DNA from: Bacteroidota bacterium
Lineage (GTDB): Bacteria > Bacteroidota > Rhodothermia > Balneolales > HLUCCA01
DNA: 64,000 nucleotides
NCBI GenBank assembly: GCA_020832235.1
Contig: JAFIEZ010000018.1
Coordinates: forward strand, 62,001 to 126,000
Direction: 5' to 3'
The notes under the pieces are model-generated. The model did no database searches and was not told the DNA's origin. It was given only the letters and a program-made list of their open reading frames with translations. Shown in pieces: positions 1 through 64,000 of this stretch. Numbering within the stretch: the first letter of the stretch is position 1; each line of letters opens with the position of its first letter. A program made the position numbers and the translations under genes.

Positions 1-815
1 AGCAGGATGCAAACGGCGTTCGTGTTCAAATTCAGCATGAAACAGGTGAGCTAAAAGAATATCAATGCAGCTATCTATTGGGTGCAGACGGTATGTATTC
101 GGATGTTCGGTCGATGTCGGGCATTCCATGGAAAGGGAAAACATACAGCTGGCCTTTTTGCATGGGCGACTTCCCCGATAACACAAAATTTGGGTCTCAG
201 GCCGTAATTTATTTAACTCCCGAAGGGCTTGTAGAGTCGTTTCCCCTGCCAGGCGGACTCAGAAGGTGGGTAATAAATGTAGATCCGGATGCACCTATTA
301 CTGATGACAACAGTGATACGGGTGTTTGGCACACATCGACCGACGGGAAGCAGGTGCTCTCGGGACCCAATCCGACCGTAAATTTGCTTATAGATGCGGT
401 ATATCATCGAACCGGACATCAGCTAAGTCCTGCTGAAATGCACGTTTTCAGCAGTTTCAGGGCCCATCGCTACAGCTCCGAAAGCAGTGTAAACGGGAGG
501 GTGATACTACTTGGCGATGCGGCGCATGTTATTAGTCCGATTGGGGGCCAGGGCATGAATTTCGGATGGATGAACATCCGGGCATTGGTTGACAAATTGC
601 AACGGAAGAGCGATGGTGTGCACACCAGTAACAGTGATTTATCGGGTTACGACCGCTTTGCTGCTGGCAATGCACAAAAATTCGGTAAAAGAGCGCATTT
701 CAACACCCTGGTTGGTCTTCCGGGAAAACCAGCTTTCCTCATGGCATTGATTACGGATTTACTGCTAAGTGCTCCCTTGCAGGCACTTTTTGTACGTCGA
801 TTTACAATGCGTTAA
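1..815 (+). CDS. FAD-dependent aromatic-ring-type monooxygenase, 5' end missing
   Basis: The reading frame is open from the window edge, so the N-terminal FAD-binding GxGxxG region lies upstream and is not seen. What remains is about 270 residues. It holds the two diagnostic motifs of the PHBH/UbiH-type flavoprotein monooxygenases: the DG motif (LLGADGMYSDVR, near base 78) and the GD motif (LLGDAAHVISPIGGQGMNFG, near base 505), which bind FAD and NADPH. The family hydroxylates or epoxidises aromatic, polyketide or terpenoid substrates; the substrate cannot be read here. An internal TTG at 78 is not the real start, because the frame reads through it with good homology-like sequence upstream. 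Family is clear, substrate unknown. Confidence 0.85.
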   Translation, partial: QDANGVRVQIQHETGELKEYQCSYLLGADGMYSDVRSMSGIPWKGKTYSWPFCMGDFPDNTKFGSQAVIYLTPEGLVESFPLPGGLRRWVINVDPDAPITDDNSDTGVWHTSTDGKQVLSGPNPTVNLLIDAVYHRTGHQLSPAEMHVFSSFRAHRYSSESSVNGRVILLGDAAHVISPIGGQGMNFGWMNIRALVDKLQRKSDGVHTSNSDLSGYDRFAAGNAQKFGKRAHFNTLVGLPGKPAFLMALITDLLLSAPLQALFVRRFTMR

Positions 816-939
816 GGTTATTCTCGTTATCAGATGAATCGTACGGTATAGACATCATGTTTAAAAAATGCTACCATCAACACGATTTTACGTAAATTCC
901 CCCCGTGACATGAGGTCCAATTAACTAATATATGTATTT

Positions 940-3132
940 ATGAAACGAACAATTCTAACCGCAGTACTGCTGTCGGGTAGTTTGCTTGCTGCCAATAGCC
1001 TGCATGCTTCAAACGGCAACTCCGAAACCGCGGTTCCAACAAAAACTATGACAACTATTGAATTCGACGCGTCGAATCCTTTCTACGCACCAAGTACACT
1101 GCCATTTCAGGCGCCGGATTTCTCCGCTATTCAAACCCAGCACTATCTGCCGGCATTCATCGAAGGTATTTCGCGTGCCGCTGCTGAAATCGAAGAAATA
1201 GCCAACAATCCGGCTGCGCCAACGTTTGTGAACACAGTTGAAGCGATGGAGCGTACCGGCGACCTGCTGGGTCGTGTATCGCGGGTATTTAACAACATGA
1301 CATCGGCGCATACCAACGAAGAAATTCAGGCCATCCAGCGGGAAGTATCGCCTATGCTGTCGGCTCACAGTGATAATACTTATCTGAATCCTGCTCTTTT
1401 CGAACGGTTCAAAACCCTGTACGATACCATGGATTCCCTCGGACTGAATACAGAGCAGCAAATGGTGCTTACCCGGTACTACCGCAATTTTGTACGAGCC
1501 GGCGCACTGTTGGATGATGCCCAGCAGTCGCGCATCCGTGAAATTAATGAGCGGATGTCGCAGTTGAGCACCGAGTGGGGATCCAGCATGCTGGCTATCA
1601 CCCGCGAAAGTGCCGTGATTGTTGATGATGTAGCACTTCTGGATGGCATGAGCGATGCGCAGATTGCCGCCGCTGCCGCTGCTGCCCGAAACCGCGGCGA
1701 AGAAGGTAAGTACCTGCTGGCTATTACCAATACGACTCGCCAGCCTATTCTTACTTCCTTGAACAACCGCGAAATGCGTCAGCGTGTATTCGAGGCCTCC
1801 TTCAATCGCGGACTTGGTATTGACGGTGCCATTGATGTACGTCCGATCGTGTTGGAAATCGCTGCGCTGCGCGCCGAACGTGCACAGTTGATGGGCTACA
1901 ACAACTTTGCTGAATTTGCCATTGAGCCGAATATGGCCGGTACCCCTGATGCCGTTTTGGAGATGCTCACCGGAATGATTCCCGCTATCCATGTGAACAC
2001 TGAGCGTGAGGCCAATCAGATTCGCGAGATGATTATCGAGACCGGCAACAATCACGAACTTATGCCGTGGGACTGGGAGTACTATGCCGAAAAAGTGCGA
2101 CAGAAGCTGTTCGATATCGACGATGATGAAGTAAAACCGTATTTCGAACTCGAGAGTGTACTGAATAATGGTCTCTTTTATACCATGAACCGTCTGTACG
2201 GTATCACCTTTGAAGAGCGTTTTGACTTGCCCGTGTACCACGAAAGTGTGCGTGTTTGGGATGTGTTTGACCACAACGGCGAGCAGCTGGCCTTATTCTA
2301 TGGCGACTTTTACGCCCGTGACTCCAAGCGAGGCGGTGCGTGGATGAGCTCGTATGTTGGTCAGTCGGGTATGCTCGGCACCAAGCCTGTAGTTGTAAAC
2401 GTGTTGAACATTCCCCAGCCTGCTGAGGGAGATCCTACTTTGGTAAGTTTCCGAAATGTAGTGACCCTTTTCCATGAAATCGGTCATGGTGTTCACGGAA
2501 TGTTCTCGGATGTGTATTATCCGTCGGTTGCCGGTACCGCTACACCGCGTGACTTCGTAGAATTCCCCTCCACCTTCGAAGAAGATTGGGCGATTCATCC
2601 CGAGGTATTGGCCAATTATGCCCGTCATTATCGCACAGGGGAGCTGCTTCCACGGGAGCTATTGGATCGAGTAATTGCAGCACAGAGTTTCAATCAAGGC
2701 TTCGACACCTTTGAGTATGTAGCGGCTTCGCTGCTTGACCTGGAGTGGCACATGCTAACGCCGGAGAACATCCCAACCGATGTTGAGGCTTTCGAAGCGC
2801 AGGCGTTGGCCAAATATGGCATGGACTGGAACTTCGTTCCGCCTCGATATACCACTACGATTTTCAACCACGTGTGGCCGGGCGGCTATTCGGCTAACTA
2901 CTATGCCTACATCTGGAGTGAGATTCTTGCTGCAGATGCCTTTGCATATGTGCAGGAGCAGGGCGGATTGAGCCTCGATGTGGGACTGCGGTACCGCGAC
3001 ACGGTGCTTTCACGTGGTGGAAGCATGGAGCCGATGGAGATTTATATAAATTTCCGCGGTCAGGAACCGACCGTAGATGCGTTGCTTCGTAGACGCGGGC
3101 TGGTAGCGCCGGAAACAGAAGCGGGCCTGTAA
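940..3132 (+). CDS. dcp: Exported M3-family zinc metallopeptidase (Dcp/oligopeptidase A-like)
   Basis: A 730-residue thimet-oligopeptidase-fold peptidase, close to the usual 680-720 residues plus a signal peptide. Residues 1-23 form a classical Sec signal (MKRT, hydrophobic core, cut after LHA), so it should work in the periplasm. The zinc site HEIGH is at residues 512-516; the downstream acidic ligand is probably in the FVEFPSTFEE stretch about 25 residues later. The family removes dipeptides from C termini or cleaves short oligopeptides, which here suggests scavenging of periplasmic peptides. It appears monocistronic: a 124-nt spacer lies upstream and a structured stretch plus terminator follows. 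Oligopeptidase A (PrlC) is the alternative, but the signal peptide favours Dcp. Confidence 0.9.
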   Translation: MKRTILTAVLLSGSLLAANSLHASNGNSETAVPTKTMTTIEFDASNPFYAPSTLPFQAPDFSAIQTQHYLPAFIEGISRAAAEIEEIANNPAAPTFVNTVEAMERTGDLLGRVSRVFNNMTSAHTNEEIQAIQREVSPMLSAHSDNTYLNPALFERFKTLYDTMDSLGLNTEQQMVLTRYYRNFVRAGALLDDAQQSRIREINERMSQLSTEWGSSMLAITRESAVIVDDVALLDGMSDAQIAAAAAAARNRGEEGKYLLAITNTTRQPILTSLNNREMRQRVFEASFNRGLGIDGAIDVRPIVLEIAALRAERAQLMGYNNFAEFAIEPNMAGTPDAVLEMLTGMIPAIHVNTEREANQIREMIIETGNNHELMPWDWEYYAEKVRQKLFDIDDDEVKPYFELESVLNNGLFYTMNRLYGITFEERFDLPVYHESVRVWDVFDHNGEQLALFYGDFYARDSKRGGAWMSSYVGQSGMLGTKPVVVNVLNIPQPAEGDPTLVSFRNVVTLFHEIGHGVHGMFSDVYYPSVAGTATPRDFVEFPSTFEEDWAIHPEVLANYARHYRTGELLPRELLDRVIAAQSFNQGFDTFEYVAASLLDLEWHMLTPENIPTDVEAFEAQALAKYGMDWNFVPPRYTTTIFNHVWPGGYSANYYAYIWSEILAADAFAYVQEQGGLSLDVGLRYRDTVLSRGGSMEPMEIYINFRGQEPTVDALLRRRGLVAPETEAGL

Positions 3133-3326
3133 GTTTATTGCTGTAATCAGCAAACTGAACCGGTCTGATGGATGGGATTTCTTCGGAATGCCTGCCATCA
3201 AACCGGTTGAGGTCGTTACATACGCATAGTCTCAGCCAGGCCGGTTGTGGCAGGAAGCTTGACAATGTGGTCTGAGCTATGCGAATTGAGACTAACGTGC
3301 TGAGCCGCACATAACACATCACCATT
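3133..3326 (+). other. Non-coding stretch with two large inverted repeats
   Basis: No credible gene is present between the peptidase stop and the small minus-strand gene ending at 3444. Two strong hairpins are visible. The first pairs 3158-3171 with 3195-3208 (one mismatch in 14). The second pairs 3223-3235 with 3272-3283 (12 pairs, one bulged T). The segment 3228-3234 could instead pair with 3287-3293, so the second fold has an alternative. A terminator follows at 3327-3367. This may be a structured 3' UTR or a small RNA processed from it; no known RNA family was recognised. Confidence 0.5.
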
Positions 3327-3367
3327 AAAAAGCCCCATCCGAGTTTACCTCAGATGGGGCTTTTTTG
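3327..3367 (+). terminator. Rho-independent terminator
   Basis: GCCCCATC-C-GAG pairs with CTC-A-GATGGGGC around a short loop and is followed by six T. An A-run on the left side means it can also act on the minus strand, ending the transcript of the small gene at 3444-3623. It sits between convergent units. Confidence 0.85.
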
Positions 3368-3443
3368 TTCAAAACCGGCATTTCCCCTAGACAAATCAGG
3401 TACACATACACGGTTTCTGCCAGCACCAATTGGCGCTGGCAAA

Positions 3444-3623
3444 TTACTTACGGCGTAACTTTCTGTATGCGTAGGCTCCACCGGCTGCAGCCAGTAGAGC
3501 GAGCCCGCCATCAATAGGTGCTTGATCAGGGTCTGCAGGTAGCGGAGGAGGCTGCGAAAAGCCAATGCTGGTCAACACAAGGATGAACAGCACAGTTAGA
3601 GTAATGATGAGTATTGTTTTCAT
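3444..3623 (-). CDS. Small exported protein with PID-CTERM-like sorting signal
   Basis: A 59-residue protein with three parts. Residues 1-24 are a signal peptide (MKTILIITLTVLFILVLTSI, then GFSQ). Residues 25-36 are a short proline-rich mature stretch. The C terminus has PIDGG (36-40), a small-residue hydrophobic segment, and a basic tail ending RKLRRK. That tripartite pattern matches the PID-CTERM protein-sorting domain found in very short Bacteroidota proteins. Almost nothing is left besides the two sorting signals, so the mature product would be a tiny proline-rich peptide or membrane-held stub. It lies 84 nt downstream of the 1427-aa cargo gene, behind a hairpin. Real gene very likely; function unknown. 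Confidence 0.82.
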   Translation of the reverse strand: MKTILIITLTVLFILVLTSIGFSQPPPLPADPDQAPIDGGLALLAAAGGAYAYRKLRRK

Positions 3624-3651
3624 AGATATTCTGCATTTGGGTTAAATCGAT

Positions 3652-3693
3652 AAAACAAGACACCTGCTGTTTGTATTAGAGGCAGGCACCTTG
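3652..3693 (-). terminator. Hairpin with T-run after the large cargo gene
   Basis: On the minus strand CAAGGTGCCTGC pairs with GCAGGTGTCTTG (12 pairs, three of them G-U) and runs into TTTT. It ends the 1427-aa gene, or attenuates read-through into the PID-CTERM-like gene. Confidence 0.6.
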
Positions 3694-3707
3694 CTTCATT
3701 CATAGCT

Positions 3708-6700
3708 TTATTTGATGAGGGTGAGTTTTTGGGTAAGGACTTGTCCACCGGCATTGAGCCGGTACAGATAGACCCCACTAGCCAAACGGCCACCATCGAA
3801 GGTCACCTCATGTACCCCAGCCTGAACGGCTCCGTTAACTAACACCGATACGAGACGACCGGTTATGTCGAAGACTTCCAACCTCACCTCAGCCTGCATC
3901 GGCAGCTCGTAGCGGATGGTGGTAGTGGGATTGAATGGGTTCGGGAAGTTTTGCCTTAGGGCAAGCTCCGCCGGAAGGTTCGAGACATTTTCCAGGGAAG
4001 TATCAACGCCGGGGGTGATTACCAGCACCAATGGAGGCTCTGTTTCATCGCCACTTTCCATCAATACCGGTCCTGACATGTTGGCGTCATCAGCGCTGCG
4101 TTTCGAAAGCTCTCCCGAGGTATTACTTTGGATTTCAAACTGGATTGCATTCGCCTCACGCATGTTGATCAGCTCACCAGTCTGGGTGTCCCGGATTTCA
4201 AACTGCCAGTCGGACGGTAGATGATTCACCTCCCACGATAACTCCAGCGCTCCGGCTGCGAGGGTTCCGTTCACTCCAATCGCAACCTCCAAACTTTCGG
4301 TAAGGTCTGATGGCAAGGCGTTAATGTCGAGTGGGGTACCGTCTTCCGACCGGGTGAACAGGGAGATAAAATTCCTATTCAGCGGGGTCAACTTGAAGGC
4401 ATCCAGGGCATCGGTACCGGTGAGAGCATCTTCACTGAGCATGACGACTGCCCGGGATGAGCCCTGCTCTCCTTCTACCTTTAACGAGATGGATGGTACC
4501 CGTCGCTCGCGGGCAAATACTCCACCTGCACTTCGTATTTCATCGGTCATGGTGAGTACAGGATTTACGGCGTTAGCTCTCACCCAGAATCCCTGCCATG
4601 GTGCTATGTGACCTTCGTTGGGCAAGGTACCGGCCAGTCCGTTCCAGGACTGATATTCCCCGACTTCGTTGTTCCATACATAAAATACCGGATCAATATT
4701 GGTGCGTGTCCACCCTGTGGCAGCATCCCAGTCAATGGTGGCTCCGTAAGGATTACCTAGCAGATTCCAGCCTTCCGAATCGGGGTCACCGTTGGAGGTG
4801 AAGGATACATTGGGCTGAATGCTTCCATTGAACTGAGGGAGATCAGTACGAATTACCTTCGGAAATGCATCCGGGGTTCCGTCGCTGTTCTGATCATCGT
4901 AGATGAGGGCGATGAACCCTGTACCAGCTGCGGGAATATCATCAGCGGCGTCGATGGAGACAAAGCTGCGATCGGCTTCGTTGTAAACTAGCAGATTCGA
5001 GTCAAATCCGGCTTCTTCAGAGCTGGCCCCAGTAAATCCTTGTGTCCAGAATCCCTGGAACAGATTCCCGAAGGAGGCCTCTACGGGAGCACTCATCATG
5101 CGCCAGCCCTGGGTACCGATGATGAAGGTGCCGTAAGGATGGGTTTTGTCGCTCCGGATAACTCCGGTAACCAAGGTACCGTTGTTCTGGTTCGTGGTGA
5201 GATCGCGTATTACAGAACCCTCACTTTCGTTGAACGGGAAATAGGCAATAAGTCCGTCTTCATCGCCGTTGAGCGATTGGAACATGGTATTGCGGATGTC
5301 TTCCTCCGATCGGACGGTATTCCAGATACGCACTTCGTCGATATTGCCTTTCAATTCGGCACTTGTCCAATTTAAGTCTCCAATCCGTATGTCACGGGTA
5401 TTGGTAGCTCTTTCTCCGGTACCCAGAATGTTGTTGGCATTGGTAGGTGGAGTAAGTTCGCCATTTATGTATACGGCTACCGTGGAACCATCAAAATTGA
5501 CCGATATATGATACCAGGTATTCGAGTTGAAAAGCTCTGGTGCCACGTAGTTAATATCCGTCCCTGTCATCCTGAAAAAGATCTGCAGCCGTCTATTATT
5601 AACATGCATCCACCAACCGGATCCCGGGCTAACATGCTTTTCAATTAACCCATTACGGCGGTTGGTCAGTTCATCGAGATACACCCAGAACTCAATGGCA
5701 AGCTGTTCTGCTTCTTCGTAGATGTTATTATGGGGTATCACGGCCCGACCGTTGGTAAAGCTCAGCGACCGGCCAGCGACTTCGAGCACGATTTCACCTG
5801 GAATCGGGTTAATGGCCACGTGCTGCAAATATGGAAACGAGGCACCCTCTTCTATGGTCCAGGTATTGGTAAAATCAAAGCCGGTAAAGGATGCCGACGA
5901 CCGCATATCGCTACTGCTTAGACCGGCTCCAAAATCACTGGTTTGGGCTACCAGATCGGTGTTCCAGAATGTATTGGTTACCTCAGTTTCCGTAGCTCCC
6001 TCTCCTGTAAAGACCAACGGTTGTATTTCGTTTGCGTTGGCCAACGAACCCGCGAAATAGCTCGTAGCCAGCGTCCCTCTGTTGTCGGCTATCAGTCCGG
6101 CTGCCTCTAGAGCCGTAGTTCCTTCGGAAGTGATATCAACCAGGGCATAACTATCCTGAACCGTTCCGAAGTTAATACCAACCAGACCGCCCGCACGACT
6201 GCCCCCACGATCGCCGGATATCGTGCCGGTGATGTGCGATTCTTTCAGCAGGCCTTCATTATGGCCTACAATTCCACCTCCCAAGTTGAAATCACGTATG
6301 GAAACATCGATGAGGCCCAACCTCTTTATCACACCTGATGGTGCCACGTAACCGAACAGTCCCATAGTGGTAAACGCATCGGACATGTGAAGCCCTGAAA
6401 TGGAGTACCCTCCTCCATCAAACGTTCCGGTAAAATATTCAAAGAACATACTAATAGATCTTAGTCCCCGGCCGTTATTCCAAAGTACGCCGTCGGGGTC
6501 TCCGGTTTCGAAACTGGCATCGATGTTGTTTAGAAGTCGAAAATGGGATGAGAGATGATTCCTTACATTGTCCAGTTCCGTTATTGAACTAATTAGGAAT
6601 GGATCTTCTACGGTTCCTTCGCCACCGGCAAATTCACGGGTAGTGAAGGTCTGATACGGACTCCAGCTGCTGGCCCCCGTTGCGGTTTGAGCGCGTACAC

Positions 6701-7991
6701 TCCATCGATATTCCCGGTTAGCTTCCAATGCTCCTTGAAGCGTGTGAGACGTACCCGTAAGTCCGTCAACCTCGATTACGTCTGAGGCGGCCGCGGGGAG
6801 CCTTTCCACCTGTATACTATAGCTGACAGCATCAAGGTATGCCAACCATTCAAATTCAGGGAAGGTCGAGGTATTCTCGGTTAAATTAGCTGGGGCAAGG
6901 GGCTGCGGAAAATCACCCGGAAGGTTGTCTGGTTCGATTGACTGCAGATAGGGAAAAGACTGACCTTGATTAATAGACCAGATATCGGTGAAATCGAATC
7001 CCGTAAACGATGCAGCATCGCGCATTTGTGCCGCCGTGAGGGTAACCGCATGCTCATCTATTGGATTTCCCCATGATCCATCGGTAAAAATGTTTTCTTC
7101 ATCTTCAGAATCTGTTTCACCTATAAAACCGGTAAGTGTTACGTCATCAGCCTCTGGATCACTGGCAAGGACAGGACTGGAAGAGTAGCTATTTTTAATC
7201 ACCGCTTCCTCGGCATTAGAGCCTACAAACCCCGTCGCAGTACGACTTCCACTTACCACTCCTGTGGAAAATGTGTTTTCTATGCGCCCTGTATTTGTAC
7301 CAACAAACCCAGCACTCACTCCTCCAGTTACATCGGCAGTTGAAAAGGAGCGGGTGATTACGCCATCGTTTTGCATGGTCAGACCAGCGGCACCTGAGGA
7401 CATAGAATCTCTAGTTTCACTTTCAACCGTACCCATAGAACGGCTGAGAGTTATATTCCCTTGGTTTCTGCCCACTAATCCACCAACGCCTCTAATAAGT
7501 GTTTCACCAGTCCCCTTTACGAGCCCTTCATAGGATACTCGTTCGATGGTACCCTTGTTCACACCAGCAATCCCACCTACAAAATGATTTCCATAGACAA
7601 ATCCATTCGTCAAATTTAGGTTTCGTACAATACCTTCGTTCCCGATAACACCAAACATCCCTGTCCTGTCTGGTCTGAACGTATAGTACGTTTCCAGGGA
7701 GAATCCCTGACCATCAAACACGCCTGTAAACTCGGTGGTTGTATTACCGATGGGCTCAAATCCATCTTCCCAATCTAGTGATGCAGACAAGTTTATATCG
7801 GAGGTCAAGACGAAATGGTCTGCCCATGTATTCTCGTTCTGGGTCACCCAATAAAGATGCTCAATGGTTGAGATTTCGAATGGTGCTTTGTCCGTTCCGG
7901 AACCCGGTGGTGCCGTAGCTACCTGTGCATGAACGGAGAGTGTGCAAAGCATGAGCATCCCGAGCATCAGGATACTGTATCGCAGTGTCAT
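3708..7991 (-). CDS. Giant secreted GLUG/Fn3/LamG protein with type IX sorting domain
   Basis: A 1427-residue cargo protein. I start it at the ATG at 7991, which directly precedes an ideal signal peptide (MTLRYSILMLGMLMLCTLSVHAQ) and has a GGAAC ribosome-site-like sequence; the frame also has an ATG 48 nt further upstream. Residues about 90-340 and 500-700 hold GLUG-type repeats (GGLVGxNxGxI, GGIVGHNEG). About 363-450 is an Fn3-like domain, and about 742-902 a LamG/concanavalin-like domain (EFWVYL, WYHISVNFDG, IDEVRIWN). The last 85 residues are the type IX sorting domain (NFPNPFNPTT, TGR, GVYLYRL, KLTLIK). A surface adhesin or glycan-binding role is likely. It is divergent from the hybrid sensor, which may regulate it. 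Confidence 0.88.
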   Translation of the reverse strand: MTLRYSILMLGMLMLCTLSVHAQVATAPPGSGTDKAPFEISTIEHLYWVTQNENTWADHFVLTSDINLSASLDWEDGFEPIGNTTTEFTGVFDGQGFSLETYYTFRPDRTGMFGVIGNEGIVRNLNLTNGFVYGNHFVGGIAGVNKGTIERVSYEGLVKGTGETLIRGVGGLVGRNQGNITLSRSMGTVESETRDSMSSGAAGLTMQNDGVITRSFSTADVTGGVSAGFVGTNTGRIENTFSTGVVSGSRTATGFVGSNAEEAVIKNSYSSSPVLASDPEADDVTLTGFIGETDSEDEENIFTDGSWGNPIDEHAVTLTAAQMRDAASFTGFDFTDIWSINQGQSFPYLQSIEPDNLPGDFPQPLAPANLTENTSTFPEFEWLAYLDAVSYSIQVERLPAAASDVIEVDGLTGTSHTLQGALEANREYRWSVRAQTATGASSWSPYQTFTTREFAGGEGTVEDPFLISSITELDNVRNHLSSHFRLLNNIDASFETGDPDGVLWNNGRGLRSISMFFEYFTGTFDGGGYSISGLHMSDAFTTMGLFGYVAPSGVIKRLGLIDVSIRDFNLGGGIVGHNEGLLKESHITGTISGDRGGSRAGGLVGINFGTVQDSYALVDITSEGTTALEAAGLIADNRGTLATSYFAGSLANANEIQPLVFTGEGATETEVTNTFWNTDLVAQTSDFGAGLSSSDMRSSASFTGFDFTNTWTIEEGASFPYLQHVAINPIPGEIVLEVAGRSLSFTNGRAVIPHNNIYEEAEQLAIEFWVYLDELTNRRNGLIEKHVSPGSGWWMHVNNRRLQIFFRMTGTDINYVAPELFNSNTWYHISVNFDGSTVAVYINGELTPPTNANNILGTGERATNTRDIRIGDLNWTSAELKGNIDEVRIWNTVRSEEDIRNTMFQSLNGDEDGLIAYFPFNESEGSVIRDLTTNQNNGTLVTGVIRSDKTHPYGTFIIGTQGWRMMSAPVEASFGNLFQGFWTQGFTGASSEEAGFDSNLLVYNEADRSFVSIDAADDIPAAGTGFIALIYDDQNSDGTPDAFPKVIRTDLPQFNGSIQPNVSFTSNGDPDSEGWNLLGNPYGATIDWDAATGWTRTNIDPVFYVWNNEVGEYQSWNGLAGTLPNEGHIAPWQGFWVRANAVNPVLTMTDEIRSAGGVFARERRVPSISLKVEGEQGSSRAVVMLSEDALTGTDALDAFKLTPLNRNFISLFTRSEDGTPLDINALPSDLTESLEVAIGVNGTLAAGALELSWEVNHLPSDWQFEIRDTQTGELINMREANAIQFEIQSNTSGELSKRSADDANMSGPVLMESGDETEPPLVLVITPGVDTSLENVSNLPAELALRQNFPNPFNPTTTIRYELPMQAEVRLEVFDITGRLVSVLVNGAVQAGVHEVTFDGGRLASGVYLYRLNAGGQVLTQKLTLIK

Positions 7992-8053
7992 ATAGTTCCT
8001 TTTTTTCGTGTTTCCTTGGCGCGTTTGACTACACTTCAAGATTACCGTTTTGA

Positions 8054-8091
8054 ATCTTTGAAATCGTCCAGATTATCTTTAAAATCATCTA
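8054..8091. promoter_or_regulatory. Direct repeat, AraC-type operator candidate
   Basis: ATCTTTGAAATCGTCCA (8054-8070) and ATCTTTAAAATCATCTA (8075-8091) match at 14 of 17 positions and start 21 nt apart, two helical turns. This is the usual geometry of AraC-family half-sites. The site lies in the divergent promoter region between the 1427-aa cargo gene and the hybrid sensor, whose C terminus is an AraC DNA-binding domain. Confidence 0.5.
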
Positions 8092-8124
8092 ACCCATTAT
8101 TCATACGCTCTTATTTCGATCATT

Positions 8125-9861
8125 TTGGCCGTTTTTCTGATCACTTTTGCGATAGCCTGGCTCGCCCCGCTTTCTCTAAATGCTTATACCCCAACAAATC
8201 AAGAGTATTTGATTCGTCATTACACCGTGGCCGATGGACTGCCTGTGAACTCCGTCAATGGCATGGTACAGGATGATTTCGGGTTTCTGTACATGACCAC
8301 CTATGATGGGCTTGTTCGCTTCGATGGATATAAATTCACTACGTTTACAACCGGGGACACACCCGGAATGCAAACCAATCGAATAGGCGGGTTGTTACAT
8401 GCCTCCGATAACGCCATTTGGTTGTTCAATGAAGATGGTTCTATCGTGCGGAAAAAGAATGCGTCGTTTACCACATTCTCTGCACCAGAAATTCCCGGTC
8501 ATGCAAACTGGCTCGCTCAGGCATCCGACGGACGTATTTGGGTAAGCGGGTCGAACGGGCTTGCCTATTTCGATTCCTCAGCAGCATCGTTTAATCAGCT
8601 AACCGATTCCCTTTTACAGTCGGATGTAAATGTGGTTGGTTCAGGTACCAACGGCGATATTTTTGCTATCAGCCGAAGCAACGGACTCATTTGGCGAAAA
8701 GACAACGAAACACAGTTGTTACTCTCCATCCGTGATTATCCACGCCTGGCAGGTGAAGTCAGGTCGATTCGGCAGTTCAATGATCGGCATCTATGGGTCG
8801 TTGGCTCCAGTATGCTCAAGCGTTATGACCTGCACAGCGGCGCGTTAGTACAGATCCCGGATGCAGATCTCGAAGACACGGCGTTCTGGAACATCGACAT
8901 CGATCATTTGGGACGCTACATCCTCACAGCAAATAACGGATTCTATGAGCTTATACAGCAGGGGGCATCATTTGAATTGGAAAAACTACCGATAAAGGTC
9001 AACTCCGGCATTATCCGTGATCACATCGTATTGACAGGACCAGACCAAGAATCCATTTTCATGGGTGATGATGAAGTAATGATAGATGGAAAAGTTGTAC
9101 TCCGTGTTCCCTCCTTAAAATTTGGATTCCTTGATAAAGAGGGTTCGTTGTGGGTGGGGTCAGAAACGCAAGGTTTGTATCAGATTCGTCGCAGCAGCAT
9201 CATCAACATCACAAGAGATCATATTCCGGGTGTGCATAATGTGTACTCCATAATTGAAGACCGAGACAACCATATCTGGACGTGCAGTCTTACAGATGGT
9301 ATCACCCGAATCTCCGATAATACATATCAGAACTGGAATAAGGAGCACCCCATGCTTCAATCGGGGGATTGCCGGTTTCTTTTTGAAGATACAGACGGAA
9401 CCATTTTTGCCGGACTGACCACAGGCAGAATATGGGTTTACAATCAGTCAGGCTGGAGCGAGTATTATCTGGTAAACGATGATCCGGAGAATCAGATGTA
9501 TGTGCCCCGCGTAATGCACCGTACCCAAGAACGGTTACTATTCGGCAACGGCAACTCACTCATGGCATTACAAAATGGCAAATTAGCGCTATTCAATGAG
9601 ACGTACTCACGGCAACTTCAGGCTATACAGGTCATTCGTGAGGACTCCCGCGGTACACTTTTTACAGGAAGTTCCGGTAATGGTGTCACGCGTATAGTGG
9701 GAGAACACATCACACAGTACACCGCAGCTGACGGTGTGTTGAACAGTAATAATATTCGCGACATTTTCCTGCAATCGACCGACACGTTATGGGTTGCCAA
9801 TGAAAATGTGGGGCTAAATCGGCTTATCATAGATTCCGCGGGGAAATTCTTTCCAGCGTGA
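8125..9861 (+). CDS. Hybrid two-component sensor, N-terminal propeller half (split gene)
   Basis: A 578-residue N-terminal half of a one-protein hybrid two-component system. It begins at TTG; no ATG exists in frame, so the start is uncertain. The first 25 residues form a signal-like hydrophobic stretch without the usual positive charge. The rest is Reg_prop beta-propeller (DDFGFLYMTTYDGLVRFDG, DNHIWTCSLTDGITRI, DTLWVANENVGLNRL). It stops at 9859-9861 in the middle of the propeller. The next frame continues the same fold and overlaps by four bases (GTGA), so the two were originally one gene of about 1400 codons. In this family the propeller senses an oligosaccharide or other periplasmic ligand. 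Confidence 0.8.
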   Translation: MAVFLITFAIAWLAPLSLNAYTPTNQEYLIRHYTVADGLPVNSVNGMVQDDFGFLYMTTYDGLVRFDGYKFTTFTTGDTPGMQTNRIGGLLHASDNAIWLFNEDGSIVRKKNASFTTFSAPEIPGHANWLAQASDGRIWVSGSNGLAYFDSSAASFNQLTDSLLQSDVNVVGSGTNGDIFAISRSNGLIWRKDNETQLLLSIRDYPRLAGEVRSIRQFNDRHLWVVGSSMLKRYDLHSGALVQIPDADLEDTAFWNIDIDHLGRYILTANNGFYELIQQGASFELEKLPIKVNSGIIRDHIVLTGPDQESIFMGDDEVMIDGKVVLRVPSLKFGFLDKEGSLWVGSETQGLYQIRRSSIINITRDHIPGVHNVYSIIEDRDNHIWTCSLTDGITRISDNTYQNWNKEHPMLQSGDCRFLFEDTDGTIFAGLTTGRIWVYNQSGWSEYYLVNDDPENQMYVPRVMHRTQERLLFGNGNSLMALQNGKLALFNETYSRQLQAIQVIREDSRGTLFTGSSGNGVTRIVGEHITQYTAADGVLNSNNIRDIFLQSTDTLWVANENVGLNRLIIDSAGKFFPA

Positions 9862-12329
9862 GTATAACCAGGCAAAACGGCCTTCTGCACAACTCCCTGC
9901 ACCGCATTATGGTAGATTCTCTCGGTTATATGTGGATGAGTTCAAATGGGGGCATCATGCGCGTCTCATTACATGAAATCAATCAATTTGCCGACGGACA
10001 ACTATCACGTTTACCCGTTTTGCATTTTGATGAAAAAGATGGCATGCTCAATCGGGAGGCTAACGGAGGAGTTCATTCTGCAGGTATTATGACCTCCGAT
10101 AATCAACTCTGGTTCCCGAACCAGCGTGGTATTACCGTTATTGATCCATACGAATTGCACATGCAATACCATCAGACCGTCTTGCTCCCCATAGTTGAAT
10201 CGGTTGAAATAAGAGATAGCGTTCTCCATGTTACACAACACCTGCCCATAACATTATCTTCGCAGTACCGAGACCTCCGCGTCAACTTTACGGCACCCAA
10301 TTTTGCATATCAGGACAGGGTCCAATTCAGCTATATGCTGGATGCCATCGGTTCGTATTGGCATTCGGCCAATCAACATCGCCAGGCTATTTTCACATCG
10401 TTGCCAGCCGGTACGCATACCTTGAGAATCAGGGCCGAATCAACGGCAGGTGAGCCTGTAGAAACGGCGTTACAATTCACCATCAAGCCATTTTTTTACG
10501 AGCAATGGTGGTTCATCACATTGATGGGTGTGGTGGCAATCGGAATTCTGACCGGCTCATACAAACTCCGCATCCGAAATATGCAGTATCGAGAACGTCA
10601 GCTACAGTATAGAGTTGATGAGCAAACCAAAGCGCTTCAGCAAGCTGCTGAGCAAAAATCCCGGTTTTTCACAGGTATAACACACGATTTAAAAACACCT
10701 CTGTCGCTTATTTCGGCACCGCTTGAAGACATATTACAGCAGGATGGTAACATAAGCGAAGATATCCTGCGCGAGCGACTTTCCCTCATGCACAGAAACA
10801 GTCAGCGCCTTACGCATCTGATTAATCAACTGCTGGATGTGACCAAGTTGAACAACGATGCCATTCGTTTGGTCTTTCACCCTACAGATATCAGCACGCT
10901 TACGAGGCAGATAGCCGGACAATTCCACTCTTTGCTCATTCAGAAAGGTATTACCCTATCGATTGACACTTCAGCTACCGAACCTGTTTATCTCGACGCA
11001 GAGGCCTGGGAGCGGGTAGTAATTAACCTGCTGAGCAATGCTATTAAGTATTCCCCATCAAACAGTACGATCTGCCTCACTATGACTGAGGATGACAGCT
11101 TGGTTACCATTGCGATTCGCGACCAAGGTTCGGGTATTCCACATCACGAACAGGACAGAATTTTCGAATATTTATATCAGGCTGAAGGAGTTCACGCCGC
11201 GGAAGGCACAGGGATCGGTCTATACCTCGTTCGTGGACTGGTTTCAGCGATGGGAGGTGAAATACGGGTTGAGTCGGAAGCGGGTCAGGGTGCAACATTC
11301 ATCATTACGCTTAGAAAAGGGTACCAGCATATAGAATCGATTCATAGCGTTGCGCACCAGCCTTTAACCCAACCAGAGTCTCGGGATACTGTTGTTTGTC
11401 CATCGGACGAAAATGAGCAGATCGGTTCCGATAACGTAGCCGAACACCAACATTACCGTAGAGTCAATCCCCATCAAGCGATTCATAAACACCCTGACCA
11501 AAGCGCTACACGCAGCCGAAGGAGTAAAGCCGGGTATTCTTTCCACACTACGGACGCCACAATCAATCGAAGCATCGAAACAGGGCATTCAGAATACACT
11601 ACGCTCGCCGACACCGTCTTGATTGTAGAAGACAACGATGATTTCCGTGAGTATTTAAAAACTATACTCAGCGATATGTACAACATTCTGACCGCCTCCA
11701 GCGGTTCTGAGGCCCTCAAGATGCTCCAACAAAAGACACCATCATTGGTGATATCCGATGTTATGATGCCGGGCATGAGCGGGCTTGAGTTTGTGAATAC
11801 ACTACGTAAACAAGAGAAATTCAACCACCTTCCGGTAATATTTTTATCGGCCAGAGACCAGGAGTCTGATAAAGAGGCCGGTCTTTCCACAGGCGCCGAC
11901 ATTTATTTGACCAAACCTATACGTAGCAGGATGCTACTCACCCAAGTTGAGGCCGTGCTTCGCAGAGAACGTCTTCTCAAAAGCGGTATACCTGTGGCCG
12001 CGACATCCTCTGAGCCAAAGCTGATTCAACAAGTACGAGAAGTCATTTACAGACAACTGGCAAACCCGAACCTGAGTGCAGGAATGCTTGCCGATGCCCT
12101 GTTCGTTAGCCGGGCCAAGTTATATGCGGATTGGAAAGCAGCAACAGATATTACACTGAATACATTTATCACCGAGCTCAGACTTGAAGAAGCCCGAACA
12201 CTGCTCAAAGAGAAAGGCTTTAATGTTCAGGAAGCAGCTTATGCCGTTGGTTTTACAGATGCGAACTACTTCTCCACACGGTTTAAAAAACAATTTGGGT
12301 CGTCTCCGTCTGGTTTTGTCAAGAAATAA
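9858..12329 (+). CDS. Hybrid two-component system, kinase-receiver-AraC half (split gene)
   Basis: An 823-residue continuation of the preceding frame. Residues 1-120 are further propeller repeats (HRIMVDSLGYMWMSSNGGI). About 130-205 is a Y_Y_Y domain, and 218-238 a membrane segment (WWFITLMGVVAIGILTG). HisKA follows with phosphoacceptor H276 (THDLKTPLS), then HATPase (NLLSNAIKYS, GTGIGLYLVRG). After a low-complexity linker come a receiver domain (VEDNDDFR, phosphoacceptor D634) and a C-terminal AraC helix-turn-helix (EARTLLKEKGFNVQEAAYAVGF). If made alone from GTG 9858 it lacks a signal peptide, so its propeller part could not be exported normally. The frame change must lie between 9804 and 9858. 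Kinase, receiver and DNA-binding motifs are all intact. Confidence 0.82.
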   Translation: MSITRQNGLLHNSLHRIMVDSLGYMWMSSNGGIMRVSLHEINQFADGQLSRLPVLHFDEKDGMLNREANGGVHSAGIMTSDNQLWFPNQRGITVIDPYELHMQYHQTVLLPIVESVEIRDSVLHVTQHLPITLSSQYRDLRVNFTAPNFAYQDRVQFSYMLDAIGSYWHSANQHRQAIFTSLPAGTHTLRIRAESTAGEPVETALQFTIKPFFYEQWWFITLMGVVAIGILTGSYKLRIRNMQYRERQLQYRVDEQTKALQQAAEQKSRFFTGITHDLKTPLSLISAPLEDILQQDGNISEDILRERLSLMHRNSQRLTHLINQLLDVTKLNNDAIRLVFHPTDISTLTRQIAGQFHSLLIQKGITLSIDTSATEPVYLDAEAWERVVINLLSNAIKYSPSNSTICLTMTEDDSLVTIAIRDQGSGIPHHEQDRIFEYLYQAEGVHAAEGTGIGLYLVRGLVSAMGGEIRVESEAGQGATFIITLRKGYQHIESIHSVAHQPLTQPESRDTVVCPSDENEQIGSDNVAEHQHYRRVNPHQAIHKHPDQSATRSRRSKAGYSFHTTDATINRSIETGHSEYTTLADTVLIVEDNDDFREYLKTILSDMYNILTASSGSEALKMLQQKTPSLVISDVMMPGMSGLEFVNTLRKQEKFNHLPVIFLSARDQESDKEAGLSTGADIYLTKPIRSRMLLTQVEAVLRRERLLKSGIPVAATSSEPKLIQQVREVIYRQLANPNLSAGMLADALFVSRAKLYADWKAATDITLNTFITELRLEEARTLLKEKGFNVQEAAYAVGFTDANYFSTRFKKQFGSSPSGFVKK

Positions 12330-12349
12330 TCTCAAGCAAAACTACATAG

Positions 12350-12362
12350 TCCATAATATGGA
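12350..12362. promoter_or_regulatory. TCCA-N5-TGGA palindrome, enhancer candidate
   Basis: TCCATAATATGGA is a perfect palindrome around a central A. It is centred about 107 bp upstream of the start site predicted from the sigma-54-like box at 12437. The same TCCA-N5-TGGA pattern occurs upstream of two other sigma-54-like boxes in this locus. Confidence 0.5.
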
Positions 12363-12436
12363 AAACTTATCTTTTTTTTGGAATACAAAAGAAATAAATT
12401 TCTCTTAAGTCATTGATAATATAAGACTGGATATAA

Positions 12437-12453
12437 TTGGCATGACAGTTGAA
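12437..12453 (+). promoter_or_regulatory. Sigma-54-like -24/-12 promoter of the exopolysaccharide operon
   Basis: TTGGCATGACAGTTGAA fits the sigma-54 consensus TTGGCAYRN4TTGCW at every fixed position except the C of the -12 GC (here GA). GG and the -12 G are 10 bp apart as required. The predicted start near 12463 leaves a leader of about 27 nt before the ATG at 12491. Confidence 0.55.
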
Positions 12454-12456
12454 AGC

Positions 12457-12483
12457 GTGTATTGAAACTTTAATCCAATACAC
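12457..12483 (+). promoter_or_regulatory. Perfect inverted repeat at the operon leader
   Basis: GTGTATTG and CAATACAC (8-bp perfect arms, 11-nt loop) span the predicted start site and end 7 nt before the ATG at 12491. It could be a leader hairpin that hides the ribosome site, or a repressor operator overlapping the start. Confidence 0.45.
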
Positions 12484-12490
12484 TCTTACT

Positions 12491-12925
12491 ATGAAAGCAA
12501 AGCAAACATTCAACATCTTCCTTGTAGATGACGACCAGTTTTATTTAGCTCTTTTAAATCAAAAGTTAATCTCAAATGACTACCAGTACGTTAAAACATT
12601 TACCAATGGTGTCGACTGTCTGAACGCACTTGGTGACAAGCCTGATGTAATTTTCCTCGACCACAACATGGATACTTTTTCGGGTTACGAAGTACTGAAA
12701 AAAGTAAAACGCTACGATCCCAACATATTTGTGGTTATGGTTTCCGGCCAGGAGGATATAAAAACAGCCGTAGACTCTCTAAAACATGGGGCATTCGATT
12801 ACATCCTAAAGACGGGCAACGATCAGCATAAAATCAATGAAGTGCTTGACAAAATTTATCAGGTAAAGGAGCTTCAAGCCCGTAAAAAACCAAATATTCT
12901 GAAATCCCTTTTCAGCATTCTGTAA
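12491..12925 (+). CDS. Single-domain response regulator
   Basis: A 144-residue receiver domain with no output domain. The ATG at 12491 is preferred over one 42 nt upstream because the fold starts right after it. Acidic pocket D13-D15, phosphoacceptor D57 (IFLDHNM), switch Ser in VSGQED, and conserved Lys in YILKTG are all present. It closely resembles the receiver of the sigma-54 activator at 27658 (shared VSGQE, AV, LK, GA, DYI, K pattern), so the two may be phosphorylated by the same kinase. It is the first gene of the exopolysaccharide operon, behind the sigma-54-like promoter; it may act as a phosphate sink or by protein contact. Confidence 0.85.
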   Translation: MKAKQTFNIFLVDDDQFYLALLNQKLISNDYQYVKTFTNGVDCLNALGDKPDVIFLDHNMDTFSGYEVLKKVKRYDPNIFVVMVSGQEDIKTAVDSLKHGAFDYILKTGNDQHKINEVLDKIYQVKELQARKKPNILKSLFSIL

Positions 12926-12951
12926 CTGCTCCTTGGCATACTCCAATCCAT

Positions 12952-13707
12952 ATGAGAAAGTTCTATATCAATACTGCTGTCATACTTGCCGCTTTAACAT
13001 TACAGTCATGTGCAGTTACGAACATATTCGTAGAGCCCGGCGGGAAACCCGACACCTCCATTGCTTCACTCGACAGTATTTTCTACAACAATTCCCGTTA
13101 TGAATACCACATACAGGTTGACGATAAAGTTAACATCAGCGTATGGCAACAAGACGAATTGAGTATAGGCTCGGTCTACGGTATTTACAACTCCAATGAG
13201 GTGTATGGCAAATGGCTGTTGGTTGACGGCAACGGCAACATCGAAGTTCCTAGAATTGGAACAATGAACGTAAAACACATGACGGTTATCTCACTGAAAG
13301 ATTCACTCGCTGCACGTTTCGGGGAATGGTTGGTAAACCCGATTGTAGATGTAAAAATTATGAACAAAGAAATCAGTGTTTTAGGCGAGGTACGGAACCC
13401 ACAGGTTATCACATTAGACACAGAACAAGCACGTCTGCTCGATATCATAGCCAAAGCAAACGGTTTTGAGTACTATGCAGATACCAGGCGCATCAAGGTA
13501 CTCCGCCAGGTTGGGCAAGATGTCTATGTAGCCAATATCGATTTAAGTCAGGGCGATTTTTATCTAAAGAGAAACATCGCATTATACCCTGGGGATGTTG
13601 TGATTGTTCCTGCGAGAAATAGCAAAAGAATTGACAGACAACTCTCCAACATCATTCCATTTACCTCTGTTGCTACTGCAGTGGCAATTTTATTCAACGC
13701 ATTTTAA
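12952..13707 (+). CDS. Polysaccharide export lipoprotein (Wza-like)
   Basis: A 251-residue outer-membrane polysaccharide export protein. The signal peptide ends in the lipobox LQSC, with the lipidated Cys at residue 20. The Poly_export domain runs from about 50 to 140 (YHIQVDDKVNISVWQQDE, VDGNGNIEVPRIGTMNV), followed by an SLBB-like domain (ISVLGEVRNPQVITL, LYPGDVVIVPA). A hydrophobic segment at the C terminus (about 233-250) recalls the membrane-crossing helix of Wza. It pairs with the Wzc-like protein encoded 9 nt downstream, as in Wzx/Wzy systems. Probably the channel through which the polymer leaves the cell. Confidence 0.9.
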   Translation: MRKFYINTAVILAALTLQSCAVTNIFVEPGGKPDTSIASLDSIFYNNSRYEYHIQVDDKVNISVWQQDELSIGSVYGIYNSNEVYGKWLLVDGNGNIEVPRIGTMNVKHMTVISLKDSLAARFGEWLVNPIVDVKIMNKEISVLGEVRNPQVITLDTEQARLLDIIAKANGFEYYADTRRIKVLRQVGQDVYVANIDLSQGDFYLKRNIALYPGDVVIVPARNSKRIDRQLSNIIPFTSVATAVAILFNAF

Positions 13708-13716
13708 AGCAGAGCC

Positions 13717-15924
13717 ATGGAAGAAAGCTTACGCATACTCAAACCATATCTGAGGGGATTACCACTCATTATCGTTGCCATGGTCATCGGCTATGCAATA
13801 ATGGCACAGTACCTAAACTACGTAACGCCAAAGTATGAAAGTGTAACGCGCCTGAAACTTGCCGATACTAATGAAGGGGTACCGAATAGTAATCTATTTA
13901 AAGACTTTGATGTCTTTGCAACATCACATAAAATTGCTGCCGAGACGGAAGTTCTCAAGTCACAAATGCTCATCGACAAGACACTCAATTACCTCGATTT
14001 TGACATCGAAATTTATCGGGTTGGTAAAGTGCGAACGACAGAGCTCTACCATGACTCCCCATTTACCGTCGAGTTTCTATCGATTGAAAACCAACTTCTA
14101 GACAGGCCGTTCAATCTTCAGCTCCGAGAAGACCTTACATTTACATTAGTGCACCCGAACGGCGATGAAATCAATGCTAGCCTGGGTGACACGCTCAAGG
14201 TAAGCGGTGCGAAACTCCTCCTGTCAATAAATCAATCTTTTATTAACTCGAGGAGCATAGTCCATATAGAGGATGACTATCAATTTAAACATCTGAGCAG
14301 GTCAGAACTGGTTTCCCAAATCAAGGGTAACCTGTCTATCCTGCCGGTGGATAAAGAAGTTGCCGTTATACGTCTGGTTTTTGCTTCTCCCCATCCCAAA
14401 AAAGCCGCTCGTTTTCCTGATATTCTTGCACGAACCTACATTGAAGACTACATCTCTACCAAATCTGAGGCTGCGCGTCTTACGATGGATTTCCTTGATA
14501 ATCAGGTGGTTGAAGTAAGGCGTAAGCTATCTCAAATTGAACTAGACATTGAAGCGTACAGAAACCAAGAAAAGATTACCAATATCCAGCAGGAATCAGA
14601 AACTATACTCCGAGAACTTTCACAGATGAAAATTCAGCAGACCAACTTGCTTATGAGTCTGGAAGCCATTAACGAGCTGTACCGCTATATACAAGGTGGT
14701 GCTGAAAACTTCGAGGAACTTGCCCCCAATTTCGAAGCATTTACCGATCTGCTCTCTACCGAACTGATAAAAAAAATAAAAGATCTTAGAGCCGAAAAAC
14801 GCGACTTATTACTCATTTATACCCCAAGAGAACCCAGGGTAATGGTTATTGATGATAAGCTGGATGATCTTTACGCTTATTTAATTGAGAGTATATCAAA
14901 CACAAGACGAAATCTTGAAATAAAGCACGAAAACCTTTCACGAGACATAAGCATTACAGAACTTCAACTGATTGCTTTCCCCGAAAAAGAGCGCCTCCTA
15001 ACCATTTTAAAGCGTGAATTTGAAATCTATCAAGCGTCGTATAACTTTCTGAATGAAAAGAAGATTGAAGCTGAGATCGCTTATGCGGCCTCAATCTCAT
15101 TTCATCGAATTATTGAGCATGCAACAGTCCCCAAACTACCCTTCTCCCCTAATTATGTTGTTCTCAAAATCGTAGCAGCGCTGCTAAGCGCAGGAGGTAT
15201 AATTGTATTGATATTTCTTGTTCATGCCATAAAAGCGCGGGTAAACGATCTGCTGACTATTGAATCGACCTCCGCAATTCCAGTGGCTGTAACCACTCCT
15301 CAACTGAAAAACATAAAGGTTTTGCAAGAACACTTCCTGCACCAGACTAACAAGCTTGAGATGAAAAAACTATTGCTTCCTGGCAAAAAGGTTACATTCA
15401 ACGGATTTTCTAATAAAGAAGGGAAATCATTTAACGCACTTCACCTTGCTGAAGCTATATCCAAACAAAATAGAAAGGTACTTTTCATTGACATTGAAAA
15501 CAATCTCGGCCTAAGTAAGGCAGAATCCGGAGAAATCTTCCTATTAACCGAAACACTTTCTATAGTTCATTTAGATAATCCTGATTACAGATTCTATACC
15601 AATGATCAGATTGCAGATTTGATTAAAACGCTCAGCGAATACTTTGACAATACCGTTATTTTAAATGCCAATATTGGCACGCAAATGGCTCTACAGATTA
15701 TGAAAGCCTCCGAGGTTAATTTCGTCGTAGTCGACACTCGCTTAACTCCGGCAAAACAAATCCCCCTGATCGACTTGCTAAAAGAGGAGTATGGATTTGA
15801 GCACTTTTACTTCATTCTCAATCGCATTGCTTATAATCCAAATATCGTTATTGAGGTTAGTAACTGGGTGCTTGAAGACTTAGGTTTTAAACAAAGCCCA
15901 TTCAAGACTCTTACCTATGCGTAG
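13717..15924 (+). CDS. Wzc-like polysaccharide co-polymerase with degenerate kinase domain
   Basis: A 735-residue inner-membrane protein. N-terminal membrane segment (LPLIIVAMVIGYAIMAQYL), a Wzz domain, a long coiled coil (about 250-440), a GNVR-like region and a second membrane segment (about 488-510) form the chain-length part. The C-terminal domain has the fold of a BY-type tyrosine kinase, but its P-loop reads SNKEGKSFNA, the Walker A' motif is VLFIDIENN, and the Walker B position reads VILNANIG instead of the normal IDTPP. No tyrosine cluster is found at the C terminus. It overlaps the flippase gene by 8 nt. It probably controls chain length and contacts the export channel; kinase activity is doubtful. 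Confidence 0.85.
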   Translation: MEESLRILKPYLRGLPLIIVAMVIGYAIMAQYLNYVTPKYESVTRLKLADTNEGVPNSNLFKDFDVFATSHKIAAETEVLKSQMLIDKTLNYLDFDIEIYRVGKVRTTELYHDSPFTVEFLSIENQLLDRPFNLQLREDLTFTLVHPNGDEINASLGDTLKVSGAKLLLSINQSFINSRSIVHIEDDYQFKHLSRSELVSQIKGNLSILPVDKEVAVIRLVFASPHPKKAARFPDILARTYIEDYISTKSEAARLTMDFLDNQVVEVRRKLSQIELDIEAYRNQEKITNIQQESETILRELSQMKIQQTNLLMSLEAINELYRYIQGGAENFEELAPNFEAFTDLLSTELIKKIKDLRAEKRDLLLIYTPREPRVMVIDDKLDDLYAYLIESISNTRRNLEIKHENLSRDISITELQLIAFPEKERLLTILKREFEIYQASYNFLNEKKIEAEIAYAASISFHRIIEHATVPKLPFSPNYVVLKIVAALLSAGGIIVLIFLVHAIKARVNDLLTIESTSAIPVAVTTPQLKNIKVLQEHFLHQTNKLEMKKLLLPGKKVTFNGFSNKEGKSFNALHLAEAISKQNRKVLFIDIENNLGLSKAESGEIFLLTETLSIVHLDNPDYRFYTNDQIADLIKTLSEYFDNTVILNANIGTQMALQIMKASEVNFVVVDTRLTPAKQIPLIDLLKEEYGFEHFYFILNRIAYNPNIVIEVSNWVLEDLGFKQSPFKTLTYA

Positions 15925-17152
15925 CCTGTCTGTGAAGTATAAAACGGCTTTATTATTTGCAGATCAAGCTATTTTCAGCGGAACCAGCTTTATGGTAACG
16001 GTTCTGCTTGCCCGCAGTCTTTCGGTAGAAGATTTCGGACTTTATGCAGCAATCATCCTAGTTTTGTACCTCATTTCTAGCCTAATAAGTGCATTTGTGA
16101 TACAACCTCTGCAGGTAAGTCTGCAGGCTACTGAAAACAAACCCGCCTATCTGGCCTTTACGTTCTGGTTTCAGCTCGCGGGGAGCATTGCCCTTATAGT
16201 CCTGATGTATATCCTGCTGCTGCTTCCGTTTCCAATTTTATCTGCATATGCTATGCTTGCGGTTCCTGCAGCTTTATTTTCTGCCGGGTTCATGATGCAG
16301 GACTATCTTCGCAAACGACTGTTAACCGAAGACCGTATTGCCGAGACGTTTATAACGGACACATTGCTCATGGCAGGACATTTTGCTGCGGCAGGATACA
16401 TCTTTTTGTACGGCATCCCTTCCTTATATCTTGTGATTACCTTGCTTGGTCTTGGCTACCTTCCCGCATTAGCAGCAGGGTTTATATTTGTACGGCCGCC
16501 TATGAATGGATTCTCACTTTGGTCAGGCTACCTGAAAGAGCATCTGGATCAGGGTAAATGGTTGTTTTACACAGCACTCGTACAATGGTGGGCCGGAAAT
16601 TTATTTGTTGTAGCATCCGGTTTTTTTCTGGGAGCTACCGCCCTTGGTGCCTTGCGATTAGTCCAAACCGTATTTGGCGTATTAAATGTTTTGTTTCAAA
16701 CCTTCGAGAACTATGTTCTGCCCCAAACTGCAAGCCGAATGCATCATTCATTTGATGAAGGCCGGTGTTTTCTAAGGAAAATCGGTGGGCAAACATTCGT
16801 GGCTGTAAGTGCATTGCTTCTGATACTCTTTGTTTTTTCAGACACCATCATTGTACTAGCCGGAGGTGAACAATTTAGAGCATATGGGTTTCTTGTGAAA
16901 GGAATGGCGGTTTTATACGCACTTATTTTTGCAGGTTACCCTATTCGTATTGCAATCCGGGCACTGGTATTGAATAAAGTATTCTTTAAAGGTTACGTAC
17001 TCACCTTCATTTTTGGAGTACTGAGCTCGTATCTGCTCCTCTCACATTTTGATCTGGCTGGCGCTGTTGCCGGCCTCATCGGTTCACAAATTATATTGCT
17101 GATTTACTGGCAAATTCAGCTTAAAAAAAGGGAATTCATACTATGGAAATAA
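15917..17152 (+). CDS. Wzx-type polysaccharide flippase
   Basis: A 411-residue polytopic protein of the oligosaccharide flippase (MOP) family, with about 12 hydrophobic segments. The N terminus (FADQAIFSGTSFMVTVLLARSLSVEDFGLYA) is typical of the family. It should flip undecaprenyl-linked repeat units to the periplasm, where the Wzy-like protein encoded at 18253 joins them. The gene overlaps the co-polymerase gene by 8 nt and the next glycosyltransferase gene by 10 nt, so the three are translationally coupled. Confidence 0.87.
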   Translation: MRSLSVKYKTALLFADQAIFSGTSFMVTVLLARSLSVEDFGLYAAIILVLYLISSLISAFVIQPLQVSLQATENKPAYLAFTFWFQLAGSIALIVLMYILLLLPFPILSAYAMLAVPAALFSAGFMMQDYLRKRLLTEDRIAETFITDTLLMAGHFAAAGYIFLYGIPSLYLVITLLGLGYLPALAAGFIFVRPPMNGFSLWSGYLKEHLDQGKWLFYTALVQWWAGNLFVVASGFFLGATALGALRLVQTVFGVLNVLFQTFENYVLPQTASRMHHSFDEGRCFLRKIGGQTFVAVSALLLILFVFSDTIIVLAGGEQFRAYGFLVKGMAVLYALIFAGYPIRIAIRALVLNKVFFKGYVLTFIFGVLSSYLLLSHFDLAGAVAGLIGSQIILLIYWQIQLKKREFILWK

Positions 17153-18249
17153 TCCATCTCATTCTGGGCAAGGCGAATCCTCAACGTATGAACGGGGTAA
17201 ATAAAGTGGTATATCAGCTGGCAACACATCAAAAAAGACAAGGCAGGAATGTATCCATCTGGGGAATCACCGCCGACCTCAGCCGCAACTTTGATGAAAG
17301 AATCTTCGAAACTCTGCTCTTCCCTGCATCGAAGAATCCCTTCGGCGTTTCGCTGCCCCTGCGCACAGCCATTAAAGGCCTAGCCGGTAAAGACGTGGTT
17401 TTTCATCTTCATGGCGGATGGGTTCCGGTTTATGCCACCATATCTAAATTGTTTCAACGGCACGGCATACGTTTCGTAATAACAGGTCATGGCGCTTACA
17501 ATACCGTAGCTATGAATCGCAGTAAATGGATTAAAAAAGCGTACTTCACGCTTTTTGAAAAACCTCTTCTAAGGCGTGCATCGCAAGTACACAGTATAGG
17601 TCTGAGCGAGGTTCAGGGACTTCAAAAAATCTATCCTAATCAGAAAAGTATGCTCCTTCCCTATGGATTTGAATTCCAGCAGACAGGACTTCAATACAAG
17701 CCAAATCCAGAAGGGTTTACCATTGGTTTTGTCGGGCGTTTAGACACCTGGACCAAAGGTTTAGACCTACTAATTAGCGCATTTGATGTGTTCCAAAAAC
17801 AAAACAATGATTCCAAATTATGGATTATTGGAGACGGTACCGGTCGGGCGGATTTGGAGAAATATATAGCTGATAATGGAGTTAGCAACGTGGTGTTATG
17901 GGGTAGTAAGTTCGGGGATGAAAAAGACAACTTAATCGCCCAAATGCATGTTTTTGTTCATCCTTCGAGAAATGAGGGACTCCCGGCCTCTGTACTGGAG
18001 GCAGCTGCTATAGGTGTGCCGGTGATTGTATCTCAGCCCACCAATGTAGCTGAAACGGTAGCGTTGTATAAAGCTGGCACGGCACTTGCAACGAATACAG
18101 CAGAGGCCTTAGCAGAGGCTTTTGTTCACCTGAAACGCAATGATGAACAGACCATGAAAGCACTATCCGCTAACGCTAGAAAAATGGTATTGGAAGTGTA
18201 TACATGGGACAAACTCATTGCAAAATTCGACCCGCTGTATAGTACGTAA
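17143..18249 (+). CDS. Glycosyltransferase, family 4 (GT-B)
   Basis: A 368-residue GT4 enzyme. The N-terminal acceptor domain begins IIHLILGKANPQRMNGVNKV. The C-terminal donor domain has GFVGRLDTWTKGLDLLI (about 190-210) and the signature NEGLPASVLEAAAIGVPVIVS (about 275-297), where Glu contacts the nucleotide-sugar. It should add one sugar to the lipid-linked repeat unit in the cytosol; donor and acceptor cannot be read. It is coupled to the flippase by a 10-nt overlap. Confidence 0.88.
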   Translation: MEIIHLILGKANPQRMNGVNKVVYQLATHQKRQGRNVSIWGITADLSRNFDERIFETLLFPASKNPFGVSLPLRTAIKGLAGKDVVFHLHGGWVPVYATISKLFQRHGIRFVITGHGAYNTVAMNRSKWIKKAYFTLFEKPLLRRASQVHSIGLSEVQGLQKIYPNQKSMLLPYGFEFQQTGLQYKPNPEGFTIGFVGRLDTWTKGLDLLISAFDVFQKQNNDSKLWIIGDGTGRADLEKYIADNGVSNVVLWGSKFGDEKDNLIAQMHVFVHPSRNEGLPASVLEAAAIGVPVIVSQPTNVAETVALYKAGTALATNTAEALAEAFVHLKRNDEQTMKALSANARKMVLEVYTWDKLIAKFDPLYST

Positions 18250-18252
18250 CCT

Positions 18253-19554
18253 TTGACCACACCCAGCTCATATACCACCGATCATTCGCAGTTTCTCAAC
18301 ACGATAAGCTGGCTGCTGCTCGCCATCATGTTTATGATGATTGCAGCTTTTTTCACCTGGAGTGAAAACATTATGATTACCCGGGTGATTAAGGTAATTG
18401 GGCGAATGGGTATGCTTGGAGCCTCATGGCTGGTTTACATGAAAATCATAAACTACGGCGCCGTTGATTCCCTGAAGGTACAAAATCATCTTGCCATCGG
18501 ACTTTATCTGGCCTATCTCGCCCTCGGTTTGGCTTCATTTTTATGGACATCCGACCTTGGCGTAAGCGCGCTTCAATGGTTTATGACCTCACAGACGCTC
18601 ATCTTCTGCTTTTTCTTTATTAAGAGTCTGTATTTGCTCAATGAATACTTTCCCGGGCATAACATCAGATTGTACAATATTCTGGGTAACTCCATATTCG
18701 CAATCATTGTCATTTTTATAGTAGGGATGTGGGTCAACCCCGATGAGTTTATCCGTTACACGCATGGAGGCACCGAGGCGCGTCTTGGGGGCTTCATTAT
18801 GAATCCGAACGAACTCGGTATGCTTGCGGGCGTAGGTGTTGCCGGTTTCCTGTTCGACGTAAAACGTAATCATCAGAAATGGTTCACCATTTTCAAGATT
18901 CTCGTTCTCTTTTACGCCCTGTTTCTAACCGGCTCCCGTTCATCGCTTATCGGCGCGGTTTTCATCATTCTGTTTTATATCATGCTAACCGACAATATAC
19001 GCCTTAAGCTGGCCATTATAGGCGGAATGTTGTTGGCACTACCTCCTCTTGTTCACACAGTCATCTTGAAAGATGGAGATACAGATCGCATAGAAGAAGT
19101 GCTGAGCATGACCGGTCGACTACCTTTTTGGCAGGGACTCATCAACGAAGGATTGCCGCGCGAACCATGGCTCGGATTTGGTTTCATGAGAATCGATTAT
19201 AACGACCACTTTCAATCAAGACACAGTTACCCGGGTTTGATGACGCACAACACCTTCCTACAAGTATTGATGAATCTGGGATTCGTCGGACTTGTGATCG
19301 TGACCTTTCAGATGATTTTCACCTTCAAAGGCATCTTCCGCGAAGAACCGGAGAAAAAACTCATGCTGCTCAGCATTATGATCCCCATCATGATTAACTC
19401 CTTTACAGAGTTCGGCATATTCGGGGAATCCAATTTTGGCATTCTGTTTTACCAGCTCATCATCCTTTACATCATCTTTAAACGCAATCCGATAATTACC
19501 CCGGCGCAGCGCCTGCACCTCAAACGTAAACGACCTGACCTTCAATTGTCCTGA
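18253..19554 (+). CDS. O-antigen ligase/Wzy-type polymerase
   Basis: A 433-residue polytopic protein of the Wzy_C/O-antigen ligase superfamily, with about 10-12 membrane segments. The conserved periplasmic loop region contains GSRSSLIGA (about 220) and the large-loop motif HNTFLQVLMNLGFVGL (about 333-348). It begins at TTG three bases after the previous stop; the nearest ATG would cut into the first membrane segment. In this setting, with a flippase and co-polymerase, the polymerase role is more likely than a ligase. Confidence 0.85.
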   Translation: MTTPSSYTTDHSQFLNTISWLLLAIMFMMIAAFFTWSENIMITRVIKVIGRMGMLGASWLVYMKIINYGAVDSLKVQNHLAIGLYLAYLALGLASFLWTSDLGVSALQWFMTSQTLIFCFFFIKSLYLLNEYFPGHNIRLYNILGNSIFAIIVIFIVGMWVNPDEFIRYTHGGTEARLGGFIMNPNELGMLAGVGVAGFLFDVKRNHQKWFTIFKILVLFYALFLTGSRSSLIGAVFIILFYIMLTDNIRLKLAIIGGMLLALPPLVHTVILKDGDTDRIEEVLSMTGRLPFWQGLINEGLPREPWLGFGFMRIDYNDHFQSRHSYPGLMTHNTFLQVLMNLGFVGLVIVTFQMIFTFKGIFREEPEKKLMLLSIMIPIMINSFTEFGIFGESNFGILFYQLIILYIIFKRNPIITPAQRLHLKRKRPDLQLS

Positions 19555-19555
19555 T

Positions 19556-21964
19556 ATGAACCTCTTCTTCGAATCACTTAATTATACTGCTGTAACCGAA
19601 GGCCAACATCGTACACTGCCATATTACAGCATATCTAATGCAGACGGGTCGCCGAGGTGGGTTTTTCCATCGCACCTTGCAAAACCATACTTCTTGAAGT
19701 TTTACCATGTAGCTGGTTTTAAATCACAGGCCTTCGCGCTGCTTAGCATGCTGATTTTTGCATTTCGACTGCAACGCTTCATTTACAAAAGAACGGAGGT
19801 TCTTCTAAACGGTGATCAGTCCATACGTGACGGAAACGTAAACCTTTTCACAGATCAATGGGCTTTGTTTACCGGAACCGCAGGACCAAATAACAAGATG
19901 GTACTATTCGTACAGAAAGGGGACAAATCTGGATTCATGAAAATACCCGTTTCGGGGAATGCCTCCGAACTAGTAAAAAAAGAGCACTTAGGAACACTCA
20001 AAATCAAAGCGCTTAATCCGGAAAGCTTTGCAGTTCCTGAAACCGAGCTGTTGGGAAAAGGCATACTTAGGATGGATGACATTGCAAAAGATGGCAGTCG
20101 TTCAAACACGTTCATGCAGGCACATAAGACCATGCTATCTGAAATTGCAGCAAAAACGGCTGCAACCACAACTACTCAAGAAAACGATAGCTTTCAGTCT
20201 GGCATAGCCAACCTGAAAAAAGCGTACGAATCAGGAGATTCACGGCTATCTGGTAGTATGTTGAATCGCCTCCAAACACTGGCTGATACGTTACAGCGCA
20301 GCGAGTTCACGACCTCCTTCAGCCATGGGGATTTCACACCGTGGAATATGTTTGTCAATAACGGCGTTCTGGCCGTTTATGATTGGGAGCTGGCTCATGA
20401 TACACATCCATTATTATTTGATGCGTTTCATTTCATCATACAGAAGGGCATATTGATTGACCGCAAATCCTGGAAGGAAATCCGTACCGAAATAAACATG
20501 TTGACCGGCTCATGGGGTGTTGATCTTTGTCAAAATCATAACACAACATTAGATCATTGTCTCAAACTGTATCTTTTCGTTAACGTCAGTAACCATCTGG
20601 AGCTGTACAGTCGTCAGAAAGAGTGGCATACCCAGATACATTGGCTCATAGAGACTTGGAATGAAGCTTTATGCGACGTATTGAGTACATCGGAGAATAA
20701 CAGAGGATTGTTGATTGATGACATCTTTGTCCGGTTGCATAATACACCATATGCAACGATAAAATTTCCAAACATCCCTCCCTCTGAACTTAGTGCCTAT
20801 TCTGATATAGATATTTGTCTGAAAAAATATGACGCCCTGAATCTGATTAACCAACTTAAATCACATTCACTGGTACAGAAAGTCATCGTGAATAAAACAT
20901 CGTTTATGGCCACGGTGCAGATTATCTTAAAAAATAATGATGTACTGAATCTTGATCTTATCTGGCAACTGAAGTGGAAAAATCTCGAAATGATGCCTGT
21001 TGATGGTGTTCTAAGCCGTGTTCAAACGAATCGTTTTGGGATTAAAGTCATGAAACCAACAGACCTGATAAACTATCTGGGGCTGTTCTACGGCCTAAAT
21101 GGAGCGATGATCCCCGAGAAGTATATGAACAGTTTAGAAACGGGCAAGATGAACACATCCGTTTTGCACGCTATTATTGTTAATTCGGCACAAAAGAATG
21201 AGATTGCGAAAGAACAACTTGTAGCAGAGATTAAAAGCAAGGCACCAAACAAAGGGTTTAGCAGCGTGGTAAACAGCGCAAATTATATAATAGACACACT
21301 AAAGGGCTTCATTAAACCAAAAGGGATGATTATCACATTCAGCGGGGTAGATGGTGCTGGAAAATCAACCGTTATAGAGCATATTCGCACTGAATTTGAG
21401 AAAAAGATGCGCAGAAAGGTGGTGGTTCTACGGCACAGACCTTCGCTATTACCCATCCTAAGCGCGTGGACAAAAGGGAAAGCACAAGCCGAATCCGACG
21501 CAGCCCATACCCTCCCGCGACAGGGCTCAAATCAAAGCATGCTCAGCTCGGTGGTTCGGTTCAGCTATTATTACACCGATTACCTGGCCGGACAATTTTA
21601 CATCTACATCCGCCATGTGCTGCGAGGTGATATCGTACTGTACGACCGATATTATTTCGATTTCATTAACGACAGCGTGCGCAGCAACATCCGCCTCCCC
21701 GAGCGATTTCTACGTGCCGGATACTTCTTTCTGATGAAGCCTGACTACAATTTCTTTTTGTATGCGGATGCTGACACCATATTATCGCGAAAGCAGGAGC
21801 TGGATAGAGACACCATCAGTGCACTTACGGGCAAATATCTCACGCTTTTTAAAAACCTTGGTACTTCAAAGAAAATGGCATCCCGCTATATCGCCATTGA
21901 AAACAAAAACCTGGATGCCACCATCAACCAGATTATCAGTAAGACAACCGGAAAGGCAGCCTGA
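19556..21964 (+). CDS. APH-like / nucleotidyltransferase-like / thymidylate-kinase-like fusion
   Basis: An 802-residue protein with three recognisable parts. About 100-380 is an aminoglycoside-phosphotransferase-like domain, with catalytic SHGDFTPWN (H257, D259) and the metal site DWE about 20 residues later. About 395-520 has a nucleotidyltransferase-like signature (YSDIDICL near 415-421, then LNLDLIW). About 590-802 is a thymidylate-kinase-like P-loop domain (FSGVDGAGKST near 597-605, DRYYFDF, RKQELDRDT in the lid). Upstream of the APH part, residues 1-100 are unassigned. Lying between Wzy and an acetyltransferase, it probably phosphorylates a sugar or lipid-linked intermediate; a true dTMP kinase role is unlikely. 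Domain calls are fairly firm, substrate unknown. Confidence 0.78.
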   Translation: MNLFFESLNYTAVTEGQHRTLPYYSISNADGSPRWVFPSHLAKPYFLKFYHVAGFKSQAFALLSMLIFAFRLQRFIYKRTEVLLNGDQSIRDGNVNLFTDQWALFTGTAGPNNKMVLFVQKGDKSGFMKIPVSGNASELVKKEHLGTLKIKALNPESFAVPETELLGKGILRMDDIAKDGSRSNTFMQAHKTMLSEIAAKTAATTTTQENDSFQSGIANLKKAYESGDSRLSGSMLNRLQTLADTLQRSEFTTSFSHGDFTPWNMFVNNGVLAVYDWELAHDTHPLLFDAFHFIIQKGILIDRKSWKEIRTEINMLTGSWGVDLCQNHNTTLDHCLKLYLFVNVSNHLELYSRQKEWHTQIHWLIETWNEALCDVLSTSENNRGLLIDDIFVRLHNTPYATIKFPNIPPSELSAYSDIDICLKKYDALNLINQLKSHSLVQKVIVNKTSFMATVQIILKNNDVLNLDLIWQLKWKNLEMMPVDGVLSRVQTNRFGIKVMKPTDLINYLGLFYGLNGAMIPEKYMNSLETGKMNTSVLHAIIVNSAQKNEIAKEQLVAEIKSKAPNKGFSSVVNSANYIIDTLKGFIKPKGMIITFSGVDGAGKSTVIEHIRTEFEKKMRRKVVVLRHRPSLLPILSAWTKGKAQAESDAAHTLPRQGSNQSMLSSVVRFSYYYTDYLAGQFYIYIRHVLRGDIVLYDRYYFDFINDSVRSNIRLPERFLRAGYFFLMKPDYNFFLYADADTILSRKQELDRDTISALTGKYLTLFKNLGTSKKMASRYIAIENKNLDATINQIISKTTGKAA

Positions 21965-21966
21965 AC

Positions 21967-22656
21967 GTGAAATCTCTGATTGAACATATAATTCGTTTTC
22001 GGAATCCGAAGTTTCGTTTTGATGCGAACCTGAACACCGGCGCAATCATTGGTTTTGTTTGGGGACAACTCTGGAGTCTGTTCAGAGGCTGCAAAATACT
22101 GCTGCGCTTTCGTAGTCCACGCATGGCGATGCTTGGCAAGGGAGTCAGCTTCTTTAATTTTTCCAAAATACGTTTCGGTCGTTTCATGAAACTGGGTGAC
22201 CAAGTGTATATGAGTGCACTTGGGAGCGAAGGCATTTTACTGGGTAATAATGTTGGTATCGGTGCATTTAGTCGTGTGATTGTATCCACATCGTTGAATC
22301 ACATTGGCAGTTACATCCGCATTGGGAATAATGTTGGCATTGGCGAATTCGCCTATCTTGGCGGGGCCGGCGGATTAGAAATCGGTGATGACTGTATTGT
22401 GGGACAGTACTTCAGCTGCCACCCGGAAAACCACAATTATGCAGATTCCAACAGCCTCATCCGCATGCAGGGAGTAAACCGAAGGGGGATTAAAATCGGC
22501 AACAACTGCTGGATTGGCAGCAAGGTAACCGTACTGGATGGGGTTAACATCGGGGAAGGATCTATAATTGCAGCGGGCGCGGTGGTCACAAAATCATTTC
22601 CGGCGAACAGCATCATTGGAGGCGTACCGGCCAAACTTTTAAAAAGCAGAATCTAA
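21967..22656 (+). CDS. Hexapeptide-repeat acyltransferase
   Basis: A 229-residue left-handed beta-helix acetyltransferase (WbbJ/WcaF/CatB type). It starts at GTG two bases after the previous stop. Imperfect hexapeptides run from about 75 to 215 (ILLGNNVGIGAFS, IRIGNNVGIGEFA, IKIGNNCWIGSKVTVLDG). The CatB-like catalytic His is probably in QYFSCHPENHNY, and the end IIGGVPAKLLK is classical. It should O-acetylate a sugar of the repeat unit using acetyl-CoA. It is part of the tightly packed operon, with the next gene 1 nt downstream. Confidence 0.87.
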   Translation: MKSLIEHIIRFRNPKFRFDANLNTGAIIGFVWGQLWSLFRGCKILLRFRSPRMAMLGKGVSFFNFSKIRFGRFMKLGDQVYMSALGSEGILLGNNVGIGAFSRVIVSTSLNHIGSYIRIGNNVGIGEFAYLGGAGGLEIGDDCIVGQYFSCHPENHNYADSNSLIRMQGVNRRGIKIGNNCWIGSKVTVLDGVNIGEGSIIAAGAVVTKSFPANSIIGGVPAKLLKSRI

Positions 22657-22657
22657 C

Positions 22658-23878
22658 GTGAAAACTATTCTTGCCACAGCATATGCCATCAATCCACATA
22701 AAGGCTCCGAAGATGGAATGGGATGGAATTTCGTGATGCAAATAGCTCGTTTTAACAACGTTATAGCCGTTACGAGGGAGAACAATCGCCCGCATATTGA
22801 ACGTTATATGCAGGAGAATCCCTCAGATGTTTATAAAAAGGTTTCCTTTGTATACTTCGACACCCCTTATTGGATGCGTTTCTGGAAAAAGGGAGGGCGT
22901 GGAGCAATGCTTTATTATCTGCTCTGGCAGCGAATGGTTGTTCCCTTTGTTAAAGAGCAAGGTCTCCAATTTGATGTTGTACACAATCTGAATTTTCATA
23001 ATGATTGGTCCCCCAGTTATTTATGGAAACTTGGCAAGCCATTTGTGTGGGGTCCGATTGGTCATCACCCGCTCATCCCGTCTGATTATCTGAAACCGTA
23101 CTCCAAAAAATACTTACTAAAAGACCGCCTCACCTGGCTGGTTAAAAAGCTTTTCTGGAATTACTCGGCGGCTTTAAAAAAAGCTGTGGGCAAGGCTGAT
23201 TTTATCTGGGCGATGAATCCATCGGTGAAAGATGTCATCGCTATTGGTGAAAAAAAACACATAATTGCCCCCTCTGTCGCCACACAAGACTTCGGCTGGA
23301 ATGCTGAAAAAAGCACCTCTACTTTTTCATTAATATCTGTTGGAAGACTCGTTCCTTTGAAAGGATTTGACCTCACAATTCGATCATTTGCTTCGTTCGT
23401 GCGCACATTGCCTGATGCTGAACGATGCAATGTAAGTCTTACCATTGTCGGCAGTGGGCCCGAGGAAAAACTTCTAAAGCAATTGGTGAGTGATGAGGCG
23501 GTAACTGACTGCGTTACGTTTATCAGCTGGATTGATCGAGCCGATGTGATGAAACTATTTCGAAATGCCTCCGTCTTCCTTTTTCCGTCACATGAAGGGG
23601 CCGGCATGGTAGTACCGGAGGCACTCTCATTCGGGGTACCTGTTATCACATTGGATAATGAAGGTCCCGGAGGCTTCATCGATACAGATTGCGGCATAGC
23701 TGTACCGAAGGGAGCATATGAGCCAACGGTGCAGAAGCTGGCTGAAGGAATTAGATCATTACATCAAGACCCCGCGAAGCTGGCTTCCATGAGGGGAGCT
23801 GCGCGCAAACGCTTTATAGATTTCTTCCATTGGAACCGCCGAGGGGAACAACTGAAATCCATTTACGCTAGTCTTTAA
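22658..23878 (+). CDS. Glycosyltransferase, family 4 (GT-B)
   Basis: A 406-residue GT4 enzyme starting at GTG. The N-terminal domain holds NPHKGSEDGMGWNFV, and the donor domain has SVGRLVPLKGFDLTI (about 226-240) and SHEGAGMVVPEALSFGVPVI (about 309-328). Sequence around PFVWGPIGHHP resembles enzymes of teichuronic and exopolysaccharide clusters. It adds a sugar to the repeat unit; specificity unknown. Confidence 0.87.
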   Translation: MKTILATAYAINPHKGSEDGMGWNFVMQIARFNNVIAVTRENNRPHIERYMQENPSDVYKKVSFVYFDTPYWMRFWKKGGRGAMLYYLLWQRMVVPFVKEQGLQFDVVHNLNFHNDWSPSYLWKLGKPFVWGPIGHHPLIPSDYLKPYSKKYLLKDRLTWLVKKLFWNYSAALKKAVGKADFIWAMNPSVKDVIAIGEKKHIIAPSVATQDFGWNAEKSTSTFSLISVGRLVPLKGFDLTIRSFASFVRTLPDAERCNVSLTIVGSGPEEKLLKQLVSDEAVTDCVTFISWIDRADVMKLFRNASVFLFPSHEGAGMVVPEALSFGVPVITLDNEGPGGFIDTDCGIAVPKGAYEPTVQKLAEGIRSLHQDPAKLASMRGAARKRFIDFFHWNRRGEQLKSIYASL

Positions 23879-23882
23879 ATCC

Positions 23883-24980
23883 ATGAGAATATTTGCGTTT
23901 CATTTACTGAATGATTTCAGCGGAAGTCCGAAAGTACTGAGTCAGCTCATCGCGGGCTGGGTTAAAAACGACATTGAGGTGCATGTCTGCAGCAGCTTTG
24001 AAAATCACGGATTCCTATCGGGGCTGTCGTCACAGGCAATCCTACGTCCGGTTTGGTATCGTTTTTATCAGAATAAGCTTCTTCGGTTAGCAGCACTGAT
24101 GTCCAGCCAGCTTCTCTTGATTATCAAGTTCTTCTTTATCATAAAAAAGGATGATATCATCTATGTGAATACCGTTCTGCCGTTTGGCGCGGCATTACTT
24201 GGCAAGATTAAAGGCTGCCGTGTGATTTACCACATCCACGAAACCACCATGAAACCGGCAATTCTGAAAAAAGCTTTATTTGGCATTGCAAAATTTGCCG
24301 CTGATGATGTCATATATGTCTCTAAGTACCTTGCCAATGAGGAGCCTTTTGCAGGAAAATCCACCCATGTATTGCACAATGCCATTCCGGAGGAGTTCAT
24401 CAATAGGGCAAAAAGGATACCACGTGATATTTCTATGCCGCAAAATGTACTGATGGTATGCTCGCTAAAAACTTATAAGGGTGTTCGTGAATTCGTCACG
24501 CTAGCTGCGAGACTCAAAAAATATCGATTCCGATTGGTAGTAAATGCATCGTTGGAAGATATTGAGGCTTTTTTTGAGGGAACAACAATACCGGGAAACC
24601 TGGAGTTATATCCCACGCAACGGGATGTAATTCCACATTTTGCCTGGGCCGATCTGGTTATGAATCTATCACACCCCGACGGATGGGTAGAAACATTCGG
24701 CTTGACAATCATTGAAGGCATGGCTTTCCGTATACCAGCCATCGTGCCACCAGTTGGAGGAATTACCGAAGTAGTGGATGATGGTTTTAACGGCTATCAT
24801 ATTAATCCCCATGATATTGACACCCTCGAAGAGGCAATTGAAAAGATGTTTCAGAGTTCTGGTTTATATAGTCGTCTTAGTAAAAATGCCCAAATCAAAC
24901 TTAGCGCGTTTCGGGAGCAAACATTTATTGATGAAAGTCTGAAAGTAGTGTATCGAAGAAATACTACAAAGCCCATCTGA
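23883..24980 (+). CDS. Glycosyltransferase, family 4 (GT-B)
   Basis: A 365-residue GT4-type enzyme and the last gene of the first exopolysaccharide operon. The acceptor domain starts MRIFAFHLLNDFSGSPKVLS. The donor-side signature is HPDGWVETFGLTIIEGMAF (about 259-277), followed by PAIVPPVGGITEVV. The usual Gly-Arg donor loop is replaced by VCSLKTYKGVREFV. A 208-nt spacer with its own promoter elements follows. Confidence 0.85.
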   Translation: MRIFAFHLLNDFSGSPKVLSQLIAGWVKNDIEVHVCSSFENHGFLSGLSSQAILRPVWYRFYQNKLLRLAALMSSQLLLIIKFFFIIKKDDIIYVNTVLPFGAALLGKIKGCRVIYHIHETTMKPAILKKALFGIAKFAADDVIYVSKYLANEEPFAGKSTHVLHNAIPEEFINRAKRIPRDISMPQNVLMVCSLKTYKGVREFVTLAARLKKYRFRLVVNASLEDIEAFFEGTTIPGNLELYPTQRDVIPHFAWADLVMNLSHPDGWVETFGLTIIEGMAFRIPAIVPPVGGITEVVDDGFNGYHINPHDIDTLEEAIEKMFQSSGLYSRLSKNAQIKLSAFREQTFIDESLKVVYRRNTTKPI

Positions 24981-25058
24981 GCATAATATAACAGGTGCCA
25001 TTGGGGGAAACTACGATTAAACAGACCTAAGCCATGCACTCCAAGAAAAGGACTACAA

Positions 25059-25071
25059 TTCCAATATCTGG
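25059..25071. promoter_or_regulatory. TCCA-N5-TGGA palindrome, enhancer candidate
   Basis: TCCAATATCTGGA lies in a slightly longer inverted repeat ATTCCA-N5-TGGAAT (25057-25073). It is centred about 87 bp upstream of the start site predicted from the sigma-54-like box at 25126. Confidence 0.5.
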
Positions 25072-25125
25072 AATAAGCAGATCCGAAGTTTAGCCTATAG
25101 CATTGTTTTTATTGATCTCCTGTTT

Positions 25126-25142
25126 TTGGCATAAGGATTGTA
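25126..25142 (+). promoter_or_regulatory. Sigma-54-like -24/-12 promoter of the second exopolysaccharide operon
   Basis: TTGGCATAAGGATTGTA fits TTGGCAYRN4TTGCW except for GT in place of GC at -12. The GG to -12 G spacing is 10 bp. The predicted start near 25152 leaves a leader of about 37 nt before the ATG at 25189. Confidence 0.55.
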
Positions 25143-25188
25143 CCTAAGGATTCAAACACATGAATCTAGTTTAAATCCTTACAAAATT

Positions 25189-26397
25189 ATGAAAAAAAAG
25201 TCAGTAGCTATCATCGGAACTGTTGGTGTTCCGGCAAACTATGGGGGGTTCGAAACACTGACCGAGCATTTGATTAACCAGATCGGCGACCGGTATAAAC
25301 TGCATGTCTACTGCTCGGGCAAGAAATACCCAAAAAGGGATCGCAAAAAATCGTATAAAAATGCCCGCCTGCATTATGTGCCACTGGAAGCCAATGGCGT
25401 GCAAAGCATCCCTTACGATTCCTTATCCATTTTACATGCACTGTTTTTTGCAGATGTGTTGCTGATTTTGGGGGTTGCCGGTGCATGGCTGCTTCCTTTC
25501 ATAAGACTCTTCACTAATAAAAAAATCATCATATCCATTGATGGTATCGAATGGAAGCGTAACAAATGGAATATACTGGCAAAATGGTATCTGTTTTGGG
25601 CCGAGGGCCTGGCAGTAAAATACTCCCACATAGATATTTCTGATAACGAAGCTATTCAAGATTATACCGCTCAACGCTACGGAACGTTAAGTAGAATTAT
25701 TGAATATGGTGCCGATCATACCATCCCCTCAAGTGGCACTGCCAAAAGCTCAGAATTTTCATTTATTGGTCTTCCATACGCATTCAAAGTGTGTCGTATT
25801 GAACCGGAAAACAATGTGCATGTTGTTCTGAAATCATTTTCTGAAATGCCAGAATATCGGCTTGTGATGGTTGGTAATTGGGCCAACAGCTCATACGGTC
25901 AAAACTTGAAAGAGACCTATTCCTCATATTCAAATATCACAATACTGGACCCTATATACGACCAGCAGAAGCTAGACCTGATCCGATCCAACGCTGTGCT
26001 ATACATACATGGTCACTCCGCTGGCGGAACTAACCCATCATTGGTAGAAGCCATGTACCTGGGGCTGCCAATTGTCACATTTGGCGTGTCATATAATCGT
26101 GTTACCACTGAAAACAAAGCCCTCTACTTTACCACAGAAAATGAATTAAAACAGATTATTAAAAAAACCAGGCTCAGCGACATCCAACATCTAGGAAAAA
26201 CAATGGGTGAAATAGCAAAAAGACGGTACACCTGGAGACTGATTGCCGACAAGTATGATGAACTCGTACAAGAGGCCCTTCAGGCACAAAAGAAACCTTC
26301 TGTTGAGTCTCCAATTGATGAATTATCATACGATGAATTGCTGAATATGGGTCTTTCACACATTAAATACACCGAAGGCTTTTACACAAAACGATAA
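25189..26397 (+). CDS. DUF1972-type glycosyltransferase (rhamnosyltransferase-like)
   Basis: A 402-residue GT-B enzyme. The ATG at 25189 is chosen because the family N terminus follows at once (SVAIIGTVGVPANYGGFETLTEHL, the DUF1972 signature); an upstream TTG in the same frame would place translation before the predicted start of transcription. The donor domain has YIHGHSAGGTNPSLVEAMYLG (about 281-301). Relatives act on rhamnose or glucose units in capsular and exopolysaccharides, which agrees with the rfbA gene at 38339. First gene of the second operon, 12 nt before the WecA-like gene. Confidence 0.87.
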   Translation: MKKKSVAIIGTVGVPANYGGFETLTEHLINQIGDRYKLHVYCSGKKYPKRDRKKSYKNARLHYVPLEANGVQSIPYDSLSILHALFFADVLLILGVAGAWLLPFIRLFTNKKIIISIDGIEWKRNKWNILAKWYLFWAEGLAVKYSHIDISDNEAIQDYTAQRYGTLSRIIEYGADHTIPSSGTAKSSEFSFIGLPYAFKVCRIEPENNVHVVLKSFSEMPEYRLVMVGNWANSSYGQNLKETYSSYSNITILDPIYDQQKLDLIRSNAVLYIHGHSAGGTNPSLVEAMYLGLPIVTFGVSYNRVTTENKALYFTTENELKQIIKKTRLSDIQHLGKTMGEIAKRRYTWRLIADKYDELVQEALQAQKKPSVESPIDELSYDELLNMGLSHIKYTEGFYTKR

Positions 26398-26409
26398 AAC
26401 TGAACCCCA

Positions 26410-27483
26410 ATGAACTATCTTAACTTCATTATTGTACCTGCTATTTCTTTGGCAATAGTACTTGCTATAACACCTTTTTTGCGAGTCCTGGCATTCAAAC
26501 TACACCTCGTTGACAAACCGGGTACCCGAAAAACCCATGCAGGACACATTCCACTTGTAGGTGGCCTGGCAATAAGCTTTGCCACAATTACAACATTGCT
26601 TGTGAGCAGTCCATCCTGGGTTGCACTGTCAAGTATCTCATTTATACTGATAGCGGCATTCGTTCTACTTGTTATTGGTGTAATCGACGATAAGAGTGAC
26701 CTTCGTGCTTCGTTAAAACTAACCATACAACTTGCACTTGCGTATTACGCGTTTTCTAACGGTATTCGAATCGAAAGTTTTTATGGAATTCTTGGTATAA
26801 ATGAAATTTCTCTACTACTGCAGTATATCATAACCTTAATTGTAATTACCGGCGTTGTTAATGCTTTCAACCTAATGGATGGTATTGACGGACTGGCAGC
26901 CGGTCTGGCATTCGTAGCGTTTATCCTTTTCGGGTGGATGGCCTTTATAACGGGTCAGGTCATACTCTTGTATCTCTTTTTAGCTCTCATTGGTGCTCTG
27001 ATTGGCTTTATGCGCTTCAATTTAAGTAGTAAAGCTAAAGTATTCATGGGGGATGCCGGCTCGTTATTTATCGGATTTATCATGGTAGTTTCTGCCATAT
27101 CTCTGACTCAGGCAGCACAGGGAACTCCAACCATAAGGTTTGTTTTGCCCGTAGTAGTGGGTGTACTATCACTACCCGTATTGGACTCTCTTCGCGTGTA
27201 TCGTCGCAGAGCTAAAAATGGTTTCAGTCCTTTCCGTGCTGACCGTACTCACTTCCATCACCTTGTTTTGCAATTGGGCATTAAAAACCGCACAGCCTTG
27301 TCACTAATCCTTTTAGTCTTTGCAACACTTATTACTTTGAGCATTGCTGTGGGGACTTTAGTGAGTTTCACCTATATGGTACTTACTATCATGATCGCGT
27401 TCATAGCCATTTCCTGGTTGTTGAGTCTAAATAGCAACGTGACCTATTGGAAAGAAAAAGTGCTCGAAATGGAAAAAAAATAA
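26410..27483 (+). CDS. wecA: WecA/TagO-like undecaprenyl-phosphate sugar-1-phosphate transferase
   Basis: A 357-residue polytopic enzyme of the MraY/WecA family, about 10-11 membrane helices. Conserved cytosolic loops are visible: DDKSDLRASLK (about 94-104), the catalytic NLMDGIDGLAAG (about 155-166), MGDAGSLFIGF (about 213-223) and the WecA-type loop RADRTHFHHLVLQLG (about 278-292). It transfers GlcNAc-1-phosphate (or a related sugar-phosphate) to undecaprenyl phosphate, starting repeat-unit synthesis. It may also serve another glycan. Confidence 0.87.
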   Translation: MNYLNFIIVPAISLAIVLAITPFLRVLAFKLHLVDKPGTRKTHAGHIPLVGGLAISFATITTLLVSSPSWVALSSISFILIAAFVLLVIGVIDDKSDLRASLKLTIQLALAYYAFSNGIRIESFYGILGINEISLLLQYIITLIVITGVVNAFNLMDGIDGLAAGLAFVAFILFGWMAFITGQVILLYLFLALIGALIGFMRFNLSSKAKVFMGDAGSLFIGFIMVVSAISLTQAAQGTPTIRFVLPVVVGVLSLPVLDSLRVYRRRAKNGFSPFRADRTHFHHLVLQLGIKNRTALSLILLVFATLITLSIAVGTLVSFTYMVLTIMIAFIAISWLLSLNSNVTYWKEKVLEMEKK

Positions 27484-27551
27484 ATTTGATACAGATCATT
27501 CAAAAAAGTTTGGCCGTTAAAAACACCTCAAAAAGCGGGATGCACTCACAT

Positions 27552-27564
27552 TCCAAATTCTGTA
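27552..27564. promoter_or_regulatory. Imperfect TCCA-N5-TGGA site before the activator gene
   Basis: TCCAAATTCTGTA matches the enhancer pattern with one mismatch (TGTA for TGGA), about 94 nt before the activator ATG. Downstream, TATTTGCAA at 27632-27640 has a good -12 half, but no GG lies at -24, so no complete sigma-54 box is claimed. It may point to autoregulation. Confidence 0.25.
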
Positions 27565-27657
27565 CAAATACCCGTTTTTGGAAATAATAATCAATAGACA
27601 TAGATTCAAGTCTGCACAGTGAAATAAATAGTATTTGCAACTAAATGAAACCCATTT

Positions 27658-29007
27658 ATGTCTTATAAAATTTTTCTTGTTGAAGATGACCCGTGGTATG
27701 GACAGCTACTCACACATCATCTTTCTCTGAATCCGGATTATGAAGTTATACTGTTTGAGAAAGGGCGGGAAATGCTGTCAAATCTGCATAAAAAACCCGG
27801 TCTTATTTGTATGGATTTTGGCCTTCCAGACATCAAAGGCGAAACTCTTCTAAATGAAATTCAATCTCGCGACAATAGTATACCTGTCATCGTAATCAGC
27901 GGTCAGGAAGAGATATCAGTTGCTGTCAATCTACTTAAGTTAGGTGCCAGAGACTATATAATAAAAGATTCACATGCCAAAGATCTGCTATGGCGCTCTG
28001 TGATCAATATTCGTGAAACCCAAAATTTGCGCGAAGAGGTAAGCTCACTCAAGGAACAACTCAATACCAAGTTTCAAATAGATAAAGGTATAATAGGCAA
28101 CAGCACGGCTATAAAAAAGACGTTTCGATTACTCGAGAAAGCCGTACAAACCAATATCAATGTTTCTCTTACAGGAGAAACGGGTACAGGTAAAGAAGTT
28201 TTTGCGAAAGTAATTCATTTTAATGGTGATCGCAAGAAAAAGCCATTCGTGGCCATTAATATGGCAGCAATTCCGAAAGATTTGGCAGAAAGCGAACTTT
28301 TTGGGCATGAAAAAGGTGCCTTTACCGGGGCTGACAACCTTAGGAAAGGGAAGTTCGAAGAAGCTAATGGAGGAACCATTTTTCTAGATGAGATTGCCGA
28401 AATGGATATGTCTCTGCAGGTTAAGCTCTTGCGGGTTCTGCAGGAAAGAGAGGTCGTTCGCGTGGGTGGCAACAAGCCCATCCCCTTTTCTGTCAGACTG
28501 ATCACAGCCACGCACAAAAATCTGGCAGAAGAGGTTAAGAAAGGAAATTTCAGGGAAGATCTTTACTTCAGAATTATCGGTATGCCTATTGAGCTTCCCC
28601 CATTACGAGAACGCGATAATGATTTATACCTCCTTGCAAAACATTTTATCGCGGAGGCTGCTAAAGAAAACGGTCTCAAAGTACCTGCACTTTCATCCGG
28701 TGCGCGTGAGAAACTGGCATCTTACCCCTTTCCGGGAAACGTACGCGAGTTAAAAGCCGTACTCGACCTGGCTACTGTGATGTGTGATGGCGGGGAAATA
28801 CAGCCAGATGACATTTCATTTCATGGTGGCATAAACAGCGACCTACTGATTAGCGGTACGAAAACATTGCGTGAACATACCAATGACATCATACAGTACT
28901 ACCTGTCGAAAAATGAGCACAACGTAATAAAAACCGCCGAGATACTGGATATAGGAAAATCAACCATATATAATCTACTCAAAAGCGGAGAAATATCTAC
29001 TCCATAA
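27658..29007 (+). CDS. Sigma-54-dependent response regulator (NtrC family)
   Basis: A 449-residue activator. The receiver domain (1-120) has E9-D11 and phosphoacceptor D53, with IIKD carrying the conserved Lys. A coiled linker leads to the AAA+ domain: Walker A GETGTGKE (about 172), the sigma-54 contact loop GAFTGA (about 220), Walker B GGTIFLDEIAEM and an arginine-finger region FREDLYFRI. The C-terminal helix-turn-helix is Fis-like (NVIKTAEILDIGKSTIYNLLKSG). It is the first gene of a signalling operon with the FIST protein 8 nt downstream and the hybrid kinase after that. It is the obvious candidate to bind the TCCA-N5-TGGA sites and switch on the exopolysaccharide promoters, much as PrsR does in PEP-CTERM loci. 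That link is inference. Confidence 0.92.
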   Translation: MSYKIFLVEDDPWYGQLLTHHLSLNPDYEVILFEKGREMLSNLHKKPGLICMDFGLPDIKGETLLNEIQSRDNSIPVIVISGQEEISVAVNLLKLGARDYIIKDSHAKDLLWRSVINIRETQNLREEVSSLKEQLNTKFQIDKGIIGNSTAIKKTFRLLEKAVQTNINVSLTGETGTGKEVFAKVIHFNGDRKKKPFVAINMAAIPKDLAESELFGHEKGAFTGADNLRKGKFEEANGGTIFLDEIAEMDMSLQVKLLRVLQEREVVRVGGNKPIPFSVRLITATHKNLAEEVKKGNFREDLYFRIIGMPIELPPLRERDNDLYLLAKHFIAEAAKENGLKVPALSSGAREKLASYPFPGNVRELKAVLDLATVMCDGGEIQPDDISFHGGINSDLLISGTKTLREHTNDIIQYYLSKNEHNVIKTAEILDIGKSTIYNLLKSGEISTP

Positions 29008-29015
29008 AAAAAGCT

Positions 29016-30116
29016 ATGTATTCTAATAATCTTTCGTCTCTCAAAGAAACGCTTGCTGCGTTGGAAAAAGACCTGACTGTTCAATCAGCTTTCATTTTCA
29101 TTGCTGATAAAAATCAACCTGATAAAGCTGAAGTAGAATTAGCATTAACATATTTTTCAAAACCATTGATTGGGGGCATATTTCCTGAAATTATTGCAGA
29201 TGGTGAACGTCGGGAAACAGGTTTCTTAGTAGTTCCATTACATTACAGACTGAATACTACCTTGATTAATCTGAAGCTTGAAACTCGTGAAATTCAGGAA
29301 GTAATTGAGTCCTATGCGAGCAAGCTGAGTGCACAAAATGAAGGGTTGTTCTGTTTTGTAGATGCATTGGCACCGAAAAAGTCAGCCATGCTCGATTTAC
29401 TTTACGACTCATGCGGGCCGGATGTAAACTACGTTGGTGGAGGTGCAGGTTCACTTAGTTTTAAATCTTTCCCTTGCATTATTCATCAACATAATATCTA
29501 TGAGAATGCTGCTGTTATTGGTGCGATGGGTGCCGATATCAGTGTTGGTGTTGCCCACGGATGGACTCCCGTCAGCGAACCCATTAAAGTAACCGAAGTA
29601 CAAGGAAATTCCATCATAAGTCTGGACTGGAAACCTGCATTTGATGTATATAAAGACCAGATCAAACTTCACTCTGGAGTAGAAATCAACCAAGTCAACT
29701 TCTTTGATGTCGCTAAATCGTATCCGCTTGGACTGGTGAGACTAGATGCGGAAATGACTATAAGAGATCCTTATGCCACAGATAATGGTTGGCTGCACAT
29801 CGTAGATCACGTACCGGAAGGTGAATACGTACGCATTATGAATGGAAATATGGAGTCACTGCTTGAAGGAGCATCTGCTGCTCTTTTGAATGCTCAAATT
29901 GATTTAAGCGGTGAAGCAACAGAGCAGTTTTGTGTGGATTGTATATCTCGTGTGCTTTATATGCAACAAGAGTTTAATCGTGAATTAAACTTATTGAATG
30001 CAGATGAGGCAATGAATGGAGTGCTGAGCATAGGCGAAATAGCAAATCCCGGGGATACGGTACTTGAGTTATTTAATAAAACAATTGTTGTTGCAAAATG
30101 GAAAAAGACAAATTAA
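29016..30116 (+). CDS. FIST domain signal-input protein
   Basis: A 366-residue protein of the FIST N/FIST C family. The N-terminal part has LIGGIFPEII and VDALAPKKSAMLDLLYDSCG; the middle has YVGGGAGSLSF and the typical GVAHGWTPVSEPIKVTEVQGN (about 175-195). FIST domains are thought to bind small ligands, perhaps amino acids, and usually sit beside or inside signalling proteins. No membrane segment is seen, so it acts in the cytosol. Its 3' end overlaps the hybrid kinase gene by 19 nt. It likely feeds that kinase, as FIST proteins do with kinases in other bacteria. Confidence 0.85.
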   Translation: MYSNNLSSLKETLAALEKDLTVQSAFIFIADKNQPDKAEVELALTYFSKPLIGGIFPEIIADGERRETGFLVVPLHYRLNTTLINLKLETREIQEVIESYASKLSAQNEGLFCFVDALAPKKSAMLDLLYDSCGPDVNYVGGGAGSLSFKSFPCIIHQHNIYENAAVIGAMGADISVGVAHGWTPVSEPIKVTEVQGNSIISLDWKPAFDVYKDQIKLHSGVEINQVNFFDVAKSYPLGLVRLDAEMTIRDPYATDNGWLHIVDHVPEGEYVRIMNGNMESLLEGASAALLNAQIDLSGEATEQFCVDCISRVLYMQQEFNRELNLLNADEAMNGVLSIGEIANPGDTVLELFNKTIVVAKWKKTN

Positions 30117-33100
30117 ATACGCAAATACTACTCGAAATTGCGCTCAATCAGAACCCGGAGGGGAATATTGTTAGTATCCTGAAAAATGCCATACCCGTCT
30201 ATTTAAAGAAGCTTGGATGTTTTGCCGCAGCTGTAATGCAGCGCGATCGCCTGGCGTATATTCAACCCAAAGCTCTGGAAAAAACAGAAACCTGGTTAGA
30301 AGCAAGTAAAGAAATTAATCAGCTGTTACAAACCGCAGACAACGAAATCATTGAAATTCGGCAGGGGGCAAACTTCTACTATTCTTACCCTCTGGCTGAT
30401 TACGGATGGTTGGTTTTGGCTAAAAAAAAGCCGCTCAACCGAAGCTTAAAGCTTGAGTTAAAAAAAATTATTTATCAGTTAGGCAAAAATATTCAGTTTG
30501 CTGAAAATGAAGAAACTGCACGAAAAGACCGACAAAAACTAAAGAGTATTCTAAATGAATTATCGGATGTTGTTTGGTCTGTAAACATGCCAGATTATAA
30601 AACTATCTTTGTCACACCGTCAGCTGAAAAACTCTATGGAATTGCCTTCGACAAATGCATGAAAGATAGCTCTTGGTGGTCAAAGGCTATCTATGAAGAA
30701 GATCGTAGTGTTATTCCTGAGATCTACAAACAATTGGAGACCAAAGGATCAGCCAACGTAAAATATCGCATTCAAACTCCAACAGGCGAAATAAAATGGG
30801 TTCGAAGTAAATCAAAAGTAATTTACAATGATGATGGAACCCCAATTCGCATCGATGGTATTTTTGCAGACCGAACCCCACAGTACACAGCTCAGGAACA
30901 GCTAGACAAAGAAATATTACTGCAGGAAGCTTTAATTGATATAGCTTCAACGTATATCAATCTTGATCTTAAGGACGTAGAAAAAACGATCAATGATTCG
31001 CTCAAAAAAATGGGTGAATTTGTGAGAGCAGACCGTTCCTATATATTTGATTATAATTTTGATACCAAAACTACATCCAACACCTATGAATGGTGCAATA
31101 CCGGTATAGAAGCGGAAATAGAGAACCTACAAAATGTGCCTTTAGCGTTCTTTCCTCAGTGGATTGAGGCCCATGAACAAGGTGAAGCTTTCTATGTGCC
31201 GGATGTATTTAGTTTAAAAGATGATGGAGAAGAAAGTTTAAGAGGAATTCTCGAACCTCAGGGTATAAAAAGTCTCATTGCTATACCAATGAAGGATGGA
31301 GATGAGCTCATTGGTTTTGTTGGTTTCGACTCCGTTCGTCAACATCATAGCTACACCCAAAAAGAGCAAAAACTTTTGCACCTTTTCGGTCAAATGCTCA
31401 TAAACATCCGTAATAGGCAAAAGTGGGAGAAACAGCTAAGGTTACAGGAAGAGAAATATCGTAACATAATCACAAACATGAACCTCGGACTGGTTGAGGT
31501 GGATATAGACGAGACCATACTATTCGCGAACCAAACCTTTCGCAAAATGTCAGGCTATTCATTGACGCAATTACATGGACAGCGTATGAAAGATCTGATA
31601 AAACCCGACAAAAAAATTTCCTTGAAGTCAGAGAAAGACAAAACTGATCTCATCGAGAATTACGAAATAAGCATAAAAGATATAAACAACAACCCACGCT
31701 GGTGGTTCGTGAGCGAAGCACCCAACTATAATGATCGTGGGCAAAAAACCGGAAGTGTTTTTATACATCTCGACATCACCGATCAAAAGAACCTCGAGCG
31801 AGAATTGGCTATGGCGAAGTCTCAGGCCGAGAATGCTGCGAAATCTAAAGAAATATTCCTGGCCAATATGAGCCATGAAATCAGAACGCCATTGAACGTA
31901 ATTATTGGTATGATTCGCGAATTGAACAAGCAAAATCTTGGTACCGATCAGCGCTTTTACGTAACACAATCTGATTCTGCCGCAAAACATTTGCTCACCA
32001 TCCTTAATCATATTCTGGATATTGCTAAAATTGAATCGGGAGAATTAACCCTGGAAGAAAAAGATTTCAGCGTATCAGCCGTTTGCTCTAACGCATTCAG
32101 TATTCTTCATAGTCAGGCATTAGAGAAGAACATCGATTTCAATTTATCTATCGATAAAAATATTTATGCAGCACATGTAGGAGATGAAGGTCGAATTCGA
32201 CAAGTATTAATTAATATCCTAGGAAATGCCATAAAGTTTACGCACGAGGGATCTGTTAAATTCAACGTGAACCTACTGGAAGATACCGACCTGGAACAAA
32301 TTGTCCGTTTCTCTGTTGTTGACACTGGAATCGGTATGAGTGCTGCTTTTATGAAAAATTTATTCAATAAGTTTGCCCAGGAACATAGCGAGGCCAACCG
32401 AAAGTACGAGGGCACAGGTCTCGGTATGACAATTGCCCGTGAAATGATTCTTCTTATGGGAAGCGACATTCACATTGAAAGCAAAAAAGGCAAGGGAACC
32501 CGTATCACCTTTGATCTTCCTTTAACCAAAGGGGACAGCAGCAAACTACGCTATACCGCAGGGCAAATCGAAAAAGATGCTTATCTCGGAAAGCATCTTT
32601 TGGTTGTAGAAGATAACGATATGAATCGCTTCATAGCATTACAATCACTGCATTATTTTGGCTGTATAGTAGATGAAGCCGTTAACGGGATGGAAGCCAT
32701 CGAAATGGTAAGAAAGTATGACTATGATCTCATTCTGATGGATATACAAATGCCCATAATGGATGGTCATGAAGCTACATTGCACATCAGGAATGTATTG
32801 GAAAGTAAGACACCTATAGTCGCACTTACTGCTAACGCATTTCGCCACGATATAGAGCGATACATCGAAGCTGGTATGGATAACTTTGTAACAAAACCAT
32901 TCAGTGAAGACGAACTCTATGCTAAACTGAGACCATTTTTACTAAATACTGATGAGAAGATTAACCACACTTCTTCCGTAAAGCCACTTTACAACCTCAC
33001 GTCATTGCAAGAGTTGAGTCACGGCGATGAACGTTTCACTGAACGTATGCTTACCCTTTTTACCGAACTTGCAAGTAAAGCTATTGCAGAGTTCGAAGAA

Positions 33101-33310
33101 GCCATTGAAAGAAAAGACTATCGGCAAATTGCCAATACAGCCCACCGCATGAAACCAAGCATCGACAACCTGGATATAGTGGAGCTCAAGCACACTATCC
33201 GAGAACTAGAGAAATTCCCAATCGACGGCAACGTTGAAGAAAGAAAGAAACTGGTTACGTCTGTTAAAGACACCCTGGAACAGGTTTGCGTAGAAATCAA
33301 GAGTAGATAA
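30098..33310 (+). CDS. PAS/GAF hybrid histidine kinase with receiver and Hpt domains
   Basis: A 1070-residue cytosolic kinase without membrane segments. After an unassigned N terminus come PAS (about 145-270), GAF (about 275-440, FVRADRSYIFDYN), and a second PAS (about 450-565). HisKA has phosphoacceptor H593 (NMSHEIRTPLN). HATPase follows (NILGNAIKFT, DTGIGM, GTGLGM), then a receiver (VEDNDMN, phosphoacceptor D882) and a C-terminal Hpt domain with H1016 (TAHRMKPS, where the usual sequence is HxLKGS). It carries a full His-Asp-His relay, so it could pass phosphate to the sigma-54 activator and to the single receiver encoded at 12491. The FIST gene overlaps its start by 19 nt. Confidence 0.9.
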   Translation: MEKDKLNTQILLEIALNQNPEGNIVSILKNAIPVYLKKLGCFAAAVMQRDRLAYIQPKALEKTETWLEASKEINQLLQTADNEIIEIRQGANFYYSYPLADYGWLVLAKKKPLNRSLKLELKKIIYQLGKNIQFAENEETARKDRQKLKSILNELSDVVWSVNMPDYKTIFVTPSAEKLYGIAFDKCMKDSSWWSKAIYEEDRSVIPEIYKQLETKGSANVKYRIQTPTGEIKWVRSKSKVIYNDDGTPIRIDGIFADRTPQYTAQEQLDKEILLQEALIDIASTYINLDLKDVEKTINDSLKKMGEFVRADRSYIFDYNFDTKTTSNTYEWCNTGIEAEIENLQNVPLAFFPQWIEAHEQGEAFYVPDVFSLKDDGEESLRGILEPQGIKSLIAIPMKDGDELIGFVGFDSVRQHHSYTQKEQKLLHLFGQMLINIRNRQKWEKQLRLQEEKYRNIITNMNLGLVEVDIDETILFANQTFRKMSGYSLTQLHGQRMKDLIKPDKKISLKSEKDKTDLIENYEISIKDINNNPRWWFVSEAPNYNDRGQKTGSVFIHLDITDQKNLERELAMAKSQAENAAKSKEIFLANMSHEIRTPLNVIIGMIRELNKQNLGTDQRFYVTQSDSAAKHLLTILNHILDIAKIESGELTLEEKDFSVSAVCSNAFSILHSQALEKNIDFNLSIDKNIYAAHVGDEGRIRQVLINILGNAIKFTHEGSVKFNVNLLEDTDLEQIVRFSVVDTGIGMSAAFMKNLFNKFAQEHSEANRKYEGTGLGMTIAREMILLMGSDIHIESKKGKGTRITFDLPLTKGDSSKLRYTAGQIEKDAYLGKHLLVVEDNDMNRFIALQSLHYFGCIVDEAVNGMEAIEMVRKYDYDLILMDIQMPIMDGHEATLHIRNVLESKTPIVALTANAFRHDIERYIEAGMDNFVTKPFSEDELYAKLRPFLLNTDEKINHTSSVKPLYNLTSLQELSHGDERFTERMLTLFTELASKAIAEFEEAIERKDYRQIANTAHRMKPSIDNLDIVELKHTIRELEKFPIDGNVEERKKLVTSVKDTLEQVCVEIKSR

Positions 33311-33451
33311 GTATCTGAAGTTATAATAAACCCCGTTATCAGAATCGGCTCTAAAATACATGCTATACCTAGCACACATTAGCGCTAGGAGTAAAAAGTG
33401 CATTAACTTGATTCCGTTACATCAAAAGCACTCTCGAGAATCACAAAATAC

Positions 33452-33483
33452 TCCATATTCTAGACTGGTGTTCAAAATATGGA
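33452..33483. promoter_or_regulatory. Paired TCCA-N5-TGGA-like sites, enhancer candidate
   Basis: Two imperfect sites lie side by side: TCCATATTCTAGA (33452-33464) and TTCAAAATATGGA (33471-33483), each with one mismatch. The outer halves also form a larger inverted repeat TCCATATT/AATATGGA. Centres are about 119 and 100 bp upstream of the start predicted from the box at 33550. Confidence 0.45.
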
Positions 33484-33550
33484 ACAAAACAGATAAATTA
33501 ATAAAATACTAAACTATTGTTTTTTATCGTTTTAAGAAATAAGTAATTTT

Positions 33551-33567
33551 CCGGCATGGCATTTGTT
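33551..33567 (+). promoter_or_regulatory. Sigma-54-like -24/-12 promoter of the secreted FG-GAP protein
   Basis: CCGGCATGGCATTTGTT has GGCATG and TTTGT with 10 bp between GG and the -12 G. It differs from TTGGCAYRN4TTGCW at the first two T and at the -12 C. Predicted start near 33577, leader about 35 nt. Confidence 0.42.
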
Positions 33568-33611
33568 GGTTGTTTTTGCAGAATCACAACTCAGAAACAT
33601 AACATCTCACC

Positions 33612-36600
33612 ATGAAACGCCTTTTACTGTTTTTCATTCTCACATTTGCAAGTGCAACCATGCTTTTCGGGCAAAGTGAGCCCTCTACTTATTTTAACGT
33701 CTTCGTTCCGCCAAACAATGAACCGCTAAAGCGCAATGTAGCCCTCATTGTAACCGCAATTGCAGACAGTACCAACTTCCAAATTATTGATGACGACATG
33801 GACGGTGATGATGACGATTCTGTTTCCGGCATGCTTATGGCGGGACAATCCCAAATCGTTTACATCGCTGAAGGCGGTATAAACGACGATGCCCGTTATG
33901 CTTCAGGCGGCCTTTTGAAAAGTAATGGCGATTACTTTTTCATCCATAGTGATAAACTCGTGAAGGCATCAATGTCTACCGACAGCGATTGGCAGCACGA
34001 CTTTGTTCCCTCTGTCAATAAGAAATCGGTCGGACAAAAATTCTTCATTTACTCTCCGAAAGGCTCCTCAAACGGAAGAGACATCAACGTATTTGCATAC
34101 GAAGAGAACACAACAGTTACCATTTCCAGAATTTCGCTCTCTCCAACATTACATTCAGGTCATACACACGTAGATGTAAACCAGCGAACCATTGTGGCAC
34201 AACGCACATTGAATCCCGGACAAGATCTTATTTACTTCTACCAGGAAGGTCGCAAATTGCTGGAATCGGGCCATACCTATATGGTAGAAGCCAATAAAGA
34301 TGTGAGTGTTCAATATGGTTCACTAATGCAGAATTCACGCGATGGTGGCGCCTATGTTCCATCCTCAAACGGCAGCGGCTCTGGTGATTTGTTTTATTTC
34401 GCTGTCCCCTATCAGTCTCAGGGAGAGCAGGAAATTCGCATTATATCATGGGATGATCAAAATCACGTAAAACTGGAGCGCTACAGTAATGGCTCATGGA
34501 TTCAAATGCAGGAGTGGACACTAAACGCCCTGGAACCGGCCGACTGGGTTGGCAAACAACACGGCAATGTCTCCTATCCTACTGTTTTCAGGGTTACAGC
34601 CACTTCCGGCAAAAGAGTTTCAGTAATGGAAGCCAATTGGATGGAAACGGGTTCTAATACCACCTCAGATATGGCAACCATGGTTTCTTCGGCAAATGGA
34701 ACTTCATCAGGGACACAATTTCTGGCATATATGCTTCCACCAAGCCGCCAAAACAATGTGATAAATCCGTTTACAGGTGAAGCGTTCTCAGGGAATGTTA
34801 CCCATTTTTACTTGTTTGCAGGCGACAAAAACACCACTGTAACCATCAAAGATGCAAAAACTAACGGGCAGGTTCTACATCGAACCTACGAAATCGAAGC
34901 CAATCGCTACGCAGATGCCTTTTTCAATATGGATGAATGGAGAAGCATCTACAACGGAAACGGAAGCCCGGACGGGCCTGAACGTCCCTATGTAATCATT
35001 GAAGCTACCCAGAATATTGCCGTTTTATCGACCAACTTTAATGATAACTGGATGACCTATTTTGGTTCCTCTTTACCACAGGGTTTCACGCAGCAGACCA
35101 GAACCTCTAACTCAGAGGCAAGTCCCGGCGCAACAGTCACACTCAACACACAGATCATACACAATTCGAATTCGTCTATTCAAAATCCAACAATAGAGGT
35201 GAATGTGGGTTCCGGTTTAATACCAACCGAGAGTACCCTCAAAAACAACACTACTTCACAACAGTGGAACGGAGACATTCAGGTAAACGAAAACGGATCG
35301 AAGATTACCTTTAATGATGTTTCCGATATTAACGGAACCGATGACCTTGAAGTAGAAACCGTAGTAATTGTTCAACCCACATTTAACGACGGTACACCGG
35401 TACCGAATGGAACGGTCATTTCTATTGACACCGCGGTTTCCGGCGAAATAGATGGTACGTTTCAGCAGTCTGTCTCTTCCCAGGGAATTCAGAATAACTC
35501 GAATGACAACAGTAATCTCCTTTTTGCAGTATGTGGTGTTGGGCCAATTGTAACCGAGAGCAACGACAGCTGGAATGGTGCGTGGGTTGATTTCAATCGG
35601 GATGGTTTCGATGATCTGTTCGTGACCAATAAAAACCCGAATGAGCCCAATGAATTGTACCGTAATAACGGCAACGGGACCTACACCCGCATTACCAACG
35701 GCTCTTTAGTTAACGATAATGCCAATACCGTAGCAGCTGTTTGGGCAGATGTGAATAATAACGGCTGGCCCGATGTGTTCGTCGTTAACGCTACCGGTAA
35801 GCGCAGTATGCTTTATCTGAATAATGGTAACGGAAACTTCAGTCCGCAGCCTAACTCCGGAATCGAGGTACATCCGCAGTACTTCCATGGTGCAGTATTC
35901 GCCGATTTTGATAACGACGGACATGTAGATCTGCTGATAACGAACTTTTTCCCTACCCGCTTCCATCAGCTATACAGAAATAATGGTAATGGCACATTCA
36001 CATTGGTAGAAAATACCCCGGTAACGATGGTCAGCGAGCGCGCTATGGCTCCCATCCTTGTTGATTATGACAATGATGGATTCGTAGACATATTCATTCC
36101 CAATGGCAATGACCGTCCGAACTCATTATTCCGAAACCTGGGCGGGTTTCAGTTTGAACAAGTGACCGATGGCGATATTGTCACCGATTCCTACAATTCC
36201 GTAGGGGCAGCATGGGGTGATTATACCGGAAATGGGTATCCAGATCTGTATATAGTGAATGCATCAGGACAGAATAATAATCTATATCAAAATAACGGCG
36301 ACGGTACATTTACCAAAGTCTATGATAATATAATTGTACAGCAAGGTGGTCATAATCACGCTGCTGTTTGGCTGGATACCAACAATAACGGGCACCTTGA
36401 CTTATTGGTAACCAACGATCAGGGTTCAAATGCACTTTATTTAAGCGACGGTAATGGTGGGTTCGAGCGCAAACCGGGCGAGTTGATCGGTGGAAATACA
36501 GGTCGTTCTTACGGTGCTGCCGTAAGCGATGTAAACCGCGATGGCCGTCTTGATGTCATGATATTCAATCAAGCCAACCAAACTAACCGACTGTTCTGTA

Positions 36601-38225
36601 ATAACAATACTAACGGAAACAATTGGATTGGATTCAGTCTTACCGGTCAGTCAAGCAATCGCTCCGCAATTGGTGCACGTGTATCAATCAAAGCCGGTGG
36701 CAAATGGCAAACACGCTCCCAGCTGCCCGTAACCGGATTTGGCAGCCAGAGTACATCAAGAATTCACTTCGGTCTTGAAATGGCTGCAGCCGTTGACAGT
36801 GTAGTTATAAACTGGCCATCGGGCTACAGACAGGTTATCACAAATAACCCATCCATCAATCAGTACCATACCATTCTGGAAGAAGATGCAACCGTTTTAC
36901 ACGGAATAACCTTCCACGATGAAAACAGCAATGGTATCTGGGATGATGGTGAGCCCGCGATTGGTAATATTCGCATGAGATTGTCACAAAATAACCAGTC
37001 GTTAAGCAGTGATCCCCGAGGTCAATTTGTAACCCGCCTAAACAGCGGAACCTATACAATTGAAACGATTGGACTAAAAAACTGGCACGTACTTTCCAAT
37101 CCGTCTGTAACAGTTGGTCAAAATGCTGATAGTGTGTTTGTTCCGATTCCCTTACGTCCACTATCCAATGGTTATGACCTTAGCGTAACCTTTGCAACAA
37201 CAGCATGGCGTCGTGGATTCACAAACGAAACCATTGTACAAATCAGCAATATTGGTACAGCAAAAGCTCTAGACGGAACATTGACTCTGGATTATCCGGA
37301 TGAAGGTTATGTGGTTAAATCTTCTCGCCCTTACGATTCATCTGATAAAATGTACATCTGGAGCCTACCTGAAATAAAGCCTGGCGAAACGATATCTATC
37401 AGTGTTAAAGATAGCATCGGATTAGATGCGTACACCGGACAGGTACTAAATTTCTCAGCACGGGTTATGGCACCGGGTGAAGATCTTGACCTCAGCAACA
37501 ATGCCATCAGTGAGGAAATTGTGGTAGTGGGTGCCATTGATCCAAACGATATAATTGTAAGCCCTATGGGTGATGGTCCGGAAGGTTTCATTGAAAAAGA
37601 TCAGGAGCTTACCTATACCATACGGTTTGAAAATATGGGGACATGGGAAGCCACCTACGTTTTTATTGACAACCAGATATCTCCGAACCTGGATTTGAAT
37701 ACATTCAACATGATATCGACCAGTCATCAGGCCAGTTACATCCTGCACCCTGATGGACTTCTGGAAATATCGTACTTGAACATCGGCCTTCCGCCGGCAG
37801 AATTAGACTCAATAGGTGCTCATGGATATTTCAAGTACAGCATTCGACCGGATGTGGATATTCAGCCCGGGGATCGTATTTATAATACTGCTGAGATTGT
37901 TTTCGATTTTGAAGCGCCCATTATTACAAATACCACGCAGCATACTATTTTCCGCACACGCGACCAGATAGCCCAACCAACGGCATATCCGAATCCGTTC
38001 AATCCTACTACTCAAATTCAGTTTGATGTATTACGTCGGTCTTCTGTTACCATTCAAGTGTACGACTTAACCGGGCGACTGCTGGATACCTTGGTTAACG
38101 GTGAGCAATCTGCCGGTACGCATACGGTAACATGGAATGCCAGCCGATATGCTAGTGGTATCTATCTGATTCGAATGTCAACAGATGTCGGTGTCTCAAC
38201 AAGAAAAATCACCTTCATAAAATAA
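33612..38225 (+). CDS. Giant secreted FG-GAP/ASPIC protein with type IX sorting domain
   Basis: A 1537-residue cargo protein. Residues 1-21 are a signal peptide ending FGQ. About 25-480 resembles the IgGFc-binding N-terminal domain (YFNVFVPPNNEP, VQYGSLMQNSRDGGAYVPSS). About 640-1005 holds FG-GAP/VCBS repeats (WVDFNRDGFDDLFVTN, DFDNDGHVDLLITN, DTNNNGHLDLLVTN), a calcium-binding type propeller. About 1010-1093 is an ASPIC/UnbV domain, and about 1095-1175 an SD-repeat-B-like domain. Conserved DUF11-like repeats follow, and the last 80 residues are the type IX sorting domain (YPNPFNPTTQIQF to RKITFIK). Its place in the exopolysaccharide locus, with the same promoter type, suggests a matrix or surface adhesin. 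Confidence 0.88.
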   Translation: MKRLLLFFILTFASATMLFGQSEPSTYFNVFVPPNNEPLKRNVALIVTAIADSTNFQIIDDDMDGDDDDSVSGMLMAGQSQIVYIAEGGINDDARYASGGLLKSNGDYFFIHSDKLVKASMSTDSDWQHDFVPSVNKKSVGQKFFIYSPKGSSNGRDINVFAYEENTTVTISRISLSPTLHSGHTHVDVNQRTIVAQRTLNPGQDLIYFYQEGRKLLESGHTYMVEANKDVSVQYGSLMQNSRDGGAYVPSSNGSGSGDLFYFAVPYQSQGEQEIRIISWDDQNHVKLERYSNGSWIQMQEWTLNALEPADWVGKQHGNVSYPTVFRVTATSGKRVSVMEANWMETGSNTTSDMATMVSSANGTSSGTQFLAYMLPPSRQNNVINPFTGEAFSGNVTHFYLFAGDKNTTVTIKDAKTNGQVLHRTYEIEANRYADAFFNMDEWRSIYNGNGSPDGPERPYVIIEATQNIAVLSTNFNDNWMTYFGSSLPQGFTQQTRTSNSEASPGATVTLNTQIIHNSNSSIQNPTIEVNVGSGLIPTESTLKNNTTSQQWNGDIQVNENGSKITFNDVSDINGTDDLEVETVVIVQPTFNDGTPVPNGTVISIDTAVSGEIDGTFQQSVSSQGIQNNSNDNSNLLFAVCGVGPIVTESNDSWNGAWVDFNRDGFDDLFVTNKNPNEPNELYRNNGNGTYTRITNGSLVNDNANTVAAVWADVNNNGWPDVFVVNATGKRSMLYLNNGNGNFSPQPNSGIEVHPQYFHGAVFADFDNDGHVDLLITNFFPTRFHQLYRNNGNGTFTLVENTPVTMVSERAMAPILVDYDNDGFVDIFIPNGNDRPNSLFRNLGGFQFEQVTDGDIVTDSYNSVGAAWGDYTGNGYPDLYIVNASGQNNNLYQNNGDGTFTKVYDNIIVQQGGHNHAAVWLDTNNNGHLDLLVTNDQGSNALYLSDGNGGFERKPGELIGGNTGRSYGAAVSDVNRDGRLDVMIFNQANQTNRLFCNNNTNGNNWIGFSLTGQSSNRSAIGARVSIKAGGKWQTRSQLPVTGFGSQSTSRIHFGLEMAAAVDSVVINWPSGYRQVITNNPSINQYHTILEEDATVLHGITFHDENSNGIWDDGEPAIGNIRMRLSQNNQSLSSDPRGQFVTRLNSGTYTIETIGLKNWHVLSNPSVTVGQNADSVFVPIPLRPLSNGYDLSVTFATTAWRRGFTNETIVQISNIGTAKALDGTLTLDYPDEGYVVKSSRPYDSSDKMYIWSLPEIKPGETISISVKDSIGLDAYTGQVLNFSARVMAPGEDLDLSNNAISEEIVVVGAIDPNDIIVSPMGDGPEGFIEKDQELTYTIRFENMGTWEATYVFIDNQISPNLDLNTFNMISTSHQASYILHPDGLLEISYLNIGLPPAELDSIGAHGYFKYSIRPDVDIQPGDRIYNTAEIVFDFEAPIITNTTQHTIFRTRDQIAQPTAYPNPFNPTTQIQFDVLRRSSVTIQVYDLTGRLLDTLVNGEQSAGTHTVTWNASRYASGIYLIRMSTDVGVSTRKITFIK

Positions 38226-38232
38226 GAGGGTG

Positions 38233-38292
38233 ATAGAGTTAGCGAAATAGTCAAGTACGGTTATTTCAAGAAACACGAACCGCTATCTCTAT
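38233..38292 (+). other. Long hairpin between the secreted protein gene and rfbA
   Basis: ATAGAGTTAGCG (38233-38244) pairs with CGCTATCTCTAT (38281-38292) at 11 of 12 positions, with an inner AAATA/TATTT pair. No T-run follows on the plus strand, so it is not a standard terminator. It may stabilise the 3' end of the long upstream mRNA or tune rfbA expression. Confidence 0.4.
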
Positions 38293-38338
38293 ATGTTCAG
38301 AAAAAAATCACAAAATTAAAGACAACATAATCTCCCCA

Positions 38339-39202
38339 ATGAAAGGTATCATTTTAGCCGGTGGAGCCGGTACAAGACTGCATCCCAGTACACTCGTCGT
38401 TAGCAAACAGTTGCTACCCGTTTACGACAAACCCATGATTTATTATCCACTCACTACGCTGATGTTGTCTGGAATCAGGGAGATTTTGATTATCTCGACC
38501 CCAGAAGACCTCCCGCGGTTCATGGAATTACTGGGGGATGGCTGTCAGTGGGGAATACGTCTGGAATATGCCGAACAGCTTAAACCGGAAGGGCTTGCCC
38601 AGGCATTTGTAATTGGTGAAGCATTCATCGGGAAAGATCCGGTTGCATTAATTCTAGGTGACAATATATTTTACGGTCAGGGACTGTCTAACACATTGCA
38701 GAACGTTGCCCGTTTAGAGAAAGGAGCTGTGGTATTTGGATATAATGTAGAAGACCCTGAAAGGTATGGAGTCGTTGAGTTTGATAAAAACGGTAAAGCC
38801 ATAAGCTTAGAAGAAAAGCCAAGTAAACCAAAATCAAACTACGCCGTGGTAGGTCTTTATTATTATGCCAACTGTGTAGTTGAAAAAGCGAAGCACCTTA
38901 AACCATCCAAACGTGGCGAATTAGAAATCACCGATTTGAATAATTTATACCTCCAAGAAGGCACCCTTAAGGTTGAACTCATAGGTCGCGGTACTGCCTG
39001 GTTAGACACTGGAACACATGATTCCATGTTGCAAGCCTCCAACTTTGTACAAACAGTAGAAAAAAGACAAGGTCTGAAGATTGCGAGTCCTGAAGAGGTA
39101 GCCTGGAGAATGCATTACATCACCTCTGTAGAACTTGAGCAGCTTGCTCAAAGCCTCATTAAAAGTGGCTATGGTGAGTACTTATTGAGAATTCTAAAAT
39201 AA
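38339..39202 (+). CDS. rfbA: Glucose-1-phosphate thymidylyltransferase
   Basis: A 287-residue enzyme of the normal RmlA length. The N terminus [31 protein letters not shown] is the nucleotide-binding signature, and [10 protein letters not shown] and [19 protein letters not shown] are further family motifs. It makes dTDP-glucose from glucose-1-phosphate and dTTP, the first step towards dTDP-rhamnose and related sugars. The other rml genes are not in this window. It closes the exopolysaccharide locus and supplies donor sugar for the transferases encoded here. Confidence 0.95.
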
Positions 39203-39294
39203 ACTAACTAGAAAAGGATAATCAACGGTATTAGCGGAACCGCATTTTCAGAAGTTTGAAAGAACTCTGTAGAATCATCTATCAACACCGTATA

Positions 39295-39333
39295 AAAAAA
39301 GCCCCCGATGTATAACACCGGAGGCTTAAAGTG
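39295..39333 (-). terminator. Terminator downstream of aconitase
   Basis: On the minus strand GCCTCCGG-N10-TCGGGGGC (one mismatch) is followed by seven T. It lies about 130 nt beyond the aconitase stop codon. Confidence 0.75.
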
Positions 39334-39432
39334 CAAGTAGTGAAGCCTTACGTCTTCATTAGTTGTTTCGTTTGAAATCGCCTGGCGGTTTGAACCTCAT
39401 GGGGCCGAAACCCTTCCGTGAACACCCTCCGG
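39318..39432 (-). other. Structured 3' UTR or small RNA candidate after aconitase
   Basis: On the minus strand CCGGAGG (plus 39426-39432) can pair with CCTCCGG (plus 39318-39324), closing a fold of about 115 nt, with two flanking G-U pairs. The right arm is also the left arm of the terminator hairpin, so the two folds exclude each other. A smaller inner hairpin GAAG/CTTC is seen. No known RNA family recognised. Confidence 0.25.
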
Positions 39433-39458
39433 CAGCATTTCAAACACTATTTTGTGGG

Positions 39459-42161
39459 TTATTTTTCGCTCAGAAAACCTCTGAGGACGGTCTGTAATAT
39501 ACCGCCATTCCGATAATAATCAATCTCCACCAATGTGTCAATACGACTCTTAACGGTGAATGTTTTTTCTGTTCCATCTGCCTTGCGAGCGACAACCTCA
39601 ATGAGCTGCTTCGCTTTCATATCATCGCTCAATGCAATGCTGAAATGCTCGCTTCCATCAAGATCAAGGGTGGCAGCAGATTCACCCTCCTGATACTGAA
39701 GTGGCAGTACGCCCATTCCTACCAGGTTACTTCGGTGAATACGCTCAAACGACTCGGCAATCACGGCTTTAACGCCAAGCAGGTTGGTACCTTTCGCCGC
39801 CCAGTCGCGTGAGGACCCGGTTCCATACTCTTTGCCAGCAAGTACTACCAGCGGAGTTCCCTCCTGCTGATATTGCATAGAGGCTTCGTAGATACTGGTG
39901 ACGTTACCTGTAGGGAAGTGTGTCGTATATCCGCCCTCGGTTCCCGGCGCCAACTGATTCTTGATGCGAACGTTGGCGAAGGTTCCACGGGTCATCACAC
40001 GGTCGTTTCCGCGTCGACTTCCGTACGAGTTGAAATCGATTTCATCTACGCCGTTGTCTACCAGGTATTGTCCGGCTGGCGACTCGCGTTTGATGTTCCC
40101 CGCAGGCGAGATATGGTCTGTAGTAATAGAATCACCAACTTTAACCAGCACACGTGCATCTTTGATGGACTGAATTGGAGCAGGCTCGGGAGCCATGTCT
40201 TCAAAAAACGGAGGAAGCTGAATGTAGGTCGACTCATCTTTCCAATCAAACAGCTCGCCACCGGTAATCGGAATGGCGTTCCATTCTTCGTTGGAATCAG
40301 CTATGCCGTTGTAGCTCTTGTGGAACAACTCCGGACGAACGGCATTGTCGAGGTGGGCTTCAATTTCGTCTTGTGTTGGCCAGATGTCTTTCAAGTACAC
40401 ATCCTCCCCGTCTTTACCTTTACCCAACGGCTCCTTAACCAGATCGATGTCGACCGTTCCGGCCAGCGCATAGGCTACAACAAGAGGTGGCGATGCCAGG
40501 TAATTGGCTTTCACATTAGGATGGATACGCCCTTCGAAGTTTCGGTTTCCGGAAAGCACACCGGCTACGATGAGGTCTCCCTCCGCAATAGCCTTGTCTA
40601 CGGCTTCTGGTAACGGACCAGAGTTACCAATACAGGTCGTACATCCATAACCAACGAGGTTGAATCCGAGTGCATCGAGATACTTAGTAAGATCGGCCTC
40701 CAAAAGGTAATCCGTAACTACGCGCGAGCCGGGAGCCAGCGAAGTTTTCACATAAGGCTTCACGGTGAGGCCTTTTTCAACGGCTTTCTTGGCTACGATT
40801 CCCGCACCCAGCATTACGGATGGGTTGGAGGTATTCGTACAACTGGTGATGGCGGCAATAACCACATCACCGTGTTTCATGTCGATGGTAGTACCGTTCT
40901 GATAGGTACCTTTGTTAGCCAGTTTTTCCTGGGTTAGGGCAAATCCCTGAGTAGGCTCTTGTGTTACAAGCGCTTTGTTGAAGGAATCTTTCATGTTGGC
41001 CAGGGCTACACGATCCTGCGGACGCTTAGGTCCGGCCAGGGATGGCTCAACGGTGCTGAGGTCCAGGTGAAGTACATCGGTGAACTCCGGATCCGGTGTG
41101 TCGGCGGTGCGGAAGAGTCCCTGTAATTTGCAGTACTCCTCAACGGTTTTAACGAGACCTACATCACGGCCAGTACGGGTCATGTAGCGTAGTGCTTCCT
41201 CATCAATTGGGAAGAAACCACATGTTGCGCCATACTCGGGAGCCATGTTGGCGATGGTAGCACGGTCGGCCAGACCCATATTTGCAAGTCCATCTCCGAA
41301 AAATTCCACGAATTTGCCCACAACGCCCTTCTTGCGGAGCATTTGGGTTACGGTAAGGGTAAGATCCGTTGCGGTAACGCCTTCACGCAATTTGCCGGTC
41401 ACCTTGAATCCAATGACTTCCGGAATGAGCATGTATATAGGTTGTCCGAGCATTACGGCCTCTGCTTCAATACCACCAACGCCCCAGCCTAAAATGCCAA
41501 GTCCGTTAATCATGGTCGTATGCGAATCGGTACCGACCAATGAATCAGGATACACTACTTCGAGGTCGTCTTCTTTGCGGCTCCAAACGCCTTTTGCGAG
41601 ATACTCGAGGTTAACCTGATGCACGATTCCACGCGCAGGCGGAACTACACCGAAGTTTGTGAATGCTTTTTGTCCCCAACGCAGGAATTCATAACGCTCA
41701 CGGTTGCGCTCAAACTCGATTTTGGCGTTGTGCATGAAGGCGAATTCTTGTCCGAAGGTATCTACTTGAACAGAGTGATCAATAACCAGATCTACCGGTA
41801 CATTGGGATTAATTTTCTTGGGATCACCTCCCATTTTGGCCATGGCATGACGAAGTGCGGCGAGATCAACTACAGCCGGAACACCGGTGAAATCCTGCAG
41901 AACAACTCGGGCAGGCTTGAAAGGAATCTCCACATCGGCCGGTTGTTTGGCGTTGTAGGATGCCAGTTTTTTTACATCATCTTCGGTCACTACATAGTCA
42001 TCAACCTCCCGAAGTACAGCTTCCAGCAGGACTTTGATTGAGAAAGGCAGTTTGCTCATGTCGCCGTAGCCTTTTTTCTCCAGCTCGGCCAGACTATAGT
42101 AATATGCTTTCCCGTTAGGTGTGTCAAATGTTTTACGGGTGCCTAAAAGATTCTTGCTCAT
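39459..42161 (-). CDS. acnA: Aconitate hydratase (AcnA/IRP1 type)
   Basis: A 900-residue aconitase of normal AcnA length. It has the Fe-S cluster cysteines in [15 protein letters not shown] and [16 protein letters not shown], the early substrate region [25 protein letters not shown], and the C-terminal swivel domain with [16 protein letters not shown]. It isomerises citrate to isocitrate in the TCA cycle in the cytosol. It is monocistronic, with a terminator downstream and a 322-nt upstream region shared with the sodA-like terminator. Confidence 0.96.
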
Positions 42162-42483
42162 AAGGATTATCGAATAATTTTCTGTGTAATATGATTATCT
42201 AGTCAAGATAACGAAATTGCCGTAACTATTGAAGTTTACATGCGCCGGATGTCGCTGCTTTTACCGTCTTTTGCGCAAAAAAAAAGGTTCTGTGTGACGT
42301 TTCACACAAAACCTTTTCGTGACAGTTCCAATGGTGGATACACCTATTCGATGGTTGGTAATGAGAAACCAACCCATGTCTAGGGTTGCAATCCTGCTAT
42401 GTCATGTATCTGATATGGATGCGACTTCGAATCTTACCCAGAAATAAACAAGACTGAACTCAACATATTGTCGCTCCCCAAGA
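42162..42483 (-). other. Spacer between aconitase and superoxide dismutase, no gene
   Basis: Both flanking genes read on the minus strand, so this holds the 3' UTR and terminator of the dismutase gene (42277-42317) and the promoter and leader of acnA. Only trivially short frames occur. I see no clear protein or RNA gene. Confidence 0.6.
42277..42317 (-). terminator. Rho-independent terminator of the superoxide dismutase gene
   Basis: On the minus strand AAGGTT-T-TGTGTGA pairs with TCACACA-G-AACCTT and is followed by a run of T. The other side also has T/A tracts, so it could be bidirectional. Confidence 0.85.
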
Positions 42484-43209
42484 TCAGCCAAATCGAACAG
42501 CTGCATCCAGTCGGCGGGCGACTTCATCCCAGTTAACAACGTTCATGAAAGCCTGAGTGTACTCACCGCGACGATTCTGGTAGCGCAGATAGTACGCGTG
42601 TTCCCATACGTCTACCATTAATAGCGGAATATTCGACCATGTAGAAAGGTCCGACTGTCGCTCAACCTGGTGAATAATCAGTCGCTGACCAACGGGTTCC
42701 CATGCCAGTACACCCCAACCGCTTCCTTCAACGGCATTGGAAGCCGCCAGAAAGTGCGCGCGGAATTTATCGTAGGAGCCGAAACTGCGATCGATTTGCT
42801 GCCGAAGTGCCTGATTCTGGGGTTCGCCACCGCCATTCGGCGACATCACGGTCCAGAAAAGAGTATGGAGATAGTGTCCGCCACCGTGGAAGCTGATTTC
42901 GCGCGACCAATGTTTAACCAGGCTAAAGTCGCCGCTTTCACGTGCTTCTGCAAGCTTATCTAGGGCGGTATTCATACCGTTTACGTAACCGAGGTGATGC
43001 CGGCCATGGTGCAATTGCATGGTCTGTGCATCGATATGAGGTTCAAGAGCATCAGCCGGGTATGGTAGATCGGCCAGCGTGTAACGACCGAGGTCATCGG
43101 TGAGTTTCATTTCGTAGAGCTCTTGTGCTGCAGCGGGATTAAAAAGTCCTGCGGCACCCAGTAATGCAGCGCCGCCCATGGTTTTCTTCAAATATTCGCG
43201 TCGGTTCAT
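42484..43209 (-). CDS. Tat-exported Fe/Mn superoxide dismutase
   Basis: A 241-residue Fe/Mn-type dismutase. The first 29 residues form a twin-arginine signal (NRREYLKK, then GGAALLGAAGLF and an AAAQ cleavage region), so the enzyme should fold and take up its metal in the cytosol and then be exported. Metal ligands are seen in MQLHHGRHHLGYVN, SFHGGGHYLHTLFW and DVWEHAYYL. It removes superoxide in the periplasm. The gene is divergent from rplM, with a 373-nt spacer. Confidence 0.93.
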   Translation of the reverse strand: MNRREYLKKTMGGAALLGAAGLFNPAAAQELYEMKLTDDLGRYTLADLPYPADALEPHIDAQTMQLHHGRHHLGYVNGMNTALDKLAEARESGDFSLVKHWSREISFHGGGHYLHTLFWTVMSPNGGGEPQNQALRQQIDRSFGSYDKFRAHFLAASNAVEGSGWGVLAWEPVGQRLIIHQVERQSDLSTWSNIPLLMVDVWEHAYYLRYQNRRGEYTQAFMNVVNWDEVARRLDAAVRFG

Positions 43210-43582
43210 AGTTTTTGCGTTTAATTAATAGCTGTTGATATAAAGTATTCGAACAGTATGATAATCAACAATATAGGTAATGCCGTTCCATGTACCATAT
43301 GAATACATACGGTTTAAAAGATTTTGACAAGTGCTTAAACACGTGCACTACAGTCAGTAAGGCCTCATCCTACACAATAGTGACTTATGAGGCATTGAAA
43401 ACAGACCTGTGATGAGGAGATGTTTTTTTGCACTATGGCACGTTCCTGTAATCAGTTGCGGAGCGGTGGGTGTGTTGTGCAACCTATTAATTAAGGTAAT
43501 GCATGCATTCATTGTTTTGCTATCGGATTTTTTTTGCCGTATATTTCTCGACTTCACGTAAAATCATAAAATCTATTATCCC
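43210..43582. other. Divergent promoter region between dismutase and rplM
   Basis: No gene is supported. Two inverted repeats are visible: AGTGC-N10-GCACT (43330-43349), next to a CACGTG palindrome, and GCCTCAT (43362-43368) with ATGAGGC (43387-43393). The region must carry the promoters of both the dismutase gene and the ribosomal protein operon; no promoter box was convincing enough to list. Confidence 0.5.
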
Positions 43583-44026
43583 GTGGATACTATAAGCTTC
43601 AAAACATATAATGCAAAGCCATCGACTATCGATAAGAAATGGGTAGTTATTGATGCCGAAGGCCAGCCTTTAGGGCGAATTGCAACAAAGATTGCGGTGA
43701 TTCTCCGTGGCAAAAACAAGCCCGAGTTTACTCCGCATATGGATGCCGGCGATAATGTAATTGTGATCAATGCTGAGAAAGTGACCCTTTCCGGCAAGAA
43801 AATGACCGAGAAAGAGTATTTCCGTCACACCGGTTATCCGGGTGGTGTTAAGCTCACAACTCCTTCGGAAATCCTTGAGAAACATCCTACCCGTCTGCTT
43901 ACAATGGCAGTGAAAGGAATGCTTCCGAAGAACACACTTGGTCGACAGTTACTGCGCAACCTGCGCGTATATGCAGGTCCGGTGCATCCGCACTCCGCAC
44001 AACAACCCGAAACCGTAACTTTCTGA
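43583..44026 (+). CDS. rplM: 50S ribosomal protein L13
   Basis: A 147-residue L13 of usual length. It starts at GTG and shows KKWVVIDAEGQPLGRIAT, the INAEKVTLSGKK segment, RHTGYPGG and the conserved LRVYAGPVHPHSAQQPE tail. It heads the rplM-rpsI pair, 7 nt before rpsI, the order found in most bacteria. Confidence 0.97.
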   Translation: MDTISFKTYNAKPSTIDKKWVVIDAEGQPLGRIATKIAVILRGKNKPEFTPHMDAGDNVIVINAEKVTLSGKKMTEKEYFRHTGYPGGVKLTTPSEILEKHPTRLLTMAVKGMLPKNTLGRQLLRNLRVYAGPVHPHSAQQPETVTF

Positions 44027-44033
44027 TTAACTG

Positions 44034-44420
44034 ATGGCACAGACAAACGCAATCGGCAGAAGAAAGACGTCAACGGCTCGAGTTTACATGAGGCCTGGGA
44101 AAGGTGAGATCAAGATTAACAATCGCGAGTTCACTGATTACTTTCCGCTTCTCTCACACCAGAACGTTGTGATGCAACCATTGACCGTTACCGAAAGTGG
44201 CGGCAAGTTTGACATCGTAGTAACGGTTCGTGGCGGTGGTTTTACCGGTCAAGCTGGCGCTGTTCAGCTCGGTATCGCCCGCGCCCTGGACAAGTTTGAT
44301 GGTGAGAACCACGGTAAACTCAAGCAAGATGATCTTCTTACACGTGACGACCGTATGGTTGAACGTAAGAAGTATGGACGTCCTAAAGCCCGTAAACGCT
44401 TCCAATTCTCGAAACGATAA
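44034..44420 (+). CDS. rpsI: 30S ribosomal protein S9
   Basis: A 128-residue S9. Conserved GRRKTSTARVYMRPGKGEIKIN at the N terminus, GGGFTGQAGAVQLGIARAL in the middle, and the basic C-terminal tail KKYGRPKARKRFQFSKR that reaches the P site. Follows rplM by 7 nt. Confidence 0.97.
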   Translation: MAQTNAIGRRKTSTARVYMRPGKGEIKINNREFTDYFPLLSHQNVVMQPLTVTESGGKFDIVVTVRGGGFTGQAGAVQLGIARALDKFDGENHGKLKQDDLLTRDDRMVERKKYGRPKARKRFQFSKR

Positions 44421-44444
44421 CACGTTTCCGCATCATTTGTCTGC

Positions 44445-44472
44445 TGCCGACCGGGTTATTCCGGTCGGTTTG
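44445..44472 (+). terminator. Strong hairpin after rpsI, weak terminator
   Basis: CCGACCGG and CCGGTCGG form a perfect 8-bp stem with a 6-nt loop, but only TTT follows. It may be a partial terminator or a processing site between rpsI and rpsB. Confidence 0.45.
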
Positions 44473-44520
44473 GCAACATCCCGATGCACATTCACAATCA
44501 CACATACTTCGTGACGTACT

Positions 44521-44604
44521 AACCTGAGTGTTCCGGTAATGATGCCGGGATGGGCAGTATGATCGATCGGAGTAGAGGAAATCAACTCACAATTTATTGA
44601 TATC
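44521..44604 (+). promoter_or_regulatory. rpsB leader with CCGG hairpin
   Basis: The leader before rpsB holds CCGG-TAATGATG-CCGG with flanking partial pairing near 44533-44550. Ribosomal protein S2 leaders are autoregulatory in some bacteria, but I do not recognise a known S2 leader motif here. Confidence 0.25.
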
Positions 44605-45465
44605 ATGGCTCAAGCAGCAAGTATAGAAGAATTGCTTAAAGCAGGTGCGCACTTTGGCCACCTCACCCGCCGTTGGAATCCAAAGATGAATGAATTCATC
44701 TTTATGCAGCGAAACGGCATTCACATCATCGATCTTAAAAAAACCCATGCAGCTCTGCAGGAAACGATTGATGCAATTGAAAAAGTAGCCCGCTCCGGTA
44801 AGAAAATCCTTTTCATCGGTACCAAAAAGCAGGCACAAGAAATTATAAAGACTGAAGCTACCCGTTGTGGTATGCCTTATGTTACCCACCGCTGGTTAGG
44901 TGGTATGCTTACTAACTTCTCAACGGTACGTAAAAGTATTGCACGTATGGAAGAGATTAACAAGATGCGTACCGACGGAACCTATGAGAATATCACCAAG
45001 AAAGAACGACTTATGCTCGATCGCGAGTATGAGAAACTTGAGAAGGTTATGGGTGGTATTTCTAACATGAGCCGTTTACCCGGCGCTATCTTCGTGGTAG
45101 ATATCGTAAAAGAAGATATTGCTATCAACGAAGCCATGAAGCTCAACATCCCTATCTTCGCAATGGTAGATACGAATTGCGATCCGGACATTCCGGATTA
45201 CATCATTCCTGCCAATGACGATGCAGCCAAGGCTATTCACCTGATTACATCCAACGTTGCTGATGCTGTGATTGAAGGTGCTGCTGCTCGCGAAGAGTAT
45301 GAAGAAGAGCAAGCTGTTATGGAAGCCATGGAGAAGAAATCTGCCGAAGAGTCTGGTGATGCAGACGAAGAAGGTGGCGACTCTTCACCACGCCGCCGCC
45401 GCCGTAAAGGCGCAGCCGGTGGAGCTGCCGGTTCTGCCGGACGTGCCCCGCGTAAAGCCGACTAA
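44605..45465 (+). CDS. rpsB: 30S ribosomal protein S2
   Basis: A 286-residue S2. The core (about 1-225) has [33 protein letters not shown] and [20 protein letters not shown]. The tail beyond about residue 228 is an extension: an acidic stretch (EEYEEEQ, DADEEGG) followed by a basic, Gly/Ala-rich part (PRRRRRKG). The tail is longer than in E. coli S2 (about 240 residues). The rpsB-tsf order is standard. Confidence 0.97.
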
Positions 45466-45480
45466 TTTACTTGCACATTA

Positions 45481-45514
45481 CGCCGGCTACTGGTTTTCCA
45501 GATAGCCGGTTTTT
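45481..45514 (+). terminator. Rho-independent terminator after rpsB
   Basis: CCGGCTA-CTGG-TTTT-CCAG-A-TAGCCGG followed by TTTTT. It may allow partial read-through into tsf, which is usually co-expressed with rpsB. Confidence 0.9.
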
Positions 45515-45561
45515 GTGTAGACCGTTTTTTAAAGAAATCATTAATCGAACCTCAAACTATC

Positions 45562-46386
45562 ATGAGTATTTCCGCATCCGACGTAAAAAAACTCCGTGAA
45601 ATGACCGGTGCCGGTATGATGGACTGTAAGAAAGCCCTGGCTGAGGCCAATGGCGATTTCGATGCAGCTGTTGAATACCTCCGCAAAAAAGGCCAAAAAG
45701 TTTCCGAAGCACGTGCCGACCGTGAAGCCAACCAGGGAACTATCGTTACTATTATCTCCGACGACAAAAAGAAAGCTGTTGCGCTGGCTCTTGCCTGTGA
45801 AACCGACTTCGTAGCCCGTAACGAAGACTTCGTAGCTGATGCTACCAAATTCGCTCAGCTGGCTTTCGATCAGGAAGTTAGCGATCTCGATACATTCAAG
45901 GCTCTTAAGCTGGAAGGGCGGGAAGTGGCCGACCACCTCAAAGATATGGTCGGAAAAATCGGTGAGAAAATCGATATCCCGAATATCTCTTTAATTAAAA
46001 CCGATGGTGCTGTTGTTTCTTACATCCACCCGGGCAACCAGCTTGCTGTTCTGGCTAACTTCGAAGGCGATGTTGATGCTGAAATCGGCAAAGACATTGC
46101 TATGCAGATTGCAGCCATGAATCCAATCGCCGTAGTTAAAGAAGAAGTTGATTCAAGCCTTCTCGAGAAAGAACTTGAAATTGCTAAAGAGCAGCTCATC
46201 AACGAAGGAAAACCTGCCGATATCGCTGAGAAAGCAGCAGTTGGTAAACTGCGACGGTTCTACGAAGAACGCGTTCTTCTGGAGCAAAAGTTTGTGAAGG
46301 ATGGTAGTGTTACCGTTCGTGAATATCTCAAAAACAGCGGTGCTCCACTCATCACTGCTTTCAATCGTATTCAATTGGGTGTTTAA
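45562..46386 (+). CDS. tsf: Elongation factor Ts
   Basis: A 274-residue EF-Ts. The N-terminal UBA-like part reads VKKLREMTGAGMMDCKKALAEANGDFDAAVEYLRKKG, and the core contains the TDFVARNEDF signature that displaces Mg-GDP from EF-Tu. The length is near that of E. coli EF-Ts (283). A clear terminator follows. Confidence 0.97.
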   Translation: MSISASDVKKLREMTGAGMMDCKKALAEANGDFDAAVEYLRKKGQKVSEARADREANQGTIVTIISDDKKKAVALALACETDFVARNEDFVADATKFAQLAFDQEVSDLDTFKALKLEGREVADHLKDMVGKIGEKIDIPNISLIKTDGAVVSYIHPGNQLAVLANFEGDVDAEIGKDIAMQIAAMNPIAVVKEEVDSSLLEKELEIAKEQLINEGKPADIAEKAAVGKLRRFYEERVLLEQKFVKDGSVTVREYLKNSGAPLITAFNRIQLGV

Positions 46387-46400
46387 TCACCTGTTTTTTT

Positions 46401-46428
46401 AAAAGGCTACTTCGGTAGCCTTTTTTTT
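46401..46428 (+). terminator. Rho-independent terminator after tsf
   Basis: AAGGCTAC-TTCG-GTAGCCTT with a stable UUCG tetraloop, followed by eight T. Confidence 0.95.
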
Positions 46429-46554
46429 GCCTAATTTTCGATAAGCTTCTGTACATATTCAGGGGAGATCACGTTGTTCATCGGCCTGCTTGCTGCTGCA
46501 TAAACAACCTCCCGCAGTACCTTAACTTCATTAACGTCTTATACTCATCACCAT

Positions 46555-47265
46555 ATGTCTACATACAAACGATTACTACTGAAACTCAGCGGGGAATCCC
46601 TCCTTGGAGAACAAGGTCACGGTATCGATGGCAACATCCTCAAGCAGTATGCCGAAGAAATTAAAGCCGTAGCAGCTCAGGGCGTTCAAATCGCTATTGT
46701 GATTGGAGGAGGAAATATATTCAGAGGCGTTAAAGGTGCTACACAGGGTATGGATCGGGTGCAGGCCGACTATATGGGCATGATGGCAACACTCATCAAC
46801 TCGATGGCGCTTCAAGATGCACTCGAGCAAAAAGGTGTCCACACACGACTTCAATCAGCCATTAATATGGAGCAGGTTGCCGAGCCATTCATTCGACGAC
46901 GCGCTATTCGTCACCTTGAAAAAGGTCGTGTTGTAATCTTCGGTGCAGGAACCGGTAACCCCTATTTTACCACCGATACAGCGGCATCTCTGAGGGCCAT
47001 TGAAATTGAGGCGGATGTCATTCTGAAAGGAACGCGAGTGGATGGTATTTACGACAAAGATCCTGAGAAGCACGATGATGCCGTGAAGTACGACACTATA
47101 TCGGGCGATGATGTGCTTAAACAACGCCTTTCGGTAATGGACCTCACCGCATTCACGTTGTGCCGTGATAATGAAACGCCAATTATTGTATTCGATATGA
47201 ACAAGCCCGGCAACCTGATGAAAGTAGCGCAAAGAGAAGCCGTTGGCACGTTGGTCACCTGGTAA
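46555..47265 (+). CDS. pyrH: Uridylate kinase
   Basis: A 236-residue bacterial UMP kinase of the amino-acid-kinase fold. Motifs include [38 protein letters not shown] and [13 protein letters not shown]. It makes UDP from UMP for nucleotides, RNA and sugar donors. It usually lies beside frr, as here, but the pyrH-frr spacer is 278 nt and unusually structured. Confidence 0.97.
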
Positions 47266-47319
47266 CGGACTGATTCTGTAAGAGGATATACCCGTATAAA
47301 TTTACGCTCTGCTCATATT

Positions 47320-47388
47320 GGATACTTTCGGAACGTCGCTCTTGTTTAAAGATTCTATCAGAACCGCGCTTTTGTTCAAAAGTATTCA
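47320..47388 (+). repeat. 30-nt tandem repeat framed by a long inverted repeat
   Basis: Segments 47321-47350 and 47351-47380 match at 23 of 30 positions and are directly adjacent. The outer edges, GGATACTTT-CG-GAAC (47320-47334) and GTTC-A-AAAGTATTC (47374-47387), can pair into a stem of 13 pairs with a small internal loop. Whether it acts as DNA or RNA is unknown. Confidence 0.5.
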
Positions 47389-47428
47389 AGAGAGGGAGTT
47401 ATTTTTATATAGCTCTAAAATCTCAGGG

Positions 47429-47466
47429 CACAATCGCTCAGACTTTTTGAAGTCTGCAGTATTGTG
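47429..47466 (+). other. Two-part perfect stem-loop in the frr leader
   Basis: CACAAT-CGCT-CAGACTT-TTTG-AAGTCTG-CAGT-ATTGTG: a 7-bp inner and a 6-bp outer stem, both perfect, around a symmetrical 4x4 internal loop. No T-run follows, so this is not a simple terminator. Confidence 0.55.
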
Positions 47467-47490
47467 TAAATTGATTCGTTACGTATAGCA

Positions 47491-47507
47491 AGTATGAAAT
47501 TCATACT
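47491..47507. promoter_or_regulatory. 17-bp palindrome before frr, operator candidate
   Basis: AGTATGAA-A-TTCATACT has perfect 8-bp arms around one base, 37 nt before the frr start codon. The size and symmetry suit a dimeric repressor. Confidence 0.45.
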
Positions 47508-47543
47508 ACAGTGCATTAATTTATGTGAACTCACGAGAATATT

Positions 47544-48110
47544 ATGGTAGACGACCTAAATGAAATTATTGAAACCGCTGAGCTCGAAATGAGTGAAGCG
47601 CTGGACTTCCTGAAAAGGGAGTTTTCTCACATACGTGCCGGTAAAGCATCACCCTCCCTTTTGGAAGGTATCAGGCTAGATTATTACGGCACATCCACTC
47701 CCCTTACGCAAATGGCATCGGTAACTGCTCCGGAAGCTCGTTTGCTTGTAGTGCAGCCATGGGATAAATCAACTATCCCACTGATTGAAAAAGGTATACT
47801 TTCATCTGGCCTTGGTTTGAACCCATCCAATGATGGTAATGTGGTTCGCATCCCGCTTCCTATTTTATCAGAAGAACGACGACAAGAACTGGTTAAAGTT
47901 GCCCGTGACGTTGCTGAAAAAGCTCGCGTGAGCATCCGCAATTCTCGACGTAATGCCAACGATGCCATTAAAAAGAAGGTAAAAGACGACTCACTACCCG
48001 AGGATTCACGATTCGAGGGTGAAGAAATTGTTCAAAATCATACCGACAAATTCATAGCAGGCGTTGATGAAGCCCTCAAGGTGAAGGAACAGGATATCCT
48101 TACAGTTTAG
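47544..48110 (+). CDS. frr: Ribosome recycling factor
   Basis: A 188-residue RRF of normal length. It has LKREFSHIRAGKASPSLLEGIRLDYYG, the QPWDKSTIPLIEKGI segment, the GNVVRIPLPILSEERR motif and the C-terminal three-helix-bundle part. It splits post-termination ribosomes together with EF-G. A strong terminator follows. Confidence 0.97.
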   Translation: MVDDLNEIIETAELEMSEALDFLKREFSHIRAGKASPSLLEGIRLDYYGTSTPLTQMASVTAPEARLLVVQPWDKSTIPLIEKGILSSGLGLNPSNDGNVVRIPLPILSEERRQELVKVARDVAEKARVSIRNSRRNANDAIKKKVKDDSLPEDSRFEGEEIVQNHTDKFIAGVDEALKVKEQDILTV

Positions 48111-48118
48111 CGATTTGA

Positions 48119-48173
48119 TGCAATGTCCGGCAGCTCCCTTTTGGGTCACGTTTCCGGACATTGCTGTTTTTTA
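48119..48173 (+). terminator. Rho-independent terminator after frr
   Basis: GCAATGTCCGG pairs perfectly with CCGGACATTGC (11 bp) around a 23-nt loop and is followed by TGTTTTTT. Confidence 0.85.
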
Positions 48174-48226
48174 TCATTGGGCATAGCATATGTGCACCAA
48201 TGTAAATTCGACTTAATTTAACACCA

Positions 48227-51200
48227 TTGTACCTCGCAGAACTAGAACTACACGGTTTTAAAAGCTTTGCTCAAAAAACCTCCGTGAAATTCGGCAACGG
48301 CATTACGGCCATTGTCGGACCAAATGGGTGTGGAAAGTCGAATATCGTCGATGCCTTGCGATGGGCTCTTGGGGAACAGCGACCGTCTTTGCTGCGATCT
48401 AGTGCAATGACCAACGTTATTTTCAACGGAACTGCAACGAAGAAAGCCCTCGGACTCGCCGAAGTCTCCATCACTATTGAAAATAACAAAGGTATTCTGC
48501 CATCAGAATTTAGCGACATTACCATAACGCGTCGTTTGTATCGTTCAGGCGACAGTGAATACCTGCTCAATCGTGTGCCCTGCAGACTTAAAGACATTGT
48601 AGAGCTGTTTATGGATACCGGAATGGGATCTAATGCCTATTCGGTAATTGAGCTCAAAATGGTAGAAGAAATTCTGGCCGATAAAAATAACGATCGCCGA
48701 AAACTATTCGAAGAAGCTGCCGGTGTTACGAAGTACAAAGAAAAGCGTAAACAAACCATGCGTAAGCTGGATGAAACGCGCACCGACATGCTTCGTATCG
48801 AAGACATCCTCGTTGAAATTCGGAAAAAGGTAAAATCGCTGCAAATTCAGGCGGGTCGTGCGCAGCGAGCCAAACAATACGAAGAAGACCTTCAGAAGCT
48901 CGACAAAGCCTTATCTGGACATGATTATCGGAATATACAGTCGGAGCTGGGTCCGCTTATGGAGCGTATCCTCAACGCTGATAAGGAAAAGGAGGAGCTT
49001 TCACGCAATCTGGAAACCCTCGAGAAGCAGCTGCTGGTATCGCGCGATACCTTAACAGATCGTGAAACCGAGCAGGGCCATGCCATGAGGTTGGTGAGCA
49101 GACTGTCTAATGAAATTCGGGATGCAGAAACTACCATCACCATCAGCAACGAAAAGATTGTAGCTGAACAGAATGTGATTGATCAGTATGAGAACGATGT
49201 AGTGATGAGTGAAGGCGAAATTAAAGAATTTCGACAGCAGATTACCCGCATTGAAAAACTGGCTACAGAGGCCGAAACCCGCCTTAAAGAGTCCACCGAC
49301 CGACTTGAGATCGCCCGTGAAGCACTTCATGAAGCCCGCGAGGAGGTTGCTGCAATTCGACGCAAGCTTGAAGAAGTAAATACCGTATATCGCGACACCA
49401 ACGTGGCGCTACAAGCTCTTCAGAATAAAAAAATTCGACTCGAAAGTCGACTGGAAGGCTTCGCAGAAGACAAAATCCGCATTGAGAAGCAGCTGCAATC
49501 TCAACTGGCGGATGTAGAACAATTCGGTGCTGAAGACAATCGTCTGAAATTTGCCCTCGAGCAAGCACTCGAGGCAACGGAACTTGCCGAAGCTCGTCAT
49601 GAAGAAGCCGTTAAGGAGCGCGAGCGCCTTTCCGAGCAGCAAACTCGCCTTAAAGACCAGCAGCGTGAGATGCAATCGAAGCGCGATGCTTTGCGTTCTG
49701 AAATCAACCTGCTAGAGTCTATCGCCAAAAGCGATGAGGCATTTCCCGGCTCTGTTAAATACCTGCGGCAGTTTAACGTTCAATTCACTCGATTTGATTT
49801 ACTCTCGGAATTATTTTCTGTTCCGGAAGAACTGGCGGTAGCTTTGGAATCGGTTCTGGGCGATGCGGTAAACTATATAGTGATGGATTCCGTAGCAGAA
49901 GCAGAGAAAGCCTTCGAGATGCTGAAAAAAGAGCAACAGGGTAAAGCTACCATCATCCCTATGGAATTACTCACGGAGCAGTCTTACGAGCTGGAGGATG
50001 GTTCACTTGCTTATGAAGTTCGCTGCGCACCAAAATTCGAACCCCTTCGAAACCTGCTTCTTGGTCAGACAAGGGTGTACGAGACGCTCGATGAGGCTGT
50101 AGAAGGGGTTCGGGGCACACGATTCACGGGTGTTACCCGTCAGGGTGAGTTGGTAAGTGATGCGTCTTTTTTACGCGGAGGCAGCTCGGCTAAAAACGAA
50201 GGTCTGCGGGTTGGACTACGAGAGCGTATCGACAAACTTATTCATAAAGCAGATGGATTAGATGTTGAACTGGACCGATTACAGGAAGAACTCGCTCAAA
50301 TTGTGCATCTGCGAAGTCAACTGCCCGTAGAGTCTCTTGCGCAACAAAGAAAGGAAGCAGAAGCAGCATACCGCAAGCTGGAAAGCGAACGAAGTACGTT
50401 TCAGGCGCGCAAGCAGGTTTACGAGAAAAATATCGCTGACATTCGGGAGCGCCAGTTACGCATTCAGGAGTCTCATAAAACCGCACGCGAAGAGTTGGAA
50501 TCCTTCGAACCGGAAGCCATTGCACTGGAAGAAAAACTGGAGCAGATATTAGATGAACAGCATCGTTACCGCGCCGACCTTCAGCAAAAGGAAGATAGCC
50601 TTCAACGGGTGCAGTCTCGTTTTAGTGAAGCACAGCTTGATGATCAGAAATTGCAGAATGAAGTCAATAACCACAAGATTGACATTGAACGTGCTCATGT
50701 TGGCATTGCCGGAATCAAAAAACGACTTGAATCCAGGGCCCAGAGTGCACGCGACGCAAAAGATCGCATCCTCAGTAATAAACAACAGATCGAAGAATTG
50801 ACCTACCGTCTGGAAGGACTTCGAAGAAACAAAGGTGATGCCGACGAGGCGTTAACTGAAGCCGAGGAAAGTGCAGCCCGTCAGCGGGGCAGAATCAACC
50901 AAATTGATGAAGATCTCCGCGAAATACGCAGGAAACGCGAAATTAACACCGATCTCGTGCATCATCTCACGATGGCCAAGGAGCGCTTCGACATGCAGTT
51001 GAAATCCATCGCCGACCACATCTGGGAGACGTACGGACTATTGATGGACCAGCTTACGGAAGAGATGCCGGATGATACGGAGCCTGCCACAGTAAAGGAA
51101 ACCATCAAAATGCTCCGTGAACGCCTCAAAAATATTGGTGAGGTGAACAAACTTGCCATCGAGGAGTACGAAGAAGAGAAAACCAGGCTCGATACCTTCG

Positions 51201-51745
51201 AATCGCAGATGCAGGATTTGAACGAAGCCGAAACCAAGCTCCGCGAAACCATTGCTGAAATCAACGATACGGCCAACAAACGCTTCACGGAAACCTTCGA
51301 CGAAATACGCACCAATTTTCGCACCGTATTTCATACGCTCTTTGATGAAAATGACCACTGCGATCTGATTCTTGATGATAATGCGGAAGACCCCCTCGAC
51401 CGGAAAATTCATATTATCGCCAATCCACGTGGTAAACGTCCCAGCAATATCGAGCAGCTATCGGGCGGAGAAAAAACACTGACAGCCATTGCTTTGCTTT
51501 TCGCGATTTATCTGGTTAAGCCATCACCATTTTGTATTCTGGATGAGGTTGATGCCCCCCTTGATGATGCCAATGTAGGTCGGTTCACAACTATGATCAA
51601 GAAATTCAGCAAAGACACCCAGTTCATTATCATTACGCATAACAAAAACACCATGGAAAAGTCGGAGATGCTCTACGGTGTGACGATGCCGGAAACGGGT
51701 GTAAGTAAGCTGGTTGCTGTGAAAATGGAAGATGCACCGGTATAG
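48227..51745 (+). CDS. smc: Chromosome segregation protein SMC
   Basis: A 1172-residue SMC of normal length, starting at TTG; the first residues YLAELELHGFKSFAQKTSVKF are the conserved SMC N terminus. Walker A GPNGCGKSN (about 32-40), two long coiled coils, a hinge about 500-660 (GSVKYLRQFN to FLRGGSSAKNEG), the ABC signature LSGGEKTLTAIALLFA and Walker B CILDEVDAPLDDAN near the end. It is the ATPase core of condensin with ScpA and ScpB; scpB is at 59117 in this window, scpA is not seen. Confidence 0.97.
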   Translation: MYLAELELHGFKSFAQKTSVKFGNGITAIVGPNGCGKSNIVDALRWALGEQRPSLLRSSAMTNVIFNGTATKKALGLAEVSITIENNKGILPSEFSDITITRRLYRSGDSEYLLNRVPCRLKDIVELFMDTGMGSNAYSVIELKMVEEILADKNNDRRKLFEEAAGVTKYKEKRKQTMRKLDETRTDMLRIEDILVEIRKKVKSLQIQAGRAQRAKQYEEDLQKLDKALSGHDYRNIQSELGPLMERILNADKEKEELSRNLETLEKQLLVSRDTLTDRETEQGHAMRLVSRLSNEIRDAETTITISNEKIVAEQNVIDQYENDVVMSEGEIKEFRQQITRIEKLATEAETRLKESTDRLEIAREALHEAREEVAAIRRKLEEVNTVYRDTNVALQALQNKKIRLESRLEGFAEDKIRIEKQLQSQLADVEQFGAEDNRLKFALEQALEATELAEARHEEAVKERERLSEQQTRLKDQQREMQSKRDALRSEINLLESIAKSDEAFPGSVKYLRQFNVQFTRFDLLSELFSVPEELAVALESVLGDAVNYIVMDSVAEAEKAFEMLKKEQQGKATIIPMELLTEQSYELEDGSLAYEVRCAPKFEPLRNLLLGQTRVYETLDEAVEGVRGTRFTGVTRQGELVSDASFLRGGSSAKNEGLRVGLRERIDKLIHKADGLDVELDRLQEELAQIVHLRSQLPVESLAQQRKEAEAAYRKLESERSTFQARKQVYEKNIADIRERQLRIQESHKTAREELESFEPEAIALEEKLEQILDEQHRYRADLQQKEDSLQRVQSRFSEAQLDDQKLQNEVNNHKIDIERAHVGIAGIKKRLESRAQSARDAKDRILSNKQQIEELTYRLEGLRRNKGDADEALTEAEESAARQRGRINQIDEDLREIRRKREINTDLVHHLTMAKERFDMQLKSIADHIWETYGLLMDQLTEEMPDDTEPATVKETIKMLRERLKNIGEVNKLAIEEYEEEKTRLDTFESQMQDLNEAETKLRETIAEINDTANKRFTETFDEIRTNFRTVFHTLFDENDHCDLILDDNAEDPLDRKIHIIANPRGKRPSNIEQLSGGEKTLTAIALLFAIYLVKPSPFCILDEVDAPLDDANVGRFTTMIKKFSKDTQFIIITHNKNTMEKSEMLYGVTMPETGVSKLVAVKMEDAPV

Positions 51746-51860
51746 GCTGCTATGATGGCACAAGATTTGCCGATTTCAACCAATTTTTTGAATGATTCTG
51801 AAATGCGTAGTGTTAATTTAATCTCACACGTTCTACACCTTTAAGGCAGCACTCAATCCC

Positions 51861-53093
51861 ATGCCCAAGCAATTTGACATTCCCCTGATGTATCAGTCTC
51901 CGATTATCCGAACCGTAAAGGAATCGAGACAAATTCTGGATCCCCGCAAAAAAGATCTCACACCCTCCGTTCTTGATTTCGGGACCGTACGCTATCTCAT
52001 TCCACGCCACTTCGGTTTCTGTTATGGGGTACAAAATGCTATTGATATTGCTTACAGGGCAGTAGAGCAGCACCGTGATAAGCGCATATTTCTGCTCAGC
52101 GAGATGATTCACAATCCAACGGTGAATGAAGACCTGCAACGCAGAGGAGTGAAATTCTTATTTCATACCGATGGCAGCGAAATCATCCCTTTTGATGAAC
52201 TCACTCCAGATGATATCGTCATTGTGCCCGCTTTCGGAACCACCATAGAGATTCAGAAGCGACTGGAAGCCATAGGTATCAATCCTTATGCATTTGATAC
52301 AACCTGTCCGTTTGTGGAGAAAGTATGGAATCGCGGTGCCAAACTTGGGAAAAAAGGATATTCCCTGGTTGTACACGGAAAGTATCAGCATGAAGAAACG
52401 CGAGCTACCTTTTCGCACGCAGCACAGGACGGTCCTGTAGTTGTTGTTTACAATCCGGAAGAAACACATATATTGGCTGAAATCATGACCGGCAAGAGAC
52501 CGATTGAGGAGTTTGAGCAGGTATTCGGACACAAATGTACACCCGGGTTCAACCCCTTGGAAGATTTGCGGCGATTCGGAGTAATCAATCAGACCACCAT
52601 GCTGGCATCAGAAACGCGGGAAGTAATGGAAATCCTGCGTCAGGCCGCTATTGAGCGATTTGGCGAGGCTAACATCGACCAGCACTTTGCCGATACATCC
52701 GACACCCTATGTTACGCCACCAATGAAAACCAGGGTGCAACACTCGGCTTGCTCGAAGAAGAAGCTGATCTTGCCATAGTTGTGGGCGGCTATAATTCAT
52801 CTAATACCATGCACATCGTTGAATTACTGGAAGGTAAGTTCCCGACCTATCATGTGCGTGATGCTGGTGAAATGCTTTCAACCAGTGAAATACGACACTT
52901 TAATCAGTGGGACAAAGAGATTAAACTCACATCCGATTGGTTTCCCACTGTGGAGAACCCCCTCACGGTTGCGATCACTTCAGGTGCCAGCTGCCCAGAT
53001 ACGCTGGTTGATGAGGTTATCCTTAAAATTAATGACTTTGTGGGTGGTACACGCTCGATTGACGAGGCACTGGCGGAGTACCGGGAAGATTAA
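51861..53093 (+). CDS. ispH: 4-hydroxy-3-methylbut-2-enyl diphosphate reductase
   Basis: A 410-residue IspH (LytB). The three Fe-S cysteines are in HFGFCYGV (C54), DTTCPFVEK and SGASCPDTL; a family-typical HGKYQHEETRAT segment is present. It performs the last step of the MEP pathway, giving IPP and DMAPP. It is longer than E. coli IspH (316 residues), with about 42 extra N-terminal residues and an insert around EEFEQVFGHKCTPGFNP, as in the longer IspH forms. Isoprenoid supply also serves undecaprenyl phosphate for the polysaccharide locus. Confidence 0.95.
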   Translation: MPKQFDIPLMYQSPIIRTVKESRQILDPRKKDLTPSVLDFGTVRYLIPRHFGFCYGVQNAIDIAYRAVEQHRDKRIFLLSEMIHNPTVNEDLQRRGVKFLFHTDGSEIIPFDELTPDDIVIVPAFGTTIEIQKRLEAIGINPYAFDTTCPFVEKVWNRGAKLGKKGYSLVVHGKYQHEETRATFSHAAQDGPVVVVYNPEETHILAEIMTGKRPIEEFEQVFGHKCTPGFNPLEDLRRFGVINQTTMLASETREVMEILRQAAIERFGEANIDQHFADTSDTLCYATNENQGATLGLLEEEADLAIVVGGYNSSNTMHIVELLEGKFPTYHVRDAGEMLSTSEIRHFNQWDKEIKLTSDWFPTVENPLTVAITSGASCPDTLVDEVILKINDFVGGTRSIDEALAEYRED

Positions 53094-53133
53094 AATCCTG
53101 CACTTCGGATTAGTTGTTCATGGCCATACGCAT

Positions 53134-53160
53134 CAGGTAACCTAAGGTAGGCTTAGCCTG
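53134..53160. other. Hairpin between convergent ispH and ybbR-like genes
   Basis: CAGG-N4-CTAAG-GTAGG-CTTAG-CCTG forms a short stem with an internal loop between two convergent stop codons. It has no T-run on either strand. Confidence 0.35.
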
Positions 53161-53178
53161 AAAAGACCATATCAGGAA

Positions 53179-54201
53179 TCAGTTATCTGAAATAATCACA
53201 AAATAAGATACTGAACGTGGCTGAATGGATCGAAATCGGATGTTTAATACATCGGAGGTAATTTCAATAACCGGAGATACGAGTCCGGTAGTATCTCGCG
53301 TAATCTGTGAATACGGAACATATACACGAAAGGGAACTTCGTCCTGAGCCAGAGCATACTCTTCTATAGGCACAGCGTAACGTACCGCAACGGATGAGGG
53401 AGTAAATGTGACCTGCCTTCCCTCGGGTGCTCCAGACACGGCAACCGGTACTCTGGCTTCACCTTCTGTAAATTCTACAATTTCAGCTTCAACTCTAACT
53501 TGACCTGTATTCAGATGCACCACCGGTGTGGGCTGCTCTAGCTCAACAAGCATATCGATGGATTCACGTACTCCTTCAAGAGTCACAACCCGGGTGGGCC
53601 AAACGCTGAAGCCTTCTACCTTAGACCGTGCTCCGGATATCGTTACCGAATCGGGACTTACCCTAATATCACCGATCATGGCATACTGGCGGCGAATGTT
53701 CAGATCCATCCGTAAATCAACCGGAATCCGGCGCTCAATACGCTCATCCAATTGTACGTTAAGGATAGAGGGTTGTACCTTGGTAACATTTACATCCTGG
53801 TTAGAACCCAAAAGCGCACGAACCTGTTCAAACATATTAATCTGTGATTGCTCCAGATTTAGCGGCAACTGGGGAGGATTGTTATACAAATTCAGCAGCT
53901 TCCATCCTTCCCCGCTCACGCCAACGGTTACGAAGGCAGGAACCGGAGAAATGAGAGCCTTATCAGAAGAAATCGAAGCGGTAGTAATTGGAATTTCAAG
54001 CTCCAGATTAAATTCACGGTCGAGATTAACCATTAACCAGGAAGACACGGCAATAACGTAGGCAACAGTAAAAACAATCACTCTTTCGCGGGTAGAAACC
54101 GGGGTTTGCTCGTCTGCCCTGGAGCTTACAATGAGTCGGGGCCAGGCTCGTTCTCCCAGCCAGTCGGTAATGCGTGATATAAGATTGGAAGTAAATTTCA
54201 T
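53179..54201 (-). CDS. YbbR-like (CdaR family) membrane-anchored protein
   Basis: A 340-residue protein with one N-terminal membrane segment (about 42-60, IVFTVAYVIAVSSWLMV) and then YbbR-like beta repeats: LDREFNLELEIPITT, VDLRMDLNIRRQYAMIGDIRVSPDSVTISGA, VRVEAEIVEFTEGEARVPVAV, VTFTPSSVAVRYAVP. In Firmicutes CdaR regulates the diadenylate cyclase CdaA; no cyclase gene is next to it here. It lies 3' of the DUF721 gene with no gap, so both are probably one operon. Confidence 0.85.
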   Translation of the reverse strand: MKFTSNLISRITDWLGERAWPRLIVSSRADEQTPVSTRERVIVFTVAYVIAVSSWLMVNLDREFNLELEIPITTASISSDKALISPVPAFVTVGVSGEGWKLLNLYNNPPQLPLNLEQSQINMFEQVRALLGSNQDVNVTKVQPSILNVQLDERIERRIPVDLRMDLNIRRQYAMIGDIRVSPDSVTISGARSKVEGFSVWPTRVVTLEGVRESIDMLVELEQPTPVVHLNTGQVRVEAEIVEFTEGEARVPVAVSGAPEGRQVTFTPSSVAVRYAVPIEEYALAQDEVPFRVYVPYSQITRDTTGLVSPVIEITSDVLNIRFRSIQPRSVSYFVIISDN

Positions 54202-54489
54202 TCAAGCCTTAACGATTATTTCACTGATGATGTCTTCCTTAACCTCATTGTTGAGCTCTCTCATTATGGTATAGCGTTGCATATGCAACTCTTGTCGCCA
54301 GCCGGGATTCGCTACATGCACAACAAGCCTACTGCCCTCAAAATGCAAATCGCGACACTGTGTAGCAATTGCACTGCCAACAATTGGTCCCCATAAAGAC
54401 ATAATCATACCGCGCTTCAGCTGTCTGCGATGCGGATACTTCTCGATGAATTTCTTCAGCGAATCTGCTAAGGAAACCGGTTGTCTCAT
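54202..54489 (-). CDS. DUF721/DciA-like protein
   Basis: A 95-residue protein of the DUF721 family (LKKFIEKYPHRRQLKRGMIMSLWGPIVGSAIATQ, then LVVHVANPGWRQELHMQRYTIMRELN). DciA members load the replicative helicase in bacteria lacking DnaC/DnaI, but short Bacteroidota members are less well studied. Its stop codon abuts the start of the YbbR-like gene. Confidence 0.8.
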   Translation of the reverse strand: MRQPVSLADSLKKFIEKYPHRRQLKRGMIMSLWGPIVGSAIATQCRDLHFEGSRLVVHVANPGWRQELHMQRYTIMRELNNEVKEDIISEIIVKA

Positions 54490-54767
54490 ATGTATAAAAT
54501 AGGTTTACTACCGTCAATATCAAAGATATCAATAAAGACTAACGCATTATAGCAACTATGGCAGTACCATGGTTGCCTGTGAACCAATTATCTATGTAAC
54601 ACACGTACAATTACGCTAATCTGGGCGCTAAAGTGCGTATTCTAACGTTATTTTTGTAATTTGACCCATAATACAGTGAGGGAAAATCCGCCTTGAGCTG
54701 TACCAATAACCAGCACGGTCCGTTATTCAGATACATCTGTGCCGTAACCGTCTTTCAAACGAGATTC

Positions 54768-56507
54768 ATGCAACGCAAATTTTTTCTTTTTTTCACCACA
54801 ATTCTATTGATTTCGTGTACATCTTCACGAAAAGCCGCTGAACCTGAAAGTACAGTACCGGTATCTACACGTGAAATACCTGAGTATTCTGCTGAAGATC
54901 TGGCACAGGCAAAAGCCTACTATATACAAGGCATTACCGCCTTTGAGTTGCAAGACTTCAATGAGGCTCTTGACAATCTGACCATGGCCTATATTCTGGT
55001 ACCGGATGACGCGGCGGTGAATTTTGCTTTGGCCGATGCCTACATGTTTCTGATGGATTACAGCAATGCTTTATTCTATGCCCGTGAAGCCATTGATATT
55101 GACCCTTCCAACAAGTGGTATCATATTAAACTTGCTGAAATTTACCTGCGCGATGGCCAGACCGACAGCGCTGTACAAGCGTTAGAAACGGCTACCCGCT
55201 TTTTCCCAACCGATGTTGATTTATTGGTAATAAAGGCTGGCACGTTGGCCGAGATGGGAGACTATTCAGCATCTAATGCCGTTTATGAACGCATCCTCTC
55301 CATCACTGGTCCAGATTTGCAGCTATACTTTCAGATGTACCGCAATGCGGTAATGAACGACGACACCCCGGCTGGTATATCTATCCTCGAACGTGCGCTT
55401 GCCTTCGACAAGGATAATGCTGTGGTGATTCAAACGCTGGGTGGACTTTATCTGGAGCAAGGTGAAAACGACCGTGCACTCCAATTGTTCGAATCGGCCA
55501 TTGAACAGGGCTTGCGTTCTGCAGAAATAAAGATAGGTCTTGCAGATGTTTACATCCAACAAGGCCAGTGGGACATGGCGGGTCGGTTCATTCGCGAAAT
55601 GATTGAAGACGAGGCCATGGGTGAGCAGGTTAAAAGTGAGCTCATTCAATTCATGGTTACACAATTTATGCGCGACCCTTCCAATGAACTGCTCAGTGAA
55701 AGTACGGAATCCATCATTGAAGCATACGTGGAAACCTATCCGGATAACGCCGAAGCGCAGGCGCTTGCTGCTGATTTTTTCCTGATGATGCGCAACAATG
55801 CGGCCGCCATCCCAAGGTTGAGAGAAACGGTACGTCTTATGCCTGAGAACGAAGCCGCCTGGCAACAGCTCACACAACTCTACTACAGTGAGAGTATGTT
55901 TGAAGAGCTGATCGGTATTTCAGATGAGGCTGAATACTGGGTACCGGAGGATCCGTTCATTCGGTTTTTCGTAGGTGTAGCCTATTCCTTTAGTGACGAT
56001 AAACCCAACGCTATCAGTTGGTTGCAGAAAGCTACGGAAGTTCCGGCCCGACCTAATTTCAAATCGGTTATCTGGGGCGTACTGGGCGATACGTTTGAAG
56101 GAGCAGATAACTGGCCTGCTGCCGTAGAAGCTTATCAGCAAGCCATAGAGCTCGACCCTGAGAACTCAACGGCCTTGAATAACTATGCTTATTTCTTGTC
56201 TATCCGTAATGAACATTTGGAAAAAGCGTATGACATGTCCCTTAGAGCAGTTGCCATTGAGCCTTCAAATTCTTCCTATTTGGATACACTAGGGTGGATT
56301 TACTACAAAAAGGGTGTAATTGATAAAGCTTACGAGTACATCCGTTTGTCTATTCAGAACGGGGGCGACAGCAGCGCCACTATTCTGGAACATATGGGAG
56401 ATGTTTACCGTGAAATGGGAGATATGGAAAATGCCCGTCTTTGGTGGAGCCGTGCACTTGAGCAGGATCCGGAGCGTGATTATCTGGAAAGTCGGTTAAT
56501 TAACTAA
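54768..56507 (+). CDS. TPR-repeat lipoprotein
   Basis: A 579-residue lipoprotein. The ATG at 54768 is preferred over a TTG 75 nt upstream because it begins a proper signal (MQRKFFLFFTTILLISC) with the lipobox LISC. The rest is about 12-14 TPR motifs from about residue 50 to the end (AKAYYIQGITAFELQDFNEALDNL, AVNFALADAYMFLMDYSNALFYA, AVEAYQQAIELDPENSTALNNYA). It should be a scaffold on the periplasmic face of the envelope. It begins a three-gene envelope unit with a DUF4292 lipoprotein gene and an EnvC-like gene, an order I recognise from Bacteroidota-type genomes. Confidence 0.88.
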   Translation: MQRKFFLFFTTILLISCTSSRKAAEPESTVPVSTREIPEYSAEDLAQAKAYYIQGITAFELQDFNEALDNLTMAYILVPDDAAVNFALADAYMFLMDYSNALFYAREAIDIDPSNKWYHIKLAEIYLRDGQTDSAVQALETATRFFPTDVDLLVIKAGTLAEMGDYSASNAVYERILSITGPDLQLYFQMYRNAVMNDDTPAGISILERALAFDKDNAVVIQTLGGLYLEQGENDRALQLFESAIEQGLRSAEIKIGLADVYIQQGQWDMAGRFIREMIEDEAMGEQVKSELIQFMVTQFMRDPSNELLSESTESIIEAYVETYPDNAEAQALAADFFLMMRNNAAAIPRLRETVRLMPENEAAWQQLTQLYYSESMFEELIGISDEAEYWVPEDPFIRFFVGVAYSFSDDKPNAISWLQKATEVPARPNFKSVIWGVLGDTFEGADNWPAAVEAYQQAIELDPENSTALNNYAYFLSIRNEHLEKAYDMSLRAVAIEPSNSSYLDTLGWIYYKKGVIDKAYEYIRLSIQNGGDSSATILEHMGDVYREMGDMENARLWWSRALEQDPERDYLESRLIN

Positions 56508-56519
56508 GGGAATTATCAC

Positions 56520-57278
56520 ATGCATATCTCAATGCGGTATCCGGCTCTTATTTTACTGATTGCGATAACGGCCTGTTCGCCACGAGCTGTCAGCATTGAG
56601 GAAGGTGATGAAGTTTTTGTACCCAGTCAGCGAAATCCAACGGAAGTACTCGAGCAAATTCAAGGTCAACAGCCTCCCCTCCATACATTGGGCGGCAGAG
56701 GTCGTGTACAACTCAGTTCACCTGGGAACACCGACCGCTCAGCTGTACTTTTTATCAGCGACAGAGAAAGAACCCTGCTAACATTCCGTAATAGTCTGGG
56801 TATTGAGGCAGGCAAGCTTCTGGTAGAGCCCGACTCGGTAACACTGTATAATCGCATTGATCAATATGCGCGGCGTGTTAGTACTTCAGATCAGGATGCA
56901 TTGCTTGAAAGTGGGTTCTATGCTGTTAATATGCTCAGCGTACTTAGTCCTGATATGGAAGAACGAAGCCCCCGGTCATTGCACGAAAGCGCTGAGAGCT
57001 GGCGTTTTACTTTTGATGACCATACACGTATGTTTTTTTCCCGCGACACAGGTGAACTAACACGCATGGAGTTTAGGGTAATGAGCCCGGTGGCGTTTTC
57101 AACGTATCTGTTTGCCAACCGGATGGATGAACAGCATTATTATTTACCTCGTAATATTCAGATTCTAAGCAACGACCGGCGATCCAATATCTTTATTACC
57201 ATTCAATCTTATGATATCAACCCGTCTAACCCTCAGTTTGATCTAAACATCCCCTCGTCCATCACCATTTTTAGGTAA
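56520..57278 (+). CDS. DUF4292 lipoprotein (LolA/LolB-like fold)
   Basis: A 252-residue lipoprotein; the signal ends at ITAC, with the Cys near residue 19. The mature part has the DUF4292 pattern (LGGRGRVQL, LLTFRNSLGIEAGKLLVEPDSVTLYNR, YFFSR-like MFFSRDTGELTRMEF, FDLNIPSSI). It begins 12 nt after the TPR gene and ends 1 nt before the EnvC-like gene. By fold it could carry or sense lipids or lipoproteins, but its function is not known. Confidence 0.82.
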   Translation: MHISMRYPALILLIAITACSPRAVSIEEGDEVFVPSQRNPTEVLEQIQGQQPPLHTLGGRGRVQLSSPGNTDRSAVLFISDRERTLLTFRNSLGIEAGKLLVEPDSVTLYNRIDQYARRVSTSDQDALLESGFYAVNMLSVLSPDMEERSPRSLHESAESWRFTFDDHTRMFFSRDTGELTRMEFRVMSPVAFSTYLFANRMDEQHYYLPRNIQILSNDRRSNIFITIQSYDINPSNPQFDLNIPSSITIFR

Positions 57279-57279
57279 C

Positions 57280-58650
57280 ATGCGTATTCTGTTTGCAATA
57301 TTGGCAATACTGATCATCTCGCCCTCCGCGTGGGGACAAGACTTTGAGCGTATACGTGAGGAGTTGCGGGAGCGGCAGAACCAGACCAGCACGCAAATCC
57401 AGACCTTACAGCAGCTTATTTTACAGTATGAGCAGGAAATTCGTGAAAGCGAAACGGAATATGAGTCCTTATACCGGGCTTTTCAGGAGCTTGAACGTGA
57501 GATTGCCCTCAGAGATGCCGTAATTCGCAATCTACAGGCTCAGGGGCGGCAGCTCAGTGAAGAAATAAACATTATACAGCGGGAGGTTGCCGCCAACAGA
57601 GCCGAACTTGAGCGGCTTATCGCAACCTATCAGGAAAGTCTCACTTATCTGTACAAACATGGCAGGGTTCCTGAGCTGGCGTATTTATTCACTTCCGGAT
57701 CGTTCAATCAGATGCTGGTACGTTCCTATTATCTGCGTCGTTTTGAAGACCAGCGGACTCGTCAGGCGGAGGCTATTGACCGTCAGCAAGAGGAGTTGCG
57801 TGTTAAAGAAGAACAGCTGGTCGCCTCGAGGGAAGAAGTTCAACGAAACCTGGCGGAAACCCGTGAAGCCCGGGAAGGACTGCAGGAAACCCGACGCCGA
57901 CAAGACCGAAATATCGTGGCCTTGCAGCAAAATCGGGAACAGACCCAACAAAAGCTGGCAGAAACCCGTCGCTCATACGAAAATCTAAACACCATACTTA
58001 ACAACACTATTGCTGAACTGGAACGTGTGCAGCGTGAAGAGGAAGAACGAATTCGCCAATTGGAGGCCGAGCGGTTACGCCGCCTGGCCGAAGCCCGACA
58101 GATTCAGGATGCGGCCGAACGTGAGCGTGAAATCGCACGATTATCGGAGCCGGTAACACGCAGTACCGCCGAGCCTAGTCGAGAAGAGTATGCACGAATT
58201 GAACTTTCTTTTGTGCGTAGTAAAGGAAATTTGCCCTGGCCTGTGAACGGTGTTGTCACACAACAGTTCGGATTTAATGTACATCCCGTTTATCGCACGC
58301 GAATTGCCTCCCCCGGTATTGAAATCTCAGCAGAAGAGCGTAGCCCGGTGCGTGTAGTGCATGAGGGATTTGTATCGGCTATCTATCGTGGTGTGGGGGA
58401 ATTCGGCGACATGGTCATTGTGCGTCATGGCGATTCCCATTTCACGGTTTACACGAATTTCAGTGAGATCTCCATCAGAGAAAATACATTTGTGAGAGCC
58501 GGAGATATTCTGGGGAGGTCAGGCAGTCGATCTTCACCTCGGGGAAGCAGCTTGTATTTCATTGTAAGAAGAAGCGGTGCCGACAGCAATATGAATCCAC
58601 TTGAGTGGCTTGGCAGTCCCGACCGGGTAGCCCCACCTGTATCGCGCTGA
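57280..58650 (+). CDS. EnvC-like murein hydrolase activator with degenerate LytM domain
   Basis: A 456-residue exported protein. After the signal peptide (1-19, cut near WGQ), a long coiled coil runs to about 295 (EXXLQQLILQYEQEI-type heptads, many E/R/Q). The C-terminal LytM (M23) domain starts about 315 (GVVTQQFGFNVHP). All metal ligands of active M23 enzymes are changed: the HxGxD site reads IASPGIEI, YAHL reads YTNF, and HLHFEVR reads SLYFIVR. This is the state of EnvC and similar activators, which bind amidases instead of cutting peptidoglycan. It probably controls septal peptidoglycan splitting. Confidence 0.85.
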   Translation: MRILFAILAILIISPSAWGQDFERIREELRERQNQTSTQIQTLQQLILQYEQEIRESETEYESLYRAFQELEREIALRDAVIRNLQAQGRQLSEEINIIQREVAANRAELERLIATYQESLTYLYKHGRVPELAYLFTSGSFNQMLVRSYYLRRFEDQRTRQAEAIDRQQEELRVKEEQLVASREEVQRNLAETREAREGLQETRRRQDRNIVALQQNREQTQQKLAETRRSYENLNTILNNTIAELERVQREEEERIRQLEAERLRRLAEARQIQDAAEREREIARLSEPVTRSTAEPSREEYARIELSFVRSKGNLPWPVNGVVTQQFGFNVHPVYRTRIASPGIEISAEERSPVRVVHEGFVSAIYRGVGEFGDMVIVRHGDSHFTVYTNFSEISIRENTFVRAGDILGRSGSRSSPRGSSLYFIVRRSGADSNMNPLEWLGSPDRVAPPVSR

Positions 58651-58704
58651 TTCGCGAGGAAACTCGTATCTTTGAGCCAAATTATATCAGATTTAACTTA
58701 AATT

Positions 58705-59127
58705 ATGCCTAATTATCCACGCATTATTGCGTATCTGACCGTATCATTTACCATCGGTGTTATCGTTTACATCTTTACCGGACTCTTTGTACCCTTCACG
58801 GAAACTCCCGGCTGGATTGGCACGGCTGTTATGGTTGCCTACGGTGCGGTTTACCTGAGTGTTACCTGGTCTATCTCGCGGCGGTACGTGCGCAGATCGG
58901 CTACTACCTACTGGATTCCATACCTGATGGCGCTCATCATTTCCATTCCCGCCATGTTTTTTGTCGAACTCAAAGAAGAGTTTGCCTTAATGCAGAATCA
59001 GATTATGTTCGCTATAATGATCGTTGCGGGTGCTGAACTTGGTGCCTATTTTGGCATTCAGTACGGCCATCGTATGCGACAAGAGCTCATCGAAAAAGCA
59101 CAACAAAAACAACAGCATGGAAACTGA
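58705..59127 (+). CDS. Small membrane protein of unknown function
   Basis: A 140-residue protein with four hydrophobic segments (about 8-30, 38-57, 69-86, 97-118) and a basic, Gln-rich cytosolic tail (RMRQELIEKAQQKQQ). I do not recognise a family. It overlaps the scpB start by 11 nt, so the two are translationally linked, though no functional link is evident. Confidence 0.7.
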   Translation: MPNYPRIIAYLTVSFTIGVIVYIFTGLFVPFTETPGWIGTAVMVAYGAVYLSVTWSISRRYVRRSATTYWIPYLMALIISIPAMFFVELKEEFALMQNQIMFAIMIVAGAELGAYFGIQYGHRMRQELIEKAQQKQQHGN

Positions 59128-59770
59128 TTCAACGTACGAAAGCGGTATCACGCTACCCGCAATTGTTGAGGCCATGATTTTTGCCAGTCCTGAGCCCATT
59201 ACAGCTGAGGAGATTGTAAAGGCTTTGCTTCGTGAGGATGAAACCCTTGAAATAGCACCTACTGAAATAGCGGGAATCATTCTTAAGCTGAACGCATCAT
59301 ACGCCGAAACAGGACGGAGTTTCCATATCGTTCATCGAGGTCGGGGGTACACGTTTGCAACCGACGCGCGATTTCATACCTGGCTTCAATTTATCCAGCA
59401 TGAGAATGCTACCCGAAAAATTTCCCAGTCAGCCGTGGAAACCCTGGCTATCATTGCTTACAAGCAGCCGATCACCAAACCGGAAATTGAGCACATTCGT
59501 GGAGTAGACTCCAGCTACATCGTACGAACCCTCATGGAGAAAAAGCTCATCGCCGTTGCAGGTCGGAGAGATTCCCCCGGAAAGCCGTTGCTGTATAAAA
59601 CGTCCGATACCTTTTTACTGCACTTCGGTTTAACCTCCGTTGATGAGTTGCCGAAGCCGCGTGAAATTGATGAAATACTAAAGGATGACGATATGGCCGA
59701 GCACCGTCAGCTACTGCTCGAACTACGCGCCCAACTGGGTGATGAACCCAAAGATACTCCTCCCGAGTAA
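59117..59770 (+). CDS. scpB: Segregation and condensation protein B
   Basis: A 217-residue ScpB. The ATG at 59117 is chosen because the family N terminus (LPAIVEAMIFASPEPITAEEIVKAL) follows shortly; it is inside the end of the upstream gene. Two winged-helix domains are visible, with the conserved SQSAVETLAIIAYKQPITKPEIEHIRGVDSSYIVRTLMEKKLI in the second. It partners ScpA and SMC (smc at 48227) in condensin. Confidence 0.94.
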   Translation: METDSTYESGITLPAIVEAMIFASPEPITAEEIVKALLREDETLEIAPTEIAGIILKLNASYAETGRSFHIVHRGRGYTFATDARFHTWLQFIQHENATRKISQSAVETLAIIAYKQPITKPEIEHIRGVDSSYIVRTLMEKKLIAVAGRRDSPGKPLLYKTSDTFLLHFGLTSVDELPKPREIDEILKDDDMAEHRQLLLELRAQLGDEPKDTPPE

Positions 59771-59883
59771 CGCACCAGGTATTCGGGGGCGAATTGAACG
59801 AACCACTGCAAACACGCAGGGAACATCTTTTAATCCTTATCCCATAACCACTCTGCAATCTGCACCAAACCCAATTTTCTGTT

Positions 59884-60279
59884 ATGAAACACCTCGACCA
59901 CATCGGCATTGCTGTAAGAAATCTGGATGAAGCCATTGCCCGATACGAGTCTATTTTGGGAACTGCTTGCTACAAGCGGGAGCTGGTGGAAAGTGAATTT
60001 GTTGAAACAGCTTTTTTTCAACAAGGTCAAACCAAAGTTGAACTGCTTGGTGCTACCGCTCCGGAGTCGGTGATCACCAAGTTTATTGAAAAGCGTGGGG
60101 AAGGACTGCATCATATGGCTTACGAGGTAGATGACATCCGCACGGAGATACTACGGTTGCGCGAAGCAGGCTACCAGTTACTGAATGAAACGCCTAAACG
60201 AGGAGCGGATGGTAAGTGGATTGCTTTTTTGCATCCCAAAGAGGCCCATGGCGTACTGCTTGAGTTATGCCAGTCTTAG
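59884..60279 (+). CDS. mce: Methylmalonyl-CoA epimerase
   Basis: A 131-residue vicinal-oxygen-chelate protein of the epimerase family (typical length about 130-150). It has HLDHIGIAVRNLDEAIARYESILG, VELLGATAPESVITKFIEKRGEGLHHMAYEVDD and the end KEAHGVLLELCQ, with metal ligands in LDHIG, VELL, HHMAYEV and LLEL. It interconverts (R)- and (S)-methylmalonyl-CoA in propionyl-CoA metabolism. A degenerate second copy of its 3' end follows immediately. Confidence 0.93.
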   Translation: MKHLDHIGIAVRNLDEAIARYESILGTACYKRELVESEFVETAFFQQGQTKVELLGATAPESVITKFIEKRGEGLHHMAYEVDDIRTEILRLREAGYQLLNETPKRGADGKWIAFLHPKEAHGVLLELCQS

Positions 60280-60310
60280 CACCCAGCTTTACGAAAAGAC
60301 ATTGAAAATC

Positions 60311-60352
60311 CGCATGGCGTACTACTGCTTGAATTATACGAGTCTTAGCACC
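60311..60352 (+). pseudogene. Remnant of a second methylmalonyl-CoA epimerase 3' end
   Basis: CGCATGGCGTACTACTGCTTGAATTATACGAGTCTTAGCACC repeats the last 38 bases of the epimerase gene (60246-60283) with one inserted codon and several changes. In frame it still reads HGVLLLELYES and stop, against HGVLLELCQS in the intact gene. Only this tail is left, 27 nt downstream of the first copy. Confidence 0.6.
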
Positions 60353-60387
60353 TGAATAATTTCGAATTAAGCCGACATCTTTTAAGC

Positions 60388-61515
60388 TTATCCGCCCTGC
60401 TCTTCATCGAGCAGTTGTACCATGTTCTGCGCCAGTTTCATGCCAATGGCTACACCCATTCCGCCGAGTCCGGCAGCAAGATAGACACCATCGCTGGTTT
60501 TACGGCATTCCGGTGTTTTGGTGGCACCGAAACCCATAACGCCCGTCCATTCGGTGTCAATTTCCCAATTGTGGTCTACGTTGAGCTGGTTACTGACAAA
60601 ATCAATAAGCCACTGCCTGATACGCGGATTAATCTCGTTTTCTATGCTCGTTTCGGTAGGTTTGTCGACATCCCTGGCACCACCTATGAGCAGTCGGTCA
60701 CCCAGATCCCGAAAATACACGTAGCCTCGATTGTAATGGCAGGACCCGTGCCAGGGAAGTTTTTTCAGCGGTTTGGTCACAAACGCATAGCCACGGGCAG
60801 GCTGTACGGCGGTTTCACCATGCAGTGTTGACGAGTAGCCGTTCGTTGCCAGTAAGACACGGTCTGCGGCTAGCTCCAGTCCGTCGCTAAGGGTAACTTT
60901 TTGGGCCATGACCTCGCTCACGGGGGTATTCCAGCGCACCTCTACCCCGGCTTCGCTGACCTTCTGCAGCAGGCGCTGCATCAGCATACCGCTGTTCAGA
61001 TATCCCTCGAGACCATTAAAAATAGACGGATAACCGTTCACCGTGCGGCTTTCGTAACTGTTGGGCACTCCAGTTATTTCCTCAACCCACTTGCTGAATC
61101 GCGGCATTTGGGCAATACTCTCACGATAATGCGGGTCGTCGGTAGTATCGAAGATTTCGTACCCGCCGGTCATAGCGTAGCCGATGTGCTCATCTCCGAG
61201 CTCGTTACGCAGCAGATCGAGGCCTTCCAGGCGCAGGCGGAGGCGATCTTTCACCGACTCCTCCGATTCATGTACGAGGTCATCCACCAGTTCGCCGGCG
61301 GATCCAAAACAGGCAAAGCCCGCATTACGACCTGTGGCGCCGGTTGGCCAGAAGCCTCGATCCAGCACCAGAATACGGGCCTGGGGGTGACGTCGTTTCC
61401 AGAAGAGCGCCGTACTGAGTCCCGTGATGCCCGATCCTACCACGATAAGGTCGCGGGTGAATGACATCGATTCTTTCTCCCACCAGCTGCGCTGGGATGT
61501 GTTTTTAAATGCCAT
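60388..61515 (-). CDS. FAD-dependent oxidoreductase, DAO family
   Basis: A 375-residue flavoenzyme. The ATG at 61515 is used because the FAD-binding fold follows soon (RDLIVVGSGITGLSTALFWKRR) and the polX stop lies just upstream; longer frames would lie inside polX. The glycine-oxidase/GlpD-like DAO pattern continues with LDRGFWPTGATGRNAGFACFGS, an ADRVLLATNGYSS second dinucleotide motif, and the C-terminal GLGGMGVAIGMKLAQNMV. It oxidises an amine or amino acid; the substrate is unknown. It starts 1 nt after polX, so the two are co-transcribed. Confidence 0.88.
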   Translation of the reverse strand: MAFKNTSQRSWWEKESMSFTRDLIVVGSGITGLSTALFWKRRHPQARILVLDRGFWPTGATGRNAGFACFGSAGELVDDLVHESEESVKDRLRLRLEGLDLLRNELGDEHIGYAMTGGYEIFDTTDDPHYRESIAQMPRFSKWVEEITGVPNSYESRTVNGYPSIFNGLEGYLNSGMLMQRLLQKVSEAGVEVRWNTPVSEVMAQKVTLSDGLELAADRVLLATNGYSSTLHGETAVQPARGYAFVTKPLKKLPWHGSCHYNRGYVYFRDLGDRLLIGGARDVDKPTETSIENEINPRIRQWLIDFVSNQLNVDHNWEIDTEWTGVMGFGATKTPECRKTSDGVYLAAGLGGMGVAIGMKLAQNMVQLLDEEQGG

Positions 61516-61516
61516 G

Positions 61517-63286
61517 TTATCGTGTGCGTTTGTGGGCAAAATGATCGGCAAGCTGCTCGATGGACAGCGTATTGAGCACCCGGGCAGCATCAAACCGTGC
61601 TTTTCGGGCGATGCGCACCCCGAATTCCATATCATCGATGCCGCTGGTGCTGTGTGCATCCGGACAAACAGCGGTGAGCAATCCCGCCTCCTGCGCTTTG
61701 TTACCGTAACGCCAGTCGAGGTCGAGCCTCCAGGGATTCGCATTGATTTCGATGGCGGTTCCGGCAGCGGCGGCGCGTTCAATAACCGGATTCAGGTCTA
61801 CTTTGTTACCATCACGTTTCAGCAGCAGCCTGCCTGTAGGATGTCCAAGAATGGTGGTATAAGGATTTTCAACCGCCCTGCTAAGGCGATCCAGCATCTT
61901 GTCGACCGGCATATCCAGCGAAAAATGCACACTGGCTATGATGAAATCGAATCCTTTAAGGATGTCGGTTTCGTAGTCGAGAGACCCATCCGCAAGGATG
62001 TCGCTTTCTATGCCTTTAAACACCCGAAAGCGCACACCTTCTTTGTCGAACTGCTCGTTCAGTGCGTCAATTTCCTTCCATTGCTGCTGCACGCGTCGGG
62101 CGTCGAGTCCGCCGGCATAGGCCGCAGTGCGTGAGTGATCGGTGAGTCCGAGGTACTCATAGCCACGTTCGATACAGGCGCGGGCCATGTCTTCGATGCT
62201 GTACTTGCCATCGCTCCAGGTGGAGTGGGCGTGCAGCACACCTTTGATATCGGTGGCTTCAACCAGATCGGCTGTTTCGTGCTCGGCAAACCAGGCGACC
62301 TCACCACGGTCTTCCCGCAGTTCGGGCGGCACCCAGCTCATGCCCAGCTTGCGGTAGATGTCGGCTTCGGAGGTGTAGTCCACCGGCTGATCAAAATCGG
62401 TGTTTCCATCCGACCCGAGCTTGAATAATCCATACTCGTTGAGGGCCATCTGGCGTTCGCGGGCGCGCTGACGCAAGGCTACATTGTGCTCCTTGCTGCC
62501 GGTAAAGTACATCAGTGCGGCAGGAAATTGCTCGGGTTTCACGATGCGGAGGTCTACCTGGCGGCCTTCACGGCTACGCACCGAGCTCTTGGTGTCGCCC
62601 CTGCCCAGCACTTCCAGCACACTTTCGTGGGAGGTAAATGCGTCGAAAAGCGGCGCTGCATCGCCGGCATCAGCTCCGATCAGAATATCAATGTCGCCGA
62701 TGGTTTCCATACTTCGACGAAACGATCCAGCGACGGCTATTTCCTTCACGCCCGGTTTGTCCTTAAGCAGGGCAACCATCCTGTCGGCAATGATCTGAGC
62801 TTCGTCAAGCCGGCATCGCTCGGCGAACTGCTCCATCCAGGCGATAGATTTCAGGATTTTTCCGGCCGACTTCTCGCCCATTCCTGCCAGCGCGGCTACC
62901 GAGCCGTCTTCGCAGCGGGCTTTCAGCTCATCCAGCGTAGTTATGCCCAGTTCCTTGTGGATTTTATACACTTTTTTGGGTCCCATGCCGGATATATCCA
63001 GCCAGCGCACCAGGTCTTTGGGTACTTTATTTCGCAGACTAACGAGGGCCGGAATTTCACCGGTTTCGAACAAGGCGTAAATATCGTCGGCTATAGACTT
63101 GCCGATGCCCTTGATGCTGGTAACTTCATTATTTTCAACCAGGGTGGCGATGGGCGTATCGAGGGACTCCATCGTTCTGGCGGCCCGGTCGAAAGCTATG
63201 GCTTTGAAATCGTTGGCACCGTCGAGTCGAAGCAGGATGCCGATTTCTTCCAGGAGTTCGGCTACATCTTTATTTGTAAAGGACAT
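61517..63286 (-). CDS. polX: PolX-type DNA polymerase/3'-5' exonuclease with PHP domain
   Basis: A 589-residue PolX, near the usual 570. Helix-hairpin-helix motifs (SIKGIGKSIADDI, ISGMGPKKVYKIH, LAGMGEKSAGKI) lie in the first 160 residues. The nucleotidyltransferase core has AGSFRRSMETIGDIDILIG with the catalytic aspartates. The C-terminal PHP domain (about 345-589) has HAHSTWSDGKYSIEDMA, GLTDHS, SVHFSLD and CPDAHS metal sites. It serves in base-excision repair with gap filling and 3'-end processing. First gene of a two-gene unit with the DAO oxidoreductase. Confidence 0.95.
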   Translation of the reverse strand: MSFTNKDVAELLEEIGILLRLDGANDFKAIAFDRAARTMESLDTPIATLVENNEVTSIKGIGKSIADDIYALFETGEIPALVSLRNKVPKDLVRWLDISGMGPKKVYKIHKELGITTLDELKARCEDGSVAALAGMGEKSAGKILKSIAWMEQFAERCRLDEAQIIADRMVALLKDKPGVKEIAVAGSFRRSMETIGDIDILIGADAGDAAPLFDAFTSHESVLEVLGRGDTKSSVRSREGRQVDLRIVKPEQFPAALMYFTGSKEHNVALRQRARERQMALNEYGLFKLGSDGNTDFDQPVDYTSEADIYRKLGMSWVPPELREDRGEVAWFAEHETADLVEATDIKGVLHAHSTWSDGKYSIEDMARACIERGYEYLGLTDHSRTAAYAGGLDARRVQQQWKEIDALNEQFDKEGVRFRVFKGIESDILADGSLDYETDILKGFDFIIASVHFSLDMPVDKMLDRLSRAVENPYTTILGHPTGRLLLKRDGNKVDLNPVIERAAAAGTAIEINANPWRLDLDWRYGNKAQEAGLLTAVCPDAHSTSGIDDMEFGVRIARKARFDAARVLNTLSIEQLADHFAHKRTR

Positions 63287-63458
63287 TCAAAAAGGGATTC
63301 AGAGATTCAAATTGACATCGGTAATATACACAGTTACGATAACTGCATTCTATAACCATGTGGCAGGCAACTGAATTCCGGGAGTCTTACGAAATAACCC
63401 TAGAGATGGTACTTTTTTGCCAATTTTAAGATAGGCCGAATCATCAATTCATTTACCG

Positions 63459-63498
63459 AATGAAAGCAAAGCCGAATCGTGTTTCGGTTTCATTGCAT
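63459..63498. other. Hairpin in the polX/MFS divergent region
   Basis: ATGAAA-N6-CCGAA pairs with TTCGG-TTTCAT around a short loop, with one side bulged. The rest of the 279-nt spacer between polX and the transporter shows no gene. Confidence 0.3.
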
Positions 63499-63517
63499 AT
63501 TTGAATATCTTCCGTGA

Positions 63518-63531
63518 TGTAAGCGCTTACG
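63518..63531. promoter_or_regulatory. LacI/CcpA-type operator before the sugar transporter
   Basis: TGTAAGCGCTTACG contains the perfect 12-bp palindrome GTAAGCGCTTAC with the central CG typical of LacI-family operators (cre-like). It lies 35 nt before the transporter start codon, where a bound repressor would block transcription. Confidence 0.6.
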
Positions 63532-63565
63532 TAGCGCAGGAAATAACCTCAAGCATCTATTCGCC

Positions 63566-64000
63566 ATGAAAAAAAAACCACAGTTATCCTTTTTCCAGAT
63601 CTGGAACATGAGTTTCGGGTTTCTGGGAATTCAGTTCGGTTTTGCCCTTCAAAACGCCAATGTCAGCCGGATTTTTGAAACACTGGGTGCCGACGTATCG
63701 CAGATCCCCATTCTTTGGATTGCCGCACCTGTTACCGGACTCATCGTTCAACCTATCGTTGGCTACCTTAGCGACAACACCTGGAACAGTTTTGGCCGGA
63801 GGCGCCCTTTCTTCCTGGTTGGAGCTATTCTGGCTTCGGCGGCCTTGCTCATCATGCCGAACTCGCCTTATCTGTGGATGGCGGCAGGGATGCTTTGGAT
63901 TCTGGATGCATCCATCAATATCACCATGGAGCCTTTCCGTGCCTTTGTGGGCGACATGCTTCCATCCGAGCAACGTACCAAGGGATTCGCCATGCAGTCG
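63566..64000 (+). CDS. MFS sugar transporter (SLC45/maltose type), 3' end missing
   Basis: The first 145 residues of a major facilitator running off the window. It has FFQIWNMSFGFLGIQFGFALQNANVSRIFETLGAD, the loop motif PIVGYLSDNTWNSFGRRRPF (a GxLxDRxGRR-like motif), and four hydrophobic segments so far. The pattern fits the sucrose/maltose-type (SLC45-like) MFS proteins that sit in sugar-use clusters of Bacteroidota. The LacI-type operator upstream agrees with sugar control. Confidence 0.85.
   Translation, partial: MKKKPQLSFFQIWNMSFGFLGIQFGFALQNANVSRIFETLGADVSQIPILWIAAPVTGLIVQPIVGYLSDNTWNSFGRRRPFFLVGAILASAALLIMPNSPYLWMAAGMLWILDASINITMEPFRAFVGDMLPSEQRTKGFAMQS

Follow-up and report, generated by a model that had tools for sequence, protein, structure and literature searches.

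The window, the whole stretch of 64,000 nucleotides that was analysed, carries at 19556-21964 on the forward strand an uninterrupted open reading frame with an ATG start and 802 codons, and the protein of 802 amino acids that it encodes lies inside a polysaccharide cassette. The original prediction placed three nucleotide-using domains in this single chain, flanked by a Wzy polymerase and an acetyltransferase, and both statements held: the frame is intact, with SHGDFTPWN at residues 256-264 (nt 20321-20347), DWE at 276-278, YSDIDICL at 415-422 (nt 20798-20821) and SGVDGAGKST at 596-605 (nt 21341-21370), and Pfam recognised Wzy_C in the protein upstream and a hexapeptide transferase in the protein downstream. 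The ATG of the fusion is one base past the Wzy stop codon, and the acetyltransferase starts two bases past the fusion. Moreover, among the window's 106 stop-to-stop frames with 100 amino acids or more, the fusion alone contained more than one of three loose patterns written for these motifs. The genes of the cassette and the parts of the fusion are as follows.

12952..13707, forward strand: Wza-like outer-membrane polysaccharide export protein (PF02563)
13717..15924, forward strand: Wzz/PCP-family chain-length regulator (PF02706)
15917..17152, forward strand: Wzx-type flippase (PF13440)
17143..18249, forward strand: GT4a, a GT4 glycosyltransferase (PF00534), with homologues near the split module in loci L044 and L045
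18253..19554, forward strand: Wzy polymerase / O-antigen ligase family protein (PF04932, Wzy_C, 65.7 bits), upstream of the fusion
19556..20689, forward strand: APH part of the fusion, residues 1-378, a family-specific N-terminal stretch and an APH-type kinase domain, marked by FTGTAGPNNK at 105-114, K129, E143, H257, D259, N264 and D276
20693..21319, forward strand: NT part of the fusion, residues 380-588, a likely nucleotidyltransferase domain (core about 380-500; D417, D419, D467) and a linker
21320..21961, forward strand: TMK-like part of the fusion, residues 589-802, a thymidylate-kinase-like P-loop kinase domain, marked by GVDGAGKST at 597-605, RHRPS at 626-630, DR at 697-698 and RKQEL at 745-749
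21967..22656, forward strand: hexapeptide-repeat acetyltransferase (PF00132, 48.4 bits), downstream of the fusion
22658..23878, forward strand: GT4b, a GT4 glycosyltransferase (PF00534), with homologues near the module in loci L044, L045, L011, L012 and L049
23883..24980, forward strand: GT4c, a GT4 glycosyltransferase (PF00534)
25138..26397, forward strand: DUF1972 glycosyltransferase (PF09314)
26410..27483, forward strand: WecA-type polyprenyl-phosphate sugar-phosphate transferase (PF00953), likely the initiating enzyme of the cassette

The first part of the chain matched APH (PF01636) with 25.8 bits against a gathering cut-off of 23.2, and a profile of its alignment (A6) matched in the PDB the ACAD11 kinase domain (1.8e-6) and entry 4r77, which is recorded as a choline kinase and which we take to be LicA (6.2e-5). 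Common to the fusion and this APH / choline-kinase superfamily are the HxD....N motif, the Asp of DWE, and a Lys and a Glu in the N-lobe. H257, D259, N264, D276, E278 and D289 were identical in 17/17 sequences, in an alignment with seven invariant columns among 378; residue 129 is Lys in 15 of the 17, and E143 is kept in 16. Unlike other members of the superfamily, the window kinase domain is preceded by its own N-terminal stretch of ∼100 residues with an FTGTxGPNxK motif, and is fused to the NT and TMK-like domains.

The last part matched Thymidylate_kin (PF02223) with 28.3 bits against a gathering cut-off of 27, and its profile (A5) matched thymidylate kinases in the PDB (best 3.2e-13). With the thymidylate kinase family (PF02223, TIGR00041) it shares the P-loop GxDGxGKST, the DR motif and the profile match; of the 214 columns in its alignment 17 are invariant, including the P-loop, D697-R698 and R745-K746-E748, and the P-loop and DR motif are the same in 16/16 sequences except for S/T swaps at 604 and 605. 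The score of the NCBIfam dTMP kinase equivalog (TIGR00041) was 27.9 bits against a cut-off of 83.25. In an alignment to the genome's own Tmk, the dTMP-site signature (REPGGT, DRxxxSTVAYQG) was absent from the fused domain, which has RHRPS, DRYYFDFIxDxxRSN and RKQEL in its place. Because this signature is missing, the fused domain is probably not a dTMP kinase as judged from its sequence, and a housekeeping dTMP kinase was rejected, since the genome has a separate dTMP kinase (Tmk, 146.9 bits). The earlier description of this domain as thymidylate-kinase-like is thus right about the fold family, on Pfam and the PDB profile, and does not extend to the dTMP site, so ‘thymidylate kinase’ names here a fold family and not a reaction.

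For the middle part, Pfam gave no family on the window NT stretch at E up to 1, including NTP_transf_5 (PF14907), and a sequence-profile search of the PDB gave no match; the NT stretches of 2/15 relatives had a weak match to NTP_transf_5 (best E 0.0067). Only D417, D419, D467 and G495 were invariant among the 210 columns of the NT domain and linker (16/16 sequences), and the first three of these supply, in all 16, the DxD and the third acid, on a neighbouring strand, of the DNA polymerase beta-type nucleotidyltransferase superfamily. The window NT has no recognisable counterpart of the hG[GS] motif seen in classical nucleotidyltransferases; ATIKFPNIPP, with IKF at 402-404, precedes SDIDIC there. 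When 14 NT stretches were compared by hhalign with six NTP_transf_5 proteins of the same order (six of seven loci; L076, with a broken frame, was left out), the probability was 84% over 123 columns, DxD was paired with DxD and LDLIW with LELHW, and the following helices also aligned; control comparisons with nine families from the same loci gave 1% or less. Leave-one-out profiles recovered 13 of the 14 held-out NT stretches at E 2e-4 or better. A profile built on the split forms found the window NT at 4.4e-9, and one built on fusions only found three split NTs weakly or not (E 0.05, 3.2 and 5.7).

Structure prediction, which had been proposed as the check on the three folds, yielded a model for part of the chain, which we take with caution. 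This fold model of the NT piece, made from three sequences, had a mean pLDDT of 58.9, with 77-89 in core blocks at residues 41-90 of the piece. Judged by title, 47 of the 50 structural matches listed are nucleotidyltransferases or else Rel-type synthetases, which belong to the same superfamily, a weak resemblance with Z of at most 7.8; the best Foldseek E-value for this low-confidence three-sequence model was 6.2e-3. The whole-chain AlphaFold model from two sequences had a mean pLDDT of 32 and was not used. Taken together, the Asp triad, the profile similarity to NTP_transf_5 and the low-confidence fold model indicate that the window NT stretch is likely a nucleotidyltransferase, and profile comparison relates it distantly to NTP_transf_5, a family that is itself uncharacterised. 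Hence the earlier assignment keeps its support from the triad and from hhalign, but Pfam does not detect the domain in the window protein and the fold model carries little confidence. The DxD, the third acidic strand and the next helices are common to NTP_transf_5 and the window NT; the LKG motif of the family reads IKF in the window, the third acid is Asp here (LDLIW) and Glu there (ELHW), and unlike NTP_transf_5 the window NT is fused to a TMK-like domain.

The original prediction would also have the catalytic residues conserved in homologues, and all three active sites are kept (17, 16 and 16 sequences for the APH, NT and TMK-like domains); positions that never vary among the relatives hold hardly anything but catalytic residues. 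This bears on the idea that the fusion is a regulator or scaffold, in which at least one domain would bind nucleotide but not turn it over, and would regulate Wzy or the chain-length system. Although the degenerate glycine motif in NT, the fast-evolving APH part and the co-occurrence of Wzy with the module are in its favour, a scaffold would not need the catalytic Asp, Lys and P-loop that make up the invariant residues, and we consider it highly unlikely.

Amino-acid changes per site were lowest in Wzy (0.07-0.08), reached 0.12-0.17 in Wza, the TMK-like domain (0.15-0.17) and the acetyltransferase and 0.30-0.33 in NT, and were most numerous in APH (0.57) and in the linker (0.57-0.72). Synonymous sites were saturated throughout the cassette, and closer pairs showed purifying selection on every part. 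Given this rapid change in the linker and APH (dN about 0.57), there is no need for the domains to have a common substrate. Identities were 82-92% for Wzy, 81-83% for the RpoB segment and 55-58% for the one compared Tmk, and because Wzy identity is high relative to the other two, a recent horizontal transfer of the cassette was considered; it was rejected, as divergence at four-fold sites was about 0.6-0.8 for every gene compared (one pair had 0.46 in its short linker), which indicates that Wzy is constrained and not young.

Within the fusion, the TMK-like domain was the most conserved part in 7/8 pairs and ties with the N-terminal stretch in L038/L040. Such conservation would suit a role in nucleotide recycling: the WecA-type enzyme or a phosphate-linked transfer would liberate UMP or CMP, which the TMK-like domain would convert back to the diphosphate, and NT and APH would be separate tailoring activities fused for dosage only. 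Initiating transferases of the PF00953 type release UMP, and the locus has one. However, the substrate-site motifs of the TMK-like domain differ from those of Tmk, to our knowledge polysaccharide loci usually do without an NMP kinase of their own, and the repeated pairing with APH would be left unexplained; we therefore regard recycling as distinctly unlikely next to the tailoring role that we propose below for all three domains.

A search for the same architecture in other loci, and for split versions of it, had been suggested, and both kinds were found. Judged by its relatives the window's genome is Balneolales-like: a Balneolales contig carries a protein 56% identical to the fusion. Full-length fusions of 55-56% identity are present in other Balneolales (G028, G034 and G011; the copy of G042 is at a contig edge), on a Hymenobacter swuensis plasmid (36% identity over 96%) and in further Bacteroidota (G368, G206, G337, G315 and G121). 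Because full-length open versions thus recur in several independent genomes, chance and a sequencing or assembly artefact were rejected as explanations of the fusion. The order Wzz-type regulator, Wzx, GT4a, Wzy, fusion, acetyltransferase, GT4b, GT4c and DUF1972 protein is kept in loci L037-L041 and L010, and the acetyltransferase gene comes after the fusion in Hymenobacter and in other members of the Balneolales and the Bacteroidota. One Bacteroidota genome, G093, has the same gene order through GT4c, but there APH and NT-TMK are split between two neighbouring genes. The APH and NT-TMK genes of G190 and G210 also adjoin, among glycosyltransferases, and on Leisingera, Agrobacterium and Legionella plasmids they are separate genes in one exopolysaccharide locus. 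In G070 the cassette is decayed and the fusion is truncated, with TMK missing.

A Streptomyces plasmid locus holds separate APH and TMK genes together with Wzy, acetyltransferase and DUF1972 genes. Its reading as a three-gene version was rejected: the 271-aa NT candidate was missed by the leave-one-out profile and had an hhalign probability of 0.2%, so this protein is a possible NT as a motif lead only, and it was left out of the invariant-residue counts. As far as gene comparison goes, these arrangements show that other exopolysaccharide loci encode the equivalent of the fusion in separate genes, and the fused and split versions would together mark a recurrent unit of such loci.

In the split forms NT and TMK stay joined. 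This would fit with donor synthesis as the only function. In that case APH would be a kinase of alcohols or of the anomeric position, NT would form an NDP-sugar or NDP-alditol and the TMK-like domain would supply NDP or NTP; a glycosyltransferase of the locus would use the donor and release NDP, and the polymer would be without phosphate. Nucleotide sugars are classically salvaged by a kinase followed by a nucleotidyltransferase, and Pfam found no sugar-nucleotide gene among the ten cassette genes scanned, which also favours this explanation. On the other hand, the TMK step is superfluous for donors that release NDP, and the sugar nucleotidylyltransferases that we know of have GT-A-like folds and none has the NTase fold. 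Donor synthesis alone is in our view unlikely, and we prefer the tailoring role.

The pairing of the domains was tight where it could be counted. Eight of 72,556 plasmid records matched the NT-TMK protein of G190, and an APH gene is present in the same locus in 8/8 of them (6 by tblastn; Streptomyces and Legionella by annotation and alignment). The APH subfamily was strong in 10/345 Bacteroidota genomes, with the NT domain fused or adjacent in 10/10; since these ten cover nearly all genomes that supplied profile rows, the count shows no unpaired APH relative and is not an independent frequency. The full tally of the APH subfamily is 14/345, of which four are weak kinase matches, and a further tally in the same 345 genomes gave 220/345, all but 11 weak. 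For the module, 7/59 relatives and 22/345 genomes of the phylum were tallied, two and twelve of these, respectively, being short P-loop matches, and the module is thus sparse, in 5/59 relatives. TMK-like genes without partners and away from polysaccharide loci appeared among plasmid records as weaker matches to other queries (Haladaptatus, and one in Rhizobium), and one of the 345 genomes, G214, has a lone TMK-like gene outside a polysaccharide locus. Scans of viral contigs gave no full-length relative of the fusion. They gave one NT-TMK relative, and phage records gave three weak TMK-like matches only. Homologues of the Wzy occurred in 5/59 relatives and 7/345 phylum genomes, and the module is present in every one of them; the module occurs without this Wzy in G190, G210 and G070.

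We suggest, with a probability of roughly 45%, that the fusion is an enzyme with three activities that tailors a Wzx/Wzy-dependent exopolysaccharide, and that it attaches a group through phosphate to the repeat unit or to its donor. The gene fusion, the split pairs and the chemistry of the three families make sequential action on one precursor, or phosphate on the polymer, as first predicted, the likeliest reading. In this proposal the fusion would act in the cytoplasm before export, either transferring a phosphate-linked group onto the repeat unit or making the donor. The APH domain would put phosphate on a hydroxyl group of a sugar or small alcohol, NT would then work on that phosphate by nucleotidyl or phosphate-linked transfer, and the TMK-like domain would phosphorylate a phosphate, which may be that of the intermediate (mono- to diphosphate) or that of an NMP released by the transfer; the NT and TMK-like steps could come either way round. 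The decorated unit would be what the co-conserved Wzy polymerises. A stronger form of the proposal would have one three-activity module of APH kinase, NTP_transf_5-like NT and TMK-like phosphate kinase, in one, two or more genes, distributed from Bacteroidota to Proteobacteria and Actinomycetota, which makes a new phosphate- or diphosphate-linked substituent on a Wzy-dependent repeat unit and whose co-conserved Wzy accepts only the decorated unit; in this full extent we hold it to be rather unlikely.

An APH-like kinase beside a polymerase could also phosphorylate chain ends and so stop or cap the chains. There is a precedent in WbdD, the capping kinase of ABC-transporter-dependent O antigens. 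However, the locus has a Wzz-type length regulator, the Pfam scan of the window protein found no methyltransferase family such as a WbdD-type kinase-methyltransferase fusion would contain, and we know of no capping kinases in Wzy systems, so that capping has in our view only the slimmest of chances beside tailoring of the repeat unit.

Two described systems follow a logic related to that of the proposed tailoring enzyme. In the Lic-1 pathway the kinase LicA, the cytidylyltransferase LicC and the transferase LicD put phosphorylcholine on glycans (PMC10434233), and the likeness is that an APH-type kinase and nucleotide-dependent steps bring a phosphate-linked group onto a glycan (PMC10434233). 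Unlike Lic-1, the fusion has an extra TMK-like kinase, and LicD (PF04991) is absent from the window's own genome (96.81% complete). The fold of LicC would also differ from that of the NT domain. In pseudomycoidin biosynthesis, as two reviews describe it, the kinase PsmK phosphorylates a lasso peptide and the ‘nucleotidyltransferase’ PsmN then adds hexose(s) to the phosphate (PMC9266682, PMC8498205). A kinase acts first and a nominal nucleotidyltransferase then modifies the new phosphate, as may be the case here; the substrate there is a peptide and the kinase is of the HPr-kinase type. Both would be analogies of logic, and the fusion is not thereby a member of either system.

Full-text literature searches found no description of an APH, NT and TMK-like architecture, and in the records examined such proteins carry the annotation ‘hypothetical protein’ or ‘phosphotransferase’. 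The fusion and its split versions would tie three separate annotations into one functional unit, and offer a setting where an NTP_transf_5-like domain would have a definable substrate. The prediction is that the polymer has a feature which depends on the gene and probably contains phosphate, and this could be tested in cultured Hymenobacter or Leisingera. The fusion suggests an undescribed step in the making of these polymers, probably a phosphate-linked decoration.

The first ~100 residues of the fusion (window 19556-19852) form a family-specific stretch, RW.(F/W)P....P.FL.FY, which recurs in part in the APH proteins that Leisingera and Agrobacterium encode separately. In genome G214, a solitary TMK-like gene of the fusion's family (L070 11966-12784) is distant from polysaccharide genes, and an NT-TMK gene lies on an IMG/VR contig (L053/L073 4748-6064), where an APH gene was absent from the 14 kb seen. 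This contig, on which a presumed RmlC-like and a presumed ABC-F-like gene lie near the NT-TMK gene, may be a bacterial stretch.

The cassette is flanked by three presumptive regulatory genes, named from their sequences:

window 12449-12925, receiver-domain protein
window 27658-29007, sigma-54-type regulator
window 30098-33310, PAS histidine kinase

In the Hymenobacter locus L010 the cassette is accompanied by homologues of all three, whereas L037-L041, in which gene order is conserved, and the G070 locus L042 have homologues of only some. In the latter the cassette looks decayed:

L042 8420-12382, cassette of G070, with a fusion that ends at 634 aa and lacks the TMK domain

Homologues of the Wza-to-Wzy genes and of the acetyltransferase were not found in the 20 kb of L042 examined.

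Wzy proteins are as a rule highly variable. Among distant Balneolales, however, the Wzy of this cassette (window 18253-19554) stands at 82-92% against 81-83% for an RpoB segment, and is equally or more conserved, even though synonymous sites are saturated. Because such conservation is unlike the usual variability of Wzy, the polymer made with it may be structurally invariant.
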